Assembly: GCF_009739465.1 (NCBI RefSeq)
Contig: NZ_WHOM01000078.1
Span: 352,133-416,132, forward strand
Length of the DNA stretch: 64,000 nt
DNA from: Streptomyces apocyni
GTDB taxonomy: Bacteria > Actinomycetota > Actinomycetes > Streptomycetales > Streptomycetaceae
Direction: 5' to 3'
Shown here: piece by piece, positions 1-64,000 of the stretch
Layout of the letters: each line of letters begins with the position of its first letter
How positions within the stretch are numbered: position 1 is the first letter of the stretch
Notes under the pieces: model-generated
Database searches by the model: none
What the model was told of the DNA's origin: nothing
The model's input: only the letters and a program-made list of their open reading frames with translations
Translations under genes and position numbers: made by a program

Positions 1-100
1 CCCCTTGTTCTGACACGTGCTCCCCTGACCTGGTGCCCTCGGTGTACTGGGGGCTCGCGCCGTGACCGGCGTCCCCCTCCGGCGACTTCGGTGACATGCG

Positions 101-1378
101 TCAGTCACCCACTTCGACGGGCAGCGATGTGAAGCCGAGAATGAAGTTGGAGTGCAACCGGACCGGCTCACCGGCGAGGCGCAGACCGAGGCCGCCGTCG
201 AGCAGCGCGCCGAACGCCTCGGCGATCTCGGCGTTGCCCGTCGGGGCACCGATGCACCGGTGGATGCCACTGCCGAAGGACAGGTGTCGGTTGGGCGCCC
301 TGGTGATGTCGAACCGCTCGGGTGCGTCGAACTGGTCGGGGTCACGGTTCGCGGAGACGTTCCACAGCGTGACCACGTCGCCTGCGGCGATCCGCGTCTG
401 CCTCACAACGACGTCCCGTACCGCGACCCGCTGCACGTAGGCGTTGGTGGAACTCCACCGCAGGATCTCCTCGATGGCGGAGGACAACAGCTCACGCCCG
501 GCGGCCAGCCGCCGCCACTCGCCGGGGTTCTCCAGGAACGCCAGAATCCCCGAGCAGGTGGTGTACGAGGACGTCTCGTTGCCGCCGACGGCGATGTTCA
601 TGCAGTTGTAGAGGATCTGCGTGTCGTCCAGTGGCTCGCCGTTGATCTCGGAGCGCAGCAGCATGCCGATGACGTCGTCGCCGGCGGCATCGCGCCGTTC
701 CTCCAGCAGGTCGGCGAAGTACTCGAAGATCGCGCTCTGCGCGTGGGCGAGACGGGTGCGCTCGTCGCCCACCAGATCGGACAGCGTGGCGTCTCGGTAG
801 CCGACCATCTCACGGGTAAGTCCAACAATGTGCCGGGCGTCGTCCCGACCGACGCCGAACATTGCCATCAGCGCGCCCACTGGCAGCAGCGGGGCGAAGT
901 CGAGCGCGATGTCGCAACCGCCGTCACGGTGCATGGCGTCCACAGCGTCGCGTACCAGAGTGCGTACTTGGGCGGTGACGCGGTCCACCATCGCGGAGTT
1001 GAACGGCGGGTGCATCACCTTGCGCAACATGCGGTGGCGCGGCGGATCGGACGCCACGAGCATGTCACCGGACGCGGTGTCCCCGCCGCCCGCACGGAAC
1101 GATCCTCCGAGAATGGCGCCGTGCGCGGAACTGAAGGCGTCGTGGTCACGATAGGCGGCCAGGACATCCTCGTAGCGGGTCAGCGCCCAGAACGGGGTTC
1201 CGTCCGCCGACGGGTTGAGATAGACAGGCGATTCCTCGCGCAGCCGCCGGAACGCCTCGTGATGCCGGTTCGCGGCGAACATCTCCACGTCGGTCAGGTC
1301 GATGACGCCGCCGGACGCGGGACCTGCCGCAGCCGGGAGCACGGGGTCGGCGGCGGACGTGACAGGGCTACGGTTCAT
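101..1378 (-). CDS. Cytochrome P450, probable beta-hydroxylase of a carrier-bound amino acid
   Basis: A 425-aa soluble P450. The I-helix motif GGNETSS lies at residues 265-271, the ExxR motif (EEILR) near 303-307, and the haem loop [10 protein letters not shown] has its ligand Cys at 375. Its ATG overlaps the stop of the upstream A-PCP protein (ATGA), so the two are translationally coupled. Pairing of a P450 with an A-PCP didomain is known from NikQ/NikP1 and NovI/NovH, where the P450 hydroxylates the beta-carbon of an aminoacyl-S-PCP. I infer the same role here; the substrate is unknown. It is the last gene of the operon within the window, and nothing is called in positions 1-100. Confidence 0.85.
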
Positions 1379-3213
1379 CGCGGCACCCCCGCCGTCCCAG
1401 CCGTCCTGGCGGTCCCGGCCGTATCCGTCAGGTCGTCCAGTACCTTCGCGAGGTCGCGCAGCACGGGATGGTGCAGAATCTCTGGGAGGTCGACCCGCAC
1501 TCCCGTCTCGCGCCTGACACGCTGGCGGATGCGGAAGGCGAGCATGGAGTTGCCGCCCAGCGCGAAGAAGTCGTCACCCGCGCCAACGTTCTCCACGGCC
1601 AGGAGCTCCGCCCAAATGCCGGCGAGCAGCAGTTCGCTCCTGCCGGACGGCGGTTCGTAACCGACCGCCCTGGCACGCTCGGATTCCAGCATCTCGAGCA
1701 GGGCCGCGCGGTCACGCTTGCCGTTGTCGGTGGCCGGGATCTTCCCGACGAACAGGATCTGGCTGGGCACCATGTGATCCGGCAGCGTCTCCTCGGCGAA
1801 GGTACGCAGGTCGCTGTGGTGCATGGTCCCGCGTCGCACCACAAACGCGGCGAGCGTGCGGTCCTGATCATTCCCATGAGCGAGTACAGCCACCTCGCGC
1901 ACCGCCGGATGGCGGCCGAGCAGCCGCTCCACCTCTCCCGGCTCTACCCGGTATCCCCGGATCTTCACCTGATGATCGGCGCGACCGACAAAGCCCAGGA
2001 CGCCGTCGGCGTGCGGCCTCACCAGGTCGCCGGTCGCGTACATGCGCGAGCCGTCGGCACTGAACGGGTCGGGCAGAAAGCGGTCGGCGGTCAGAGCGGG
2101 GTCGTCGAGATAGCCCCGGGCCACCCCGTAACCGCCCACGTAGAGCTGGCCCACGGCGCCCGGTGCGACAGGCCGCAGCGCGTCGTCGAGCACATGGAGC
2201 CGAGCCCCGTCCAGGGCCCTGCCGATGGGCACACCGTCCGCGTCCGGCGCGAGGTCGGCCACTTCGTGGGAGCTGCACGCGGTCGTCGCCTCAGTCGGAC
2301 CGTAGAGATTGAACAGCCGCCCGGAGAACTCCCCGGCGAGCAGGTCACGGCAGGTGCCAGCCAGGAGCGTGTCGCCGCCGGTGTGGAGTATCCGCAGCGC
2401 CGAGAACGCGTCCCGGTCCTCCCGTACGACATGGTTGACGGCCATGGTGGGAACGAGCATCGCGGTGATCCGCAGCCGTCGCAGGGTGCGCTGCATGTCG
2501 GAGGCGAGCAGATCGGGGAGCGCGGGCAGCACCACGATCTCCGCGCCGTGCGCCAGCGCGCACCACGTCTCGAAGTGGAAGGCGTCGAAGGAGAGGCTGG
2601 AGATCTGGCCGACTCGGTCCTGCGAGGTCAGCTCGGGCAATGCCTTGTTCGTGGCGAAACCAACGACGCTGCGGTGCTCCAGCACCGTCGCCTTGGGCTT
2701 GCCGGACGAGCCGGAAGTGAACAGGACACAGGCCGCGCTGCCCGGCCGCGCGACAACGGCGGACGGCCCGGCAGCGGACGGCTCCACGGCCAGTACGGCG
2801 TCCGGGTCCACCAGGGGCAGTGCGGTCACGCCGGTGAGACCGGCGAACTCGTCCGTCCGGCCCGCGTCACAGATCACCGTGCCAGCCCCGCTGCCCTCGA
2901 TCATCAGGTCGCGGCGGGCCACCGGGTACCGAGGGTCGATGGCGACGTAGGCGGCGCCCGCCTTGAGGACACCGAGGATGGCGGCGAAGACACCCACACC
3001 ACGCCGGAGGCACAGCGCGACCCGTTCTTCCGGCCGCACCCCGGCCGCCAGCAGGTCCCGGGCCACGGCGTCGGAGAACGCGTCGAGCTCGGCATAGGTG
3101 AGTACGGTCTCGTCGGCACGGACCGCCGGCGCTCCCGGCTGCCGCGCGACCGCCCGGGCCCAGAGCCCGGTGAGGGTATGGGACGTCGGCAGATCCGACG
3201 GATTGCTGGTCAT
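1375..3213 (-). CDS. NRPS adenylation-PCP didomain protein
   Basis: A 612-aa protein that should activate one amino acid and load it on its own carrier domain. The core A3 loop [13 protein letters not shown] is at 164-176, A5 [10 protein letters not shown] at 302-311, A7/A8 YATGDL and [11 protein letters not shown] at 392-428, and the catalytic Lys of A10 (ATDNGK) at 499. The PCP motif [11 protein letters not shown] carries the phosphopantetheine Ser at 556. No condensation or thioesterase domain is present. Specificity-pocket residues read by eye are D-A-F-L-H-G-L-T-A, which I cannot assign to a substrate. The start overlaps the upstream stop (ATGA), and the downstream P450 is coupled in the same way. 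This suggests a stand-alone loading module for tailoring, not a chain-building NRPS. Confidence 0.9.
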
Positions 3214-4046
3214 CGCGCTCCTCGATCACACGTGCCGCGCCCGGCACGGCTGGGTTCGGCCAGCGCCTCAAGGGCGAGGCGCCGGGTGGTGGGGTCGGCC
3301 AGCAGGTCGTCGCGCGGCGCGCCGGTGCGGACCGAGCGCGTAGCGGCGGCGCCGGGCCAGGACGGGACGGGGGGCTGGTCGCGGGAGAGGATGTTGACGA
3401 CCGCGCCGTCCCAGGAGGGGTCGTCCGTCCGGTACGCGGCGACGAGGTAGGCCATCCAGTCCAGGAAGCCATCCAGCAGCGGCGCCATGGCCTCGGCCAT
3501 TTCCGCCATGGCCTCCGCGTCATCGGAAGCCGCGCCAAACTCGCCGCCCATCGCCCGCCGTACGGTGTCGGCCAGGTGCTCGCGGCACAGCTGCAAGAAC
3601 CGGTCGGACCGCTCGTCCAGCAGTCCCCGCTCCCACCAGGACGGCAGTGCGTCGGAATCGGCGCCAATGGTCCGGAGCAGGTTGCGGTACTCGGCCGCGA
3701 CCGCCACGGGAGTGGACGGCTCGCCGTCGAAGAGCAGCACCTTCGCGCAACCGGTCCGTACGGCGACGTCCAGCGCCAGCGGGGCGGCCATGCAGTACGC
3801 GAGAACGGCATACGGCCGGGCCGGATCCCCGGTGGCCGGATCCCCGGTGGCCGGAACGTCGGTGGCCGGAACGTCGGTGGTCGCCAGCACGTCCGCGGCG
3901 TACTCGGCCGACGAACCCGAACGCGGCAGCGGGGTTCGCATCAGGTGGCGCACGTCGTACCCGGCCTCTTCGAGACACAGGTCGGAGACCCGCGCCTCGG
4001 AGCGGCGGCCTGGATAGTCGAGGACCAACAGCATCGGGGCGGTCAC
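3210..4046 (-). CDS. Thioesterase-like alpha/beta hydrolase with a Cys at the nucleophile elbow
   Basis: A 278-aa protein starting at GTG 4046, which overlaps the stop of the type II thioesterase (GTGA); longer upstream frames would run into that gene. The N-terminus ([10 protein letters not shown]) and the elbow AYCMA at 83-87 fit an alpha/beta hydrolase where Cys85 replaces the usual Ser. In nikkomycin assembly NikP2 is a thioesterase that frees the beta-hydroxy amino acid from NikP1; by context this protein may do the same job, or it may transfer the acyl group. Residues 58-77 are a short degenerate repeat ([10 protein letters not shown]) from a 15-bp tandem DNA repeat. Function is inferred from position and fold-like motifs only. 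Confidence 0.6.
3819..3878. repeat. Four tandem 15-bp units inside the thioesterase-like gene
   Basis: Two copies of GGCCGGATCCCCGGT followed by two copies of GGCCGGAACGTCGGT. The unit is five codons, so gains or losses keep the reading frame. It encodes a Pro/Asp/Thr-rich loop just before the AYCMA elbow. Confidence 0.9.
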
Positions 4047-4810
4047 GACGCACTCCCGGTGAGCTTCGCGACACAGCGGCGCAGTTCCGTCACGGCCCGG
4101 GCCGGATCCTCCTGTACGAAGAAGTGGGAGCCGGGCAGCACCGACATCCCGGACGAGGCCGTCGTCTGCGCCGACCACGAGGCCGGATCGATGGCATCCT
4201 GCTGCCCGTACAACGCCCAGATGCCGCAGCCGACAGGCTCCTGGGGGGCGCGGAACGTCGACATGAGCCGGATGTCGGCCGCGACGACGGGCATCGCGAA
4301 GTCGGCCAACTCGTCCAGCGCGTCCAGGACATCGCTTTCCATCCCGGGAGCGGAGGTGATCATGGCGGCAACCTCAGTGCGCAGTCTGGCCTCATCGAGG
4401 GGAACATCGGCAGCGTGCGAGGCCGCCGCACCCGGCTCCAGCGCGGACGGTGCTGGGCAGGCGGCCACGACGAGCGCGTCCGTTCGCACCCGGTCCGCCA
4501 CCAGCAAGGCGAGCAGACCGCCCATGCTGTGCCCGAACAGGACCAGGGGCGGGGAGTCGGGTCCGCTCCGGCGGCAACTCAGTGCGGCGGCGAGGTCATC
4601 AGCGAGCTGTGCCATGTCCGTGGCGAAGGGCTGTCCGTAGCTTCCGTCACGCCCGGGCGGGACGGCCACGGTGAAGCGCCAGTCATGGGGGAGGTTTTCC
4701 CGCCACCCGCGGAAACCGGCTGCTCCGGATCCCATGCCGGGAAAGGCGACGAGATCCAGAGCAGGCGTCCCGGCAACGGAGTGCGGAACCGAAAGAAGTA
4801 GATCTGACAC
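4043..4810 (-). CDS. Type II thioesterase
   Basis: A 255-aa alpha/beta hydrolase of the GrsT family. LVAFPGMGSG opens the protein, the nucleophile motif GHSMGG has Ser95, and a late His lies in LPGSHFF near residue 230, preceded by an Asp-containing stretch (GQQDAID). Such enzymes clear mis-loaded or blocked phosphopantetheine arms of carrier proteins. The start is GTG 4810, two bases after the stop of the carrier protein gene. Its presence with two carrier domains fits an editing role, though release of product cannot be excluded. Confidence 0.85.
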   Translation of the reverse strand: MSDLLLSVPHSVAGTPALDLVAFPGMGSGAAGFRGWRENLPHDWRFTVAVPPGRDGSYGQPFATDMAQLADDLAAALSCRRSGPDSPPLVLFGHSMGGLLALLVADRVRTDALVVAACPAPSALEPGAAASHAADVPLDEARLRTEVAAMITSAPGMESDVLDALDELADFAMPVVAADIRLMSTFRAPQEPVGCGIWALYGQQDAIDPASWSAQTTASSGMSVLPGSHFFVQEDPARAVTELRRCVAKLTGSAS

Positions 4811-4812
4811 GG

Positions 4813-5106
4813 TCAGGAGACTTCCTGCTTCTGATTTATCTGTTCGGCCAGCGCCCTTGGCGTCTTGGCTACGAACAGATCCTGAATAGCCACGGAAATT
4901 CCCAGCTTACGCAAATCAGAGGAACACAGCGCGGCAAGGAACGAGGTGCCACCACTGGCAAAGAAATCATCATCCGGACCGTATTCCGGAAGATCAAGAC
5001 GTCGCCCGAGAACGGAGACTACCTGCGACAACAGAGTCTTCAACGAGTCACCCGCATCCGTTGGCACCTCCGCACCAGCAGGCGTAATTCCTTGGGAATA
5101 ATTCAT
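4813..5106 (-). CDS. Stand-alone acyl/peptidyl carrier protein
   Basis: A 97-aa protein whose helix-2 motif DDDFFASGGTS provides the phosphopantetheine Ser in GGTS. The carrier fold covers residues about 20-90. An upstream GAGG, nine bases before the ATG, is a reasonable ribosome binding site. It is the first gene of the operon and lies behind the predicted StrR-type operator. Its DNA is richer in A/T than that of its neighbours. It may hold the intermediate after transfer from the A-PCP protein. Confidence 0.8.
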   Translation of the reverse strand: MNYSQGITPAGAEVPTDAGDSLKTLLSQVVSVLGRRLDLPEYGPDDDFFASGGTSFLAALCSSDLRKLGISVAIQDLFVAKTPRALAEQINQKQEVS

Positions 5107-5228
5107 GAGATCGCCCTCAATCCCGGAACCATAATTTCCGTCACAGCAACCCCGCAGACGGGGAGGATTCTGACCGACGCCAAAATTTAACCAGCCCCGA
5201 GCTTATTACGCCATCCCGTCGTTCAACC

Positions 5229-5257
5229 GCTCAACCGTTTATGGCGAGCAGTTGAAC
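5229..5257. promoter_or_regulatory. Predicted StrR/NovG-type operator
   Basis: GCTCAACCG at 5229-5237 and CAGTTGAAC at 5249-5257 are separated by exactly 11 bp. The consensus I know for NovG/StrR-family sites is GTTCRACTG-N11-CRGTYGAAC; the right half matches 9/9 and the left 7/9. Another half-like GTTCAACCG starts at 5221. The site lies about 120 bp upstream of the carrier protein start and just beyond the 3' end of the StrR-like gene, so activation of the NRPS operon is the natural reading. Confidence 0.7.
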
Positions 5258-5305
5258 AATTACGTGGTGGCGCGGGGCCGAATTTCTCGACAAGTCAGCA
5301 CACGA

Positions 5306-6400
5306 CTAACGCGGTGTGCGCCCTGCCGGGCCCTCGGCGGACCGCCGCTTGAGCCTGTCGGCGACGCCCTCGCAGACTCGGGCGTAGTCGTGCAGCAGCT
5401 CGGCGAGCCGGGGATAGCAGTGCCACGGCAGCGCCGCCGTGATGCGCTCGGGCTCCCGCGCGAGCGCCGTGCCGAACATGAGCATCCGCAGCAGGGCACG
5501 CCCGGCCTCGTTCTGACGCAGCGCGGGATCCTGCTTCAACTCCTCTATGGCACGAGTCAGCTCCTCGGGGTCCCGCTGCGGTCGCGAAGGACCGTCGACC
5601 GCCAGGCGCGGCACGGTGACGGACACCTGCCGGGACCGCTCCGGAGGACTGCGGCGAGCCGGAACGGCACTCTCGCCACGGCGCATCCGATCGCGCACAT
5701 CGGCAGCTGTGGCCGCCGAGATGCCCGCGGTTCGGGCGATCTGCCGCATGGACGTACCGGGGTTCTCCTCCAGCAGTCGGCGCGCGTGCTCCCGCCCGGC
5801 GGAAGCGTCCACCGGACGCGCCCGGCCGTCCCGACCGATCCGGACGTTGGATGGAGCCGTACCGCTGTCGCGCCGCAACGCGGCGACCTTGGCCGCCGAC
5901 AACCCCGCCAGCACGGCCACGGACCGGTCCGACCAGTGCGGGTGCGAGCGGAAGATGCGCAGGGCGGCAGCCATCCGGTCCTCCAGGCTCAGCGGCCTAC
6001 CGTGACTGATGTTCAGGGTCACCGAGAGCAGTGCTGCCTCCTGAGAGGTGCCCTCGAAGTACCGGACAGCCACCGTGCGGCGGCCGAGGCTTACGGCCGC
6101 CTGCAACCGGTGGATCCCGTCGATGACTCGCATGGTCCCCCGGTGGACGATCAGCGGCGGCAGCGGGGACTCAACTTCCGCTAAGGACTGAACGTAAGCG
6201 TCGTCCTCACCCCCCAAGCGGGGGCTGCCCGCGACGACCAGAGTGGCGACCGACACGTCCTCGACGACGGTGGTCGCGAGCACCATGTCGCGGAGCCGCA
6301 TCAAGTCCTGAGCGTCGGTGACTGACTGGCTCTGGGCACCGCCAACGTCAGCTTCCCCCTGGCGCATCGCCGATCTACTCGAGTTGGCGGTCTCGGTCAC
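5306..6400 (-). CDS. StrR/NovG-family pathway-specific regulator (ParB-like N-domain, HTH)
   Basis: A 364-aa protein. Residues about 45-130 form a ParB-like domain (SPRLGGED, LPPLIVHRGTMRVIDGIHRL) as in StrR, NovG and KasT, followed by HTH segments (WSDRSVAVLAGLSAAKVAAL and TSMRQIARTAGISAATAADV). These proteins activate antibiotic operons by binding inverted repeats, and such a repeat lies between this gene and the NRPS operon. GTG 6400 overlaps the stop of the upstream 55-aa peptide gene (GTGA). Leu73 is encoded by TTA (+ strand taa at 6182-6184), the codon read by the bldA tRNA in Streptomyces, so translation is probably tied to development. Confidence 0.88.
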   Translation of the reverse strand: MTETANSSRSAMRQGEADVGGAQSQSVTDAQDLMRLRDMVLATTVVEDVSVATLVVAGSPRLGGEDDAYVQSLAEVESPLPPLIVHRGTMRVIDGIHRLQAAVSLGRRTVAVRYFEGTSQEAALLSVTLNISHGRPLSLEDRMAAALRIFRSHPHWSDRSVAVLAGLSAAKVAALRRDSGTAPSNVRIGRDGRARPVDASAGREHARRLLEENPGTSMRQIARTAGISAATAADVRDRMRRGESAVPARRSPPERSRQVSVTVPRLAVDGPSRPQRDPEELTRAIEELKQDPALRQNEAGRALLRMLMFGTALAREPERITAALPWHCYPRLAELLHDYARVCEGVADRLKRRSAEGPAGRTPR

Positions 6401-6564
6401 TGCCAGCCCGAGTCATCCAGCGGGCCCGCAGACGCGGCGGGGACAGGCACCGTGGCTCCGGAGGCATCGAGTGCGACCTGGGACGGAGCCACAGCGACGA
6501 GGCTGAGCAGAACGGCGGCCGCGGTAGTGGCAATGCCGACGGCGAGAGGCTTCACGAAGCACAT
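6397..6564 (-). CDS. Small secreted-type peptide coupled to the StrR-like regulator
   Basis: A 55-aa frame starting at ATG 6564 behind an AAGGGGGA ribosome binding site. MCFVKPLAVG starts a basic, then hydrophobic N-terminus (VGIATTAAAVLLSLVAVA) that reads as a signal peptide or anchor. The rest is short and ends LDDSGWQ. Its TGA overlaps the regulator's GTG, so both are made from one message. I do not recognise a family. A processed extracellular peptide that informs one of the adjacent regulators is possible, but this is inference from size and position. Confidence 0.6.
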   Translation of the reverse strand: MCFVKPLAVGIATTAAAVLLSLVAVAPSQVALDASGATVPVPAASAGPLDDSGWQ

Positions 6565-6648
6565 AAGAAATCCCCCTTGGCTGTTCGTGGATCTTCGTTA
6601 GAGATTCTGTTCGCGGCCGGGGGCGGCCTGAAGGGGCGAGCTGAGGGG

Positions 6649-6673
6649 CAAAGTGGCCTTGGCCAAAGTGGCC
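6649..6673. repeat. Direct repeat CAAAGTGGCC, possible operator
   Basis: CAAAGTGGCC occurs at 6649-6658 and 6664-6673, a 15-bp period, inside the 166-bp gap upstream of the secreted peptide/StrR-like operon. The spacing suits binding of a regulator dimer on one to two faces of the helix. No factor is known. Confidence 0.45.
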
Positions 6674-6730
6674 ACATCTGACGCTCACGTGTGCATCGCC
6701 TCACTCACGTTTGCGCCCTCGTCTCGCATG

Positions 6731-7036
6731 TCACCCCGCCCAGTCCCCATGCCCCTCTGCCTTAGCCTCGGCGCCGATCCGAATCGCACGCACCCGCACC
6801 ACACGCCATCCGTCGAACTCGGGCTGAGCCCTGGCCTCCCGCCACGCGTCGACGGCGACAGCGACAGCGGCCAGATGCGACCGTGCCCGGGTATAGAGAG
6901 CCAGCACCGGATACGGCTGGGTGTCGGAGTGGACGCTCACATGCTCCACCTGGTCCACGCGGGCCACTGTCTCCACCGCCCCGGACGGCAGAGTGCCCCC
7001 ATCGGGACGGTGGAGTTCTGCTTGCACCAAGAACAT
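6731..7036 (-). CDS. Conserved-type small protein of unknown function
   Basis: A 101-aa protein from ATG 7036 (MFLVQAEL), chosen because AGGGA lies five bases upstream; an ATG two codons earlier (7042) is also possible. It is soluble, mixed alpha/beta in look, with a run of small residues (AAVAVAVDAW) and ends in a DGWRVVRVRAIRIG stretch. I do not recognise its family. It is divergent from the TrmB/LuxR-type regulator at 7232 and both promoters must lie in the 195 bp between them. Confidence 0.5.
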   Translation of the reverse strand: MFLVQAELHRPDGGTLPSGAVETVARVDQVEHVSVHSDTQPYPVLALYTRARSHLAAVAVAVDAWREARAQPEFDGWRVVRVRAIRIGAEAKAEGHGDWAG

Positions 7037-7231
7037 GGGCATCCCTGAAGATACGTAGTTAAACCTGGATCTCAGCATCCGCGCACATCGGCCATCTCCT
7101 GGCATTAGCCCAGCCCAGAGGCGTTTCAGGCATGGTTAGACTTGCCAAGGGTGTGCGAGGTGAAGACCCCTCAGGGACCACTATGGGTCGAACCGACGCA
7201 AGGCGAAATGCTCAACGGGGAGGGGACCTCG

Positions 7232-8218
7232 ATGCCGGGACAACTGGGGTTGGGCCCTGTTGCGGAGGCCGTCTACCGAGCGATGCTGGCGCGGCCTGAC
7301 GACAGTGTGAAGGAGATGGCCGACCGGCTCGGACTCCCAGACGCGGACGTCCGGGCGGCGCTGGATTCCCTGACCCAGCTCACCCTCGTACGCAGCAGCC
7401 CGGACACCAGCCTCGGCGCCCGGGCCGTGAGCCCGCCGCTGGGCATGCAGATCCTGCTGTCCTCCCAGGAGGCCGAGGTCGCAGCGCAGCAACAGCGACT
7501 TGAGAAGACCCGGATCGCCGCCGCCCAGCTGATCGCGGACTACGCGCATGTGCAGAGTGCCATCCCAGGACTCGAACTCCAATACGTGGAAGGCGTACAG
7601 GCCATCCGCGACTACCTGGAGCTGTTCAACAGCGAGGTGCAAGAGGAGTTCCTGACCTTCGCGCCCGGGGGCCCGCAGACCGTCGAGAACATGGAGGCGT
7701 CGAAGCCCCTCAACCTCCAGTTGCTAGGCCGGGGGGTGCGCATGCGCACGATCTACGTGGACAGCATCCGCAGGGACGGCCCTACGCTCGCCCACGCGAA
7801 CTGGCTCCAAGAGCAGGGCGCCAGCGTACGCACCGTACCCGCACTTCCGAACCGCATGATCCTGATAGACCAGCGCATGGCCCTGGTAGCCGCCGACGCG
7901 AACGACACCAGCGCTGGTGCCTACATCGTCAGCGGACCGGGCCTGCTCGCCATGCTCAGCACCCTGTTCGACTACATATGGCAGGAGGCCACCCCACTCA
8001 GCGAGCCCCCTCCGCCCGCCCCCAGTGGGTTGCCCCGGGCGCAGGAAGAGGCGATGCGGCTGATGGCACAAGGCCGGACGGACGAAAGCATCGCCCGCAG
8101 CCTGGGAGTCTCGGTACGCACCGCCCGGCGCCTGACCAACGGCGTGATCACCAGCCTGGACGCCCGCAACCGATTTCAGGCGGGTGTGCACGCGGTCCAG
8201 CGGGGATATCTCGCGTAG
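7232..8218 (+). CDS. TrmB/LuxR-type transcriptional regulator
   Basis: A 328-aa protein starting at ATG 7232 behind GGGGAGGGG, in preference to starts upstream. Residues about 5-60 look like a TrmB-type winged helix (MADRLGLPDADVRAALDSL). A middle domain (about 70-255) resembles a sensor region. The C-terminus has a LuxR/GerE-like HTH (MRLMAQGRTDESIARSLGVS). Proteins of this layout are common in Streptomyces and usually lack a known ligand. It sits beside the peptide-regulator pair, so it may belong to the same circuit. Confidence 0.75.
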   Translation: MPGQLGLGPVAEAVYRAMLARPDDSVKEMADRLGLPDADVRAALDSLTQLTLVRSSPDTSLGARAVSPPLGMQILLSSQEAEVAAQQQRLEKTRIAAAQLIADYAHVQSAIPGLELQYVEGVQAIRDYLELFNSEVQEEFLTFAPGGPQTVENMEASKPLNLQLLGRGVRMRTIYVDSIRRDGPTLAHANWLQEQGASVRTVPALPNRMILIDQRMALVAADANDTSAGAYIVSGPGLLAMLSTLFDYIWQEATPLSEPPPPAPSGLPRAQEEAMRLMAQGRTDESIARSLGVSVRTARRLTNGVITSLDARNRFQAGVHAVQRGYLA

Positions 8219-8551
8219 AGCCCCTCGTGAGCCCGTATCCGCACGGATCGTCCCCGAAAGGCGCTTCGTTCCATCGCGCGCCCCGCTCAACAGCATATGC
8301 CGGGCAGTTGGCCGCTGAGCCAGGTACAAAGACTCAGCGAAGAATCCGATAGACCCACGCTGTCCATCACGGCCGGAGCTGCCGCGCGGTGAGGAGTGCG
8401 GTACCGGCGGCACCGACGAGGCTCTGGGGATCACGTAGGACGCCCAGCCACGAGCACGACTGCGAGATGGAGTCGGTCGCTCCGCGGCCGAGCCGAACGG
8501 CGTCACGGGCCGCCTGCGCGCCGAGGTCGCCAGTGCGTCGGGCGGGGAAGA

Positions 8552-8650
8552 CCGGGTCCTCTTCGCGAAGAAGACCGCGGGCCGTTTGAGGATGCCGACG
8601 TCCTCCCGCAACGGACGGTTCTCCCGCCGCAGCCCGTGCAGCTACTCGCG
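8552..8650 (-). pseudogene. IS3-family OrfA relic
   Basis: The minus strand reads LRRENRPLREDVGILKRPA followed by VFFAKRTR, matching the leucine-zipper end of IS3-family OrfA (RRENxxLRxxxxILKKAAxFFA). An in-frame TAG lies at the beginning of the segment and no helix-turn-helix part or OrfB follows, so only about 33 codons remain. Confidence 0.7.
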
Positions 8651-9089
8651 TTGACCGCTAATCAAGCCGTGACTCTCACTTGTATCGGCCCTGGCCTGGC
8701 TGGTCCGAACATCCCGCGGTCTCGGTTAGATCGAAGTCCATGGCTAGCTGCCTCGTCTGATCGCTCCCGAGTGCAGGCAGAACCCAGGAAGGCCATGCGT
8801 GCCAGGAGGCCGCTCACTTCGTCTGCGAGCATTTGCCGGACGGCAGCCGAGCTCTCAGGACGGCGTCGTGTGCGGTGCGGCATCTCCAGCTACTCCTCAA
8901 CCGCCGTCAGGGCCTCCGCGAGGGTCTTCGCCCGGCGCTCCCTTCTCGCGGCGCGCTGCTTCAGGGCGTACGCCAGGAAGGCAGATGACCTCCACGCACG
9001 ACTCTCAGGCATGCCGTGCGGCGCATCCTCCACCAGCCACTGGCCGCCCCGTTCCCCGCCGGTGAGGCGCCAGTAGTGCCCTCAAGCCG

Positions 9090-9360
9090 CACACTTGCGC
9101 ACCATCACTATCAGTCCCGAAGCGGGCGCCAAGCACTGGCAGGCGCTGGAGTATGGCAGAAGGTCTACTTCCGGCTCCGCAACAGCGTCGAGGGCTACAA
9201 CGGTTACGCCAACCCACTGGCCGAGGGCATCAAGGCTGCGGGCTCGCGCCGCATCCGCGGCATCGAAGGCCCAGACGAACCTCCTGGCGACCCCGCCGCC
9301 GCACCTTCCACCGGCGTAAGGCCAAGGACCCCGGGACCTGGACGCCCACCGGCCATCTGA
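9090..9360 (+). pseudogene. Frameshifted transposase-type fragment
   Basis: One frame reads TITISPEAGAKHWQALEYG, then a second frame continues KVYFRLRNSVEGYNGYANP and SRRIRGI. I recall the joined order (EAGAKHWQ, WQKVYFRLRNSVEGYNGY, RRIRGI) from proteins annotated as Streptomyces transposases. A small deletion at the junction shifts the frame, and both ends are missing. Confidence 0.55.
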
Positions 9361-9558
9361 TGCCAGCCGCCTAACATCGGCCCAACGCCATCCCAGCACC
9401 AACCGAAGAACAATCAGCGGCACAAAAAGCAAGGCGGTGAGGTACCTCACGATCAGGGCCTGACGTGTCAGTAGCCGGACGCAGCCAGCTACAACGCCGA
9501 GAAACGGGCCCCACCAGGACTTTCGTCACTGGTGAAGACCCGTTTCGTCGGTTCTTCG

Positions 9559-9645
9559 TGGTGCGCGAGGGGGGAGTTGAACCCCCACGCCCTTTCGGGC
9601 ACTGGAACCTGAATCCAGCGCGTCTGCCTATTCCGCCACCCGCGC
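9559..9645 (-). tRNA. tRNA-Leu (anticodon CAG), CCA encoded
   Basis: The minus strand begins GCGCGGGTGGCGG and folds with an acceptor stem pairing GCGCGGG to CTCGCGC (one G-U). The anticodon arm is CTGGA-TTCAGGT-TCCAG, giving anticodon CAG for codon CUG. A long variable arm (TGCCCGAAAGGGCG) is typical of class II tRNA-Leu. The T-arm contains GGTTCAACTCC-type sequence and the CCA end is encoded (9561-9559). Confidence 0.95.
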
Positions 9646-9907
9646 ATTGGGTGTTGCCGTTCGGTCCCGCGCTGTGTGGGGCGCGGTGCCTCTCGACATC
9701 CAGAAGATTAGCACGCTGGTGGGGGTGGATTCACATCCGTATCCGCGGGCGGCAAGGCACCCGCGGAGGCACCTGCGAAGCCGCGCGCGAACGCGGCCCG
9801 AAGGCACCTGCCCGCGAACGGAGTGCCCCGGGTGCGGGACACTGGCTTGAGGCCGCCTCTACGATCCGCATGAAACCCCCTCGCGGGAGGCATGTGAGAG
9901 GCAACAC

Positions 9908-9922
9908 CTGTCCACAGGACAG
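9908..9922. promoter_or_regulatory. Palindrome CTGTCC-ACA-GGACAG, DnaA-box-like
   Basis: A perfect 6-bp inverted repeat about 80 bp upstream of fhaA. It contains CTGTCCACA, one base off the Streptomyces DnaA box TTGTCCACA. It could be an operator for the fhaA operon. Evidence is sequence symmetry only. Confidence 0.3.
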
Positions 9923-10003
9923 CCAAGGGGAACCAGCCGTTTTCCCCACGCGTGGATACGATCAGTAAGCAGTACCAGGATGACAGCGACGGAGGAGGTG
10001 CCC

Positions 10004-10852
10004 ATGGGAGTCCTGAAGAAGTTCGAGCAGCGACTCGAAGGTCTGGTCAACGGCACCTTCGCCAAGGTGTTCAAGTCCGAAGTCCAGCCGGTCGAGATCG
10101 CGGGCGCCCTGCAGCGCGAGTGCGACAACAACGCGACGATCTGGAACCGCGAGCGGACCGTCGTCCCCAACGACTTCATCGTCGAGCTGAGCGCACCCGA
10201 CTACGAGCGCCTCAGCCCGTACTCAGGACAGCTCGGCGACGAGCTCTCCGCCATGGTGCGCGAGTACGCCAAGCAGCAGCGCTACACGTTCATGGGCCCC
10301 ATCAAGGTCCACCTGGAGAAGGCCGACGACCTCGACACCGGCCTGTACCGGGTACGCAGCCGGACCCTCGCCTCCAGCACCTCCCAGTCCCCGGCATCGC
10401 AGGCCCACCCCCCGGCGTCACCCGCCATCCACGCGCCCGCCGCGGGCCACGGTGGACCGCAGCCGCCCGCGGGGGCGCCTCCGATGCCTCCGACCCCGCC
10501 CCCAGGCGGCCGGGCAGCGCCCCGGCCCCCGCAGGCGGGCCCGCCCGGAGCGAGCCCCCTGCCAGGCGCCCAGACGCGGCGCTGGATCGAGATCAACGGC
10601 ACCCGCCATCAGATCTCCCGCCCGACGCTGGTGCTGGGCCGCAGCACCGAAGCCGACGTGCGGATCGACGACCCCGGCGTATCCCGCCGGCACTGCGAGA
10701 TCCGGACCGGAACGCCCTCGACGATCCAGGATCTCGGGTCCACCAACGGCATCGTGGTGGACGGGCAGCACACCACCCGCGCTACGCTCCGCGACGGCTC
10801 GCGGATCGTCGTGGGCAACACCACCATCGTTTATCGGCAAGCCGAAGGGTGA
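10004..10852 (+). CDS. fhaA: FHA-domain protein FhaA
   Basis: A 282-aa protein from ATG 10004, chosen because GGAGGAGG sits five bases upstream. Residues 1-115 are the DUF3662 domain typical of FhaA (FEQRLEGLVNGTFAKVFKSE). A Pro/Ala/Gly-rich linker follows, and residues about 195-280 form an FHA domain (LGRS, SRRHCEI, DLGSTNG). FHA domains bind phosphothreonine, and actinobacterial FhaA is linked to PknB substrates in cell-wall synthesis. It opens the operon fhaA-fhaB-pstP-ftsW-pbpA-pknB, ten bases before fhaB. Confidence 0.93.
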   Translation: MGVLKKFEQRLEGLVNGTFAKVFKSEVQPVEIAGALQRECDNNATIWNRERTVVPNDFIVELSAPDYERLSPYSGQLGDELSAMVREYAKQQRYTFMGPIKVHLEKADDLDTGLYRVRSRTLASSTSQSPASQAHPPASPAIHAPAAGHGGPQPPAGAPPMPPTPPPGGRAAPRPPQAGPPGASPLPGAQTRRWIEINGTRHQISRPTLVLGRSTEADVRIDDPGVSRRHCEIRTGTPSTIQDLGSTNGIVVDGQHTTRATLRDGSRIVVGNTTIVYRQAEG

Positions 10853-10862
10853 AGCGGGGGCA

Positions 10863-11381
10863 ATGTCAGAGCTGACCCTGACGGTCATGCGGCTGGGCTT
10901 CCTAGCCCTCCTGTGGCTGTTCGTGATCGTGGCCGTACAGGTCATCCGCAGCGACCTGTTCGGTACGCGTGTCACCCAGCGTGCAGGACGTCGTAACACA
11001 GAGGCACGACAGGCCCCGGACCGCCAGTCCAGCGGCCAGGGCGCCCCACCGCGCCAGCAGGGCGGAGGCGGCCGGCAGCGCCGCGGCGCCCCCACCAAGC
11101 TGGTCGTCTCCGAGGGCACCCTCACCGGGACGACGGTCGCGCTACAGGGCCAGACCATCTCCCTGGGCCGGGCCCACGATTCAACAATCGTGCTGGACGA
11201 CGACTACGCGTCCAGCAGGCATGCCAGGATCTACCCGGACCGTGACGGCCAGTGGATCGTCGAGGATCTCGGGTCCACCAACGGCACATATCTCGACCGG
11301 ACCCGACTCACCACCCCGACGCCTGTTCCGCTGGGCGCGCCGATCCGCATCGGCAAGACCGTCATCGAGCTGCGGAAGTAG
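10863..11381 (+). CDS. fhaB: Membrane-anchored FHA-domain protein FhaB
   Basis: A 172-aa protein with an N-terminal membrane segment (residues about 8-27, LGFLALLWLFVIVAVQVI), a Gln/Arg/Gly-rich linker, and an FHA domain at about 95-170 (LGRAHDS, SSRHARI, DLGSTNGTYL). FhaB (FipA-partner in mycobacteria) recognises phosphorylated partners at the division machinery. ATG 10863 lies ten bases after the fhaA stop with a GCGGGGGC upstream. Confidence 0.92.
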   Translation: MSELTLTVMRLGFLALLWLFVIVAVQVIRSDLFGTRVTQRAGRRNTEARQAPDRQSSGQGAPPRQQGGGGRQRRGAPTKLVVSEGTLTGTTVALQGQTISLGRAHDSTIVLDDDYASSRHARIYPDRDGQWIVEDLGSTNGTYLDRTRLTTPTPVPLGAPIRIGKTVIELRK

Positions 11382-11465
11382 TACGAAAATGAGCGAGCGG
11401 AGCGAGCGAGCCAGCGCGGCCCACACAATGGGCCCCGGCGCGCTCCCGACCGGAGGGTGGGCACC

Positions 11466-13022
11466 GTGCGGATGTACCCGGAGCCGACGGGCGAGGTGCG
11501 CATGAGTCTCTCACTGCGCTTCGCCGCCGGATCGCACAAAGGCATGATCCGCGAGGGCAACGAGGACTCCGGCTACGCCGGTCCCCGGCTGCTCGCCATC
11601 GCCGACGGTATGGGCGGCCAGGCTGCGGGCGAGGTCGCCAGTTCCGAGGTGATCTCCACCCTCGTACAGCTCGACGACGACGTCCCGGGCTCCGACATCC
11701 TGACCTCGCTCGGCGAGGCCGTGCAGCGCGCCAACGACCAGTTGCGCGTGATGGTCGAGGAGGACCCGCAGCTGGAGGGCATGGGCACCACGCTCACCGC
11801 CCTGCTGTGGACCGGCCAGCGCCTCGGCCTCGTCCATGTCGGCGACTCCCGGGCGTACCTGCTGCGGGACGGCGTACTGACCCAGATCACCCAGGACCAC
11901 ACCTGGGTGCAGCGGCTCGTCGACGAGGGCCGGATCACCGAAGAGGAAGCCACCACGCACCCGCAGCGGTCGCTGCTGATGCGCGCGCTGGGCAGCGCCG
12001 ACCATGTGGAGGCGGACCTCTCAGTACGGGAGGTCCGCGCCGGTGACCGGTACCTGATCTGCTCCGACGGCCTCTCCGGCGTGGTCTCGCACCAGACGAT
12101 GGAAGAGACCCTCGCCAGCTACCAGGGCCCGCAGGAGACCGTGCAGGAGCTGATCCAGCTCGCGCTGCGCGGCGGCGGTCCGGACAACATCACCGTGATC
12201 GTCGCCGATGTCCTGGACATCGACAGCGGCGACACCCTCGCCGGGCAGCTCGTCGACACCCCGGTCGTGGTCGGCGCGGTCGCCGAGAACCAGCTCCAGT
12301 CGCACGACAACGGCGCCATGCAGACCCCGGCGGGCCGCGCCGCCGGACTCGGCCGCCCGGTCCCGCACCAGCCCAGCGGCGCCTTCGGCCCGCCGGACAG
12401 CGGTGACCCCGACGCCTACACCCCTGAGGGTGAGTTCGGCGCGTACGCCGACGACGACTACCGCAAGTCCGGTGGCCGCAAGTGGCTGAAGCGATCGCTC
12501 TACACGCTGCTCGCGCTCGCCGTGATCGGCGGCGGGCTCTACGGCGGCTACCGCTGGACCCAGACCCAGTACTACGTGAGCGCCAACGGCGACCACATCG
12601 CGCTGTACCGCGGCATCAGTCAGGACCTGGCCTGGGTCTCGCTCTCCGACGTCGAGAAGGACCGCCCGGACATCGAGCTCACCTACCTCCCGCAGTACCA
12701 GCAGAAGCTGGTCAAGGGCGGCGCGATCGCCGAGGGCAGCCGCGCCGGCGCGGAGGCGAAGATCAAGGAGCTGAGCCTGCAGGCCTCGGCCTGCAAGAAG
12801 CACGAGGCGAACGAGAAGGCCGACCGCGAGAACAACGCGGGCACCGGCGAGGGGGAGGCGGGCGGCTCCTCGGGGCTCACCGCCAGCGGTGACGACGCCA
12901 AGAACGACAAGACCGCCAAGAACGACGAGTCCGCCGCCAACGCTCCGTCGCCGACACCGGTACCGAGCGCCACCTTCACGGAGGAAGAGCAGCCGCTCGT
13001 CGACAACTGCGGTAAGCGGTAG
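11466..13022 (+). CDS. pstP: PP2C Ser/Thr phosphatase PstP
   Basis: About 518 aa; GTG 11466 is preferred because GGAGGG ends eight bases upstream, but GTG 11457, ATG 11472 and ATG 11502 (after GAGGTGCGC) are in frame. The PP2C domain (about 15-250) has GNEDSG, IADGMGG, VHVGDSRAYLLRDG and GGPDNITVIV, the metal-binding Asp residues of the family. A single membrane segment follows (YTLLALAVIGGGLYGGY), then an extracellular Ala/Lys/Glu-rich tail. It reverses PknB-type phosphorylation at the membrane. Confidence 0.93.
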   Translation: MRMYPEPTGEVRMSLSLRFAAGSHKGMIREGNEDSGYAGPRLLAIADGMGGQAAGEVASSEVISTLVQLDDDVPGSDILTSLGEAVQRANDQLRVMVEEDPQLEGMGTTLTALLWTGQRLGLVHVGDSRAYLLRDGVLTQITQDHTWVQRLVDEGRITEEEATTHPQRSLLMRALGSADHVEADLSVREVRAGDRYLICSDGLSGVVSHQTMEETLASYQGPQETVQELIQLALRGGGPDNITVIVADVLDIDSGDTLAGQLVDTPVVVGAVAENQLQSHDNGAMQTPAGRAAGLGRPVPHQPSGAFGPPDSGDPDAYTPEGEFGAYADDDYRKSGGRKWLKRSLYTLLALAVIGGGLYGGYRWTQTQYYVSANGDHIALYRGISQDLAWVSLSDVEKDRPDIELTYLPQYQQKLVKGGAIAEGSRAGAEAKIKELSLQASACKKHEANEKADRENNAGTGEGEAGGSSGLTASGDDAKNDKTAKNDESAANAPSPTPVPSATFTEEEQPLVDNCGKR

Positions 13023-13045
13023 GCGCGGGGGGTCTGTCCAACACC

Positions 13046-14452
13046 ATGAGCAGTTCTACGCACACGTCCACCATCGGCGCGATCGGCGCGCCGAGCCGAC
13101 GCAACACCGAGCTCGCGCTCCTGGTGTTCGCCGTGCTCATCCCGATCTTCGCGTACGCCAACGTGGGCCTCGCCATCAACGACGAGGTGCCGACGGGCAT
13201 GCTCGGGTACGGTCTTGGGCTCGGCCTGCTCGCGGGTGTCGCGCACCTGATCGTGCGCAGATTCGCCCCGTACGCCGATCCGCTGCTGCTGCCGCTCGCG
13301 ACGCTGCTCAACGGCCTCGGGATCGTCCTGATCTGGCGCCTGGACCAGTCCGAACGGCTCCAGCAGGCCTCGACGTTCACCGCGGGCGCTCCCAACCAGC
13401 TGATGTACTCGGCACTGGGCATCGCGCTCTTCGTCGGCGTACTGCTGCTGCTGAAGGACCACCGCGTCCTGCAGCGGTACACGTACATCTCGATGGTGGC
13501 GGCGCTCGTCCTGCTGCTCCTGCCGCTCGTGCCCGGCCTCGGCCGGAACGTCTTCGGCGCCAAGATCTGGATCAGCGTCGCCGGATTCTCCATCCAGCCC
13601 GGCGAGTTCGCGAAGATCGCCCTCGCGGTCTTCTTCTCGGGCTACCTCATGGTCAAGCGCGACGCGCTGGCCCTGGCCAGCCGCCGCTTCATGGGGCTCT
13701 ACCTGCCGCGCGGCCGCGACCTCGGACCGATCATCACGATCTGGGCCGTCAGCCTGCTGATCCTGATCTTCGAGACCGACCTGGGCACCTCGCTGCTGTT
13801 CTTCGGCCTCTTCGTGATCATGCTGTACGTGGCCACCGAGCGGACCAGCTGGATCATCATCGGCCTCGGCATGTCGGTGGCCGGTGCGGTCGGCGTCGCC
13901 TCGTTCTCCAGCCACGTCGAGGCCCGGGTGAACGCCTGGCTCGACCCCTTCGGCTGCTACGCGGACTCGGGTGCCTGCGAGCAGATCGGCCAGTCGATCA
14001 TGGCGTTCGGTTCCGGTGGTGTGCTGGGCACCGGCTGGGGGCAGGGCAACTCCGACCTCATCGGCTTCGCCGCCAACTCCGACTTCATCTTCTCCACGGT
14101 CGGCGAGGAACTCGGTCTGGCCGGAGTGATGGCCTTCCTGCTGATCTACGGGCTGATCATCGAGCGGGGTGTGCGCACCTCGCTGGCCGCCCGTGACCCG
14201 TTCGGCAAGCTGTTCGCCATCGGCCTCACCGGCGCCTTCGCCCTACAGATCTTCATCGTCGCGGGCGGCGTCATGGGACTCATCCCGCTCACCGGCATGA
14301 CGATGCCGTTCCTCGCGTACGGCGGCTCATCCGTGATCGCCAACTGGGCGCTGATCGGCATCCTGATCCGGATCAGCGACACCGCGCGCCGTCCCGCACC
14401 GTCCCCCGCCCCGTCCCCCGACGCCGAGATGACCCAGGTGGTACGGCCGTGA
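13046..14452 (+). CDS. ftsW: FtsW/RodA/SpoVE-type SEDS protein
   Basis: A 468-aa polytopic membrane protein with about ten to twelve hydrophobic segments. The SEDS signature region reads EELGLAG and TGMTMPFLAYGGSS. SEDS proteins polymerise lipid-linked peptidoglycan with a cognate class B PBP; the next gene is that PBP and overlaps it by four bases (GTGA). In this locus the pair is often called RodA-PbpA. Confidence 0.92.
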   Translation: MSSSTHTSTIGAIGAPSRRNTELALLVFAVLIPIFAYANVGLAINDEVPTGMLGYGLGLGLLAGVAHLIVRRFAPYADPLLLPLATLLNGLGIVLIWRLDQSERLQQASTFTAGAPNQLMYSALGIALFVGVLLLLKDHRVLQRYTYISMVAALVLLLLPLVPGLGRNVFGAKIWISVAGFSIQPGEFAKIALAVFFSGYLMVKRDALALASRRFMGLYLPRGRDLGPIITIWAVSLLILIFETDLGTSLLFFGLFVIMLYVATERTSWIIIGLGMSVAGAVGVASFSSHVEARVNAWLDPFGCYADSGACEQIGQSIMAFGSGGVLGTGWGQGNSDLIGFAANSDFIFSTVGEELGLAGVMAFLLIYGLIIERGVRTSLAARDPFGKLFAIGLTGAFALQIFIVAGGVMGLIPLTGMTMPFLAYGGSSVIANWALIGILIRISDTARRPAPSPAPSPDAEMTQVVRP

Positions 14453-15906
14453 ACAAGCCCCTGCGCCGCATCGCCATCTTCTGCGGTGTCCTTATCCTCG
14501 CCCTGCTGGTCCGCACCAACTGGATCCAGTACGTCCAGGCCGACGACCTGAGCAGCCGCAAGGAGAACAAGCGCGTCGACATCGAGCGCTACAGCATCAA
14601 GCGCGGCGACATCATCGTCGACGGCAAGGCCATCACCGGTTCGAAGGACACCGACGACTCCTTCTTCCAGTACAAGCGCACCTGGAAGAACGGGCCCATG
14701 TGGGCGCCCGTCACCGGGTACGCCTCGCAGGTCTTCGGTACCAGCCAGATCGAGAACCTCGAGGACGGCATCCTCACCGGAACCGACGACCGCCTCTTCT
14801 TCAGCCGCACGCTCGACATGCTCACCGGCAAGAAGAAGGGCGGCGGCAACGTCGTCACGACCCTCAACGGCGCCGCCCAGAAGGCCGCCTTCGAGGGCCT
14901 CGGCGACAGCAAGGGCGCCGTCGCCGCCATCGACCCGGAGACCGGCGCGATCCTCGCCCTCGCCTCCACACCGTCGTACGACCCGTCCACGTTCGCCGGC
15001 CGGTCCAACAAGGACGGCGACGCCTGGAACGATCTGACCAACAACCCCGACAAGCCCATGCTCAACCGCGCACTGCGCGAGACCTACGCCCCCGGCTCCA
15101 CCTTCAAGGTGGTGACCGCCGCCGCGGCCCTGGAGCACGGGCTGTACGACGACGTGGACGAGAAGACCAAGACGCCCGAGCCGTGGACCATGCCGGGCAC
15201 CAGGACCGAGCTGCCCAACCACGGCGGCAACAACTGCGAGAAGGCCTCCCTGCGCGAGGCCATGCGGGTGTCCTGCAACACCGTGTTCGGCAAGATCGGC
15301 TCGGATCTCGGCAAGGAGAAGATGATCGAGACCGCGGAGAAGTTCGGCTTCAACGAGGAGCAGTTCGTCCCGGTCCGCTCCAACGCCTCCGTCTTCCCCA
15401 CCGAGCTGGACCCCTCGCAGACCGCGCTGTCCTCGATCGGCCAGTTCAACACCAGCGCCACCCCGCTCCAGATGGCCATGGTCACCGCCGCGATCGCCAA
15501 CGACGGCACGCTGATGGAGCCGTACATGGTCAGCGAGCTCAAGGCGCCCAACCTGGACACGGTCGAGAAGCACGCGCCGAAGACCCTGAGCGAGCCGCTC
15601 TCCAAGCCGAACGCCCAGAAGATCCAGCAGACGATGGAGACCGTCGTCAACGAGGGCACCGGCACCAACGCCAAGATCGACGGCGTCACCGTCGGCGGTA
15701 AGACCGGTACGGCCGAGACCGGCGAGAACAACGAAGGCACACCGTTCGCCTGGTTCATCTCGTACGCCAAGACCGACAGCGGCTCCCCGGTCGCCGTCGC
15801 CGTGGTTATCGAGGACAGCAACGCCGACGAGGCCGTCTCGGGCGGTGGCCTCGCCGCCCCGATCGCCAAGGATGTGATGAAGGCGGTCATCGACAGCAAG
15901 GGCTGA
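14449..15906 (+). CDS. pbpA: Class B penicillin-binding protein PbpA
   Basis: A 485-aa protein starting at GTG 14449. One N-terminal membrane segment (FCGVLILALLVRTNWIQYV) anchors it. The transpeptidase motifs are S-x-x-K in PGSTFKV, S-x-N in VSCN and KTG in GGKTGTAE, in the order expected. It cross-links peptidoglycan with the coupled SEDS partner. The length matches the family. Confidence 0.95.
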   Translation: MNKPLRRIAIFCGVLILALLVRTNWIQYVQADDLSSRKENKRVDIERYSIKRGDIIVDGKAITGSKDTDDSFFQYKRTWKNGPMWAPVTGYASQVFGTSQIENLEDGILTGTDDRLFFSRTLDMLTGKKKGGGNVVTTLNGAAQKAAFEGLGDSKGAVAAIDPETGAILALASTPSYDPSTFAGRSNKDGDAWNDLTNNPDKPMLNRALRETYAPGSTFKVVTAAAALEHGLYDDVDEKTKTPEPWTMPGTRTELPNHGGNNCEKASLREAMRVSCNTVFGKIGSDLGKEKMIETAEKFGFNEEQFVPVRSNASVFPTELDPSQTALSSIGQFNTSATPLQMAMVTAAIANDGTLMEPYMVSELKAPNLDTVEKHAPKTLSEPLSKPNAQKIQQTMETVVNEGTGTNAKIDGVTVGGKTGTAETGENNEGTPFAWFISYAKTDSGSPVAVAVVIEDSNADEAVSGGGLAAPIAKDVMKAVIDSKG

Positions 15907-16090
15907 CGCGGACCCGGACACGGCACTACCGACCGTCAAGTGACGTCGGTCACGGCGGTACCGGTCCTGTATCAGGTATCGGTTGCGGCCGGATCATGGT
16001 GAAGCAGCCCGGTACGGTATGCCGAGGCAGCACACCGCCGGACCTCACATGGGTGCGGTCGGGACCGACGGAGAGGGCTGGTAGGTAGCT

Positions 16091-18178
16091 ATGGAAGAGC
16101 CGCGTCGCCTCGGCGGCCGGTACGAGCTGGGCCAGGTGCTCGGCCGCGGCGGCATGGCGGAGGTCTACCTCGCCCATGACACCCGCCTTGGCCGCACCGT
16201 CGCCGTGAAGACACTGCGGGTCGACCTGGCCCGTGACGAGTCGTTCCAGGCCCGGTTCCGCCGGGAGGCCCAGTCCGCCGCCTCGCTCAACCATCCGGCG
16301 ATCGTCGCTGTCTACGACACCGGCGAGGACATGGTGTACGACAGCGCGTCCGGTGCGGGCGCGGGGATCTCCATCCCGTACATCGTGATGGAGTACGTCG
16401 ACGGGTCCACGCTGCGGGAGCTGCTGCACTCGGGGCGCAAGCTGCTCCCCGAGCGCGCGATGGAGATGACCATCGGCATCCTCCAGGCGCTGGAGTACTC
16501 GCACCGGGCCGGAATCGTCCACCGCGACATCAAGCCCGCGAACGTCATGCTGACGCGCAACGGCCAGGTCAAGGTCATGGACTTCGGCATCGCCCGCGCC
16601 ATGGGTGACTCCGGTATGACGATGACCCAGACCTCGGCCGTCATCGGCACCGCGCAGTACCTGTCGCCCGAGCAGGCCAAGGGCGAGCAGGTGGACGCCC
16701 GGTCCGACCTGTACTCGACGGGCTGTCTGCTGTACGAGCTGCTGACCGTGCGTCCCCCGTTCGTCGGGGACTCGCCGGTCGCGGTGGCGTATCAGCACGT
16801 ACGGGAAGAGGCCCAGCCGCCGAGCACCTTCGACCCCGAGATCACGCCCGACATGGACGCCATCGTCCTAAAGGCCCTGGTCAAGGAGCCGGAGTACCGC
16901 TATCAGTCGGCGGACGAGATGCGCGCCGACATCGAGGCAAGCCTGGACGGTCAGCCGGTCGCGGCCACCGCCGCGATAGGCGCCGTCGGGTACGGCGGCC
17001 ACCCCGACAGCCAACAGACGGCGATGCTGCCCCCGCAGCACGCCCACGCGCAGCAGGCCACCTCGATGCTGCCCCCGGTCAACCCGGACGACGGCGGTTA
17101 CGGCTACGACGACCAGCCCGGCCGCCGCCAGCCGAAGAAGAGCGGCGGCGCCTCCACGGCACTGCTGATCGCGGCGGCCGTGCTGGTGCTGGCCGGTGCG
17201 GTCGCGATCGGCATGTACGTGTTCGGCGGCGACGGCAACAAGGGCGACGGCAAGGTCACGGTGCCGAACTTCGTGGGTGAGGAGTTCGACGCGGCCCAGC
17301 GTCAGGCCGTGAACGCCGACGTCAAGCTCGTTCGTACGGACAAGCCCTGCGAGAAGCAGGACGAGGGGAACGTCTGTAGCCAGAGCCCGGAGAGCGGCGC
17401 CGAGATCGAGAAGGGCGGCCCGGTCGAGGTCGTCGTCTCCACCGGGTTGCCGCAGGTCGCGGTGCCGAGCGTGGTCGGGGAGACCCAGGAAGACGCCAAG
17501 GCGAAGCTCGAAGGCGACGAGTACGGGTTCACGGTCACGATCGAGAAGGAAGAGAGCACCACCGTCACGGCTGGCGAGGTGCTGCGGCAGGACCCGGAGT
17601 CCGGGACGAAGCTGGAGAAGGGCTCCGAGATCACCCTGACCGTCGCCACGGCGAAGCCGGTGGTCACCGTCCCCGCCCTGCTGGGCCTGACCCCGGAGCA
17701 GGCCAAGGCGAAGCTGGACGAAAAGGGCTTGGTCATGGGCAGCCAGACCGAGGAAGAGTCCGAGGCGCAGCCCGAGGGCAAGGTCTTCGAGCAGCTGCCC
17801 GCTGGCGGCACGGACGTCGACCCTGGCTCGACGATCACCATCAAGATCGCCAAGGCTCCGGAAGAGGAAGAGGAAGAGCCCGACGACGGGAAGTTCCCGA
17901 TGCCCAAGATCACCGGCATGACCCTCGGTCAGGCCAAGCAGGTGCTCGCGCAGAACAACCTGCAGGTGGGCGGCATCAACGGCTCGCAGGACGACGCCTC
18001 CTTCGTGCTGCGGAGCAACCCGAAGGAAGGCGACGAGGTGAAGCCCGGCCAGCGGATCAACCTCCGCACGATCGGCGGACAGCAGGACGGTGGTCAACAG
18101 GACGGCGGCCAGAGCGGCGGCCAGCAGGACGGCGGCCAGGATGGCGGCGGCGGCTTCATCGGCGGCGTGGGCGGCTGA
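16091..18178 (+). CDS. pknB: PASTA-domain Ser/Thr kinase PknB
   Basis: A 695-aa transmembrane kinase. The N-terminal Hanks-type kinase (about 10-275) has GRGGMAEVYLAHD, the catalytic Lys in VAVK, HRDIKPANV, DFGIAR and GTAQYLSPEQA. A Pro/Gln-rich juxtamembrane part leads to one membrane segment (TALLIAAAVLVLAGAVAIGM). Four PASTA repeats follow outside (beginning VTVPNF, VAVPSV, VTVPAL, FPMPKI), which bind peptidoglycan precursors in relatives. The end is a GQQDGG-type repeat tail, an unusual low-complexity addition. A 184-bp gap after pbpA could hold its own promoter. Confidence 0.95.
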   Translation: MEEPRRLGGRYELGQVLGRGGMAEVYLAHDTRLGRTVAVKTLRVDLARDESFQARFRREAQSAASLNHPAIVAVYDTGEDMVYDSASGAGAGISIPYIVMEYVDGSTLRELLHSGRKLLPERAMEMTIGILQALEYSHRAGIVHRDIKPANVMLTRNGQVKVMDFGIARAMGDSGMTMTQTSAVIGTAQYLSPEQAKGEQVDARSDLYSTGCLLYELLTVRPPFVGDSPVAVAYQHVREEAQPPSTFDPEITPDMDAIVLKALVKEPEYRYQSADEMRADIEASLDGQPVAATAAIGAVGYGGHPDSQQTAMLPPQHAHAQQATSMLPPVNPDDGGYGYDDQPGRRQPKKSGGASTALLIAAAVLVLAGAVAIGMYVFGGDGNKGDGKVTVPNFVGEEFDAAQRQAVNADVKLVRTDKPCEKQDEGNVCSQSPESGAEIEKGGPVEVVVSTGLPQVAVPSVVGETQEDAKAKLEGDEYGFTVTIEKEESTTVTAGEVLRQDPESGTKLEKGSEITLTVATAKPVVTVPALLGLTPEQAKAKLDEKGLVMGSQTEEESEAQPEGKVFEQLPAGGTDVDPGSTITIKIAKAPEEEEEEPDDGKFPMPKITGMTLGQAKQVLAQNNLQVGGINGSQDDASFVLRSNPKEGDEVKPGQRINLRTIGGQQDGGQQDGGQSGGQQDGGQDGGGGFIGGVGG

Positions 18179-18206
18179 CCCGCCTGGCGCGTTGGTACGG
18201 CACGAC

Positions 18207-18244
18207 GGAGCCCCGGTCCCTCAGCGAGAGGGGACCGGGGCTCC
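18207..18244. terminator. Bidirectional terminator between pknB and srtE2
   Basis: A perfect 14-bp stem: GGAGCCCCGGTCCC and its complement with a nine- to ten-base loop, between convergent genes. Confidence 0.9.
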
Positions 18245-18273
18245 GCCCGTGAATCAGCGATCAGCGTCGTGAA

Positions 18274-19017
18274 TCAGCCCAGCTCGGCCGGTGGCGTCCG
18301 CTCGCTGTCGACCTTCTCGACGCGCTCCAGCTCGCCCCACACGATGTAGCGGTGCTTGGAGGTGTAGATCGGGGTGCAGGTGGTCAGCGTGATGTACCGG
18401 CCCGCCTTCTTCTTGCCCGACTCCTTGGGGACGGCGCTCAGCACGCTCACGTTGTACTTGCTGGTCTCCGGCAGCTTCGCGTAGACCTTGTACACGTACC
18501 ACTTGTCCTTGGACTCGAAGACGATCGAGTCGCCGTTCTTGAGCTTGTGGATGTTGTGGAACTTCGCGCCGTGCCCGTCGCGGTGCGCGGCCAGCGAGAA
18601 GTTGCCCTTGTCGTCCTGCGGCAGCGCGGACTTGACCGGCTCGGTGTAGTAACCGGCGGTGCCGTCGTTGAGGTCCTTGGTGCTGGTGCCCTTCTTGACG
18701 AGGATGTCGCGCTCGCCCATGGCCGGTACGTGCAGGAAGCCGACGCCGCCCTTGGTGTCCAGCTCGCCTGGCCCGGACCCGGACTCCTCCCAGGTTTCGC
18801 GCACCTCGTTGCCCTGCTTCTTCGCCTCGCGGTCCGCCAGGACGTTGGTCCACCACAGGGAGTAGACGACGAACAGACCGAGCACCAGACCCCCGGTGAT
18901 CAGCAGCTCGCCGAAGACGCTGATCGCCGTCAGAACGCGCCCGCGGCGCGAGCGCCGTCTCGGTGCGGGCGCCGGACTGTCGTCGGCCCGCTCCTCCTGG
19001 TCGGTGCTCGCTACCAC
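18274..19017 (-). CDS. srtE2: Class E sortase
   Basis: A 247-aa sortase. An Arg-rich cytoplasmic N-terminus is followed by a membrane anchor (about 30-52, ELLITGGLVLGLFVVYSLWW). The catalytic His is in LAAHRDGHG, the Cys in TLTTCTP and the Arg in SKHRYIVW. Class E sortases cleave LAXTG signals. By position next to pabA and pknB it corresponds to SrtE2 (SCO3849) of S. coelicolor, which with SrtE1 anchors long chaplins. Confidence 0.9.
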   Translation of the reverse strand: MVASTDQEERADDSPAPAPRRRSRRGRVLTAISVFGELLITGGLVLGLFVVYSLWWTNVLADREAKKQGNEVRETWEESGSGPGELDTKGGVGFLHVPAMGERDILVKKGTSTKDLNDGTAGYYTEPVKSALPQDDKGNFSLAAHRDGHGAKFHNIHKLKNGDSIVFESKDKWYVYKVYAKLPETSKYNVSVLSAVPKESGKKKAGRYITLTTCTPIYTSKHRYIVWGELERVEKVDSERTPPAELG

Positions 19018-19078
19018 TGCTTGTCGCCCCGTTCTCGTACTGCCGCTGACCTGGTTTGTCGTCGTGCGCCGACGCCGC

Positions 19079-20260
19079 TCAGCGTACGAGTGCCTTCGGC
19101 TTGCCCTCGCTGCGGGGCCGTTCGTCGACCATCTTGCCCCAGACGATCATCCGGTACGTACTGGTGAACTCCGGTGTGCAGGTCGTCAGAGTGATGTAGC
19201 GGCCCGGACCGGTGAAGCCGGACTGTTTGGGCACCGGGGCGATGACGTCGATGTTGCTGGGGCTCGTCTGCGGAAGGATGTTCGCCATCTCGTAGACGTA
19301 GTAGGTGTCCTGGGTCTCGACGATGATCGGGTCACCCGGCTTGAGCCGGTTGATGTAGCGGAACGGCTCGCCGTGGGTGTTGCGGTGCCCGGCGACCGCG
19401 AAGTTGCCCTTCTTGGCCTCGGGCATCGCAGACTTCAGCCCGTCCTCGGCGTAGTGGCCGACCATGCCGCGGTCCAGCACCTTCTTCTTGTCGATGCCCT
19501 CGGCCACGGGGACGACGACGTCCAGTGTGGGGATGTGCAGCATCGCGAAGCCCTGACCGGGTTCAAAGGCGTCGGGCTTGCCCTCGCCGTTCGCCCAGTT
19601 CTGCTGGATGCGGCTGGCCTCCTTGTCGGCCTCGATTCCGGCCGCGATGTTCGTCCACCACAGCTGGTACGTGACGAACAGGAGCATCAGTACGCCGAAG
19701 GTGATGAAGACCTCCCCGAGCACGCGGCTGGCGACCACGGCGGGGCCCGGCCGCCTGGCCCGCTCGGCACGGCGGGCCTCCAGGCGGGAGCCGGGGGCGC
19801 GGCGGATGGGCTCGGGGGTGGGCTCCTGATCCAGCTCCTGGACTTGAGGGCGCAGGCCGACGGTCTCGTCGTCGCGGTGGGGGGCTTCCGCGTACGCGTA
19901 CGCGGGCTCGGGCTGGGGCTCGGGCTCGTAGGAGTACGGGGCGCTGTCGTAGTACGAGGTGCTCTCGTCGTACGAGGTGCTCTCGTCGTACGGCGCGCTG
20001 GCGTACTGCCGCGGCTCCTGGTACGCCTGCTGAGGCTGCTGCCGCTCCGGCTGCTGGTCGTACCCGTACCACTCCTGCTGATAGCCCTGCGGGTCGTACC
20101 ACTCCTGCTGCGGCTGAGGCGGGGGCGGCTGCTGCCCGGGGAGCGGGTCGTTCAGCGGGTCGGCCAGTTGTTCGACGGCCGCCTCGAAAGTGCCGGGGTC
20201 CTCGTACGCACGGTGCTCGTACGGGAAGTCGGGGTCACTCTCAGGGCGGCCGGGCGTCAC
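19079..20260 (-). CDS. srtE1: Class E sortase with long acidic/Tyr-Gln-rich N-terminus
   Basis: A 393-aa protein; GTG 20260 overlaps the pabA stop (GTGA) and is therefore chosen over upstream in-frame codons. The first 180 residues are low complexity, rich in Pro, Gln, Tyr and Glu with repeated SAPYDESTSYDEST-like units, and are cytoplasmic by topology. A membrane segment (EVFITFGVLMLLFVTYQLWW) precedes the catalytic domain with His in VAGHRNTHG, Cys in TLTTCTPEF and Arg in TYRMIVWG. It corresponds by context to SrtE1. Confidence 0.9.
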   Translation of the reverse strand: MTPGRPESDPDFPYEHRAYEDPGTFEAAVEQLADPLNDPLPGQQPPPPQPQQEWYDPQGYQQEWYGYDQQPERQQPQQAYQEPRQYASAPYDESTSYDESTSYYDSAPYSYEPEPQPEPAYAYAEAPHRDDETVGLRPQVQELDQEPTPEPIRRAPGSRLEARRAERARRPGPAVVASRVLGEVFITFGVLMLLFVTYQLWWTNIAAGIEADKEASRIQQNWANGEGKPDAFEPGQGFAMLHIPTLDVVVPVAEGIDKKKVLDRGMVGHYAEDGLKSAMPEAKKGNFAVAGHRNTHGEPFRYINRLKPGDPIIVETQDTYYVYEMANILPQTSPSNIDVIAPVPKQSGFTGPGRYITLTTCTPEFTSTYRMIVWGKMVDERPRSEGKPKALVR

Positions 20261-20895
20261 GCCGAGGCCCTGCCGACCACCGGGGCAAGCCCCGACGAGC
20301 GCGCCACCGCGCCCGTGTCGCCGCATTCCACCAGCCAGTTGGCGAGCATCCGGTGGCCATGCTCGGTCAGTACCGACTCGGGGTGGAACTGCACGCCCTC
20401 GACCGGCAGCTCACGGTGGCGCAGCCCCATGATGATGCCGTCCTCGGTACGGGCGGTGACCCTGAGCTCGGCGGGCACGGTGCCCGGCTCGGCGGCCAGC
20501 GAGTGGTAGCGCGTCGCCGTGAACGGTGAGGGCAGCCCCGCGAAGACACCGGTGCCGTCGTGCGTGACGGGGGAGGTCTTGCCGTGCAGCAGCTCGGGCG
20601 CGCGGTCCACCACACCGCCGTACGCCACCGCCATCGACTGCATGCCGAGACAGACGCCGAAGACCGGCACCCCGGTCGCGGCGCAGTGCCTGACCATCTC
20701 GATGCAGACCCCGGCCTGCTCGGGAGCGCCGGGGCCGGGCGAGAGCAGCACGCCGTCGAAACCGTCCTGGGCGTGGGCCGTGGAGACCTCGTCGTTGCGG
20801 ACGACCTCGCACTCGGCGCCCAGCTGGTACAGGTACTGGACCAGGTTGAAGACGAAGCTGTCGTAGTTGTCCACCACGAGGATGCGCGCGCTCAC
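20257..20895 (-). CDS. pabA: Aminodeoxychorismate/anthranilate synthase glutamine amidotransferase subunit
   Basis: A 212-aa class I glutamine amidotransferase. It has ILVVDNYDSFVFNL at the N-terminus, the LLSPGPG oxyanion loop, the nucleophile Cys in GVCLGMQ, and the His-Glu pair in VQFHPES. It supplies ammonia for aminodeoxychorismate (folate) or anthranilate synthesis; the two uses cannot be told apart here. GTG 20895 overlaps the stop of the upstream 52-aa membrane protein gene. Confidence 0.9.
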   Translation of the reverse strand: MSARILVVDNYDSFVFNLVQYLYQLGAECEVVRNDEVSTAHAQDGFDGVLLSPGPGAPEQAGVCIEMVRHCAATGVPVFGVCLGMQSMAVAYGGVVDRAPELLHGKTSPVTHDGTGVFAGLPSPFTATRYHSLAAEPGTVPAELRVTARTEDGIIMGLRHRELPVEGVQFHPESVLTEHGHRMLANWLVECGDTGAVARSSGLAPVVGRASA

Positions 20896-21050
20896 TGGTC
20901 CACCGTCACATCGTTGAAGGGGAGGAGCGGCTCCGCCCACGGGAAGACGTATTGGAAGAGGGCGTAGACCACGCCGAGGATCAGCAGCAGCGAAATGGCC
21001 GCCTTGATCGCCGCGTTGCCCGGCAGCTTCCGCCAGATCCAGCCGTACAT
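20892..21050 (-). CDS. 52-aa conserved small membrane protein
   Basis: From ATG 21050 the protein is MYGWIWRKLPGNAAIK followed by one hydrophobic helix (AAISLLLILGVVYALFQYVF) and a short acidic tail. It fits a single-pass protein. It is coupled to pabA by a GTGA overlap and lies between two sortase genes in the same direction. I recall a gene of this kind between pabA and a sortase in other Streptomyces; its function is unknown. Confidence 0.75.
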   Translation of the reverse strand: MYGWIWRKLPGNAAIKAAISLLLILGVVYALFQYVFPWAEPLLPFNDVTVDQ

Positions 21051-21139
21051 GCTGTCCGTAGCCCCTTCCCTTGGCTTCCCGCGGCCCCTGACCTGTTGGC
21101 CGGTCACCAGAGTACGGGGCAGCGGCTGGTACGCGTGGG

Positions 21140-21859
21140 TCAGCGGCCTAAAGCTGCGGGCTTACCGCGCTCGACCGGCTGGGTCGCGTCGAGGTGCGCC
21201 CACACGATCAGCCGGTGGCTGCTGCCCCACTCGGGCTCGCAGGTGGTCAGGGTGAGGTAGCGCCCGGGCCCGTCGAAGCCCGCCTTCTCGGGCACCGGGT
21301 CGACCACCGCGACATCGGTCGGCAGCGTCTTGTACGGCTTGTTCGCGATGCGGTACGTGAACCAGGTGGCGCCGTCGGTGAGCACCACGGCGTCGCCCCG
21401 GCGCAGCCGGGGGAAGTCCTTGAACGGGTCGCCGTAGGTGCGGCGGTGGCCCGCCACCGCGAAGTTGCCGCGCTCGCCGAGTGGCGCGGTGCGGTCGTAG
21501 TGGCCCAGGCCTTTCTTCAGCGTTCCGGCCTTGGTCCCTTCCAGGACCGGCTTGCTCCAGCCGGAGCCGAAGCGCGGGATGTACATGACGGCGAAGGGCT
21601 TGCCGTCCTGGTAGGCGGGCTGCGGGGGCGGACCAGCGGAACCCTCGGGAGGCGCTTCGGCATCCGGGTCCTCTGGGGCTGTCGGGACGCTGCCCTTCGC
21701 CCACTGGTCCTGGAGCTGGTCGATCTGGCCGTCCATGGCGTGGTCGGCCCGCACGCCGGTCCAGACGACGACGTAGACGACGAACAGCACGATCACCATG
21801 CCGACGGTGACGCACAGCTCGCTGAAGGTCCTGACGATCACTCGCACCGAAACCGACAC
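21140..21859 (-). CDS. Third class E sortase of the cluster
   Basis: A 239-aa sortase starting at GTG 21859 behind GGGGAGGGG. The membrane segment is near the N-terminus (ELCVTVGMVIVLFVVYVVVW), the His is in VAGHRRTYG, the Cys in TLTTCEPEWG and the Arg in SHRLIVWA. It lacks the long N-terminal tail of srtE1. Its substrate is not known. Confidence 0.88.
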   Translation of the reverse strand: MSVSVRVIVRTFSELCVTVGMVIVLFVVYVVVWTGVRADHAMDGQIDQLQDQWAKGSVPTAPEDPDAEAPPEGSAGPPPQPAYQDGKPFAVMYIPRFGSGWSKPVLEGTKAGTLKKGLGHYDRTAPLGERGNFAVAGHRRTYGDPFKDFPRLRRGDAVVLTDGATWFTYRIANKPYKTLPTDVAVVDPVPEKAGFDGPGRYLTLTTCEPEWGSSHRLIVWAHLDATQPVERGKPAALGR

Positions 21860-21901
21860 CGACTGGCCCCTCCCCAGGCGACGGATTACCGCGCGGGGCC
21901 G

Positions 21902-22681
21902 CTACTCCACGGGCTCCGCGTGGTGGAGATCCACTGTGCCCGAGTAGCCGGGAAGAGTCATCGCCCCGTGGTCGTCGACTTTCCAGCCGAGCCCATAGGC
22001 ATTGACGTACTGCATGTAGTTCTGGATCTCCGGGGACGCCGTGAGCGCCTTCTTCAGCTTGCCGGGGTCGCCGACCGCGGTGACCTTGTACGGCGGTGAG
22101 TAGACGCGGCCCTGGAGGATCAGGGTGTTGCCGACGCAGCGCACAGCGCTGGTGGAGATCAGCCGCTGGTCCATGACCCTGATGCCTTTGGCGCCGCCCA
22201 GCCAGAGGGCGTTCACCACGGCCTGGAGGTCCTGCTGGTGGATGACCAGGTCGTTGGCCTGCGGCTCGGGGTAGCCGGGGATCTTGGCGGTGGCGTCCGG
22301 TGGGGCGTCGGTGAGCGTCACGGTGAGGGCCTCGCCCTTGACGCGCTGGGTGCCCGCGGCCTTCTCCAGCGCATCGAGCCTGGCCTGCTCCGCTTTGGAC
22401 CTGCCCTGATCGCGCCCGGTGAGTGCGTCGACATCGTCGCGCAGTGCGCCGTTGGACTTCTCCAGGTCGCCGTTCTTACGGCTGCGTTCCTGGATGAGAT
22501 CGGAAAGTCGGAGCATGGAGGCGTCTGTCCGGATATTAGTACCCTTGGCAGTATTGAAACTGGTGGCGAAGATGAGACCGGCGAGTGCGAAAACAGCAGC
22601 CGTGAGCAGCCGGACCGGGCGCCAGCGAAAGGGCCGGGCACGCCTGGTGTCCTGGTCGGGGGAGTCGGCAGAATTGCTCAA
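21902..22681 (-). CDS. DUF881 membrane-anchored protein
   Basis: A 259-aa protein of the DUF881 family found next to crgA in actinobacteria. A cytoplasmic Arg-rich start is followed by one membrane segment ([18 protein letters not shown]), a coiled-coil stretch (residues about 60-115) and a conserved domain. The start is a TTG at 22681 with AAGGAG ten bases upstream. A link to cell division is suggested by context only. Confidence 0.8.
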
Positions 22682-22826
22682 CGTACCCTTACTCCTTACG
22701 GCGCCGCGAAAGTACTACGCTAACGGACGCCCGGGGGGAGTACGCATCCCCCATCGCGCCCTGACCGGCGCCAGCCGACACCCGTTCCCGCGCGGCCATG
22801 CAGCGCATCGACAGGAGAGCCCCCTC

Positions 22827-23081
22827 GTGCCGAAGTCACGTATCCGCAAGAAGAAGGACGACTACACGCCGCCGTCCCGGCAGGCGACGAGCGTCAAGCT
22901 GACCAATCGCAGCTGGGTGGCTCCGATCATGCTGGCGCTCTTCCTGGTGGGGCTGGCCTGGATCGTCGTCTTCTACGTCACGGACACCACCCTGCCCATC
23001 GAGGCGATCGGCAACTGGAACATCGTGGTCGGTTTCGGCTTTATCGCGGCGGGGTTCGGCGTCTCCACCCAGTGGAAGTAG
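22827..23081 (+). CDS. crgA: Cell-division inhibitor/regulator CrgA
   Basis: An 84-aa protein with two membrane segments and the family start MPKSRIRKK, then YTPP. CrgA proteins coordinate septation with growth in Streptomyces by acting on FtsZ and division proteins. GTG 22827 has AGGAGA about 11 bases upstream. It is divergent from the DUF881 gene and followed by DnaA-box-like sites. Confidence 0.95.
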
Positions 23082-23297
23082 CTATCCACAGGCAGAGTGT
23101 GGATAACTTACTAAGATCTGTGGATAACCCATCTGCCGTTGACGCCGGTATGACGGACTGCCCGCACCGCCGATAGCCGTACGCCCCTTGTCCTTCCTGC
23201 ACAAACCCAGGTCAGGGACAAGGGGCACTGCTGTTCCCCAGCTCATGCACAGGTTCGGGCGGAGGCTGTGGACAACTCACTCCCAGACGGTGGACAA
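23082..23297. promoter_or_regulatory. Cluster of DnaA-box-like 9-mers
   Basis: CTATCCACA at 23082-23090, TGTGGATAA at 23098-23106 and 23119-23127, TGTGGACAA at 23267-23275 and GGTGGACAA at 23289-23297. TTGTCCACA and TTATCCACA are DnaA box consensus forms. Five within 216 bp, three with the exact consensus, is well above chance in this GC-rich DNA. It is not an origin, as dnaA and dnaN are absent. Confidence 0.6.
23183..23226. terminator. Terminator between crgA and the rhomboid gene
   Basis: An 11-bp perfect stem (GCCCCTTGTCC and its complement, 22-base loop) between convergent genes. Confidence 0.7.
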
Positions 23298-23305
23298 GCG
23301 TCTCG

Positions 23306-24184
23306 TCAGGTGAGCTGGGCGGTCCGCAGCACGATCATCACCAGCGCCACGAGCAGCACCAGCGCACACGTCCCGGCCTGCACCAGCGTCCGGCGCTCAC
23401 GCGGGGCGTGCACCATGGCGTACGCGATGGCGAGGCCCGCCACAAGACCTCCGACGTGTGCCTGCCACGCGATGTTGGCCATGGTGAACGTGAAGACCAG
23501 GTTGATCGCCAGGAGCGCGATGACCGGGCGCATGTCGTAGTTGAGGCGGCGCATCAGGACGGCGGTCGCGCCGAACAGACCGTAGACGGCGCCGGAGGCG
23601 CCGAGCGAGAACTGGGTCGGGGACGCGATCAGATAGGTGAGCGCGCTGCCCGCAAGCCCGGACACCAGATAGAGCGCCAGAAAGCGGGCCCGGCCCAGCG
23701 CGGCCTCCAGCGGGCCGCCGAGCCACCACAGCGCGAGCATGTTGAAGCCGATGTGCCAGATCTCCTGGTGCGCGAACATCGACGTGACCAGGCGGTACCA
23801 CTGACCGTGGGCGACGCCTTCCGGGATGAACCCCGGAGGCGTGGCGCCCAGCAGCGTCAGTTCCCGCACCAGCTGGTCGTTCGCCAGGATCGCGATGAAC
23901 ACCGCCACATTGATCCCGAGCAGGATCTTCGTGACCAGCCGGGGGTCCGCCACCACCGAGCCGCCCGCGAGCGTGCGCGGCTGACTCGCGGCCGGTGCGT
24001 GCCCGGTGCCCGACCCCTCGCGTACGCAGGTGGGGCACTGGAAGCCGACGGACGCGTCCACCATGCACTCAGGGCAGATCGGCCGCTCACAGCGGTTGCA
24101 GCGGATGCCCGTCTCACGGTCCGGATGCCTGTAGCAGCCGGGCAGGCTCTGCGCACCCTGCGGACTACCTGGCGCCTGCTCCAT
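23306..24184 (-). CDS. Rhomboid-family intramembrane serine protease
   Basis: A 292-aa protein from ATG 24184. The N-terminus carries a small Cys-rich, zinc-ribbon-like region (CYRHPDRE, CNRCERPICPEC, CPTC). A six- to seven-helix rhomboid domain follows, with the catalytic Ser in GASGAVYGLFG and the His in QAHVGGL. Rhomboids cut membrane proteins within the bilayer. Substrates are unknown. Confidence 0.9.
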   Translation of the reverse strand: MEQAPGSPQGAQSLPGCYRHPDRETGIRCNRCERPICPECMVDASVGFQCPTCVREGSGTGHAPAASQPRTLAGGSVVADPRLVTKILLGINVAVFIAILANDQLVRELTLLGATPPGFIPEGVAHGQWYRLVTSMFAHQEIWHIGFNMLALWWLGGPLEAALGRARFLALYLVSGLAGSALTYLIASPTQFSLGASGAVYGLFGATAVLMRRLNYDMRPVIALLAINLVFTFTMANIAWQAHVGGLVAGLAIAYAMVHAPRERRTLVQAGTCALVLLVALVMIVLRTAQLT

Positions 24185-24239
24185 CACGGTCCCCTCAGAA
24201 TCTCCGGCCGGTCGCGGCGTCTCGTACAACACAACACAC

Positions 24240-24271
24240 CGCCCCGCCCATCTTTACGGATGAGCGGGGCG
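24240..24271 (-). terminator. Terminator of the cyclophilin gene
   Basis: CGCCCCGC and GCGGGGCG form an 8-bp stem with a 16-base loop in the gap downstream of the peptidyl-prolyl isomerase gene. Confidence 0.7.
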
Positions 24272-24303
24272 AAAAGGTTCCCTGGGGCGAACCCGTTATG
24301 TGA

Positions 24304-24837
24304 TCACTTCTCGCGGGTCTCGACCACGACCGACTCGATGACGACGTCCTTGAGCGGGGCGTCGGTGCGCGGATTGGTCTGGACGCCGCCGATGGCGTCC
24401 ACGACCTTCTTGCTCGCGTCGTTCGCGACCTCGCCGAAGATGCTGTGCTTACGCGTCAGCCAGGCCGTCGGGGCGAGCGTGATGAAGAACTGCGAGCCGT
24501 TGGTGTTCGGGCCCGCGTTCGCCATGGCCAGCAGGTACGGCTTGTCAAAGGACAGCTCGGGGTGGAACTCGTCGGCGAACTCGTAGCCGGGGCCACCCGT
24601 GCCGTTACCCAGCGGATCACCGCCCTGGATCATGAAGCCGCTGATCACCCGGTGGAAGGCCGTGCCGTCGTAGAGCTTGTCCGTGGACCTCTTCCCGGTC
24701 GACGGGCTGGTCCACTCGCGCTCACCCTTGGCGAGCTCGACGAAGTTCCGGACCGTTTTGGGCGCGTGGTTCGGCAGCAGCCTTACCTCGATATCACCCA
24801 GGCTGGTCTTCAGGGTGGCGTAAAGCTCCTCAGCCAC
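24304..24837 (-). CDS. Cyclophilin-type peptidyl-prolyl cis-trans isomerase
   Basis: A 177-aa cyclophilin; GTG 24837 has GGAAGG seven bases upstream. Motifs are FHRVISGFMIQGGDP, MANAGPNTNGSQFFIT and HSIFGEV. It has no signal peptide, so it should be cytoplasmic. It catalyses prolyl isomerisation in protein folding. A gene of this type follows crgA in other Streptomyces by my recollection. Confidence 0.92.
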   Translation of the reverse strand: MAEELYATLKTSLGDIEVRLLPNHAPKTVRNFVELAKGEREWTSPSTGKRSTDKLYDGTAFHRVISGFMIQGGDPLGNGTGGPGYEFADEFHPELSFDKPYLLAMANAGPNTNGSQFFITLAPTAWLTRKHSIFGEVANDASKKVVDAIGGVQTNPRTDAPLKDVVIESVVVETREK

Positions 24838-25134
24838 GATCTGCCTTCCGTTGTCCTCACTGACCTCGCAAATCCTCCCACGGATCGTGACAGGTCGAGA
24901 GCAAGGAGCGAGCCGGACCCGCCGCCGCCGAAGAGGCGCGTACCGAGCGGTTCCGTGGCATTGTCGTCCACAAGCTCCTCTTGCACCGCATTGCCCGCTG
25001 ATGAACCGCCCAGAGGCCTCTGGCGCGCATGATCCAGAAAAGGGTGGAAAGGTGAATCGTGGTTCTCCCGTGGACCGCCAGCCCCCGCGCGGCCCACGTC
25101 CCCCGTGTACGCCACCGACCAGGAAGGTGATCCC

Positions 25135-25842
25135 GTGACCCGCATCGACAGCGCACGCGCCGCGGCCAGTTCGGCGAAGGACAGCGCGCGCCACGCCGCC
25201 GAGGCGGTGGCGCCCTACGCAGACACGGCCAGGGACACCGCGGCGCACTACGCGCACGAGGCCCGGCTGCGCCTCGCGCCCAAGGTGAGCAGCGCCGCGC
25301 ACCAGGCCGCCGACCAGGCACGCCTCCAGTACGACGCCCATCTCGCGCATCGCCTGGAGCAGGCGCGCACCCACGTACCACCCCGGGTGGATCACGCCGC
25401 CACCCGCGCCCGCGAAGCCGCCCGCCACGCGGCCGCCGCGACCCGGCCGCGGGTCGAGCAGGCCGTGGCCGCGGCCCAGCCCGCCGCCAGCGAAGCCGCG
25501 GCCCGCAGCGCCGCCGCTCTGGCCGCGCTGCGCGGCGAGGTCTCACCCAAGGAGATCCAGCGGCTGGTCAAGCGGCACGAGCGCCGGTCCAGGGCCGGAT
25601 GGGTGGCCAAGCGGCTCGTCGTGCTCGGCGCGGTGGGCGCCGCCGCGGTCGCCGCCTGGCGCTGGTGGGACAAGCAGGCCAACCCGGACTGGCTGGTCGA
25701 GCCGCCCGCCGCCACGGAGGTGTCCGACGACGCCCGGTTCTCCTCGGTGGACGGCAGCGGCCAGACCGCACTGGACCCCGAGGTCCAGGCCAAGCAGGCG
25801 GAGGCCGAGGCGTCGGGGTCCTCCGAGCAGGACGACCGCTAG
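25135..25842 (+). CDS. DUF5324-type Ala-rich protein with C-terminal membrane segment
   Basis: A 235-aa protein from GTG 25135 (AGGAAGG upstream). Residues 1-150 are an Ala/Arg/His-rich helical region with heptad-like spacing. A hydrophobic segment (LVVLGAVGAAAVAAWRWW) lies near 165-182 and an acidic tail ends the protein. I associate it with the DUF5324 family of actinobacteria, whose function is unknown. The 297 bp upstream, shared with the cyclophilin gene, holds both promoters but no clear site. Confidence 0.7.
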   Translation: MTRIDSARAAASSAKDSARHAAEAVAPYADTARDTAAHYAHEARLRLAPKVSSAAHQAADQARLQYDAHLAHRLEQARTHVPPRVDHAATRAREAARHAAAATRPRVEQAVAAAQPAASEAAARSAAALAALRGEVSPKEIQRLVKRHERRSRAGWVAKRLVVLGAVGAAAVAAWRWWDKQANPDWLVEPPAATEVSDDARFSSVDGSGQTALDPEVQAKQAEAEASGSSEQDDR

Positions 25843-26011
25843 CTCACGGACGCGTGACCGCTCGCGTGGCCGATGCTGCTGTTGGAGGTAAATCTGACCG
25901 CTTTGCGGCATGCGTACCCATCAGAGCCGTTACCCACAGCATCCGGTGCCGTTTAACAGCCCGGCGGCCGCGACCACGCAGCCGCCACCTGCCAAGCAAA
26001 AGGAGAACGTG

Positions 26012-26290
26012 ATGTCACGCATCGCGAAGGCAGCCGCTGTCACTCTCGGCACGGGTGCTGTGATGCTCAGCGGCGCTGGTATGGCTGTGGCCGACGCCGG
26101 CGCCAAGGGCGAAGCCGCTCACTCGCCGGGCGTTCTGTCGGGCAACCTGCTGCAGATCCCGGTCCACGTCCCGATCAACCTGTGCGGGAACACGGTCAAC
26201 GGCATCGCGGGCCTCAACCCGGCCTTCGGCAACAGCTGCTCCAACATCAGCGACGGCATCGACATGGGCGACGGCGGCTACGGCGGCTGA
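26012..26290 (+). CDS. Short chaplin (ChpG-like by position)
   Basis: A 92-aa secreted protein. Signal peptide residues 1-27 end AVA before DAGAKG. One chaplin domain follows (HSPGVLSGNLLQIPVHVPIN, two Cys in LCGNTVNG and GNSC), then an extra Asp/Gly-rich tail (DGIDMGDGGYGG) that the other short chaplins here lack. Chaplins form the amyloid-like hydrophobic coat of aerial hyphae. AGGAG is seven bases before the ATG. It converges with melC2. Confidence 0.95.
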   Translation: MSRIAKAAAVTLGTGAVMLSGAGMAVADAGAKGEAAHSPGVLSGNLLQIPVHVPINLCGNTVNGIAGLNPAFGNSCSNISDGIDMGDGGYGG

Positions 26291-26301
26291 TCACGCGGAA
26301 C

Positions 26302-26336
26302 GAAGGCCCCCGGCGCCGACGCGCCGGGGGCCTTCG
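26302..26336. terminator. Terminator between chaplin and melC2
   Basis: A perfect stem, GAAGGCCCCCGGCGC with its complement around a four-base loop, between convergent genes. Confidence 0.9.
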
Positions 26337-26366
26337 TATGTCAGGCGTACCTGTTCAGCTACCTGT

Positions 26367-27236
26367 TCAGCCGTACCTGTACAGCTGCTTGTGCTCGATG
26401 AGGTCGACGGGACGTACGTCCCACGGCGGCATCCGCTCCTCGGCCGCGATGATCCGCCGGAATTGGGGCTGACCCGGCCGCGGGGGCTCGGCTGGCAGAT
26501 AAGGAGCGGCGTCGCCGTGCCGCTCGTACCAGCGTGACCAGCACAGATCGACGAACGCGTGGTTCAGCCAGAACACCGGGTCGTTGACCGAGGAGGCGCC
26601 GAGCATATGGCCGCCCACCCAGCGGTGTACCTGGTTGTGGTTGCGCCACCGGTCGTTGCCCCGGCCGGATGTCCAGCCTTCGAGCCTGTTACGGAAGCCG
26701 GTCTCCGTCAGCGAGTTCCACGGCTCGGCGTCGTACCGCGGGTCCCGCATCGCCACGGCCAGATCCTCCGGCTTCGGCAGGTCCATGGGGTCGTGCGGGC
26801 GGCCGAAGTCACGGGTGAGGTACTCGGCCTCGGACTCCGATTCGGTGATCTTCCAGTTGCCGTTCTGGTAGGCGAAGGGCCCGGTCATCACCTGCCGGTC
26901 CGAGCGGCGGCCGTTGCCTCCGAGGAAGTCGTCGGCCCACAGGGAAGCGGCGGGCGACCGGTCCGCCGTCCAGTCCCAGTAGGGCACCGAGACCCCCGAG
27001 TCCACCCGTTGCAGCGCCTGCTCGAAGTCGAGCAGGAACTTACGGTGCCAGGGCAGGAAGGACGGCGTCATATGGGCCACGCGCAGCCCGCCGTCGCCGT
27101 CGCTCACGTAGAACTCGATGTGGGTCCGCACGAAATCGTCGTACTGACCCTTGCGCTTGAGTGCGAGCACGGCGGCCACGAACCGCTTCTTCTGCGCGGC
27201 GGTGAGCGTGCTCTGGTTCTGCCGTATGTACGCCAT
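26367..27236 (-). CDS. melC2: Tyrosinase MelC2
   Basis: A 289-aa type 3 copper enzyme that oxidises tyrosine and DOPA to quinones for melanin. CuA ligands are His39 (RTHIEF), His55 (VAHM) and His64 (PWHRKF); CuB ligands are His200 and His204 (HNQVH) and His226 (LNHAF). Near the usual Streptomyces length (about 273). It has no signal peptide of its own and is exported with MelC1. The melC1-melC2 order with a 35-bp gap marks one operon. Confidence 0.96.
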   Translation of the reverse strand: MAYIRQNQSTLTAAQKKRFVAAVLALKRKGQYDDFVRTHIEFYVSDGDGGLRVAHMTPSFLPWHRKFLLDFEQALQRVDSGVSVPYWDWTADRSPAASLWADDFLGGNGRRSDRQVMTGPFAYQNGNWKITESESEAEYLTRDFGRPHDPMDLPKPEDLAVAMRDPRYDAEPWNSLTETGFRNRLEGWTSGRGNDRWRNHNQVHRWVGGHMLGASSVNDPVFWLNHAFVDLCWSRWYERHGDAAPYLPAEPPRPGQPQFRRIIAAEERMPPWDVRPVDLIEHKQLYRYG

Positions 27237-27284
27237 GGCCGCTCGCGCTCCTTCGTGTCTCAGGCGTCGTGTCTCAGGCGTGTC

Positions 27285-27749
27285 TCAGGTGGTGTGCAGG
27301 CGCAGGGGCTGACCGTGCAGTTCGTCGACGGCTCCGCGGGCCGCCTCCAGCGGGGTGGGGTAGGCCGCGTAGTGGTCGACCATGCTCAGGTACGTGTTGT
27401 CGGCGCGCCGCATGAGGTGCAGGGGACGGCCGTCGACGGTGACCTCCAGGGATCCCTGACGGCCGGGTGCCGCGCGATCTGCGCCCGGTACGCCGCGAAT
27501 GCGCCGCCCTCGGTACATCTCGTCGAAACCGTCGGGCGCGGGGCCCGGGGCACCGTCCGCGGTGACCTCGCCGGAATCGGGGCCGGTCGACCGCGAGCGC
27601 CGGGCCGTCACAGCGATAGCGATGGCGGTCGGTACGGCGCCGAGCGCGACGAGCAGCGCGCTGCGGCGGGTGACAACGCCCCGGACGGGCCGGTCGGTCT
27701 TCACTCTCTTCGCCCTCCTCACCCTCTTCGCCCCCTTGACCCCCGTCAC
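27285..27749 (-). CDS. melC1: Tyrosinase cofactor/copper chaperone MelC1
   Basis: A 154-aa protein with a Tat-like leader (TRRSALLVALGAVP, twin Arg) and a C-terminal domain containing DGRPLHLMRR and TYLSMVDHY, as in MelC1. MelC1 binds MelC2, delivers copper and drives its Tat export. The leader before TRRS is long and basic (KRVRRAKRVK), so an internal start is possible. Confidence 0.9.
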   Translation of the reverse strand: MTGVKGAKRVRRAKRVKTDRPVRGVVTRRSALLVALGAVPTAIAIAVTARRSRSTGPDSGEVTADGAPGPAPDGFDEMYRGRRIRGVPGADRAAPGRQGSLEVTVDGRPLHLMRRADNTYLSMVDHYAAYPTPLEAARGAVDELHGQPLRLHTT

Positions 27750-27763
27750 CCCCGCCTACGGTC

Positions 27764-27798
27764 GTGGAGCCGGACGGCTGAGTCTCCGTCCGGCTCCA
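27764..27798. terminator. Terminator upstream of melC1
   Basis: GTGGAGCCGGACGG and CCGTCCGGCTCCAC form a perfect 14-bp stem. It ends the minus-strand secreted-protein gene whose stop is at 27806, and isolates melC1. Confidence 0.88.
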
Positions 27799-27805
27799 CG
27801 GATCG

Positions 27806-28309
27806 CTAGTTGAGCCCCAGATCGGCTCCCGGCTCGGACTGCAACATCGGGGTCTCCAGCGCCGCCTGCGGGAGTGTCACGTCCGGCAGGCCGAAGCGGT
27901 TGGCGAGCGGTCCGGTGAGCGGCGGGTTCACCGAGGCACCGGGCGTGCTGGCCTCCACACCGGAGCCGGGCGTGGAGAGACCGAGACGGTCCACCTTCTC
28001 GTTCGGCAGGAGCTGGGGCACCGGGGACGTGAGCTCCGTCTTCGGCAGCTCGGTGCTGAGCGGCACCTGGGGCAGGATTCCGTCGGGAAGCAGTTGCCCC
28101 TCCACATACCGCGGGCCCTCGGGGGCGCCAGGGAGCGGAAGGGGCACCCCGGTGCTGAGCTTCGGAGCCTCCATATGCAGGGCGTGCTCCACTCCGGACA
28201 GCGGAACGGAGACGGGGACCTGCTCCGCCGCGACGGCGGTGGAGGCTCCGGTGGCAGCGGCGACGGAGCTCACCAGTGCGGCGAGCGCCCCTTTGGCTTT
28301 CTTGTTCAT
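27806..28309 (-). CDS. Secreted Pro/Leu-rich protein of unknown function
   Basis: A 167-aa protein from ATG 28309 (MNKKAKGALAALVSS) with a signal peptide ending AVA before AEQVPVS. The mature part is rich in Pro, Leu, Val and Gly with repeating short motifs (PLPLPG, LPKTEL, LPQAALETP) and no Cys. It has no recognised domain. It lies between melC and chaplin genes, so a surface-coat role is plausible but unproven. A secreted gene in this position is present in S. coelicolor as I recall. Confidence 0.65.
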   Translation of the reverse strand: MNKKAKGALAALVSSVAAATGASTAVAAEQVPVSVPLSGVEHALHMEAPKLSTGVPLPLPGAPEGPRYVEGQLLPDGILPQVPLSTELPKTELTSPVPQLLPNEKVDRLGLSTPGSGVEASTPGASVNPPLTGPLANRFGLPDVTLPQAALETPMLQSEPGADLGLN

Positions 28310-28439
28310 CTCGGGCACGGACCCTTTCGGCTTTGCGTGGTGTGGCCGTACCTGGGCTAACGACCTTGAGTACGACATCAGTGCAGAATTGCCCCGACAT
28401 TCCCCCGACGGCACTAATGCGCGGTCGTCTGATAATCGG

Positions 28440-28943
28440 TCAGCCGCGCAGTTCCCGTACGGGGAGGAGGCAGTGGGCGGCGGCGATAAGTGTCTCCTCG
28501 TCGCCCGCGAACTGTGCGAGGTCCTCTTCGGTGACCGGCTGGCCCGGCGTCGCGGAGGGCCAGGGGCGGGTGGTGAACACGAAGTAGGCGTATCCCCGGG
28601 CCTCGGCCGCGCTGAGCCATTCCGGCGGAACCACGCACTGGGCGTTCAGGTACGGCATGTTGATGACGGCCTGGCCCGCCTGGACCAGCAGCGACACCGG
28701 GAAGCTGGGCTTGTCAGCACCGTTCTGGACGTTTCCGCCGACCGGCAGGCCGGTCTGGTCCAGCAGCCCCCGCACGGCGTTCGACGACGCTTCGGGGCCT
28801 CCCGGGCCGTCGCCCAGGGAGTAGGCGAGGAGAAAGGGCATGTCCTTTTCCTCTTCGGGGTGTTCGCCACTCCAGGAGATAACGGCGAGAGTTCCCAGAT
28901 CGGCGGGGTCAAAGGCGGTGTCTACGCTTGGCGTTGAAGTCAC
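28440..28943 (-). CDS. DUF5949-like protein
   Basis: A 167-aa cytoplasmic-type protein without signal or membrane segments, starting at GTG 28943. Conserved-looking parts include ISWSGEH, PFLLAYSLGDGP and PEWLSAAEARGYAYF. I associate it with DUF5949, a small Streptomyces family of unknown function; this is from memory and not checked. Confidence 0.55.
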   Translation of the reverse strand: MTSTPSVDTAFDPADLGTLAVISWSGEHPEEEKDMPFLLAYSLGDGPGGPEASSNAVRGLLDQTGLPVGGNVQNGADKPSFPVSLLVQAGQAVINMPYLNAQCVVPPEWLSAAEARGYAYFVFTTRPWPSATPGQPVTEEDLAQFAGDEETLIAAAHCLLPVRELRG

Positions 28944-29006
28944 GTCGGCAGCCTAGCGAGGCGGCCCGGCCCGCCCGCCACATTGTCACCCGGTTGGCCC
29001 ACACGT

Positions 29007-29049
29007 CGAAGGCTGGTTCGGCAGAACGGGTACGCCAAACCAGCCTTCG
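29007..29049 (-). terminator. Terminator downstream of the second short chaplin
   Basis: CGAAGGCTGGTT and AACCAGCCTTCG form a perfect 12-bp stem just beyond the chaplin stop codon. Confidence 0.85.
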
Positions 29050-29089
29050 TTTACGCGACCTACAGGCGCGCGAGCATCGCGCGGCAGCG

Positions 29090-29329
29090 TCAGTCGTTGA
29101 CGCAGGTGTTACCGAAGGTCGGGTTGAGGCCCGCGATGCCGTTGACGGTGTTACCGCACACGTTGACCGGGATGTGGATCGGGACCTGGAGCAGGTTGCC
29201 GGAGCCGACGCCCGGGGAGTGCGAGGCGTGACCGCGCGCGTCGGCGTCGGCGAAGGCGGTGCCAGAGGCCGCGCCCGCCGCGAGACCGGCAACAGCCACG
29301 ACCATGGCGGCCTTCTTGGAGGAATTCAT
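29090..29329 (-). CDS. Short chaplin
   Basis: A 79-aa secreted chaplin starting at ATG 29329 with GGAAGG seven bases upstream. The signal peptide ends TAFA before DADARG. The chaplin domain has HSPGVGSGNLLQVPIHIPVN, and Cys residues in VCGNTVNG and GNTCVND, ending at VND as short chaplins commonly do. It should be secreted and assemble on aerial hyphae. Confidence 0.95.
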   Translation of the reverse strand: MNSSKKAAMVVAVAGLAAGAASGTAFADADARGHASHSPGVGSGNLLQVPIHIPVNVCGNTVNGIAGLNPTFGNTCVND

Positions 29330-29475
29330 TTTCAAACCTTCCTTAGGGGTTTCCATACCGGCATTCTCATACCGGGATTTTCGTACCTTACGGGTCCGTG
29401 CCGTGCTCCGAGCCCGGAAACACGACCGGAGGATTTCTTCGCTCACTCGGCCCAGTTAGCCGAGATGAGGGAAAG

Positions 29476-29763
29476 TCAGCTGGAGAGGGGCAGGCCGCCG
29501 AGGAGGCTGGTGGGCGAGTTGGGACCGCCGACTTCCAGGTCTCCCGTGGCACCCGTGACGGTGTTCAGCACGGAGTTGGAGTTGCTCGGGTCGAGCGCGT
29601 CGGTGTGCACCGGGCCCTGGACGTCCTTGAGTCCCTGGCTGGTGACAGTGTTCAGTGCGCCGTTCAGGCTCGACGGCGTAAGGTCCGAGGCGAAGGCGGG
29701 CGCGGCGGCACCGGAAATGACCAGGGAACCCGCAACGACGGCAGCGGCCTTCAGAGCCTTCAT
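29476..29763 (-). CDS. Small secreted protein of unknown function
   Basis: A 95-aa protein; ATG 29763 is preferred over the adjacent 29766 because AAGGA then has five-base spacing. The signal peptide ends AFA before SDLTPSS. The mature part is rich in Ser, Asn and Leu (SLNGALNTVTSQGLKDV, then LDPSNSNSVLNTVTGATGDL), where two NTVT motifs hint at an imperfect internal duplication. No Cys. It sits among chaplin genes and may be a surface protein. Confidence 0.65.
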   Translation of the reverse strand: MKALKAAAVVAGSLVISGAAAPAFASDLTPSSLNGALNTVTSQGLKDVQGPVHTDALDPSNSNSVLNTVTGATGDLEVGGPNSPTSLLGGLPLSS

Positions 29764-29949
29764 CATTTTCCTTTCTTCGGCGACAATGCGTCACCCGTGT
29801 GGAATGACCGTTCGGGGCATTTCGCATGCCCGCTGTCTCCTTCTTCCTGCTCAACGAGCGTGGACCGCTACGGAAACCCTGAGGCGCGGAATTTCTCGGT
29901 TGTGCTGACGCGTAGGCTGCATGCCGGAAATCCGGACGTTCATATAAAA

Positions 29950-29985
29950 GCCCGCCGCGCGGGCCGTACGGCCGACGCGGCGGGC
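29950..29985 (-). terminator. Terminator of the Pro/Leu-tail secreted gene
   Basis: GCCCGCCGCG and CGCGGCGGGC form a 10-bp stem with an inner GGCCGTACGGCC palindrome. Confidence 0.85.
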
Positions 29986-29998
29986 AGGGGCACAGCGC

Positions 29999-30688
29999 CT
30001 ACGGGAGGCCGGGCAGCGCCGGGGTCTCCGGGAGGGCGGGGGTCTCGGGAAGTCCGGCGTCCACCGGGAGCTCGGGGACCTCAGGGGCTCCCGGGACCTC
30101 CACCGGCAGCTCCGGCAGCGTCGGCAGCTCGGGCAGGCCCGGCAGGTCCGGTACCGGCAGCCCGCCGCCGAGCAGCGTGGCCACGACGAAGTTGACCAGG
30201 CCCGTCACCACGACCGTGGACTGGGTGATGACCCCGGTCGCATCGCCCGCCGTCGCCGCCTTGACCAGGGCGTCGACCGCGGCCTGCAGCGACGCCAGCG
30301 CCTCCGCTGGCAGGTCGACCGGAGCCTTCGCCCGCGCTTTCGCCCCGTCGGAGCTCGTGGCGTCCGGCGCCTGCTCCTGGGCCGCGGCGATGGCCTCCTT
30401 GACCGCGTCCGTGTGCTTGGTGGCTTCCGCCGCGTCCAGCTCGCCGGTGGCGGCCTCGAGGGACGCCTCCACGAGGTCGGTGACCGGCTTGAGCACCCCG
30501 GCGACGTCCCCGAGCGCCTTGGTCTGGCTGAGCAGTTTGTCCGCGCCGGGGACCGGGACGGATGACACTTCCGTGCGGCGGGAGCGGTCCGCGCCGTCCT
30601 CCGCCGCGATCGCTGGCGCCGCGGTGCCAAAGAGGAGTGTCGCGCAGAGCGCCGAAGTCGCTAGGCGCCGTACGGGTACAGCGGGCAT
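29999..30688 (-). CDS. Secreted protein with Leu-Pro repeat tail
   Basis: A 229-aa protein with AAAGGGAG before ATG 30688. The signal peptide ends AIAA before EDGADR. The middle (about 50-165) is helical and Ala-rich. The C-terminus is a run of Pro-Leu-Pro-Glu-Leu units (LPGLPELPTLPELPVEVPG and onwards) to the last residue. No domain is recognised. A cell-surface or matrix role is inferred from secretion, tail and chaplin neighbours. Confidence 0.65.
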   Translation of the reverse strand: MPAVPVRRLATSALCATLLFGTAAPAIAAEDGADRSRRTEVSSVPVPGADKLLSQTKALGDVAGVLKPVTDLVEASLEAATGELDAAEATKHTDAVKEAIAAAQEQAPDATSSDGAKARAKAPVDLPAEALASLQAAVDALVKAATAGDATGVITQSTVVVTGLVNFVVATLLGGGLPVPDLPGLPELPTLPELPVEVPGAPEVPELPVDAGLPETPALPETPALPGLP

Positions 30689-30785
30689 GGGATCTCCCTT
30701 TCGGTAGTTTGTCCGATCTTGAGATCACCGTGCGAGCAAGAGTGGGGGCCCGCAACCGGCCCTCGCCCATTTGGGGGCAGACAAA

Positions 30786-30814
30786 AGCAGCCGCCCCTGG
30801 ATGGGGCGGCTGCG
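30786..30814 (-). terminator. Terminator of the third short chaplin
   Basis: GCAGCCGCCCC and GGGGCGGCTGC with a five-base loop, just after the chaplin stop. Confidence 0.88.
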
Positions 30815-30836
30815 GAAAAGACAGGCTGCGTCGAGA

Positions 30837-31076
30837 TCAGTCGTTGACGCAGGTGTTGCCGAACGCCGGGTTCAGCAGGCCGATCACGTTGACGGTGTTA
30901 CCGCAGACGTTCACGGGGACGTGGACGGGCACCTGGACGACGTTGCCCGAGAGCACGCCGGGGGAGTTGTGGGCGGCACCCTTCGCGCCGGCGTCGGCGA
31001 CGGCGACACCCGCACTGCCGGCCAGGGCGGCGGCGGCCACGGCGGAAAAGGCGATGGCCCTCACGGTACGCGACAT
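30837..31076 (-). CDS. Short chaplin
   Basis: A 79-aa chaplin from ATG 31076 (GAGGAG upstream). The signal peptide ends AVA before DAGAKG. The domain has NSPGVLSGNVVQVPVHVPVN and two Cys (VCGNTVNVIGLLN, GNTCVND). Secreted, amyloid-forming in relatives. The roughly 300 bp to the exopolysaccharide operon at 31376 is a divergent promoter region; AT-rich there, with no site I can name. Confidence 0.95.
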   Translation of the reverse strand: MSRTVRAIAFSAVAAAALAGSAGVAVADAGAKGAAHNSPGVLSGNVVQVPVHVPVNVCGNTVNVIGLLNPAFGNTCVND

Positions 31077-31375
31077 GAAAGTACTCCTCGGGGTTGTGGT
31101 GTTGTGCCAGGGCATCACCCCGGCCTTTGGAGCAACGGTCCAGCTGGCGAGGAGTTGCGCACCCGTTCGGGTGACAGGCCATCAGAACGCCCCGAAGGTC
31201 ACACATTTCATTAATCCGACACACGTCTCGCTGGGGGTCCCGATGATCCCGAGTGGCTATTGTTGCTTCCCCCTCACGCAGGCGATATGGGGCACCAAAG
31301 ACCAGCCAATAAATATGACTTTCGCGTTCTCGTCATTCGTTCATATGTCTCCTTATCCTGGAGAGGAAGCCGGTC

Positions 31376-32506
31376 ATGCGGGTCCTTCATGTGGCGCAAC
31401 CCGTCGAAGGGGGCGTGGCCCGGGTACTCGGGGACCTGACGCACGCTCAACTCGCCGCCGGTATGGAGGTGTCCGTGGCCTGCCCACCCGGTGGGCCACT
31501 GGCCGTCGCACTGGCCGACCTGGGCTGTGCCGTACTCCCCTGGCAGGCCACCCGGTCCCCCGGCCCGAGCCTGGTGGGCGAGGTGCGCCGCCTCGCGGCC
31601 GTGGTCAGCGCCACCCGTCCGGACGTCATCCACGCGCACAGCGCCAAGGCCGGTCTCGCCGCGCGGCTCGCCGTACGGAACCGCGTGCCCACCGTCTTCC
31701 AGCCGCACGCCTGGTCCTTCGAGGCCGTCGATGGCGCCGCCGCCCGACTGGCGCTTGGCTGGGAGCGGTTCGCGGCCCGCTGGACCGCCCGCGTCATCTG
31801 CGTCAGCGCGGCGGAGCGGGAGACAGGACGGCGCGCCGGGATCAATGCTCGCTGGACGGTCATCCCCAACGGCGTCGACCTCGAACGCTTCCGCCCGGCG
31901 ACGCGTCCCGGCCCTGGCGCCGCTGACAGCGCGGAGACCGGCGCGGGGCCCCTGGTCGTGTGTGTGGGCCGCCTCTGCCGCCAGAAGGGACAGGACGTCC
32001 TGCTCGCGGCCTGGCCCGCGGTACTGCGGGAGCTGCCCGGCGCCCGGCTGGCCCTGGTCGGGGACGGGCCCGACGCCCCGCGGCTACGGGAGGGCGCCCC
32101 CGATTCCGTACGGTTCGCCGGAGCCGTCGATGACCCACTCGGGTGGTACCAGGCGGCCGACCTCGTCGTCCTGCCCTCCCGGTGGGAGGGCATGGCGCTG
32201 GCCCCGCTGGAGGCGATGGCCTGCGGGCGGCCGGTGCTCGTGACGGATGTGGACGGCGCGCGGGAGAGCGTGCCGCCCTCTCTGGCGCCGCACTGCCTGG
32301 TGCCGCCCGACGACCCGGACGCGCTGGCGCGCGCGCTGGTGGAACTGCTGCGTGACCCGCGACGCCGCAGCGCGTTGGGTGACCAGGCCCACCTTCACGC
32401 CCGCGCCCGGCACGACATTCGGCGCACCACTGCCGCGGTGGCGGACGTGTATCGCGAACTCGCGGGTGTGGAGCCCCCTGAGCACAAGGAGTCGATCGCG
32501 CCGTGA
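31376..32506 (+). CDS. GT4-family glycosyltransferase, first gene of exopolysaccharide operon
   Basis: A 376-aa GT-B enzyme. The N-terminus MRVLHVAQPVEGGVARV gives the acceptor-side Rossmann fold; FQPHAW and IPNGVD are GT4 hallmarks, and the EGMALAPLEAMACGRPV motif (E-x7-E) binds the nucleotide-sugar donor. It should add a sugar to a lipid-linked glycan at the cytoplasmic face. The stop overlaps the next start (GTGA), beginning a run of eight tightly packed genes. Confidence 0.9.
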   Translation: MRVLHVAQPVEGGVARVLGDLTHAQLAAGMEVSVACPPGGPLAVALADLGCAVLPWQATRSPGPSLVGEVRRLAAVVSATRPDVIHAHSAKAGLAARLAVRNRVPTVFQPHAWSFEAVDGAAARLALGWERFAARWTARVICVSAAERETGRRAGINARWTVIPNGVDLERFRPATRPGPGAADSAETGAGPLVVCVGRLCRQKGQDVLLAAWPAVLRELPGARLALVGDGPDAPRLREGAPDSVRFAGAVDDPLGWYQAADLVVLPSRWEGMALAPLEAMACGRPVLVTDVDGARESVPPSLAPHCLVPPDDPDALARALVELLRDPRRRSALGDQAHLHARARHDIRRTTAAVADVYRELAGVEPPEHKESIAP

Positions 32507-33999
32507 GCCCGGAACGTACCGCTACCTCCCAGCCGCTCACCGCGACCTGGGCGACCCCGTTCGCCCCGGTCGTCTCGCCCCGTACGGCGGTGGGTCGCAC
32601 CCGTGGCCGTACCCACAGGCGCCCGGCCGCACCCCGCGTGGCACGGACGGCCCTGCTGCTCGTGGACGGCGCGGCCGCGCTGACCGGCGGTGCGCTGGCG
32701 CTGGCCGCCGAGCAGCGCCACCCGCTGCTGATCGCCGCCTTCGTCGCCGCGCTCGCCGTACTGAACGGGCAGGCCGGTCTCTACCGGAGCGCCGAACCGC
32801 GGCTGCTGCTGGACGACTGCCCGGCCATCGCGGCCCGGATCGCCGTCCTCTGGTGCGCCCTGGCCGCCCTGCTCGCGGGCCTGCCGCAGCTGGCGCCGGT
32901 GCCGGTGAAGGCGCTGGCGGCGGGCTGCGCCCTGCACGGTCTGCTGACCATCGCCGGGCGTGGGCTGGTGTACGGGCGTCACCGGGCCGCCGTGGCACGC
33001 CACCCGGCCGCCGCCCTGCTGATCGGGCCCCAGATGACGGCGCCCCGGGTGGCCGCCGCCCTGCTCCGCCAACCCGCCAGCGGTGTACGCCCGGTGGGCA
33101 TCGTCGCCCCGGCCGCCCCCGGCGCGCGGCAGCAGGCGGCCACCAGCACGGCCGTGTACACGCGAGGGCCCCAGCTCCCCGTACTGACCACGGTGGACGA
33201 CGTACGCCGCGCGGTCATCCAGAACGGTGTCCGGCGCGCCCTGCTCATGGGCAGCCCGAGCGCGCCCGAGCACCAGCCTTGGCTGCGCGCCCTCGGTGAA
33301 CTCCACTGCGAGGTCTGGCAGCTCGACACCCCGCCCTCTCCGTACGTCCTCCACCCCGACCGGGGCGCGCCCCGGCATCTGGCGGGCTTCCCGTCCCGCC
33401 CGGTGGCCGTCATGCCGCGCCGGTACCACCCGGGCAAGCGCGCGCTCGACCTGCTGGTCTCGGGAGCCCTGCTGGTGCTGACCAGCCCGGTGCTGCTGGT
33501 GTGCGCGCTGTGGCTGCGGCTCAGCGAAGGGCCGGGGGTGGTGTTCCGGCAGGAGCGCATCGGCAAGGACGGGCGGCCGTTCACACTGCTGAAGTTCCGC
33601 ACCCACCGCCCGGCCGACCCCATGGAGTCGGCGACACGCTGGAGCGTCGCGGACGAGCGGCAGATGGCGTGGTTCTGCCGCTTTCTGCGCCGCAGCTCAC
33701 TGGACGAGCTACTCCAGCTGTGGAACGTCTTCCGTGGCGATATGAGCCTGGTCGGCCCGCGCCCGGAACGCCCGTACTTCGTCGCCAAGTTCAGCGAGAG
33801 CCACCCCGGCTACGCCGCCCGGCACCGGATGCCGACCGGGATCACCGGCCTCGCCCAGATCAACGGACTGCGCGGTGACACCTCCATCGAGGACCGCTGC
33901 CGCTTCGACAACGCCTACATCGACAGCTGGTCGCTCTGGCGGGACATCAGCATCCTGCTGCGTACGGCCGCCTCGCTCATCCGGCCGACGGGGAGCTGA
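32503..33999 (+). CDS. Polyprenyl-phosphate sugar phosphotransferase (initiating transferase)
   Basis: A 498-aa WbaP/CpsE-type protein. N-terminal membrane segments (residues about 45-150) are followed by a nucleotide-binding-like region. The C-terminal bacterial sugar transferase domain has KRALDLLVSGALLVLTSPVL, then VVFRQERIGKDGRPFTLLKF, SSLDELLQLWNV and LVGPRPERP. It should start the repeat unit on undecaprenyl phosphate. It is coupled to the preceding glycosyltransferase. Confidence 0.92.
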   Translation: MSPERTATSQPLTATWATPFAPVVSPRTAVGRTRGRTHRRPAAPRVARTALLLVDGAAALTGGALALAAEQRHPLLIAAFVAALAVLNGQAGLYRSAEPRLLLDDCPAIAARIAVLWCALAALLAGLPQLAPVPVKALAAGCALHGLLTIAGRGLVYGRHRAAVARHPAAALLIGPQMTAPRVAAALLRQPASGVRPVGIVAPAAPGARQQAATSTAVYTRGPQLPVLTTVDDVRRAVIQNGVRRALLMGSPSAPEHQPWLRALGELHCEVWQLDTPPSPYVLHPDRGAPRHLAGFPSRPVAVMPRRYHPGKRALDLLVSGALLVLTSPVLLVCALWLRLSEGPGVVFRQERIGKDGRPFTLLKFRTHRPADPMESATRWSVADERQMAWFCRFLRRSSLDELLQLWNVFRGDMSLVGPRPERPYFVAKFSESHPGYAARHRMPTGITGLAQINGLRGDTSIEDRCRFDNAYIDSWSLWRDISILLRTAASLIRPTGS

Positions 34000-34004
34000 C
34001 GCGG

Positions 34005-35408
34005 GTGAGCGCCCCCGCCTCGGCCTCTACGCCCGTCGGCCGCCCCTTGCCTACCGGCTACCGCTTCGCCGTGCCGCGGGCCCTGCGCGAGGCGGCTCCG
34101 GTGCTGCCGCTCCTGCTGCTGATCTGCACCCTGGGGCTGCCCATGGCGCCCGGCGCCGAGGAGTCGGGCGGCGGGACGCTGGCCGACGCGGTCTCCGCGG
34201 GCGTGGTGGTCTACTGCGTCCTGCGGGTGGTGCGGCGCCGCGAGCGGCCGCTGACCCGTACCGCCGCCCTGGTGCTCGGGCTGCCCGTCGTCGGGATCGC
34301 CGTGGCGGCGCTCGGCGCGGACTCGCTGCCCACGGCGCTGACCGGCATGGGGCGCTACTTCCAGGTCTTCGTCCTCGTACCGGTGGCCGTGGTGCTGCTG
34401 GTCCGCGACCGGCGCGATTTCCGGCTGGTGGCCTGGACGCTGGTCGGTCTCGCGGTGTGGCAGGGGGCGGTCGGCGTCCATCAGTACCTGACCGGGACCG
34501 GCGCCTCGTACATGGGCGAGAACATCCGCGCCGTCGGCACCTTCGGCCCCTCCGATGTGATGGGCATGTCGACGGTGGTGGCGTACGGGCTGATCTGCGC
34601 GGTGGCGCTCGCGCTCGGGAGCGATCAGGCCCGCCAGCGCGCCGTGGCGGTCGGCTGCGCGCTGCTGCTCGTCCTGCCGCTGGCGCTCTCCTTCAGCCGC
34701 GGCGCGTGGATCGCCACCGCCGTGGCCTGCGCCGCGCAGGTGGTGCTCGCGGGTCTGCGCCGGGCCGTGCGGCTGTTCGCGGCGGTCGCGGCGGTCGGGG
34801 TGATCCTGGTGGGCGGACTCGGGATCGGTACCGCGCTGCTTCAGGAACGCCTCACCAGCATCACCCAGGTCACTGACGCCCCCGACCAGTCCGTCACCGA
34901 CCGGTACACGATGTGGGCCGCGGCCGTCGACATGTGGCACGAGCGCCCGGTCACCGGCGTCGGCCTCAAGAACTTCCCCGCCCACCGCGACAGCCACGCC
35001 TCGCTCGCCCTCTCGTCGGGCAGCGACACCGCTGGGGCCGGCGCCGACTTCCGCCGCCAGCCGCTGCTGTCCCCGCACAACATGTACCTGCTCATCCTGA
35101 GTGAGCAGGGCCTGCTCGGTCTGTGCGCCATGGCCGGGAGCTGGGCGGCGCTGCTGGTGTGCGGCCTCCGTCGGCTCCGCGCCAGTCGCGCCAGTCGCGC
35201 GGCCCGCGCCGGTCCGTACGGGGTGGACTGCGCGCTCGTGGCCTGCGGGCTGCTCCTGTGGCAGTTGGTCGACTTCGCGTACGCCGATATCGGTGGCCCC
35301 TCCACCGTGCTGACCGCTCTCGTCTTCGGCCTGGCCGCCTGGTGGGCCCTGGCGCCGACGGCACAGGCGGCGTCGGCGGCACACCTGAAGGAAGTGCCCA
35401 GGCCATGA
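34005..35408 (+). CDS. O-antigen ligase/polymerase-type membrane protein
   Basis: A 467-aa protein with about ten to twelve membrane segments. A periplasmic-type loop contains FGPSDVMGMS and TGVGLKNFPAHRDSHA, and LSFSRGAWIA is typical of the Wzy/WaaL (O-antigen ligase) fold. It should polymerise or ligate the exported glycan. The stop overlaps the flippase start (ATGA). Confidence 0.85.
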   Translation: MSAPASASTPVGRPLPTGYRFAVPRALREAAPVLPLLLLICTLGLPMAPGAEESGGGTLADAVSAGVVVYCVLRVVRRRERPLTRTAALVLGLPVVGIAVAALGADSLPTALTGMGRYFQVFVLVPVAVVLLVRDRRDFRLVAWTLVGLAVWQGAVGVHQYLTGTGASYMGENIRAVGTFGPSDVMGMSTVVAYGLICAVALALGSDQARQRAVAVGCALLLVLPLALSFSRGAWIATAVACAAQVVLAGLRRAVRLFAAVAAVGVILVGGLGIGTALLQERLTSITQVTDAPDQSVTDRYTMWAAAVDMWHERPVTGVGLKNFPAHRDSHASLALSSGSDTAGAGADFRRQPLLSPHNMYLLILSEQGLLGLCAMAGSWAALLVCGLRRLRASRASRAARAGPYGVDCALVACGLLLWQLVDFAYADIGGPSTVLTALVFGLAAWWALAPTAQAASAAHLKEVPRP

Positions 35409-37216
35409 GACCGCTCACTCCCGTCACTCCCGCCGTCGACGGCGAGCCACGGAGGGCGCTGCGCGTTCCCGCCGTTCCCCCGCAGCCGCACCGCTTCGCC
35501 AGGCCCTCGCCTCCGACACCCCCGACACCTCCGAGCCGGTCCCGGGCCCACCCGGGATCCGGGGATGGGCCCGGGGCCGGTCACGAGCCCTCGCGCTCGT
35601 CGAACCGGTTCCTCGCCCGGGCGGCCCTGCTCACCGCCGTGCTCGCGGCGGCCGGGGCGCTGCTCGGACTCGGCCGCGACCAGGCGCTCGCCCATCTCTT
35701 CGGCGCGGGCCACGAGACGGACGCGTTCCTGATCGCCTGGACCGTGCCCGAGGTGGCCTCCACGCTGCTCATCGAGGACGGGCTCGCGTTCGTCCTGGTG
35801 CCCGCGTTCAGCGCGGCGCTCGCCCGACGGGCCGCCACCACCGGCTCCGCCGCCCCCGACCCCGTACGCGCCCTGGTGGCGACGTCGCTGCCACGCCTCA
35901 CCCTCGCCTGCCTGGCCGCCGCTCTGCTGCTGATGCTCGGCGCGCCCCACCTGGTGGCGCTGCTCGCTCCCGGTCTGCCGGACCCCGGGCTCGCCATCGA
36001 CTGCACCCGGCTGACCGCTACCTGCGTCCTGACCTTCGGCCTGACCGGATACTGCAGCGCCGCGCTGCGCGCGCACAGCAGCTATCTGGCGCCCGCCGCC
36101 ATCTACCTGGCCTACAACGTCGGCATCATCACCACGATGCTGGTCTTCGCCGACCGCTGGGGGGTACGGTCGGCCGCGGTCGGGGTCGCGGTGGGTGGCG
36201 CGCTGATGGTGGCGATCCAGGCGCCCTCGCTCCGGCGCAGGCTGGTCGCCGTGCCGCGCTTCCAGCCGGTCACGGACGGCGCTGCCCCGGACGGTGCGCA
36301 GGAAGCGCCCGCGTCGGCGGCCGCGTCAGCGTCGGCGCCCGCGCCGGCCGAGGGCCGCTCGATGAAGCTGATGCTGATCGCCGCGGTGCTGCTGTTCGCC
36401 CTCTGCCGCCAGTCGCAGGTCCTCATTGAGCGCTTCCTGGCGTCCTCGCTGCCCGCGGGCGCCATCTCCCACCTGAACTACGCCCAGAAGGTGGCCCAGC
36501 TGCCGATGGTGCTCTCGCTGATGCTGGCCACCGTCACCTTTCCGGTCGTCGCCCAGGCCATGGCCCGCGGCGACCTGGAACGGGCCAGGGAGCGCGTCGA
36601 GCGGGACCTCGCCGCGGCGGCCAGCATCGTCCTGGCGGGCGCGGCGGTCGTGTTCGCCTGCGCGCCGCAGATCATCGAGGTGCTGTTCCAGCGGGGCGCG
36701 TTCACCGCCCAGGACACCGCCGCGACGGCCGCCGTGATGCGGGTCTACGCACTGGGCCTGCTGGGCCACTGCCTGGTGGGCGTGCTGGTCCGCTCCTACT
36801 TCTCGGCGGGGCGCCCCACTTGGTACCCGGTACTCGCCATGGCGGTGGGCATGGTGGCCACCGCGGGCGGCGGGGCCTACGCGGTCGGCCTGTGGGGGGT
36901 GCAGGGCATCGCCGCCGCGAACGCCCTGGGCATCACGCTGACCGCCGTCCTGCTGCTGGCCGCGATGGGCAGCCGGGGCATCCCCGTACGCCTCCCCAAG
37001 GTGCTCCTCGAACTGGCCAAGCCGCTGCTGGCCGCGGTGTGCGCGACGGTCGTCGGGCTGGTGTGCGCCGCGCGCGTGCCGCACCCGCTGGCCGGTGCGG
37101 CCCTCGGCAGCGCGGCGATCGGCTGCACCTTCCTGGTGCTGCTGTGGGCCCTGAGAGCACAGGCACTTCTTCCTGCCGTCCAGACCGCGACCAGAAAGCT
37201 GCGCCATGCCCGTTGA
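35405..37216 (+). CDS. MurJ/MVF-type lipid-linked oligosaccharide flippase
   Basis: A 603-aa protein starting at ATG 35405, overlapping the previous stop. A Pro/Arg-rich cytoplasmic start of about 60 residues precedes some 12-14 membrane helices. MVF-like motifs are LGLGRDQALAHLFG, ETDAFLIAWTVPEV and FQRGAFTAQDTAATA. In this operon it most likely moves the lipid-linked repeat unit across the membrane, replacing a Wzx protein. MurJ proper usually lies elsewhere. Confidence 0.88.
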   Translation: MRPLTPVTPAVDGEPRRALRVPAVPPQPHRFARPSPPTPPTPPSRSRAHPGSGDGPGAGHEPSRSSNRFLARAALLTAVLAAAGALLGLGRDQALAHLFGAGHETDAFLIAWTVPEVASTLLIEDGLAFVLVPAFSAALARRAATTGSAAPDPVRALVATSLPRLTLACLAAALLLMLGAPHLVALLAPGLPDPGLAIDCTRLTATCVLTFGLTGYCSAALRAHSSYLAPAAIYLAYNVGIITTMLVFADRWGVRSAAVGVAVGGALMVAIQAPSLRRRLVAVPRFQPVTDGAAPDGAQEAPASAAASASAPAPAEGRSMKLMLIAAVLLFALCRQSQVLIERFLASSLPAGAISHLNYAQKVAQLPMVLSLMLATVTFPVVAQAMARGDLERARERVERDLAAAASIVLAGAAVVFACAPQIIEVLFQRGAFTAQDTAATAAVMRVYALGLLGHCLVGVLVRSYFSAGRPTWYPVLAMAVGMVATAGGGAYAVGLWGVQGIAAANALGITLTAVLLLAAMGSRGIPVRLPKVLLELAKPLLAAVCATVVGLVCAARVPHPLAGAALGSAAIGCTFLVLLWALRAQALLPAVQTATRKLRHAR

Positions 37217-38066
37217 GACAGCCCCTCCCGACACCGGGACCAGTCATCGCGCACTCCGCGCCCAGCGGTGGCTGCCCGGCGAGTCCCCGTGGGTGGCGAT
37301 GTACCACTCGGTGGACGACTGCTCCGACGACCCGTACAAGGTCACCGTCTCGCCCGAGCGCCTCCAGCAGCAGCTGCTCTGGCTGCGCGAGCGAGGTCTG
37401 CGCGGCGTCAGCGTCGCGCAGTTGCTCGACGCCCTCGCGCGTGGCACCGGGCGCGGTCTGGTCGGCCTCACCTTCGACGACGGATACAGCGACTTCGTCG
37501 ACAACGCGCTGCCGCTGCTGCGCCACTACGGCTGCCACGCCACCGTCTTCGTCCTGCCGGGCCGACTCGGCGGCGAGAACGCGTGGGACCCGCTGGGCCC
37601 GCGCAAGCCGCTGCTGACCGCCCAGGGCGTCCGGGCCGCCGCGGCCGCCGGGATGGAGATCGGCTCGCACGGCCTGACGCACATCAGCCTCACCGAGGCC
37701 GACACCCCTCAGCTGCGGGCCGAGATCCGCGAGAGCAAGGCACTGCTGGAGGAGCTCACCGGGGGCACCACGCAGGGGTTCTGCTATCCGTACGGAGATG
37801 TCAGCCGCCCTCTGATGAACGCCGTACGTGAGGCTGGCTACCGGTACGGCTGCGCCATCTCGCCCCGGCAGCTCACCGGCGTGTACGCGCTGCCGCGCGT
37901 CCACATCGGCGAGAGTGACACCCCGCGCCGACTGGAGCTCAAGCGGCGGCTCTACCACTTCCGCCGCCGCTCGTGGACCGCTGCGCCGAGCCAGGCGGAG
38001 AACGCGGCGGAGAACGCGGCGGAGAACGCGGCGGGGCGGCGCACGGCCCCGGGTGGCACGAGATGA
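37206..38066 (+). CDS. Polysaccharide deacetylase (NodB/PgaB-like)
   Basis: A 286-aa carbohydrate esterase 4-type protein. LTFDDGYSDF supplies the catalytic and metal Asp, GSHGLTHISL the metal His pair, and CYPYGDVS the active-site strand. The C-terminus bears three ENAA units from a short DNA repeat. No signal peptide is seen, so it may act on the intracellular intermediate. It overlaps the flippase gene by 11 bases and the next gene by ATGA. Confidence 0.88.
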   Translation: MPVETAPPDTGTSHRALRAQRWLPGESPWVAMYHSVDDCSDDPYKVTVSPERLQQQLLWLRERGLRGVSVAQLLDALARGTGRGLVGLTFDDGYSDFVDNALPLLRHYGCHATVFVLPGRLGGENAWDPLGPRKPLLTAQGVRAAAAAGMEIGSHGLTHISLTEADTPQLRAEIRESKALLEELTGGTTQGFCYPYGDVSRPLMNAVREAGYRYGCAISPRQLTGVYALPRVHIGESDTPRRLELKRRLYHFRRRSWTAAPSQAENAAENAAENAAGRRTAPGGTR

Positions 38067-39265
38067 GGGCGACGGGCCACGACATTAGGGCGCTGCACAT
38101 CATCACCGGCCTCGGCGTGGGCGGCGCCGAGCAGCAACTCCGTACCCTGTTACGGCATCTGCCCGCCGACTGCGACGTGGTCACGCTGACCAACCCCGGC
38201 CCGGTCGCCGACGGACTGACCCGCGACGGCGTACGCGTCACCCACCTGGGGATGGCGGGCAACCGCGACCCGCGCGCACTCCCCCGCCTGGTCCGGCTGA
38301 TCCGGCGGGGCCGCTACGACCTGGTCCACACCCACCTGTACCGCGCCTGCCTGTACGGCCGGATCGCCGCCCGGCTGGCCGGGGTCCGGGCCGTGGTCGC
38401 CACCGAGCACTCGCTGGGCGAGACACAGATCGAGGGGCGCCGACTGTCCCCCGGCGTGCGCTCGCTGTATCTGGCGGGCGAGCGGCTCGGCCGCGCCACG
38501 ATCGCCGTCTCCGACTCCGTCGCGGACCGGCTCGGCCGCTGGGGCGTACCGCCGCAGCGCGTCCACGTCGTGCCGAACGGCGTCGACATCGCGCACTTCG
38601 CCTACGACGCCGGGGCACGCGCGGCGTCCCGCCGCCAACTCGGGCTGCCGTCGGACGCGTTCGTCGTCGGTGGCGTTGGCCGCCTGGTGCCGGGCAAGCG
38701 CTTCGACGTGCTGGTCCAGGCGTTGACCGTACTGCCGGATGATGTGCGGCTGCTGCTGGTGGGGGCCGGGCCGGAGGAGGCGCGGCTGCGGGACGCGGCC
38801 CGGCGGAGCGGCGTACTCGACCGGGTCGTCTTCGCGGGGGAGCGGCCCTACGCGGCGACCGGGACGCCGGGCTCCGAGCCTGGCGGTAGCGCCCTGTCCG
38901 CCCTGCCCGCGTTGCCCGCCCTGATGTCCGCGATGGACATCCTGGCGGCCCCGTCCGCCGACGAGGCGTTCGGCCTCGCCGTCGTCGAGGCCCTGGCCGC
39001 GGGGCTCCCCGTCCTGTACGTGACCTGCCCGGCCGTCGACGACCTGCCACCCGGTACGGACACGCTGGCCACCCGGCTCCCCGACGACCCGGTGTCCTTC
39101 GCCCACGCGACCCTGCGCGCCCGCGAGGCGCCCCCCGGGTCCCGCGCGCCGTCGCGGACCGCACTGCACTACAGCATCACCAACAGCGCCGCGGCGCACA
39201 TGCGGGTGTACGCGGCGGCCATGGGCGGTTCGACCCCGAGTTCGACCCCGAGAGCGAGTATCTGA
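38063..39265 (+). CDS. GT4-family glycosyltransferase
   Basis: A 400-aa GT-B enzyme starting at ATG 38063, overlapping the deacetylase stop. Motifs are GLGVGGAEQQL (acceptor loop), VVPNGVD and EAFGLAVVEALAAGLPV (donor site). It is a second sugar transferase of the operon. The sequence around residues 285-310 has an inserted Ala/Pro/Ser-rich loop. Confidence 0.9.
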   Translation: MRATGHDIRALHIITGLGVGGAEQQLRTLLRHLPADCDVVTLTNPGPVADGLTRDGVRVTHLGMAGNRDPRALPRLVRLIRRGRYDLVHTHLYRACLYGRIAARLAGVRAVVATEHSLGETQIEGRRLSPGVRSLYLAGERLGRATIAVSDSVADRLGRWGVPPQRVHVVPNGVDIAHFAYDAGARAASRRQLGLPSDAFVVGGVGRLVPGKRFDVLVQALTVLPDDVRLLLVGAGPEEARLRDAARRSGVLDRVVFAGERPYAATGTPGSEPGGSALSALPALPALMSAMDILAAPSADEAFGLAVVEALAAGLPVLYVTCPAVDDLPPGTDTLATRLPDDPVSFAHATLRAREAPPGSRAPSRTALHYSITNSAAAHMRVYAAAMGGSTPSSTPRASI

Positions 39266-40008
39266 TGACGACCGATGTGACCGCTGCGCCCGATGCGACT
39301 GCTGCGGCCGATGTGACCGCTGCGGCCGATGTTCCCGATGGGCGGTCCCGCCCCAGAGCCCTGCTGGCCCGGCGGACCGCTCTGGCGAAGCGAGTGCCCC
39401 GCTGGTGGCCGCTACCCACCTGCGTCCTGCTCGGCGCCCTTGCCGGTGGCCTGTACGGAGTGGCCAGCACGCCCGAGTACACGGCGACCAGCTATGTCAT
39501 CGCCGTCCCCACCGAGAAGTCCGACCCGTCCGCCGCACTCGGCTTCGCCACGGCCTACGGCCGGGTCGCGACCCAGCTCGCGGTGCTCGGCGACGCCCAG
39601 GTCGCGGCGGGGGTGCCGCTGCGGACGCTGCGCTCCAGCGTGCGGGCCGAGACCTCGCCGGACGCGCCCATGGTCGCCGTGTCGGCCTCGGCCGACGAGC
39701 CGGGCAAGGCGGTACGGATCGCCAACGCCGTCTCCCAGGCGCTGATCCTCAACGCCAAGCAAACCAAGAACGACACCCATGTGGAGCTCCAGCGGCTCTC
39801 CCGCGCCGTCCAGCCGACCGGCCCGTCATCGGCCTCGCCGACCGTCACCACGCTGGTGGGCGCCAGCGCCGGGGGGCTGCTCGGCGGTCTGGCGCTGCTG
39901 GTCCGGCCGCGACGCGGCTCCGACGAGGCAACCGCGGAAGCCATCGACGAGGCCAACGCGACCGTCCCGGCACCGGCCGCCGCCACTGGGGCGCGAGGCG
40001 GCGCCTGA
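39265..40008 (+). CDS. Wzz/chain-length-determinant-like membrane protein
   Basis: A 247-aa protein with a repetitive N-terminus (ATAAADVTAAADV), a membrane segment (LPTCVLLGALAGGLYGVA), an extracytoplasmic domain that opens TPEYTATSYVIAVPTEK, and a second membrane segment (VGASAGGLLGGLALLV). This topology is that of Wzz-type regulators that set polymer length. No kinase domain is attached. One base is shared with each neighbouring gene. Confidence 0.78.
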   Translation: MTTDVTAAPDATAAADVTAAADVPDGRSRPRALLARRTALAKRVPRWWPLPTCVLLGALAGGLYGVASTPEYTATSYVIAVPTEKSDPSAALGFATAYGRVATQLAVLGDAQVAAGVPLRTLRSSVRAETSPDAPMVAVSASADEPGKAVRIANAVSQALILNAKQTKNDTHVELQRLSRAVQPTGPSSASPTVTTLVGASAGGLLGGLALLVRPRRGSDEATAEAIDEANATVPAPAAATGARGGA

Positions 40009-41177
40009 TGCCCGAGCCCGGCCGCGCCGCGTTGACCGTCGGGGTGTGCACCGACGCCACGGAGTTCGGGGACCTCGGCGAGCAGTGGAACCGGCTGCAC
40101 CGGCGCTCCCGGTCGGCGACTCCGTTCCAGAGCCATGCCTGGCTGCACTCGTGGTGGCTCTCGTACGGCAGCCGGGGGCGCCTGCGCGTCGTCCTCGTAC
40201 GCGACGGTGAGCGGCTCGTCGCGGCGGCTCCGCTGATGCGTGGACCGGGGCCGCTGGCGCGGCTGGTCCCACTGGGCGGCCCGCTCTCCGACTTCCACGA
40301 CGTACTGATTGACGACACGTCCGACGACACGTCACCGGACCCGGGCCCGGACCTGGCCGAACAGGCGGCGGACGCGCTGGTCGAGGGATTCCGGGAGCTG
40401 GCCCGCGCCGCCGTGATCGACTTCCGGGAAGCGCGTCCGGGCAGCGCGGTCGAACGCGTCCACGCCCGTTGGCGCGGACCCCGGCACCGTCTCGGCGACT
40501 CGCTCTGCCTTGAGCTGCCCGCCGTCCCGATGGACGAGCTGGTCCGCCGCCTGCCGACGCCGCGTGCCCAGCGCGCGCGGGCCAAGATGCGCAAGCTGGA
40601 CGCGCTGGGCATCGAGCCGCGCGTCGTCCCCGCGCCCGAGGTCGGGACGTCCGTCCACCGCCTCCTGGAACTGCACCAACTCCAGTGGCAGGGCCGTAAG
40701 GTGACGGCCGAACACCTCACACCGCGCTTCGCCGAGCACCTCACCCGGTCGGTCTCACTGATGGTCCAGGCGGGCGACGCGGTGGTCACGGAGTTCCGCC
40801 TGGACGACGCGGTGGTGGCCGCCGACCTGACGCTCCGCTCCCCACGGCTCGCGGGCGGCTATCTCTACGGCGCCGATCCGGGCTTGCGGGAGCGCAAGGC
40901 CGACGTCGCCACCCTGCTGCTGCGCTCCTGCGCCGACCAGCTCTGCGCCGAACCCTTCGGAGGCGGCTACACCGAGCCCGGCGTACTGAGCCTGCTGCGC
41001 GGCAACGAGCCCTACAAGCGCCACTGGCGGCCGCACACCGTCGTCAACCAGCGCCTGCTGTTCGCCCGCCGCCGCACCGCACCCCTGCTGGGCGCGGTAC
41101 TGGCCAGCGCGGGGGCCCGCGCCACGGCGAAGCGGGCGCTGGGCGCCTGGCGGGAGCGCGGTGGCGGCCCGCCGTAA
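40008..41177 (+). CDS. GNAT/FemAB-like acyltransferase (BioF2-like, Acetyltransf_6)
   Basis: A 389-aa protein from ATG 40008. Two GNAT-like halves are suggested: TPFQSHAWLHSWW near the N-terminus and a second with GGYLYGADPGLRERKADVAT and EPGVLSLLRGNEPYKRHW. Such proteins transfer acyl or aminoacyl groups and occur in Streptomyces and other EPS operons. It probably decorates the polymer. It is the last gene of the operon. Confidence 0.8.
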   Translation: MPEPGRAALTVGVCTDATEFGDLGEQWNRLHRRSRSATPFQSHAWLHSWWLSYGSRGRLRVVLVRDGERLVAAAPLMRGPGPLARLVPLGGPLSDFHDVLIDDTSDDTSPDPGPDLAEQAADALVEGFRELARAAVIDFREARPGSAVERVHARWRGPRHRLGDSLCLELPAVPMDELVRRLPTPRAQRARAKMRKLDALGIEPRVVPAPEVGTSVHRLLELHQLQWQGRKVTAEHLTPRFAEHLTRSVSLMVQAGDAVVTEFRLDDAVVAADLTLRSPRLAGGYLYGADPGLRERKADVATLLLRSCADQLCAEPFGGGYTEPGVLSLLRGNEPYKRHWRPHTVVNQRLLFARRRTAPLLGAVLASAGARATAKRALGAWRERGGGPP

Positions 41178-41206
41178 GAGCCAGGCTCTCAACGACGGGC
41201 CGCCAC
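41161..41206. terminator. Bidirectional terminator after the EPS operon
   Basis: GTGGCGGCCCG and CGGGCCGCCAC pair, with an inner AGAGCC-A-GGCTCT hairpin, overlapping the operon's last codons and ending before the convergent hydrolase gene. Confidence 0.8.
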
Positions 41207-41230
41207 CTTCGTACCCCATCAGCCTCGGGG

Positions 41231-42574
41231 TCAGGGGCGCCGCTCCCACCAGTCGAAGCGGATGCACAGCTTGCCGCCGAGCCAGTACTCCACCCAGTCA
41301 CCCAGGTCCAGGTAGCTACAGCGCGGCGGACGCACCGGCTGGGTGGGCTCGGGCGTGGGCTCCACCGGCGTCGGGACCACCGGCGTCGGCACCGGCGAGG
41401 TCGGCACCGGCGTCGGGTCGACCCGGCCCGAGAGCATGGACTGGTAGACGCGCGAAGCCCGCGGGTTCTCGCCGCACAGCCACACACCGTGCGGGCAGTA
41501 GTCGGTGATCGTGTTGTACAGCGGCTTGTGCTCGTCGATCCACGCGAGCATCCGCCGCATGTACTCCGGGTTGTCGCCGTTACGGAACAGGCCCCACTCG
41601 GGGTAGGAGATGGGCTTGCCGCGCTCCCGCGCGAAGTCGACATGCGCCTGGAGCCCGTACGGCTCGGAGACCTGCTCGTCGAAGCTCAGGCCCGTCGGCT
41701 GGTCGTAGGAGTCCATGCCGATGATGTCGACCACGTCGTCACCCGGGTAGCACTGGGTCCAGGGGACCGCGTCCCGGCCGCGGTTGGGCGCGAAGTCGAA
41801 CTGGAACTCCTGGCCCGGCACCGCGCGCATCGCGGTCACGATCCGTTTCCAGTACGTCTTCCAGGACTTCGGGTCAGGGCCGCAGCGGTGGGTGTACGTG
41901 ACGCCGTTCATCTCCCAGCCGAGCACGATGACCGTGTCCGGCACCCCGAGGTCGACCAGCCGCTCGGCCAGCGTACGGAAGTGCCGGTCGAACTCGCCCG
42001 TGGCGGCGCGGCGCAGCAGCGTACGTACTTCGGCGTCGGTGACCCGGCCCTCGTTGCGCTCCATCATCGGGACGTTGAGGACGAAGAGCCGGTCGTCGCG
42101 CTCGCGCCGCCACTCGGCCCAGGTCTCCAGGAAACGGGGCGCTCCCGCGATGTTGCTCCACCGGTCGCCGGGGAGATAGGTGTGGCCGACCCGCAGGTCG
42201 GCCTTGCCCAGCCACTTGGACAGCTCCGCCATCCTGGTGACGCCACGCGGCCCGTAGTCCAGATAGGCCCCGAACGCGGGGAACGTCTTGTCCTTGACCT
42301 TGTCCGGCCCGGTCCCGCTCGGGCTCGGGCTCGCGGACGTACTCGGGCTCGGGGACGTACTCGTACTCGCGCTCGGAGGCGGAGGCGGAGATACGGACAG
42401 CGAGGAAGACGGAGACGGGGACGCGGACAGGGACGGAGACGGGTCGGCACGGGAGACGGCGCCTGCCTGCCCGACATAGATGGCGCCGGACGCCAGCACC
42501 GCCGCGGCGAGCATCCCGGCTGTCGCTACCAGCGGAGGCCGCCAGCTTCTCGTCCTTTGACGTGGTGGGGCCAT
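41231..42574 (-). CDS. Secreted GH26-like glycoside hydrolase
   Basis: A 447-aa protein with a basic start and membrane/signal segment (about 13-40), then a Ser/Pro linker (44-88). The catalytic domain (about 98-365) has LGWEMNG with acid/base Glu221 and SYPEWGLF with nucleophile Glu326, the pattern of GH26 beta-mannanase-type enzymes. A PTPV-type linker leads to a short Cys/Trp-rich end (CSYLDLGDWVEYW). Opposite the EPS operon, it may trim or modify the polymer. GAGGAG precedes the ATG. Confidence 0.82.
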   Translation of the reverse strand: MAPPRQRTRSWRPPLVATAGMLAAAVLASGAIYVGQAGAVSRADPSPSLSASPSPSSSLSVSPPPPPSASTSTSPSPSTSASPSPSGTGPDKVKDKTFPAFGAYLDYGPRGVTRMAELSKWLGKADLRVGHTYLPGDRWSNIAGAPRFLETWAEWRRERDDRLFVLNVPMMERNEGRVTDAEVRTLLRRAATGEFDRHFRTLAERLVDLGVPDTVIVLGWEMNGVTYTHRCGPDPKSWKTYWKRIVTAMRAVPGQEFQFDFAPNRGRDAVPWTQCYPGDDVVDIIGMDSYDQPTGLSFDEQVSEPYGLQAHVDFARERGKPISYPEWGLFRNGDNPEYMRRMLAWIDEHKPLYNTITDYCPHGVWLCGENPRASRVYQSMLSGRVDPTPVPTSPVPTPVVPTPVEPTPEPTQPVRPPRCSYLDLGDWVEYWLGGKLCIRFDWWERRP

Positions 42575-42693
42575 ACCCGCTACTCCTCTGCTCCGCTGTG
42601 CCGCGCACTCTCCATTCTTGACACTTAGTCACATAACCGGGTGAGTCGCCATCCCGGAGGGGGACAGCCTGACCGAACGGGTGATCTGACGGC

Positions 42694-43191
42694 TTATCGA
42701 GCCGCCGAACGAGAAGACCTGCGGTAAAGGACACCGCCACCGGCCAGCAGCGCCACACCGGCCGCCGCGGCGCCGACGACACGCGGGTCGGTGCCCGTCG
42801 CTGCCAGCTCGGTCTCCTCGGGCGCCTTGGGCGCGGGCACCGCCTTCTCGGGCACCGCCTTCTCGGGAGCGGCCGGCGGGGGCGACTGCGGCTTGGGCTC
42901 CGTCGGCGGGACCGGGGGCTGGTCGTCCCCGTAGCCACGCTCCGTTTCCTCGGATGTCGAGGTGTTGGCACAGGTGTTCCCGAAAGCTGGGTTCAGCGCG
43001 GCGGCGCCGTCGGCGGTGTTGCCGCAGGCGTTGACCGGCACGTCGACGGGAGCCTCCAGGCTGTTGCCTGACAGGATGCCCGGCGAGTCGGAGGCCCCGC
43101 CCTCGACATGGGAGTCAGCGAAGGCCTGGGCTCCCATGCCCAAGCCCATGACCACACCGGCGACCAGCGTCGCACTCTTCTTCAGAGCCAC
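42694..43191 (-). CDS. Long, sortase-anchored chaplin with a single chaplin domain
   Basis: A 165-aa protein from GTG 43191 (AGGAG upstream). The signal peptide ends AFA before DSHVEG. One chaplin domain follows (SDSPGILSGNSLEAPVDVPV, Cys in NACGNT and NTCANT). Then comes a Pro/Lys/Glu spacer (EKAVPEKAVPAPK), a LAATG sorting signal, a membrane helix and an Arg-rich end (YRRSSRSAAR). Class E sortases cleave LAXTG, and three are encoded at 18-22 kb. The known long chaplins (ChpA-C) carry two chaplin domains, so this one is shortened. Confidence 0.92.
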   Translation of the reverse strand: MALKKSATLVAGVVMGLGMGAQAFADSHVEGGASDSPGILSGNSLEAPVDVPVNACGNTADGAAALNPAFGNTCANTSTSEETERGYGDDQPPVPPTEPKPQSPPPAAPEKAVPEKAVPAPKAPEETELAATGTDPRVVGAAAAGVALLAGGGVLYRRSSRSAAR

Positions 43192-43237
43192 TTTCCGTCT
43201 CCTTCAAGTCCTTCAAGAACGGGCGAGTAACGAAAAA

Positions 43238-43277
43238 GCTCGGGCTGCCAGCGCTGAAGCAGGCGGGCAGCCCGAGC
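43238..43277 (-). terminator. Terminator of the minus-strand rodlin
   Basis: GCTCGGGCTGCC and GGCAGCCCGAGC form a perfect 12-bp stem beyond the rodlin stop. Confidence 0.88.
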
Positions 43278-43297
43278 CGTTGGTGTCCCAGCTGGTA

Positions 43298-43708
43298 TCA
43301 GCTGTTGCCGGCGCCGTTGCCGGACAGGATCGCGAGGTCGTCCAGGATGTGCGACAGCGGCTCGTCACCCTTGGCCTGGGTGGAGTTCTCGACACACTGC
43401 TGGTTCTGCGGCGACGACAGGACGTTGATGTCCTGCACGGTGACCGGCACGACGCCGACGATCGAACCGGCGTTGCCCTTGATCGGCAGGCCGATGCAGG
43501 GCTTGTTCAGGGAGCCCTGGACGAGGCCGAGCTGCGGGCTCATGTCGCCGTACGTTTCCTGGTTGCCGAACGCCTGCTTGGCGCCGTTGCCACTGGCGGA
43601 CGTCGTGCCACCGTCATCGCTGATGGCCAGCGCGGGCGCGGCGGCCGCGGCCGAAACGCCAACGACGGACGCGGCTACTGCCGCCGCTGCCATTGCCTTC
43701 TTGAGCAT
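43298..43708 (-). CDS. Rodlin
   Basis: A 136-aa secreted rodlin from ATG 43708. The signal peptide (about 28 residues) ends ALA before ISDDGGT. The mature part has [20 protein letters not shown], Cys in NKPCIGLP and NQQCVENS, and ends [19 protein letters not shown]. Rodlins arrange chaplin fibrils into rodlets on spores. It is divergent from a second rodlin gene with a 197-bp shared promoter region, like the S. coelicolor rdlA/rdlB pair. Confidence 0.95.
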
Positions 43709-43905
43709 TCTGATTCCTTTTCTGACTCTGACGCACGCCGGTTGCTGCCCACTGCCAACTGGCCACGGGAGAAATAGTTCTGGCCCTTCACCCGGACGCA
43801 GCAATCCGAAACGCCCCGTCTGGGTGAACCCCGACAACCAACTCGCCGATGCGGAGTTGTGCAGGGAGCTCCCACGGCGGGAGTCCAACGAAAGGGAAAT
43901 CTCTC

Positions 43906-44316
43906 ATGATGAAGAAGGTCCTGGCGGCTGCCGCTGTCACCGCGTCCGTTGCCGGTATGACGGCTGCCGCCGCGGTGCCCGCGATGGCTATCAGCAACGA
44001 CGGCGGCACGACCTCCCACAGCGGGAACGGTGCCATGCAGGCGTACGGCAACCAGGCCACCTACGGCGACATGAGCCCGCAGATGGCACTGATCCAGGGC
44101 TCCCTCAACAAGCCCTGCGTCGGGCTGCCCGCCAAGCTCAACGTCGGTTCGATCGTCGGCGTCGTGCCGGTCACCGTGCAGGACATCAACGTCCTGTCGT
44201 CGCCGCAGAACCAGCAGTGTGTCGAGAACTCCACCCAGGCCAAGGGTGACGAGCCGCTGTCGCACATCCTGGACGACATCGCGCTCCTGTCCGGCAACGG
44301 AGCCGGCAACAGCTGA
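43906..44316 (+). CDS. Rodlin
   Basis: A 136-aa rodlin, very like its divergent neighbour, with AAAGGG nine bases before ATG 43906 (a second ATG follows at once). Signal peptide ends AMA before [26 protein letters not shown], two Cys and the same [20 protein letters not shown] block are present. Duplication of a rodlin gene is evident. Confidence 0.95.
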   Translation: MMKKVLAAAAVTASVAGMTAAAAVPAMAISNDGGTTSHSGNGAMQAYGNQATYGDMSPQMALIQGSLNKPCVGLPAKLNVGSIVGVVPVTVQDINVLSSPQNQQCVENSTQAKGDEPLSHILDDIALLSGNGAGNS

Positions 44317-44340
44317 GTCGTCTGCCCACATGTGGCGTCC

Positions 44341-44376
44341 GCCCCAGCGAGCCGGTGTCGCGCGCTCGGCTGGGGC
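44341..44376 (+). terminator. Terminator of the plus-strand rodlin
   Basis: GCCCCAG with CTGGGGC and an inner CGAGC/GCTCG pairing form the hairpin. Confidence 0.75.
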
Positions 44377-44509
44377 GATGACGCCGATCTGATTCCCTCT
44401 TTATGGCGAAAGAGTTGTTCTCGCGCGCCATGCCATTGACGGCCTGACCGGGCAAATAGGCGGGTCTATCTTCTCGGCACCAACGTCCCTGGGCAGTGGA
44501 GCGCGCCAC

Positions 44510-45625
44510 ATGAAGAAGAAGACCCCTTCGCCCCGAACGCGTCACCAGAGAAAAGCCGCCGCATTCTCCGCGGCCGCACTCGGCGTGGTGCTGACAGCCA
44601 CCGCGGCGGCCGTCGGACCCGGTGCCGTGGCGCTGCCGTACGACGTCCAACGCGTCGATGTCTTCAGCTCCTTCGACACCAGGGACGACCGCCCGGACGA
44701 CGGGCCGGGGACGAACGTCCTCCTGATGGGTACGGACGGCCGGGACACCATCACCCGCGAGGAGAAGCAGAAGTTCTACGCGGGCGGCATCGCCTGCGAC
44801 TGCTCCGACACACTGATGCTGATCCATGTGTCCGAGAGCCAGGACCACGTCAGTGTCGTCAGCCTTCCCCGCGACTCCTACGCGGACATCCCGGCCCACC
44901 GCGACAAGCACACCGGCGAACCGCGCGCCGCACACCCCGCCAAGATCAACGCGGCGTACGCGGAGGGCGGGCCCGCGCTGGCCGTCCGTACGGTGGAGGA
45001 GATGACCGGCGTACGGATCGACCGCTATCTGCAGATCGACTTCCGGCGCTTCATGGACAGCGTCGACGCCGTCGACGGAGTGGACGTCTGCACCCCGCGG
45101 CAGCTGAACGACCCCGCCACGAAGCTGGACCTGAGCCCCGGTACGCACCGGCTCGGCGGCGGGCCCGCGCTCCAGTACGTACGGTCGCGCAAGGTCGACA
45201 CCGCCGCTGACCTGGGGCGGGTTCAGCGGCAGCAGCAGTTCCTGGTCGGCGTACTGGACCGGCTGAGCGGCAGCCAGATCATGGCTGATCCGTTCACAGC
45301 GGACGAGCTGGCGCGGACGGTGCTCGGCTCGACCCAGGTCGACCAGGGGTTCACGGTCTCCGAGCTGGTGTCGCTGACCTGGAGCCTGAGTCAGCTCCCC
45401 GCCTCGCGGACCGAGTTCGCCACCGTGCCGATCGGCGGGTTCAACCCGCCGCTGGAGGGGGTGGGGTCCACGCTGCGCTGGGACCAGGACCGGGCCCGGG
45501 ACCTCTTCGGCAAGCTCAACGCGGACCTGCCGCTGACGCCCCGGAACTCCACGGCACGGCCGCTTGATCCGCCGCTGATCGACGTCCAGTACCCGGTGCG
45601 CGGCGACACGTTCACCTGCTCATAG
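44510..45625 (+). CDS. LytR-CpsA-Psr (LCP) family glycopolymer transferase
   Basis: A 371-aa protein with a basic N-terminus and one membrane segment (AAALGVVLTATAAAVGPGAV). The LCP domain has NVLLMGTDGRD, VVSLPRDSYADI, KINAAYAEGG and a QYVRSRKVDTAADLGRVQRQ block. LCP proteins attach polyprenyl-linked glycopolymers to peptidoglycan. Its place between rodlin genes and near the EPS operon suggests it anchors the polymer to the wall; this is inference. Confidence 0.92.
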   Translation: MKKKTPSPRTRHQRKAAAFSAAALGVVLTATAAAVGPGAVALPYDVQRVDVFSSFDTRDDRPDDGPGTNVLLMGTDGRDTITREEKQKFYAGGIACDCSDTLMLIHVSESQDHVSVVSLPRDSYADIPAHRDKHTGEPRAAHPAKINAAYAEGGPALAVRTVEEMTGVRIDRYLQIDFRRFMDSVDAVDGVDVCTPRQLNDPATKLDLSPGTHRLGGGPALQYVRSRKVDTAADLGRVQRQQQFLVGVLDRLSGSQIMADPFTADELARTVLGSTQVDQGFTVSELVSLTWSLSQLPASRTEFATVPIGGFNPPLEGVGSTLRWDQDRARDLFGKLNADLPLTPRNSTARPLDPPLIDVQYPVRGDTFTCS

Positions 45626-45726
45626 GCCTGTTAGGCCGAACGGGTTGCGGTCCGCAACTCGCCGCGCCCCACCCAGTTGACCAGTCGCGGCTCCTGATCG
45701 GAGCCTGCTCATTGAAGGGAACTCGA

Positions 45727-46137
45727 ATGAAGAAGCTGTGGGCAACCGCAACGATCGCCGCATCCGTCGCTGGCATGGCCGCGGTGACCGCCCCTCAGGC
45801 CCTGGCCATCAGCGATGACGGTGGTACGACGTCCGCCAGCGGCAACAAGGCCAAGCAGGCGTTCGGCAACCAGGCCACGCACGGCGACATGAGCCCGCAG
45901 CTCGGAGCCGTCCAGGGGTCCCTGAACAAGCTCTGCGTCGGTCTGCCCGCCAAGGCCAACGCCGGTTCGATCGTCGGCATCCTCGTTCCGGTCACCGTCC
46001 AGGACATCAACGTCCTGTCGTCGCCGCAGAACCAGCAGTGTGCCGAGAACTCCACCCAGGCCAAGGGTGACGAGCCGCTGTCGCACATCCTGAGCGACAT
46101 CGCGGCGCTCTCCGGCAACGGCGTCGCCAACGGCTGA
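45727..46137 (+). CDS. Third rodlin
   Basis: A 136-aa rodlin from ATG 45727 with GAAGGGA upstream. Signal peptide ends ALA before [26 protein letters not shown] and two Cys are conserved. It differs from the pair by one inserted residue in SIVGILVPVTVQD, and the end reads SGNGVANG. It lies downstream of the LCP gene in the same direction, 101 bp apart. Confidence 0.94.
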   Translation: MKKLWATATIAASVAGMAAVTAPQALAISDDGGTTSASGNKAKQAFGNQATHGDMSPQLGAVQGSLNKLCVGLPAKANAGSIVGILVPVTVQDINVLSSPQNQQCAENSTQAKGDEPLSHILSDIAALSGNGVANG

Positions 46138-46160
46138 CAGCCGCGGCCAGGACGACGAAG

Positions 46161-46197
46161 ACGAAGGGGCAGCCGCTCGACGCGGCTGCCCCTTCGT
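46161..46197. terminator. Terminator after the third rodlin
   Basis: ACGAAGGGGCAGCCGC and its complement form a perfect 16-bp stem with a five-base loop, between convergent genes. Confidence 0.92.
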
Positions 46198-46209
46198 CGT
46201 GCGCGTCGC

Positions 46210-46494
46210 CTACTCGATGGCGGGGACGAAGCCCATCACCGGCGCGGCGAGGTCGGTCACCTGGTGCAGCTTGTCCAGCTGGCTCAGACCGCCGAGCTGG
46301 CTCATCGCCGGCGGCACCGCGTCCTTGTGCTCCTCCGGGAGCGCCGCGGTGGACAGGGTGTCGAGGGTGGACGTCGCGGACAGCTTGTCGGCCTCGTCCA
46401 TGGCCAGCGGGGAGGCGCTCGCCGCGGGCATGGCGAGGGCGGACGCTCCGGCGGTGAGCGCTACTGCGGCGAGTACACGTCGTGTGGAGATCAT
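46210..46494 (-). CDS. Small secreted protein of unknown function
   Basis: A 94-aa protein with a signal peptide (MISTRRVLAAVALTAGASAL, cleavage likely near ASA-SPLA). The mature part is acidic to neutral and rich in Leu, Ala and Asp (STLDTLSTAALPEEH, LGGLSQLDKLHQV) without Cys. No domain is recognised. It resembles other small secreted proteins near Streptomyces rodlins. The Shine-Dalgarno GAGG lies unusually close to the ATG. Confidence 0.6.
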   Translation of the reverse strand: MISTRRVLAAVALTAGASALAMPAASASPLAMDEADKLSATSTLDTLSTAALPEEHKDAVPPAMSQLGGLSQLDKLHQVTDLAAPVMGFVPAIE

Positions 46495-46566
46495 GTCCTC
46501 AGCAACGGTCCCCGGGGGCCTGGGGATACGGGTAGCCGGGGCCGCCCACCCGGGAGGGCTAGCCGC

Positions 46567-47781
46567 TCAAGGCCGGGAACGCCTTTGGACCGTTCGGGCG
46601 AGCCGGGGGCCCAGCCACTGCTTCAGGCCCCGCAGGACGGTCAGCTGGTTGGCGGCCTGGTCGATCCGGTAGTACAGCTGCGGTGGGACGTAGGGGAGCA
46701 GCGGTGAGTGGCGCTGGCCGAGCAGCGCGAACATCCGGGGCGGCGCCAGGCCGATGTACCGGGTCAGGTTCTCGTACCACTGGGCGCTGTGCCGGGCCGC
46801 GCTCTGGACGGAGAGCAGGGCCGACTTGCGCTCCGTCTCGTACTGGGCGAGTGCGCGCTCAAGGCCCGCCGTCCCGGGTGCCTCGTGGAGTACGCGGGCC
46901 AGGGTCATGGCGTCCTGCATGGCGAGGGTGGTTCCGGCGCCGATGGAGTAGTGGGTGGTGTGCGCGGCGTCGCCCATGAGGACCAGATCGCCGTGCGACC
47001 AGGTCTGGTTGGTGAGGGTACGGAAGGTCACCCAGGGGGCCGGGCCGGTGACATCGCCACGGCCGATCAGCGGGTGGCCGTCGAGCAACGCGCCGAAGAT
47101 CTTCTCGAGTTGGCGCAAGGCGTCGTCCTGGCTCATCTCGTGCAGGCCGAGGCCGGAGTACGTGGCGGGGGAGCACTCGACGACGCAGGTGCTCCGCTCG
47201 TCGCTGAACCCGTACGCGTAGCACCAGATCCAGCCGTGGGCGGTCTCGACGAAGGCGAAGGTGAACGACGTGAACACCTTGGTCGTGCCGAGCCAGACAT
47301 AGTGGTTGCGCCCGCTGACGGTGTGGGTGCCGAAGTGCTGGGCGGCGCTCTCGCGCAAGCGGCTGCCCGCGCCGTCCGCGGCCACGACGAGGTCGTTGCC
47401 TGGCAGCTGGTCTCTGTCGGTGATCTCCTGCCCGTACCGGATGTCCACGCCCAGCGAGGTGGCGCGCTCGGCGAGGATGGCCAGGAGCCGGTGCCGCCCG
47501 ATGGCGAAGCCCTCGTCGCCGTGGTGCACCGTGGTCTGGTCGCCCACCAGCGCCACGCCGTCGTGCCAGCGCACCGAGTTCTCCCTGATGGTGGCCGCGG
47601 ACTCGGGGTCGTGCTCGTGCAGCTTGTCCAGCATGTCGGGCCAGTACGTCACCCCCCAGCCGTAGGTGGCCCCGGCCGGGTTCCGCTCGTAGACGGTGAT
47701 GTCGTGCGACGAGGCGTGTCGCTTGAGCAGGATGGAAAAGTACAGCGCGGCGGGGCCTCCGCCGACGCAGGCGACCTTCAC
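46567..47781 (-). CDS. FAD-dependent aromatic monooxygenase (anthraniloyl-CoA monooxygenase-like)
   Basis: A 404-aa flavoprotein from GTG 47781 (GGGAG five bases upstream; GTG 47787 is an alternative). The FAD-binding loop is ACVGGGPAALYFS, followed by VYERNPAGATYGWGV, the VVAADGAGSRLR DG-motif and LMGDAAHTTHYSIGAG. By eye the N-terminus is closest to anthraniloyl-CoA and salicylyl-CoA monooxygenases, but the CoA-enzyme's second half is absent. It should hydroxylate an aromatic ring, here likely a tryptophan-, kynurenine- or prenyl-derived substrate. Confidence 0.8.
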   Translation of the reverse strand: MKVACVGGGPAALYFSILLKRHASSHDITVYERNPAGATYGWGVTYWPDMLDKLHEHDPESAATIRENSVRWHDGVALVGDQTTVHHGDEGFAIGRHRLLAILAERATSLGVDIRYGQEITDRDQLPGNDLVVAADGAGSRLRESAAQHFGTHTVSGRNHYVWLGTTKVFTSFTFAFVETAHGWIWCYAYGFSDERSTCVVECSPATYSGLGLHEMSQDDALRQLEKIFGALLDGHPLIGRGDVTGPAPWVTFRTLTNQTWSHGDLVLMGDAAHTTHYSIGAGTTLAMQDAMTLARVLHEAPGTAGLERALAQYETERKSALLSVQSAARHSAQWYENLTRYIGLAPPRMFALLGQRHSPLLPYVPPQLYYRIDQAANQLTVLRGLKQWLGPRLARTVQRRSRP

Positions 47782-47924
47782 ACTCACTCCCGCGGTCTTG
47801 GGTGTCGCTGGGCGTCGATGACCGGTCGGGACATGGCCGACGGCCACTCAAGCAACGACGGCGGGGCTGATTGGTAGCGCGGGACTAGCCCGGGACCAGC
47901 CCGGGGCCAGCCCGGGGCCAGCCT

Positions 47925-49013
47925 CTACGCGACCGTCGTGCTGCCCAGTGGAGCCTCGGCGGGGGTGAGCAGCTGCGTCTGGCGCAGCACCTCGCCGGAG
48001 AGGGCCCGCAGGCCCGCGAGCACGCCCGGGTCGCACGGGCCGCTGTCCGGCAGGTCATCCAGGACGTCGGTGGCTTCGGCGATATACGTTCCCGCCACCG
48101 CGTACGCGCGGTCCACCGCCCCACAGGCACGGACGCGCTCCGACACCTGCGCGGAAAGCCGCGGGTCCATCTGCTCGGTGAGGAGTTCCGCCAGGGACGG
48201 GTCTTTCTCCAGCGCGTAGATCAAGGGAAGGGAATAGGTTCCCTCCAGTACGTCACTACCGGTCGACTTTCCGAGAAGGACCGGATCGGCGACAAAGTCG
48301 AGAATGTCGTCGCAGATCTGGAACGCCATTCCCAGAGACTCGCCGAATTGCGCGAATCGGTCCACGAAGTGGGCGTCGTAATCGCTGAGCTGGGCGCCCA
48401 GGCGGCAGGCCAGGCTGATGAGTGAGGCGGTTTTCCCGTGGCTCGCCTGGAGATAGTTGTCCGTGGCCCGGGTGGTGTCGAAACGGAACCGGATCTCCAG
48501 GGACTGGCCCGCGCACATCCGCTCGTACGTCCGCAGTGTGGCGGTGTGGGCCCGCTCGCCCAGGGTCGCGCTCTGCGCGAAGGCCCGCATGGTCAGGATG
48601 TTGCCCGCCAGGATGGCCTGGCTGTCGCCCCACTTGGCGTTGGCGCTCGGCTGGCCGCGGCGTACCAGGGCACCGTCCATGACGTCGTCGTGGTAGAGCG
48701 AGCCGGTGTGCAGGAGTTCGACCACCGCGCCCGCGCCGGCGACCGAGACGGGGATCTCGGTGCCGGGGTGGCGCAGATACCACGGCGCGAACGCGAGAAT
48801 CGGCCGCAGCTGTTTCCCGCGCACCTTTATGTAATACCCCTGAATCTCGTCCAGGTGGGGGTGTTCATTTCCCGATTCGGCGGTGAGGATGTGCCCCATG
48901 CGTCCCATGTCGATATCGAGCGGCTGCCCCGCGAAGAAGCCTGTGATGTCGATGATGCACCTCCGCACAGCCGTGAAGTTCCCCGTTGCGGCCGCAGGAT
49001 TTCCATGGTTCAT
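47925..49013 (-). CDS. Trans-polyprenyl diphosphate synthase
   Basis: A 362-aa prenyl synthase. The first Asp-rich motif DDVMD is at 109-113 and the second DDILD at 235-239. KVRGKQLRP binds the allylic substrate. Residues four and five before the first motif are Ser and Gly (small), which in this family tends to permit longer products than FPP, but chain length cannot be fixed by reading. It supplies the prenyl donor for the nearby UbiA-type enzyme. It is divergent from the P450 with a 57-bp gap. Confidence 0.88.
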   Translation of the reverse strand: MNHGNPAAATGNFTAVRRCIIDITGFFAGQPLDIDMGRMGHILTAESGNEHPHLDEIQGYYIKVRGKQLRPILAFAPWYLRHPGTEIPVSVAGAGAVVELLHTGSLYHDDVMDGALVRRGQPSANAKWGDSQAILAGNILTMRAFAQSATLGERAHTATLRTYERMCAGQSLEIRFRFDTTRATDNYLQASHGKTASLISLACRLGAQLSDYDAHFVDRFAQFGESLGMAFQICDDILDFVADPVLLGKSTGSDVLEGTYSLPLIYALEKDPSLAELLTEQMDPRLSAQVSERVRACGAVDRAYAVAGTYIAEATDVLDDLPDSGPCDPGVLAGLRALSGEVLRQTQLLTPAEAPLGSTTVA

Positions 49014-49070
49014 TGGACTGCGTTGTGGGGGGTTTGAATTCCAGGACCTGCGCCGAAGGGGATATTAGGC

Positions 49071-50507
49071 ATGCGGGAGCAAGAGCAGACAGCTCTTTGT
49101 CCGGAAAATGTAATGGCGAGCGGGCCCGGGCGGGAGGAATGTCAGCAAGAGGACAGCGGCGGCGGAGTCGTGGAGCCGCGCCGCGCGGTGCTCCCTGGCG
49201 TGCTCGAGCCGGTCCGGCTGATCCGGCGTGAGGGGCTGCTGGGCCTGGTGGACCGGCTGCGGGGCGAGGGCGATCTGGTGCGGTTCCGCCTCGGCCAGCT
49301 GCCGTGCCACGCCCTGTTCCACCCCGAGGCCGCCCAGCACGTACTGCGCCACCACGCGGACCGCTACACCAAGGCCGGGCACCCCGCGTACAAGCCCTTC
49401 CTCCGGATGGCACCGGCCGGCCTGCTCACCTCGACCGGAGCGGACTGGCGGCGCCGCCGCCGTGCCGTGCAGCCCGCCTTCCACGACTCCACGCTGGGCG
49501 CCCTCGCCGACGAGGTGGCCGAGGTCGCCGAGGAGACGGCGGAGCGCTGGGACCGGATGGCGGACCGCCGGGAGCCGTTCGACGTGATGGAGGAGATGAT
49601 CCGGGTCACCCTCGCCGTCATCACCCGTTCCGTCATCGGCCGCCAGACCCCGCAGCGGCTGGTCGACGCCATCAGCGGCGACTTCCGGCTGTTGCAGTAC
49701 GAAGTGATCCGCCGCGCGTCGCGGATGCGTCTGCTGCCGCCCGTACTGCCCTGGGGCAAGGACCGCGCCTTCCAGCGAGCCTCGGCCCGGCTGCGCCTGA
49801 ACTCCCAGGACATCCTGCGGAGTTACGGCGCGGACCCGGAAGCACCGCCCCTGCTCGACCTGTTGCGCCGGGCCATGGCCGACGAAGCGGGTCTGAGCGC
49901 CGAGGAGGCGGGGGACCAGATCCTGACGATGCTGTTCGGCGGGCACGAGACGACGGCCTCGGTGCTCGCGTGGCTGTGGCTGCTCCTGGACGAACACCCG
50001 GACGCCGAGCGGCGGATGCACCAGGAACTCGACGCGTGGACCGGAGACCCGCGCGCCACGGACGGACTGGCCTGGACCGGGAACGTGATCGACGAGGCGC
50101 TCCGGCTCTACCCGCCGGTCTTCATCCTGCCCCGGATGGCCGCCCAGGACGACGTGGTGCTCGGCCACGAGATACGGGCCGGGTCCTCGGTGTGGGTGGT
50201 GCCGTACGGCATCCACCGCAACCCCGCTGTCTGGTCCGACCCCGACGCCTTCCGGCCCGAGCGCTTCCAGGAGGGCATGTCGGCCGCTCACCGTAACGCC
50301 CTCTATCTGCCGTTCTCGCTTGGCAGCCGCCAGTGCATCGGCACCGCCTTCGCCGTCACCGAGATGAAGATCCTGGTGGCCGCTCTGGCGAGCAGGTTCC
50401 GTATCCGGCGGCTGCCTGACACGCGGGTCGGCGTGGACGCCACCGTCACGCTGCGGCCGCGCGGGGCCCGCTGCGTCATCGAGCGCCGCGGTGAGCAGAC
50501 GCGATGA
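49071..50507 (+). CDS. Cytochrome P450
   Basis: A 478-aa P450. The I-helix motif FGGHETTA, ExxR in DEALRLYPP and haem loop FSLGSRQCIGTAFA (Cys422) are all present. ATG 49071 has AAGGGG ten bases upstream; in-frame ATG 49113 is an alternative. By length and GGHETT it resembles fatty-acid/terpene-oxidising P450s. Co-transcribed with the UbiA-type gene, it probably oxidises the prenyl or aromatic part of the product. Confidence 0.9.
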   Translation: MREQEQTALCPENVMASGPGREECQQEDSGGGVVEPRRAVLPGVLEPVRLIRREGLLGLVDRLRGEGDLVRFRLGQLPCHALFHPEAAQHVLRHHADRYTKAGHPAYKPFLRMAPAGLLTSTGADWRRRRRAVQPAFHDSTLGALADEVAEVAEETAERWDRMADRREPFDVMEEMIRVTLAVITRSVIGRQTPQRLVDAISGDFRLLQYEVIRRASRMRLLPPVLPWGKDRAFQRASARLRLNSQDILRSYGADPEAPPLLDLLRRAMADEAGLSAEEAGDQILTMLFGGHETTASVLAWLWLLLDEHPDAERRMHQELDAWTGDPRATDGLAWTGNVIDEALRLYPPVFILPRMAAQDDVVLGHEIRAGSSVWVVPYGIHRNPAVWSDPDAFRPERFQEGMSAAHRNALYLPFSLGSRQCIGTAFAVTEMKILVAALASRFRIRRLPDTRVGVDATVTLRPRGARCVIERRGEQTR

Positions 50508-50518
50508 GGAGAGCTGAG

Positions 50519-51490
50519 ATGACGACTGCCATCGGCTCGAAGTCGGGCAAAACCCGCGGAAACGTCCGGGGCAAGGTCCGGAACAAGGTCCGGGTCTTCA
50601 TGGAGCTGGGCAAGCTCCGCGTCGTGGAGATGTGGCTGGGCGCCCCTCTCGCGTGGTCCCTGTGGGACCGCGACTTCGCCTTCTCCGGCCGTGGCCTGGC
50701 GCTCCTCGTCCTGGCCGTGGTCACCGCCATCGGCATCTCGGCGGCCGCCCTCGCGCTCGACGACGTGACGGGCGCGACCGACGGTCTGGACGAGAACAAC
50801 CACGGCGGCGGGCACCGCGCGGCGGTACGCAAACCCCTGCTCGACGGCACCATCAGCCTCCGCGAGGCCCGCGTCTTCGCTGGCGTCTGCGCCACGGTGG
50901 GCCTGGCCGCGCTGGTCACCGCCGTACTGATCGCGCCGCATCGGCCCTGGTGGATGATCGCGCTCACCCTCGGCGGGGTGTTCCTCGCGCTCAACTACTC
51001 GTACTTCCTCAAGCTGAGCTACGTCGGTGGCGGTGAGGTCGTCACGCTGGTCGCCACCGCGCTGGTGATGCTCTTCCCGTATGGGCTCGCCACGGGTGAG
51101 CTGACCTTGGTGGTGGTCGCCCAGGCGCTGCTGATCGGGGTGTGGGAGCTCCAGACCGCGACGTACGCCAACTGCCTGGACAGGGTGGGGGACGCCAGGT
51201 TCGGACGGCTGACCTGGCCCGCCCGGCTCCCCTGGAAGGGCATCGCCCGGATGCACATCGGGCTGTACGCGGTCGCCACGGTGCTGCTCGTGCTGGCCGT
51301 GGTGGGGACCGAGCGGGCCTGGTTGCTCGGCTTGCTCGCGCTGCCGCTGCTGGTCACGCAGGTTCAGCAGGCCCGCAAGGGGCTCGGGGAGCGGGACTTC
51401 GGTTCGGCGCGCGCCCTCGGTTTCCGGGTCTTCCGGTTCGGATTCGGGGCGCTGATGGTGAACAACCTGGCGATGATGGCGGTGGGGTGA
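50519..51490 (+). CDS. UbiA-superfamily prenyltransferase (or terpene cyclase)
   Basis: A 323-aa membrane protein with about eight hydrophobic helices. ATG 50519 is favoured by AGGAG upstream; an ATG overlapping the P450 stop (50504) is also open. The Asp-rich site D81-D82...D88...D91 (LDDVTGATDGLD) and the second motif D221...D225 (CLDRVGDARFGR) bind prenyl diphosphate with Mg2+. UbiA members prenylate aromatic rings, and some cyclise prenyl chains. With the prenyl synthase next door the first use is most likely. Its TGA abuts the stop of the decarboxylase on the other strand. Confidence 0.88.
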   Translation: MTTAIGSKSGKTRGNVRGKVRNKVRVFMELGKLRVVEMWLGAPLAWSLWDRDFAFSGRGLALLVLAVVTAIGISAAALALDDVTGATDGLDENNHGGGHRAAVRKPLLDGTISLREARVFAGVCATVGLAALVTAVLIAPHRPWWMIALTLGGVFLALNYSYFLKLSYVGGGEVVTLVATALVMLFPYGLATGELTLVVVAQALLIGVWELQTATYANCLDRVGDARFGRLTWPARLPWKGIARMHIGLYAVATVLLVLAVVGTERAWLLGLLALPLLVTQVQQARKGLGERDFGSARALGFRVFRFGFGALMVNNLAMMAVG

Positions 51491-52933
51491 TCAGACGGAC
51501 GGGGATGGGGGGCAGGTCGCCAGCTCACGGATGATCGTCCAGGCGGACGCGATGTGCTCCCTGTCGATGGTGGTCGCTCCGATGGCGAAGCGGATCGCCA
51601 GCCGCCCGCTGACCCGGGTCTGGGAGACGAAGATCCGGCCGTCCGCGGTGAGCGACTCCAGAAGCCGCTCGGTGCGCTCGTCGTCGCCGCGCACGCGGAA
51701 GCAGACCAGCGACAGCGGGTGCGGCGCCATGACCTCGAAGCGTTCGTCGGCCCGTACCCACGCGGCGAACTCCTGGGCCAGCGCGACGTGATGACGTACG
51801 TGGGCCCGCACGCCCTCGGCCCCGTACCAGCGCAGCACGGCCCACAGCTTGAGCGCCCGGAAGGTGCGCCCCAGGGGTACCTGCCAGTCGCGGTAGTCCA
51901 CGACCTGCCCTGACTCGGTGGCCTTGTTCCGCAGGAAGGCGGGCAGGATCGACAGCGCCTCGATGACCGCGGCACGGTCCGCCACCCACAGGGTGCTGGA
52001 ACCGACCGTGGTCAGCATCCACTTGTGCGGGTTGGTGCAGTACGAGTCCGCGTACTCCGCCACGCCCTCGTGGATCCAGCGGAACTCGGGGCAGACGGCG
52101 GCGACCCCGGCGAACGCCGCGTCGATATGCAGCCAGATGCCGAACTCGCGGCACAGGGCGCCGATGTCGAGCACCGGGTCGATGGCGGTCGTCGAGGTCG
52201 AGCCCACGGTCGCCATCACCATCACGGGGACCACGCCCTCGCGGACGTCCGCCTCGATCAGCTCCCGTAGGTGCGCCGGGTCCATCGCGAGGGTCTTCGG
52301 GTCGGTGCGCACCGAGCGCATGGCGGACTCTCCGAGCCCGGCCACCCGGACGTTCTTCTCCAGGGCGGAGTGCGCCTGGTCGGAGCCGTACACGGCGAAC
52401 CGGCCCGACACTCCCTCGGCGCGCGCCCTGCCGCCCGTCACCCGGTTCAGGGCGGCGAGCAGGGCGACGAGGACGGCGCTGGACGCGGTGTCCTGGATGA
52501 CTCCGCCGCCCGGGCCGCCGGAGCGGAACCGCTCGGGCAGGTCGAGGAGTTCGGCCATCCAGTCCAGTACGTGCTCTTCCAGCTCGGTGGCCGCCGGGCT
52601 GGCCCACCACATCATGCCGACGACGTTGAGGCCACCGGTCAGCAGGTCGCCGAGTATGGCGGGGCCGGACGCGTTGGCGGGGAAGAATCCGAAGAAGCCG
52701 GGGTGCTGCCAGTGCGTGATGCCCGGCAGGATGACGTCGTTGAGGTCGCTGAGGAGGTTCTCGAACGGCTCGCCCTGCTCGGGCGGGTGCGCTGGGAGCG
52801 CGGCGCGGAACTCGCCGGGTTCTGCCTGGGACACCACCGGCCGGTCGGCGACGTTCGCGAGGTAGTCGGCGATCCAGTCGACGGCGGCGTAGCCGTGCGC
52901 GCGGAACTCGTCGGGTGTCATATGGGCGTTCAC
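51491..52933 (-). CDS. PLP-dependent aromatic amino acid decarboxylase
   Basis: A 480-aa group II decarboxylase. The PLP Lys304 is in NPHKWML, His187 in SDQAHSA stacks on the ring, and Asp271 in HIDAAFAG holds the pyridine N. MMWWASPAATELE is typical of tryptophan/DOPA decarboxylases. GTG 52933 overlaps the stop of the dioxygenase-like gene (GTGA). Likely substrates are tryptophan, a hydroxytryptophan or kynurenine. Confidence 0.88.
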   Translation of the reverse strand: MNAHMTPDEFRAHGYAAVDWIADYLANVADRPVVSQAEPGEFRAALPAHPPEQGEPFENLLSDLNDVILPGITHWQHPGFFGFFPANASGPAILGDLLTGGLNVVGMMWWASPAATELEEHVLDWMAELLDLPERFRSGGPGGGVIQDTASSAVLVALLAALNRVTGGRARAEGVSGRFAVYGSDQAHSALEKNVRVAGLGESAMRSVRTDPKTLAMDPAHLRELIEADVREGVVPVMVMATVGSTSTTAIDPVLDIGALCREFGIWLHIDAAFAGVAAVCPEFRWIHEGVAEYADSYCTNPHKWMLTTVGSSTLWVADRAAVIEALSILPAFLRNKATESGQVVDYRDWQVPLGRTFRALKLWAVLRWYGAEGVRAHVRHHVALAQEFAAWVRADERFEVMAPHPLSLVCFRVRGDDERTERLLESLTADGRIFVSQTRVSGRLAIRFAIGATTIDREHIASAWTIIRELATCPPSPSV

Positions 52934-54282
52934 GACGGCTCCTTGGGATCCTTGAGGTCCTTGAGGCCCTTGAGGTCCTTGGGGAAGACCTTGTTGTCCA
53001 TGACCGAGCGCAGATAGGCCACGCCGTCGGTGTTCCCGCTGCCGGGCTCGTCGCCGATCATGCGGGTGGCGATCCTCAGATGGGTCCGCTTCCACTGTTG
53101 GTGCGTCTCGTCGACCTCGACGAGGGCGGCGCGCAGCTCTGGGTCTGCCGCGGCCTCGGCCTCGGCCGACACGACGTCATCGACCAGCCCGGTGCCACGG
53201 TGTGCCACCAGCTCCCTGACCCGTGGCACGGAGGCGTACGCCAACGAGCCCATGCGGTCCTCGTCAGGCCGGGCGAACAGTGCCTCGAAGGCCTTGTAAC
53301 CCTCAGACTGGATCGCGCTCGAACCCAGCGTGTAGCCACGGAACTTGAGGAACGCCTCGGCCCGCATGGTCGCCTGCAGCGAGAACAGCTGCCGGTTCTC
53401 GCGCAGCGTCGAGGCGCACCCGCGCATCAGCTCCGTAGCCTCGGGTATCCGACCGCGCCGGACGGCGTCCCCGGCTTCGGCGGTGGCCGCCGCGAGCTCC
53501 ATGAAGACCAGCTCGTACGCCTGCAGGGTACGGATGAACAGGTACTCGTCGTCGACGACGTAGACCGGCAACAGGCTCATGTCGACGCGCTGGCGCCGCT
53601 CTTCGGGAAAGATCCGCCAGATCTCCTCAGCCAGGGCGCGGGCTCCCGGCAGGTCATCGGTGCGGTCATCCACCAACGCCTGCGCCCGCTTGCTGAGTTC
53701 GGCGGCTTCTGGCAGTGAGGCGGAGACGGCCACCCGGTTCAGGGCCGGGCACAGCAGGCGCAGGGCGAGGCGTGCGCGCTTGGCCGAGAGGCCGACCGGC
53801 GGAACCATCAGACGGGGCGGCTCAGCGCCCTCTCGTGGTCGGCACTCATGGCGTACGAGATCGGCCATGAGCAAGATCAACAGCTCGTCACAGCCCGACC
53901 CGGGACCAGACCCGGGCCGCGTCACGCGCTGCGGCGGTCGGGCGTCGGTGAGCAGCGGCAGACCCAGGTAGCTGCGATACGAGTAGGTGTCGTCCAGCTT
54001 GTCGAGGGCGCAGTCGAGGAACCGCGGCAGCGGCGAGTCCGCGTCCTGGGCGACGCTGGCCGCGCGGGCGGCGTCCAGGGCCTGGAGCAGCGACAGCGGA
54101 ACGAAGTGCTTCCCGAAGGAGTGGAAGCAGCCGAGCACCTCCGCCACCGGAAACGGTCCCTCCGGGAGCTTCGCCCAGTCCAGCAGCCGGTCGTGCAGCT
54201 CGGCCACTGCTTCGGAGAGAATGCCTGGCAGAACACGGACCTGGGCACTGTCCTGAGCTGCGCCGTCACGCACGGCGTACAT
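52930..54282 (-). CDS. Divergent tryptophan-dioxygenase superfamily protein, distal His replaced
   Basis: A 450-aa protein, much longer than TDO. The last 200 residues carry TDO landmarks: LQAYELVFMEL (252-262) for HQxYELWFK, FRGYTLGSSAIQSEGYKAFE (314-333) for FRxxxGxxSxxQFRxxE, and WKRTHLRIATRMIG (397-410) with the haem-ligand His401. The distal His is Leu253 and the substrate-carboxylate Arg is Lys330. The first 230 residues are an unfamiliar helical domain. The tail is a Lys/Asp repeat (KGLKDLKDPKEPS) from short DNA repeats. MarE shows that TDO relatives can catalyse other tryptophan oxidations; the reaction here is unknown. Confidence 0.72.
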   Translation of the reverse strand: MYAVRDGAAQDSAQVRVLPGILSEAVAELHDRLLDWAKLPEGPFPVAEVLGCFHSFGKHFVPLSLLQALDAARAASVAQDADSPLPRFLDCALDKLDDTYSYRSYLGLPLLTDARPPQRVTRPGSGPGSGCDELLILLMADLVRHECRPREGAEPPRLMVPPVGLSAKRARLALRLLCPALNRVAVSASLPEAAELSKRAQALVDDRTDDLPGARALAEEIWRIFPEERRQRVDMSLLPVYVVDDEYLFIRTLQAYELVFMELAAATAEAGDAVRRGRIPEATELMRGCASTLRENRQLFSLQATMRAEAFLKFRGYTLGSSAIQSEGYKAFEALFARPDEDRMGSLAYASVPRVRELVAHRGTGLVDDVVSAEAEAAADPELRAALVEVDETHQQWKRTHLRIATRMIGDEPGSGNTDGVAYLRSVMDNKVFPKDLKGLKDLKDPKEPS

Positions 54283-54348
54283 GGTTGCCTCTCATCGTCA
54301 GATTCACAGGCGTCTCAGCCATCACAGCCATCACAGGCGTCACGGGCG

Positions 54349-55077
54349 TCACAGATAGGCGCGGATTTCCCACAGCTCCGGGAAGAACCGCTTCTCGGTA
54401 GTGCCCCTGAGGTAGTCGACCCCGCTCGAGCCGCCCGTGCCGTGCTTGCGACCGATGATGCGTTCCACCACCACCGCGTGGGCACTGCGCCAGCGGGCGA
54501 ACCTGCTGTCATGGTCGAGGAGTTGGTCGATGAGCCGGAGGACCACCGGGTCGGTGGACTCGTCGCTCGTGGTGGCGACCAGGTCCGTCGTGCCCCGGCG
54601 CTCGCAGAAGTCGTTGAAGGCATCCCGCAGCGACGGCTCGTCCAGGCGGCGGCGCAGTCGTTCGCGGTCGCGCGGGTCGAAGCGGATGTTCTCCAGGTAC
54701 GAGGGGTCCTTGAGGCCGGACAGAAACTCGATCTCGCGGAACTGGACCGACTCCAGACCGCTGGAGCTCCCCAGACCGTCGCGTACGCGCTTGAACCGCG
54801 CGGGGCTCAAGGTCTCGAGCGCGGGCAACTGCGCGAGCAGCACGTCCTCGGCAGCTCCGACCCGCCGCAGCCAGTACGCGGCACTGTCGGCGTCGTCCGC
54901 CGCCAGCGCGTCTCGGGTGCTCTCCAGCGCCTGAACGATGACCTTGAACCAGATTTCGTACGACTGATGAATCGCGACGAAGAAGAGGGCGTCAGGCTCC
55001 CCACCGATGTCGTCCTGCAAGCCGAGCAGTTCCCGCAGTCGGAGAAAGTCGCTGTACGTCACCTTCGCCGCGCTCAC
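54349..55077 (-). CDS. Tryptophan 2,3-dioxygenase
   Basis: A 242-aa haem dioxygenase that converts tryptophan to N-formylkynurenine. Distal His37 is in VAIHQSYEIWFK, substrate Arg114 in SVQFREIE, the haem ligand His200 in WRSAHAVVVERIIG, and GTGGSSGVDYL closes the site. The start is GTG 55077. It heads the minus-strand set TDO, TDO-like, decarboxylase. Without a kynureninase or formamidase in view, the fate of the product is open. Confidence 0.92.
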   Translation of the reverse strand: MSAAKVTYSDFLRLRELLGLQDDIGGEPDALFFVAIHQSYEIWFKVIVQALESTRDALAADDADSAAYWLRRVGAAEDVLLAQLPALETLSPARFKRVRDGLGSSSGLESVQFREIEFLSGLKDPSYLENIRFDPRDRERLRRRLDEPSLRDAFNDFCERRGTTDLVATTSDESTDPVVLRLIDQLLDHDSRFARWRSAHAVVVERIIGRKHGTGGSSGVDYLRGTTEKRFFPELWEIRAYL

Positions 55078-55289
55078 GCATGTCCCCTTCGCTGTCCCCC
55101 GTGGACTGACACACGAGTCTTCCCCGAGGTCAGTGCGGTGAACAACGCATCATGGACACCACGGCAGGAAGCTGCTGACAGCGTGCGCACCCGCACCCCA
55201 GAACACGAACGACCGACACCTTCCTGTCGGCAGCTCGCCCCGCTTGTGCACGTCCTCACACGAGATTGCGAGCGCCCGACAGCGCCTGG

Positions 55290-55790
55290 CGTGAGGGACG
55301 GCGCCACCTCGGCCTCCAGGTCGTACTCCTCGAACTCCCACAGCACGATGTTCGCGTCCTTGGGTACGCGGTACACGAACTTCATCTCGTCCTTGAAGCC
55401 GGGCTGCAACTGCGCGTTGCACTCGGGGTTCCCCGGGACGTAGTCCAGGTCCTCGATCACGTCGAAACGCCGTTCCTGTCATCGATCAGCGCGTGACGCT
55501 GTTGGCCTCTCGGACCTTCTTAATCGTGACGACCGTGCCCCGGTTGCGTGCCTCCTCCCCGACCTTGAACTGGACTTCGGCGGGCGCCTCGGTGTCGGCA
55601 CCGCCGCCTGTCGCTCCTCCTGCCGCGAGGACCTTGTCGCCTCCCTCGTCAACGGCTTGCGACCACTGCTCGTCCGTGAGGTCCGCGCATGCGTCTCCAG
55701 TTGCTACGGCGGTGGAGCGGATCGAGTGGATGACGGCCACCATGAGTCCGACGACGGCCGAACTGCTCCGGAACCGCCACCTGTTCCCGG
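55290..55790 (-). pseudogene. Broken DUF4352-like lipoprotein/membrane protein gene
   Basis: Two pieces in different frames read as one protein. The upper piece (about 55486-55790) has a hydrophobic start, ACADLTDEQW, AEVQFKVGEEARNRGTVVTI and stops at VREANSVTR. The lower piece resumes in another frame as VIEDLDYVPGNPECNAQLQP, KDEMKFVYRVPKDANIVLWE. The order and texture match secreted DUF4352-type proteins, such as the intact one at 59845. A frameshift near 55480 breaks it. Confidence 0.6.
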
Positions 55791-55908
55791 AGCGCTCCGC
55801 GAACTCCCCGTCCTCGCGGAGTCCAAAACCATTGCCAGGGGCCCGGCTTGGACATGTCCCAGCCGGGCCCCTGTCTTGGTGCAGCACTTGAAATCCAGGT
55901 GATCCGGC

Positions 55909-58023
55909 ATGATGACCGCCATGACGGACGAGATGGACCTGGGGGCGGCAGCGGCGGAATTCGACCGGACCACCGCGGCGGAGGCCGAGAAAGCCGCAGA
56001 GGACGAACGCAAGCAGGTGCTCTCGCAGTTTCCCCTGGAGCAGTGGGTGACGCTGCCGCTGTCTCGGTATGCCCTGGGACAGACCGCGCAGTCCGGGAGC
56101 GGGCCAACGTACTGTCGGCTGATCGAGTTCGGTACACCGAACCTCGGCAGCATCAAGGGCGGCAGCGCGGCGAAGCACATCATGTACCACCACAACTCCG
56201 GCGAGTGGCGGATAGCCGCACCGCTGCGTGGGATGGAGCCGCAGGAGTCGTGGGAGGAACTGCGCGGACAGTTCGTGCGGGCCTTCGAAGCCGTGGCCGC
56301 GGGGGACTTCGAGGCCGTGAACGATCTGGAAGCGCTGCGCTACGGGCAGACCCTGGTGACCAAGTCGCTGGCCACTTACTTCCCCGAGCACTTCCTGCCT
56401 ATCTACGCCGGCGAGCACCTGCGCAAGTTCGTCACGCTGCTGGACGGCGCCGCTGAGAGCGACGCACCCGCCTGGGACAGTAACCGCAGACTGCTGGAAC
56501 TCGTACGATCCCGTGCGGAGTTCGACGGCTGGAGCGGGCAGGAAGTCATGCACTTCCTGTACGAGAGGTTCGATCCGCGCCCGCAGCAGCGCACCATCTG
56601 GAAAATCGCCCCCGGTGAACGAGGACGGCTGTGGGACGCGTGCCGTGACGGCGGGGTAATCCGCGTGGGGTGGGACGAGCTCGGCGACTTCGGCCAGTAC
56701 CAGAGCGACACCGAGCTGAAGCAGGCCCTCGACGCACACTGGCCGCGCAGCAGCGGCGGCAGCCTGACGCTCGCCCGACGGCTGCTGGCCTTCCGGGACC
56801 TGGAGGCGGGAGACCGGATCGTCGCTAACCGCGGGATGGACGAGGTCCTGGCCACGGGCACCGTCAACGGGAGCTACCGCTTCGACGCCGACCACTCCGA
56901 GTACCGGCATGTCGTCCCGGTGTCCTGGGACGTCTCCCACGCGCGGAAACTGTCGAAGCCCCAGCACGGCTGGCGGTCCACGTTCGCCAAGGTGCAGCCA
57001 GCGCTCATGGCTTGGATCACCGCGGGCCTCGCCGAGTCGGATACAGAGCCGGCGGGAACGCACGCCGGTAGCCCCGGCACGCTGCCCGAGGATGTCGCGG
57101 GCGTGCTGGAGGCACTGGAGCGCAAGGGGCAGGTGATCCTGCACGGGCCGCCCGGTACGGGCAAGACCCGGCTGGCACTCGGTACCGCCCTCGCCCTCGC
57201 CGGTCGTGCGGACGCGCTCAACTCCACGTCGGCCCGGCGGTCTACGGCCCAGGCCGAGATGCTGCGGAACGGCCGCATCCGCATGGTGACCTTCCACCCG
57301 TCCTACGGCTACGAGGACTTCGTGGAAGGCTTCAAGCCGGACCTGAGCGCCACGGGCCCCGGGCTGACCCTGGCGCTCACCGACGGCGTGTTCCACACCC
57401 TGTGCGCCCAGGCCGCCGCTCGTCCGGACGAGACCTTCCTACTGATCATCGACGAGATCAACCGGGGCGATCTGCCGCGGATCTTCGGCGAGTTGGTCAC
57501 CCTTCTCGAACTCGACAAGCGCGGCCTGCCCCTCGCCCTGTCCGTCAGCAGGCGCACCTTCTCCGTGCCGTCGAACGTGCGGATCATCGGCACCATGAAC
57601 ACGGCGGACCGCAGCATCAGCCATCTGGACGCCGCCGTACGCCGCCGCTTCGCCTTCCTCCCGCTCGGCCCTGACCCGGACGCCGTGTCCGGCACCGTCG
57701 GCCCCCTGGAACTGGCAGAGTTCTTCGAGTCCCTGAACACCCGCATCGCCCGGCATCTCGACGCCGACCACCAGATAGGGCACGCCTACCTGCTACGCAA
57801 CGGCGAGCCGATCGCCACCGAGGACGACCTGGCCGCCGCCTTCCACCACGAAGTGATCCCGCTCCTGGAGGACTACTGCCTCGGCCGCGCCGACCTGCTG
57901 CACCGCATCCTCGGCGGGCTGGTCGACGCGGACACCGGGCGTCCCGCGCTGATGTCACCGCAGGACCTCGCCGCCGCACTCGCGACCGAGTTCACCAGCG
58001 GCACGCCGGGACCCGATGCCTGA
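55909..58023 (+). CDS. mcrB: McrB-type AAA+ GTPase with EVE-like reader domain
   Basis: A 704-aa subunit of a type IV (modification-dependent) restriction system. Residues about 228-345 look like an EVE/PUA-fold domain (IWKIAPGERGRLWDACRDGG, GDRIVANRG, ATGTVNGSYRF) that could read modified cytosine or another modified base. The AAA+ motor has Walker A GPPGTGKT (413-420), Walker B LLIIDEIN and the McrB hallmark GTMNTADRSI. The first 220 residues are an added helical region. The start is uncertain among several ATGs at the beginning. It overlaps mcrC by eight bases. Confidence 0.92.
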   Translation: MMTAMTDEMDLGAAAAEFDRTTAAEAEKAAEDERKQVLSQFPLEQWVTLPLSRYALGQTAQSGSGPTYCRLIEFGTPNLGSIKGGSAAKHIMYHHNSGEWRIAAPLRGMEPQESWEELRGQFVRAFEAVAAGDFEAVNDLEALRYGQTLVTKSLATYFPEHFLPIYAGEHLRKFVTLLDGAAESDAPAWDSNRRLLELVRSRAEFDGWSGQEVMHFLYERFDPRPQQRTIWKIAPGERGRLWDACRDGGVIRVGWDELGDFGQYQSDTELKQALDAHWPRSSGGSLTLARRLLAFRDLEAGDRIVANRGMDEVLATGTVNGSYRFDADHSEYRHVVPVSWDVSHARKLSKPQHGWRSTFAKVQPALMAWITAGLAESDTEPAGTHAGSPGTLPEDVAGVLEALERKGQVILHGPPGTGKTRLALGTALALAGRADALNSTSARRSTAQAEMLRNGRIRMVTFHPSYGYEDFVEGFKPDLSATGPGLTLALTDGVFHTLCAQAAARPDETFLLIIDEINRGDLPRIFGELVTLLELDKRGLPLALSVSRRTFSVPSNVRIIGTMNTADRSISHLDAAVRRRFAFLPLGPDPDAVSGTVGPLELAEFFESLNTRIARHLDADHQIGHAYLLRNGEPIATEDDLAAAFHHEVIPLLEDYCLGRADLLHRILGGLVDADTGRPALMSPQDLAAALATEFTSGTPGPDA

Positions 58024-59272
58024 CCGCACCGAGGTCAGGCTCGCAGAGTACGGTTCCGCTCTGCTCGGGGCGGAGCAGCTCACGCCCCGGGACGTCGAGC
58101 GGCTGCGCGGCCTCCATACACGCGGCCGCCTCAGCCTGGACCAGGCCCGGTCCGGGTGGCGGCTCAGGGCCGACGCGACCGTGGGCATCCTGGTGCTCGA
58201 CCGCATCCGTCTGGTCATCGAGCCCAAGTTCGCCATCCCGGGCGAGCAGCTCATGCGCTGGCTCGCCTACGCCCTGGGCGCGCCGGCACCGCTCCCGGCG
58301 ACGGCGCGGCGCTGGGCCACCGGCCCGGATGGCTACGCCGACCTCGTGGCCGCGGCCCTGCTGGAGCAGTGCGAGCAACTGGTCCGGGAGGGGCTGCGCC
58401 GAGACTACGTACGCCGTCAGAGCCTGGAACCCGTCCTGCGAGGACGCCTCGACGTCGCGGCCCAGGTCTCCCGGCGCTACGGGCAACTCGATCAACTGCA
58501 TGTCCGCGCCTTCGACCAGGAGGCGGACATCTGGGACAACCGCGTCCTGGGGACCGCGCTGCGGGTGGCCCGCGCCCTGGCCACACGTCCCGACCTGGTC
58601 CGCGACCTCCACGCCATCGCCGACGCGTTCCCCCAGGCCCCCACCCCCGACGCGGCGCTCCGCACCCTGGACCGCACCCGGTACACACGCCTGAACGCCC
58701 GCTACCGCACAGCGCACACCTGGGCCCGCCTGCTGCTAAGCGGCGGAGGCGTGACCGACCTCCTCACCGACGACGGCATGACGGCGGACGGCCTCCTGCT
58801 GGCCATGCCCGCCCTCTGGGAGGCCGTCGTCCGGCGTCTGGCCACCGAGGCCGCCGCCCCACACGGCGGGCACACCGTCCCCAGCAGCGGCGCGACGGGC
58901 ATCACCGTCCGGGGCGATCTCGGCAGCACCTCGACCTTCCGGCCCGACGTGCTGCTCAGCCTTCCGGGGCGTGCCCCGTCCGCGCGCACACTGCTGCCGG
59001 TGGACGCCAAGTACAAGCGCTACGACCGTTACGGCGTCGGTGCCGGCGATGTCCACCAGCTCCTCACCTACAGCGCCGGCTACACCCCGAATACCGACTT
59101 GCGGGCAGTGATCGTCCACCCATGTCCCGGCGGGCACTCCCACCGAGTCCTCCAGGTCAGTGGGCCGCGGGGCTCGCTCGGAAGCATCCACGTCCTGGGC
59201 GTCGACACCCTCGCGGCCCCGGAGCAGGCAGCCGTGTGGATCAGGTCGGTAGCGCCCTGGGGCGACTGGTGA
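58016..59272 (+). CDS. mcrC: McrC-type nuclease subunit
   Basis: A 418-aa protein. The N-terminus is an McrC-type McrB-binding region (GILVLDRIRLVIEPKF). The PD-(D/E)xK nuclease residues are Asp311 in FRPDVLL, Asp330 and Lys332 in PVDAKYKRY, followed by DVHQLLTYSAGY. With McrB it should cut DNA carrying modified bases from phage or foreign sources. Length and order match known McrBC pairs. Confidence 0.92.
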   Translation: MPDRTEVRLAEYGSALLGAEQLTPRDVERLRGLHTRGRLSLDQARSGWRLRADATVGILVLDRIRLVIEPKFAIPGEQLMRWLAYALGAPAPLPATARRWATGPDGYADLVAAALLEQCEQLVREGLRRDYVRRQSLEPVLRGRLDVAAQVSRRYGQLDQLHVRAFDQEADIWDNRVLGTALRVARALATRPDLVRDLHAIADAFPQAPTPDAALRTLDRTRYTRLNARYRTAHTWARLLLSGGGVTDLLTDDGMTADGLLLAMPALWEAVVRRLATEAAAPHGGHTVPSSGATGITVRGDLGSTSTFRPDVLLSLPGRAPSARTLLPVDAKYKRYDRYGVGAGDVHQLLTYSAGYTPNTDLRAVIVHPCPGGHSHRVLQVSGPRGSLGSIHVLGVDTLAAPEQAAVWIRSVAPWGDW

Positions 59273-59844
59273 TCGTGCGACAGTCCGTGACCGGGCCACG
59301 AGCATGCGAGCAGTGAACTACTCAAGACAACCACGCGTGAACGCCCTGAGCGCTCATCGCCGATGCCGTCTTTCCACTTGCCCTCGGCACTTGCGCGGCC
59401 ATCGTCAGCATCGACAAGGTCCAGGAACTTCAGCCAGCTGTGGCATGAAAGCGCATGCCGCTGGACTCGTTCGACAGCTCCGTCGCCTCATCGAGATCGC
59501 TTACGTCACCCAAGTCCGCAACCAGCCGCTCCATCGTTCGTCGAGGCCAGGGCCTCCGGAGTCGGCCCGGCAGAACAGTTCGGCGCACGGCGGCGGTTCG
59601 CGTTTCTCGAGTTCCGGTGCCGTCAGGGATGTCGTCGAGAACCGGCTCGTCGGCCCCGGGTGCACAGGCACGGGAAGGGCGGACACGACCTCTGGCCGTT
59701 CCTCACAGCCCTCAGCGCAGCCGGCCTCTACGCCGTCGCCGCATTCGCCACGATCGGGTGAATCTTCCCCACCTGAGGCAACCACACAACCTTTGCACCA
59801 GTCGCAAACACGCAAGCCACCATCCACGCACCCCTGGGGGGAAC
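59273..59844. other. Gap between mcrC and the lipoprotein gene
   Basis: About 570 bp with no frame I can support as a gene: the open frames lack ribosome binding sites and recognisable motifs. The last 80 bases must contain the lipoprotein promoter. Confidence 0.5.
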
Positions 59845-60429
59845 ATGCGTCACACCCGCACCAGCGCCATCGCCGCCGCCGGACTGCTGGCCCTGACCGC
59901 ATGCGGCACCGGCGAAGAAACCGTCAACACCACACCGAAGAAGACCGTAACCAAGACCGTCGAGGGAGCCGCCGACAGCACCGCCAGCAGCACCCCGGAG
60001 GCCGAGAAGAAGGCAGCCGCCGTCGGCGACACCCTTACCCTCCGCGGCTTCGAGGACGGCGAGCAACTCGACGTCAACCTGAAGCGGTGGCTCCCCACTG
60101 CCAAGCCTGCCGACGAGTACGCCGTCCCGCAGGACGGCAAGCGTTGGGCCGCCGCGCAGTTTGAGCTGGTCAATACGGGCAGCAAGGTGTACTCGGACAG
60201 CCCGTCAAACGGTGCGAAGGCGGCCGACGCGCAGGGGCAGCGTTTCGACTCCTGGTTCGGGGAGATCACAGCGGGTCCGGAGATGGCGTCTCAGGTGACG
60301 CTACCGAGGGGGGAGAAGGCATTGGGCTGGGTGGTGTTCGAGGTACCGAAGGGGTCGAAGATCGTGAGTGTCCAGTTCGGTATGAACTCGGGGTTCTCGG
60401 ACGAGTCGGGGCAGTGGTCCGTGAGCTAG
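59845..60429 (+). CDS. DUF4352-like lipoprotein
   Basis: A 194-aa lipoprotein from ATG 59845 behind GGGGGG. Lipobox LLALTAC sets the lipidated Cys near 20. A Thr/Lys/Ala-rich linker follows, then a beta-rich DUF4352-type domain (VGDTLTLRGFEDGEQLDVNL, FELVNTGSKVYSDSP, GWVVFEVPKGSKIVSVQF). The function of this family is not settled. A related broken copy lies on the other side of mcrBC. Confidence 0.82.
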   Translation: MRHTRTSAIAAAGLLALTACGTGEETVNTTPKKTVTKTVEGAADSTASSTPEAEKKAAAVGDTLTLRGFEDGEQLDVNLKRWLPTAKPADEYAVPQDGKRWAAAQFELVNTGSKVYSDSPSNGAKAADAQGQRFDSWFGEITAGPEMASQVTLPRGEKALGWVVFEVPKGSKIVSVQFGMNSGFSDESGQWSVS

Positions 60430-60744
60430 TCCGCCGACAGGCACGTCGGCCGGTTGCCCTCTCTCCGGCGCGCCCGAACCGGAGCCCCCAGAGCCCACCA
60501 GGCCCTTGGGGCTCCACATCCACCCAGACGTCCGCGCAGGACCACCCGATCGCTCACAGTGCCGGAATGGCTGGCCGCTCGATGCGGGCCGCGCCGTGGC
60601 TCGCAGTCGACGCGCGCCTCACCCACCCTGACGCGCCGTGGCAGCAGGGTGGCTGATCACGATGGATGCCTGCTGGGGATCCAAGGCCACCCCACCCCAC
60701 CGCCCCCGGCGGGCACCGATGGGCCCACCGATGGGCACGAGAAA

Positions 60745-60779
60745 GCCCCCTGAAACCGCGCTTCCGCAGTTCAGGGGGC
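60745..60779 (-). terminator. Terminator following the tRNA fragment
   Basis: Read on the minus strand, GCCCCCTGAA pairs with TTCAGGGGGC and runs into TTTCT. It sits ten bases beyond the tRNA-like 3' end, the usual place for a tRNA terminator. Confidence 0.8.
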
Positions 60780-60788
60780 ACTATGACG

Positions 60789-60813
60789 TGGAGCCTAGGA
60801 GAGTCGAACCTCC
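60789..60813 (-). other. tRNA 3'-end fragment, probable attachment (att) site
   Basis: The minus strand reads GGTTCGACTCTCC followed by TAGGCTCCA, i.e. a T-loop and the 3' acceptor strand of a tRNA. The matching 5' acceptor GGAGCC and an anticodon arm are missing upstream, where the AfsA-like gene ends. A 3' fragment plus terminator is what is left behind when an element integrates at a tRNA gene. Confidence 0.6.
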
Positions 60814-60858
60814 AATGCCCTTGAGGGTGGTAACCGCAGGTTCGGCCCTCCAGCTCGA

Positions 60859-61767
60859 TCATGTGCGCAGCTTGAGGGATGCGGTGAACACCGACGTGCC
60901 GTTCTGTTCCGCACGCACCCTGACACCGAGGGCGCCCGTGGTGTCGTCGGGACGGACGCAGGCCTCGACCGAGCAGGCGCTGTCGAACTCGACGTAGCGA
61001 ACGAAGGTGGCGTCCATGGCTGTGAGGACGGTGCGCCGGGGGTGGGCCACGGCGTTGGCAGCCTGGCGGGCGGCCTCCAGGAGGAGCATGCCAGGTACGT
61101 GGTCGACCGGATGGTCGAAGAGGGTCGGGTGCCCGAGGTCGACGCGGAGCAGGAAGCGGCCCTCGGAATCCGTGGAGGTGAGCACCACGTCGCGCTGACG
61201 CGTGCGTCCAACCAGCTCGGGGACCACCGGCTCGCCCGGCGACAGCGCCGTGCGGGCTGTCCCCGCAGGATCGGCGCGGCCGGCGCGCATGCGGCGGTAG
61301 AGCGCGAACGGGTGGTTGGTGAAGCCCACGTGGGCCGTACCGAGGAGCAGTCCGTCGCCGGTCAGGTCGATGCCCATCGTCATGGCAGACAGCCGGGCCC
61401 GTCTGCGCTCGATGTTCCCGCACGCTATCCGGAGCTGAAGGTCGGCCGGGCGGCCCTGGTCGGCAACTGCCTCCTGGCCGAGGCGGAACCGGAAGTGCTG
61501 CCAGATCTGGCGGTGGCCGAAGGGGACGTCGTACGCGCTGTGACAGAGCATGGGAATCGCCTGGCGTACGGATTCGGCAAGGAGCAGCGGGTCATGGAGA
61601 CCGTGGGCGGAACGGTAGAAGGGGTGGTCGTGCGGCCAGGCCGCGGTGAGCGCATGGGTGTCGGGTCCGGTGGGCTGCCAGCCAGTGAGGAGGACTTCGG
61701 CCTCGTTGAACTTGTGTACGTACTGCTGCGGTATGCAGGTCGGGCTGGGACCTGTGGAGGGCGACAT
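60859..61767 (-). CDS. AfsA/ScbA-family gamma-butyrolactone synthase
   Basis: A 302-aa protein with two hotdog-like halves. VHKFNEAEVLLTGW at the N-terminus, DPLLLAESVRQA and HVPGMLLLEAARQAAN in the halves are AfsA-family marks. AfsA enzymes join a beta-ketoacyl chain to dihydroxyacetone phosphate, the first step to gamma-butyrolactone hormones. ATG 61767 has AAGGA eight bases upstream. Divergent from its likely receptor gene. Confidence 0.9.
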   Translation of the reverse strand: MSPSTGPSPTCIPQQYVHKFNEAEVLLTGWQPTGPDTHALTAAWPHDHPFYRSAHGLHDPLLLAESVRQAIPMLCHSAYDVPFGHRQIWQHFRFRLGQEAVADQGRPADLQLRIACGNIERRRARLSAMTMGIDLTGDGLLLGTAHVGFTNHPFALYRRMRAGRADPAGTARTALSPGEPVVPELVGRTRQRDVVLTSTDSEGRFLLRVDLGHPTLFDHPVDHVPGMLLLEAARQAANAVAHPRRTVLTAMDATFVRYVEFDSACSVEACVRPDDTTGALGVRVRAEQNGTSVFTASLKLRT

Positions 61768-61926
61768 TCTGTGCGTCCTTGTGCAAGTGGTGCTGAACAT
61801 GGGAAAGCGCCAGGTAGGGGGCTACATGATCGTAAAGGTCTCTATCCAGGAGCAATCACGACCCCGCAGAGGCTTGGCCATGGGCCGATTGATGTAATGT
61901 GAACCCTTTGTTCTTCGTCTGCGAGG

Positions 61927-62565
61927 ATGCGCACGGTGGCTGAGTCGAAGCAGGAGCGGGCAGTGCGGACCCGGCGGCAGGTGCTGGTGTCGGCAGCCGA
62001 GTTGTTCGACGCGTACGGCTTCGCGGGCACCAGCATTTCGCGGATCTGCGAGCGTGCCGAGACCACCGCGGGGGCGCTCTACCATCACTTCGGTTCCAAG
62101 GAGGGTCTGGCCAAGGCGATCATGAACGCCCAGCCGGACACGATCCTTCCGTGGCTGGAGTCCGAGGGACTGCAGCGGCTGGTGGACATCACGCTGATCT
62201 GGGCCCATCAATTGCAGACAGATCCGCTTCTGCGCGCCGGTGTGCGGTTGACGGGGGAGCAGGCCACCTTCGGGGTGCAGGACGCGTCCCCGTATGAGGA
62301 CTGGACCAGGATCATGGAAGAATGCCTGGGCGTCGCCGCCGAGAAGGGCGAGTTGCAGGCGGACGTCACACCACGGAACGTGGCCGAGTTCGTCGTGGAG
62401 GCGTGCACAGGTGTGCAGACCGTGGCAGCCGTGCTGACCGGCCGTTCCGATCTGGCGGCCCGTGCCGTGCGTATGTGGCAGTTCCTACTCCCCGGCATCG
62501 CGGCTAAGGACGTGGTCGTACGCATCGACCTCGATCCGGCGCGAGTCCAGGTCGAGCCTGTCTGA
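61927..62565 (+). CDS. TetR-family gamma-butyrolactone receptor-like regulator
   Basis: A 212-aa repressor. HTH at about 13-60 (RTRRQVLVSAAELFDAYGF, TTAGALYHHFGSKEGLA) matches ArpA/ScbR-type receptors; a ligand-pocket Trp is likely in YEDWTRI. GTG 61936 is an alternative start. It probably represses the divergent AfsA-like gene until the hormone binds; I see no clear ARE in the 159-bp gap. Confidence 0.85.
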   Translation: MRTVAESKQERAVRTRRQVLVSAAELFDAYGFAGTSISRICERAETTAGALYHHFGSKEGLAKAIMNAQPDTILPWLESEGLQRLVDITLIWAHQLQTDPLLRAGVRLTGEQATFGVQDASPYEDWTRIMEECLGVAAEKGELQADVTPRNVAEFVVEACTGVQTVAAVLTGRSDLAARAVRMWQFLLPGIAAKDVVVRIDLDPARVQVEPV

Positions 62566-62624
62566 CCGGGCCGGCGACTCCCGCACTGGGCGCCCCCGCA
62601 TCGTTCCGCTATCCATGAGGACTT

Positions 62625-63347
62625 ATGACGTACCAGCTCCGCCGGCTCTCACTGGCGGCTGTCAACATTGACGGTGTCCTGCTGAACGACACCTTCAGCC
62701 CGGTCATCCACAGCTTTCTCACCCGGCGCGGTGCCGTCTACACGCCCGACGTCGAGCGGGCGGTCCTCTCCCAGCCACGCCGGATCGCGGGCGAACAGAT
62801 GGCGCGGCTGACCGGCTCCGACGCCACGAGCGAGGACATGCTCAGCGCCTATTTCGAGGAGCGGGACTCCTATCTGCGGGAACACCCCGTACAGCTGACA
62901 GAAGGTGCGGTCGGCCTGTTGCGGCGGCTGCGCGGGCTGGGGCTGCGCACGGTCTGCTACGGGGGGCTGAGCAAGGAGCACTTCGACCGCTACCTGGGCG
63001 AGTACGCGGAACTCTTCGACGGTCCGGGCTACGTGTGCACCAATGACTTCCGCCCCGGTATCCGGGAGATCACAGGCGAGGTGTTCGGGCTGACGCCCGG
63101 CGAGGCCCTGTTCATCGACGACGTGGCGCGTGTCGCCGAGGCGGCGCGAGAGCTGGGGGTGCCGTTCATCGGCCACCCCAGCAGCTTCGAGCACAGCTTC
63201 CAGCACCGGTTGATGGCCGAGGCCGGGGTACGCCACCTGGTGTCGTCACTGGACGCCATCGACGAGGAGCTGGTGCGTGTGCTGGACGCGGAGGCCGTCA
63301 GCGAAACGGTTTGGCGTACGCACGAGGGCGAAGGAGCGCCGCGATGA
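62625..63347 (+). CDS. HAD-superfamily protein with Asn at the nucleophile position
   Basis: A 240-aa HAD-like protein. Motif I reads VNIDGVLL, with Asn14 where the nucleophilic Asp of DxDG(T/V) normally stands. Motif III-IV is present as LFIDDVARV with an Asp pair. HAD phosphatases act on phosphorylated intermediates in butyrolactone synthesis, and position in this cassette suggests that role, but the substitution could make it inactive or a binding protein. The stop overlaps the next gene (ATGA). Confidence 0.75.
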   Translation: MTYQLRRLSLAAVNIDGVLLNDTFSPVIHSFLTRRGAVYTPDVERAVLSQPRRIAGEQMARLTGSDATSEDMLSAYFEERDSYLREHPVQLTEGAVGLLRRLRGLGLRTVCYGGLSKEHFDRYLGEYAELFDGPGYVCTNDFRPGIREITGEVFGLTPGEALFIDDVARVAEAARELGVPFIGHPSSFEHSFQHRLMAEAGVRHLVSSLDAIDEELVRVLDAEAVSETVWRTHEGEGAPR

Positions 63348-64000
63348 CCGGGCAAGGTCTGCTGGCAGGCAAGGTCGCCATGATCACGGGGGCGTCGAGC
63401 GGGATCGGCGCGGCGGCCGCACGGCTGTTCGCGGCGGAGGGCGCGGCCGTGGTGCTGATGGCGCGCAGGAAGGACCGGCTGGAGGCGCTGGCCGGGGAGA
63501 TATCGGCGGCGGGCGGCCGGGCGCTGGCCGTACCGGGCGATGTGACATCGGGCGGCGACGTGCGGCGCACGGTGGAGGCCGCCGTCGAGCGGTTCGGCGG
63601 ATTGGACGCGGCGTTCAACAACGCCGGGTACGCGACGGTGGAGCAGTCACTGCACCAGACGGACGACGAGGTCTTCGACCGCACGATCGACGTCAATGTG
63701 CGGGGAGTGTGGAACTGCCTGCGACACCAGGTTCCCGCCATGCTGGACAGCGGCAGGGGAGGCTCGGTGGTGAACACCTCCAGTGTCGCGGGACGTTACG
63801 CGACGGGCGCGTCGGCACCGTATGTGGCAGCCAAGCACGCGGTGCTGGGTCTGACACGAGCCGCGGCGGCCGACTACGGGCAAAAGGGCATCCGGGTCAA
63901 CGCACTGGTGGTCGGGAGCACCCGCACCGAAATGATGGAGCAGGTGCTGGAGGGTTCCGCCGCACTGGAAGAGGTCTTCGTGGCAAGCCAGATCCAGAAG
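63344..64000 (+). CDS. Short-chain dehydrogenase/reductase, cut by the window edge
   Basis: At least 219 aa are visible. The NAD(P) loop is TGASSGIG, NNAG lies near 90, and the catalytic Ser-Tyr-Lys are in NTSSVAG and PYVAAKHA. Typical SDRs are about 250 aa, so some 30 residues lie beyond the window. It is coupled to the HAD gene. An SDR commonly reduces the keto group in butyrolactone biosynthesis. Confidence 0.9.
   Translation, partial: MTGQGLLAGKVAMITGASSGIGAAAARLFAAEGAAVVLMARRKDRLEALAGEISAAGGRALAVPGDVTSGGDVRRTVEAAVERFGGLDAAFNNAGYATVEQSLHQTDDEVFDRTIDVNVRGVWNCLRHQVPAMLDSGRGGSVVNTSSVAGRYATGASAPYVAAKHAVLGLTRAAAADYGQKGIRVNALVVGSTRTEMMEQVLEGSAALEEVFVASQIQK

Follow-up and report, generated by a model that had tools for sequence, protein, structure and literature searches.

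The window, a 64,000-nucleotide stretch of the Streptomyces apocyni genome, contains seven genes arranged in three compact groups at 46567-55077 (Table 1). The first group consists of an FAD monooxygenase (FMO) and a polyprenyl diphosphate synthase (PPS), separated by 77 bases on the minus strand. The second group, on the plus strand, consists of a cytochrome P450 and a UbiA-family protein, and the P450 stop overlaps the UbiA start in an ATGA. The third group, again on the minus strand, contains two genes of the tryptophan 2,3-dioxygenase (TDO) family, TDO1 and TDO2, and one of the aromatic amino acid decarboxylase (AADC) fold, with a 66-base gap followed by a GTGA overlap if AADC starts at GTG 52933. 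This start was used for the AADC gene, since the mechanical start at 53095 was too early. The UbiA and AADC genes are convergent with a gap of 0. Pfam and NCBIfam searches confirmed the families (FAD_binding_3, polyprenyl_synt, p450, UbiA, Pyridoxal_deC and two Trp_dioxygenase proteins), in agreement with the initial annotation, which had listed two TDO-superfamily proteins, AADC, PPS, UbiA, P450 and a flavoprotein in three groups at or near the same coordinates. It had also stated that it knew of no named cluster with this set, and we found none described in the open-licence literature, where the comma-bearing name of tryptophan 2,3-dioxygenase was unsearchable. These results supported a compact cluster that joins Trp oxidation, a PLP enzyme of the amino acid decarboxylase fold and a prenylation set. 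Computation established the genes and their families, the six-gene block and the residue changes described below.

Table 1. Genes of the cluster, with positions in the window.
Gene product	Position	Strand	Evidence
TDO1, putative short tryptophan 2,3-dioxygenase, 242 aa, GTG start	54349..55077	-	Pfam PF03301 1e-45; TIGR03036 195 bits
TDO2, TDO-like catalytic part with extra N-terminal helical part	52930..54282	-	PF03301 1.9e-19; alignments; model
AADC-fold PLP enzyme, 480 aa, predicted aromatic aldehyde synthase	51491..52933	-	PF00282 1e-104; PDB 6eei 1e-139
UbiA-family membrane protein, 328 aa, likely prenyltransferase	50504..51490	+	PF01040 1e-18; motifs
Cytochrome P450	49071..50507	+	PF00067 6e-66; NCBIfam 212 and 171 bits, below cut-off
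PPS, polyprenyl diphosphate synthase	47925..49013	-	PF00348 2e-59; best PDB match; motif
FMO, FAD monooxygenase, salicylyl-CoA 5-hydroxylase / VioD type	46567..47847	-	NF006101 375 bits, VioD 178 bits, both below cut-off; PDB VioD 1.9e-37

Elsewhere in the window, at 60859-62565, an AfsA-like gene and a divergent TetR-family regulator were observed with an McrBC pair between them. The regulator was called butyrolactone-receptor type from its position, a naming of our own. A quorum-signal link of these genes to the cluster was considered and rejected, as nothing connects them.

Six of the seven genes recur in Streptomyces sp. 13-12-16 in the same order and orientation, with protein identities of 68-89%, and therefore the arrangement is more than chance. 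Pairwise dN/dS values of these genes between the two strains are 0.12-0.34, indicating purifying selection. FMO was not in that block, and its best match in that genome (42%) lies on a different contig; hence, the co-conserved unit is six genes, with independent support from one genome only. The initial annotation had made co-conservation of the genes one test of its proposal, which holds for these six and fails for FMO. The remaining gene calls on the 41-kb contig of Streptomyces sp. 13-12-16 gave only weak matches to the window (28-36%), namely one further PPS, one further UbiA and two genes related to that at 7142-8218 in the window. A UbiD-type gene is located inside the block of that strain and DXS near it.

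A wider family of the whole block was sought through UbiA and TDO2 loci, and none was found beyond Streptomyces sp. 13-12-16. UbiA matches were present in 56 of 392 genus genomes and 10 of 394 class genomes (the window's own counted in each), with identities of at most 40% outside Streptomyces sp. 13-12-16. At E 1e-6, no relative of TDO1 or TDO2 was found in any of 20 UbiA neighbourhoods (19 of 20 kb and one of 4 kb); two of them (L121 and L122) had a weak (31%) AADC relative. At the same threshold, a UbiA or AADC relative was found at 0 of the other 41 TDO2 loci in the sequence stretch examined, and no FMO match at any fetched locus of the UbiA and TDO2 sets. The GTDB contig scan used two short peptide patterns and may therefore miss relatives.

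TDO1 scored 157 against Pfam PF03301 (cut-off 34.9), and its score against the TIGR03036 equivalog was below the cut-off of 390.7. TDO structures in the PDB matched down to 3e-36, and MarE was absent among the phmmer PDB matches to E 1. When aligned with X. campestris TDO, TDO1 is 24 residues shorter across the aligned stretch and has equivalents of Phe51, His55, Arg117, Thr254 and the heme ligand His240; the distal His, substrate Arg, GTGGS loop and proximal His are all present. MarE-type 2-oxindole monooxygenase has DATG and SLGGR loops where TDO has PASG and GTGGS (PMC11904535), whereas the corresponding loops of TDO1 are SSSG and GTGGS. Judged by the residues checked, TDO1 is TDO-like. Since the Arg for the substrate carboxylate and both His residues are kept, TDO1 should act on the amino acid, i.e., before decarboxylation. 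A separate TDO adjoins a kynureninase elsewhere in the genome, and the TDOs of the cluster are thus extra copies.

In alignments of TDO2, the distal His position is occupied by Leu253, while the heme-ligand His401 and the substrate Arg315 are present. Leu253 and His401, the latter at the proximal heme-ligand position, were invariant across 22 sequences, and two more distant relatives had Ile at the distal position. In lacking the distal His, TDO2 departs from TDO. Its predicted model (pLDDT 83.5, pTM 0.86) matched the folds of TDO, PrnB and IDO, with Z of 17.4 to TDO over 217 residues and 17.2 to PrnB over 268. The modelled TDO/IDO fold, together with a proximal His predicted to be the heme ligand, places TDO2 in the heme-dependent aromatic oxygenase superfamily. 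It shares the fold and the proximal His with TDO, MarE, PrnB and IDO, and its fold matches those of PrnB and IDO over nearly the full length. It differs from these proteins in three respects: the Leu at the distal position, the TDO-like sequence of its catalytic part, and a long stretch that separates this part from the first TDO-like segment. According to alignments and model, TDO2 belongs to a family distinct from TDO1, with a TDO-like catalytic sequence and an IDO/PrnB-like model, and hence the two TDO proteins are not equivalent. No description of the family or its role was found in the literature searched.

With a threshold of E 1e-20 and coverage of most of the protein, TDO2 matches were found in 22 of 392 genus genomes and, among 100 relatives, nine matched (the window's own counted in both); the other eight of these were 38-42% identical. 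A second TDO-like gene was located within 3 kb at 22 of 42 TDO2 loci, with 10 strong and 12 weak (E 2e-12 to 4e-16) matches; nine of these partners had served as seeds for the detecting profile, and the other 13 had not. The profile was built without a TDO2 fragment (L048), the count being 22 of 42 either way, and a second match at L099, removed by the overlap filter, was left out. For one weak partner (L039:10704-11582), Pfam gave no match at E 1e-5. With a small TDO-like neighbour at half of the TDO2 loci, the TDO pairing is of interest in its own right. IadDE was considered as a precedent for an indole-oxidising enzyme pair; it is a Rieske oxygenase instead (PMC12633357, preprint) and therefore no precedent for two heme TDOs.

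The Tyr of the AADC catalytic loop is replaced by Phe in both the window and the second cluster (L038), and the small-loop His is kept. The loop reads PAFLRNK, compared with PEYLKNK or PEYLRNK in decarboxylases. Tyr was found at this position in eight of 11 other AADC homologs examined; the 62% homolog L141 has Tyr, and two of eight homologs of 47-54% identity also have Phe. The best PDB match is 6eei, which we take to be AtPAAS and which likewise has Phe. In plants, one Tyr/Phe substitution is enough to convert a decarboxylase into an aldehyde synthase and vice versa, and Tyr to Phe made mammalian dopa decarboxylase and human histidine decarboxylase acetaldehyde synthases (PMC11308512). Since Phe replaces the catalytic Tyr, the AADC-fold protein is predicted by this precedent to be an aromatic aldehyde synthase. 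The plant aromatic aldehyde synthases AtPAAS and Rr4HPAAS combine the AADC fold with the same Phe; unlike them, the predicted synthase here is bacterial and is clustered with TDO genes.

The initial annotation had proposed that AADC makes an amine, leading to a prenylated, oxidised tryptamine or kynuramine. The AADC family match and the presence of TDO and UbiA in the cluster fit this proposal, and a Trp oxidation and prenylation cluster is what we found, although UbiA motif I leaves prenylation likely rather than certain. However, both clusters have Phe in place of the catalytic Tyr, the reported switch to aldehyde formation, which makes plain decarboxylation unlikely, and we consider the amine product improbable.

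The first Asp motif of UbiA, DDVTGATDGLD, departs from the prenyltransferase consensus NDxxDxxxD, whereas the second, DxxxD, is present (DRVGD in the window and DMVGD in L038). A characterised prenyltransferase, Mpz10, also departs from the motif I consensus, with NALADRWED (PMC4044012). The UbiA protein is likely a prenyltransferase, and because of motif I, prenylation is likely but not certain. Alternatively, UbiA might be a membrane terpene cyclase, in which case PPS, UbiA and P450 would make an oxidised terpene and the Trp genes a partner or a separate compound. The central Gly of motif I is as in fungal UbiA-type terpene synthases, which have NxxxG/AxxxD and QDxxDxxxD motifs (PMC9835599), and the models closest to P450 are those of two terpene oxidases, albaflavenone monooxygenase and pentalenene oxygenase (both below cut-off). 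Neither of these fungal motifs, the only comparators, is present in full. Against a cyclase, motif II is prenyltransferase-like, and the Trp genes remain in the block in both species. A terpene product seems to us a poor prospect.

Ahead of its first DDxxD motif, the PPS has small residues (Gly and Ser) at positions -5 and -4. Small residues at these positions lead to a long prenyl chain, which suggests a long-chain product. The best match of PPS among solved chains in the PDB is a nonaprenyl diphosphate synthase. This match, and the UbiD inside the Streptomyces sp. 13-12-16 block, which is without FMO, would suit a lipoquinone-like aminophenol, for which UbiA would prenylate a Trp-derived aromatic acid, the carboxyl would be lost (by UbiD in one species and by FMO, whose nearest models are salicylyl-CoA 5-hydroxylase (NF006101) and VioD, in the other) and hydroxylation would follow. 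Against this, there is no kynureninase among the block genes to give an aromatic acid from kynurenine (one is elsewhere in the genome), the AADC-fold enzyme would have no role, and the UbiD relative (64%) of the window genome lies on a different contig and has one in-frame TGA within the match. Such an aminophenol is highly improbable.

The cluster probably makes a Trp-derived ring compound with a long oily tail. We infer the following route, including each reaction and its place in the sequence as well as chain length and product. TDO1 would open the indole ring of L-Trp to give N-formylkynurenine, and TDO2 would oxidise Trp or the same intermediate with the amino acid part still on, possibly by ring hydroxylation. 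The AADC-fold enzyme would then decarboxylate and oxidatively deaminate the kynurenine-type amino acid to 2-aminobenzoyl-acetaldehyde, H2O2 and NH3. The aldehyde would close on the ring nitrogen without an enzyme, yielding 4-hydroxyquinoline/4-quinolone, or a 3-substituted quinolone if the formyl group is retained. PPS would supply a long prenyl diphosphate, UbiA would attach the chain, and P450 would oxidise the chain or ring, as would FMO in this strain only. We tentatively propose that the product of this route is a Trp-derived polyprenylated nitrogen aromatic, most likely a 4-quinolone, aurachin-like but reached another way; this is possible rather than probable.

The quinolone reading is supported by the six-gene block, whose order is conserved in a second species and whose genes are under purifying selection, and by the Tyr to Phe change of AADC in both clusters with its precedent. 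It is also supported by known chemistry, as monoamine oxidase converts kynuramine into 4-hydroxyquinoline (PMC11269473) and UbiA-type enzymes prenylate 4-quinolones in aurachin pathways (PMC10295502). Pathways to quinoxaline and 3-hydroxyquinaldic acid make use of TDO enzymes (PMC3578932), and the TDOs of the cluster are additional to the genome's other TDO, which argues in the same direction. Quinomycin-type pathways (echinomycin Qui17, thiocoraline TioF) are similar in that they have a TDO of their own, which opens a Trp derivative during the synthesis of quinoxaline or quinaldic acids. Their products differ in being acids for peptide assembly, with no prenylation or decarboxylase-fold enzyme described in the available part of PMC3578932.

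The aurachin clusters (aua, rau and sau) resemble the present one in having a UbiA-type prenyltransferase that acts on a 4-quinolone. According to PMC10295502, a prenyl diphosphate synthase is given for two of the three and P450s for two of the three, and the Streptomyces aurachin cluster lists a prenyl synthase and DXP synthase. These shared genes, with DXS near the Streptomyces sp. 13-12-16 block, further support the quinolone reading. In aurachins, the quinolone is made from anthranilate by a type II PKS, whereas two TDO-family genes and an aldehyde-synthase-type PLP enzyme are found here, and no type II PKS with an anthranilate-activating enzyme was found among the Pfam-scanned cluster and flank genes.

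Zigralone (zig) is also a Trp-derived prenylated 4-quinolone whose cluster has a polyprenyl synthase, a UbiA-like enzyme and P450s, but it uses ring expansion by a TPP enzyme, a Pyr4-like cyclase, methyltransferases and a DUF6875 protein, and as listed is without TDO and AADC (PMC13307353). In a zigralone-like order, UbiA would prenylate the Trp indole first, TDO1/TDO2 would cleave it in place of the TPP enzyme ZigE, and the opened N-acyl ketone would close to a 2-alkyl-4-quinolone. Two TDO-family genes in one cluster are consistent with this order. However, no TPP-dependent enzyme, methyltransferase or DUF6875 was found among the Pfam-scanned cluster and flank genes (not every ORF), the TDO1 pocket residues are those of an enzyme for unmodified Trp, and the aldehyde-synthase-type enzyme would be left without explanation. 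We regard this order as unlikely.

Several observations weaken the quinolone reading itself. No kynurenine formamidase is present in the cluster, and the one formamidase type searched (TIGR03035) was not found in the genome. The AADC-fold enzyme could act on Trp itself to give indole-3-acetaldehyde, and a plain quinolone route needs no UbiD, yet one is inside the second-species block. Phe in two of the eight homologs at 47-54% identity, a UbiA motif I other than NDxxDxxxD, the presence of the block in one other genome only, and 0 of 41 other TDO2 loci with a UbiA/AADC relative also count against it.

In a broader proposal, Trp would be converted to a quinolone by two enzyme types only, a PLP aldehyde synthase acting after a ring-cleaving dioxygenase, with non-enzymatic closure and coupled polyprenylation. 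TDO2 would, in addition, belong to an undescribed heme-oxygenase family paired with a small TDO-like partner; the pair would be a mixed complex or a two-step pair in actinobacterial peptide and alkaloid clusters. As a whole, this proposal is rather doubtful. If the quinolone reading is right, it would offer a short route from Trp to the quinolone core of respiratory inhibitors that dispenses with a polyketide synthase, as well as a readily assayed bacterial aldehyde synthase.

The family assignments of the initial annotation for all seven genes, a FAD monooxygenase (FMO), a polyprenyl diphosphate synthase (PPS), a P450, a UbiA-type protein, a PLP enzyme of the aromatic amino acid decarboxylase fold (AADC) and two TDO-superfamily proteins (TDO1 and TDO2), agreed with the profile matches. 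The surrounding genome has 7.03 Mb in 78 contigs. In the sequence, the P450 stop and the UbiA start overlap as ATGA, TDO2 and AADC overlap as GTGA, given the likely AADC start at 52933, and the convergent UbiA and AADC genes have zero bases between them. The flanking genes and several short direct repeats seen by eye are listed in the Table. The three small secreted proteins of the left flank resemble rodlins, and the one that was scanned had no Pfam match.

Table. Features of the cluster, its flanks and related loci (window coordinates unless a contig or locus is named); identity and dN/dS compare the window with Streptomyces sp. 13-12-16
Feature	Location	Strand	Protein identity	dN/dS
Cluster, genes in the order below	46567-55077			
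FMO		-		
PPS		-	73%	0.26
P450		+	85%	0.16
UbiA		+	78%	0.18
AADC		-	89%	0.12
TDO2		-	68%	0.34
TDO1		-	83%	0.15
Left flank: chaplin (ChpA-C) gene, LytR-type gene, three small secreted proteins				
Chaplin gene and the three small secreted repeat proteins, adjoining the cluster	42694-46137			
Right flank: McrBC restriction pair, between cluster and AfsA-like gene	55909-59272			
AfsA-like gene and divergent TetR-family regulator, butyrolactone-signal type pair, 5.8 kb off the cluster	60859-62565			
FMO-PPS spacer, short direct repeats	47848-47924			
TDO2 3' end, short direct repeats, repeated KDLK-type codons	52930-52985			
TDO1-TDO2 spacer, short direct repeats	54283-54348			
UbiD in 13-12-16	L038:7227-8729			
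DXS in 13-12-16	L038:344-2269			
Second UbiA, polyprenyl synthase, IspH, methyltransferase and AMP-ligase in 13-12-16	L071:2530-10025			
Relative of the 13-12-16 UbiD in the window genome	contig C66 43663-45108 (L171)			
Another TDO of the window genome, beside kynureninase	contig C61 124000-142000 (L155)			
TDO2 loci with a second TDO-like gene	L038-L046, L048, L068-L070, L076-L078, L080, L081, L083, L085, L086, L097			

TDO2 was matched at E 1e-10 or better in 34 of 392 genomes of the genus, its own included; 22 of these matches, at E 1e-20 or better, spanned the greater part of the protein, and the remaining 12 covered mostly the C-terminal TDO part. Outside its own genome the closest TDO2 (70%) was in one of these genomes, and the next was at 47%. 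Scanning the contigs of the GTDB collection recovered 26 distinct loci, of which one was close (68%) and the others were at 43% or less. The close matches of both searches were one contig of Streptomyces sp. 13-12-16, where six genes have the order and orientation of the window. The set of seven proposed initially therefore held for six genes in one other species, whereas FMO was absent from that block, its best match in that genome being at 42% on a different contig. Among the 42 non-redundant TDO2 loci (13-12-16 included, window excluded), none of the other 41 had a UbiA or AADC relative, and the gene set was not seen together beyond these two genomes.

In 13-12-16, a UbiD-type gene lies between UbiA and AADC, and a DXS gene lies beyond PPS. 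Farther on, the same contig carries another polyprenyl synthase, IspH (LytB) and another UbiA (35%), together with a methyltransferase and an AMP-ligase. Since UbiA relatives in other Streptomyces (L123-L126) are accompanied by similar DXS, LytB, methyltransferase and PPS genes, this part of the contig may be a separate cluster. The window genome has a relative of the UbiD (64%) on another contig, with one in-frame TGA in the matched stretch.

The best solved relative of AADC was 6eei (PDB name, tyrosine decarboxylase 1), which we take to be AtPAAS. The Gly in the AADC motif WQVPLGRTF is common to 6eew and 6eei and is Ser in 6eem; Gly at this position favours indolic substrates. The catalytic-loop position is Phe in the window AADC (PAFLRNK), its 13-12-16 counterpart (PAFLRNR) and 6eei (PEFLKNK), and Tyr in chains 6liu, 6eem, 8x0o and 6eew. 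Eleven other homologs have Tyr (8/11; L141 at 62%, L144-L149, L151), Phe (2/11; L142, L150) or Ile (1/11; L152). One Tyr/Phe swap suffices to interconvert plant decarboxylases and aldehyde synthases, according to PMC11308512, which also mentions the AtPAAS structure and in which 6eem is PsTyDC and 6eew is CrTDC. AADC is predicted to be an aldehyde synthase, and for a sequence-based prediction this is a strong one. The two Phe-loop homologs, from Embleya and another Streptomyces, are possible further aldehyde synthases; L142 has Asn for the small-loop His.

The match of TDO1 to TDO falls into two segments, and over the aligned stretch TDO1 has 24 residues fewer than the X. campestris enzyme. 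In MarE, two helices from the middle of TDO are absent (PMC11904535). Residues equivalent to Phe51, His55, Arg117, Thr254 and the heme-binding His240 of the X. campestris enzyme are retained in TDO1; the PDB entry titles of 3bk9 and 3e08 name His55. The TDO1 loop is GTGGS as in TDO, unlike the SLGGR of MarE. With these residues and this loop, TDO1 is expected to cleave L-Trp, or Trp with the carboxyl group still on. The window genome has a further TDO away from the cluster.

The catalytic part of TDO2 is a weak match to TDO. Across an alignment of 22 sequences, the window's among them, three residues never vary: Leu253, which takes the place of the distal His, Arg315 and His401. In two remoter relatives Ile stands in place of Leu253. 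A structure model built on the same 22 sequences was good (mean pLDDT 83.5, pTM 0.86), and Foldseek placed TDO at the top (E 1.4e-4). In a second structural comparison, the C-terminal half matched TDO (Z 17.4, 3.9 Å, 217 residues), and residues 43-440, nearly the whole chain, matched PrnB (Z 17.2, 3.8 Å, 268 residues) and, slightly lower, IDO (Z about 16, about 4 Å, about 270 residues). Judged from the model, TDO and PrnB are tied, and fold likeness is uninformative on function. Some TDO2 relatives belong to NRPS gene clusters (plasmid of Streptomyces sp. NBC_01006; L039), and others are beside a class V aminotransferase-type gene or in other places. In 22 of the 42 loci, TDO2 has another TDO-like gene no more than 3 kb away, as a strong match in 10 and a weak one in 12, nine of the 22 partners being seeds of the profile used to find them. 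Some of these paired loci have an NRPS or class V aminotransferase setting. The 13-12-16 partner carries the TDO residues, the GTGGS loop is absent from the eight other strong partners examined in sequence, and the weak-match partners are distant. Our reading is that TDO2 would often act together with a small partner of the TDO type, either in one complex or one after the other.

UbiA carries DDVTGATDGLD and DRVGD, and the forms DDxxGxxDGxD and DxxGD are common to all 23 aligned relatives. The second motif is prenyltransferase-like; the first departs from both consensus sequences given in PMC9835599, that of prenyltransferases and that of fungal terpene synthases. In PPS, small residues precede the first DDxxD and the nearest solved chain is a nonaprenyl diphosphate synthase, suggesting a long-chain product. 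Terpene oxidases are nearest to P450. Salicylyl-CoA 5-hydroxylase and VioD are nearest to FMO, so aromatic-ring hydroxylation is a fair guess for this enzyme.

By product type the nearest systems are aurachin (PKS route) and zigralone (TPP-enzyme route); by use of a TDO they are the quinomycin pathways. None of these, as described, has this gene set. No described cluster with the set turned up in searches of open-licence papers that could not include names with a comma, so such absence counts as weak evidence.

TDO1 and TDO2 would act ahead of the PLP enzyme, because both retain the carboxylate-binding Arg, and the gene order TDO1-TDO2-AADC is in line with TDO steps first. If given kynurenine, the PLP enzyme would form 2-aminobenzoyl-acetaldehyde, the intermediate of the monoamine oxidase route from kynuramine to 4-hydroxyquinoline. 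That overall conversion is described in PMC11269473, and in aurachin pathways a 4-quinolone is a known acceptor of UbiA-type enzymes (PMC10295502). A 4-quinolone as acceptor of the UbiA here would give an aurachin-like route without a PKS. The main loose ends of this quinolone route are TDO2, the UbiD of 13-12-16 and the kynurenine formamidase, which is missing from the cluster and, for one formamidase type, from the genome. We hold the full sequence of TDO step, aldehyde formation by the PLP enzyme and prenylation of a 4-quinolone by UbiA only tentatively, at clearly under even chances; that the cluster makes some Trp-derived prenylated compound is probable.
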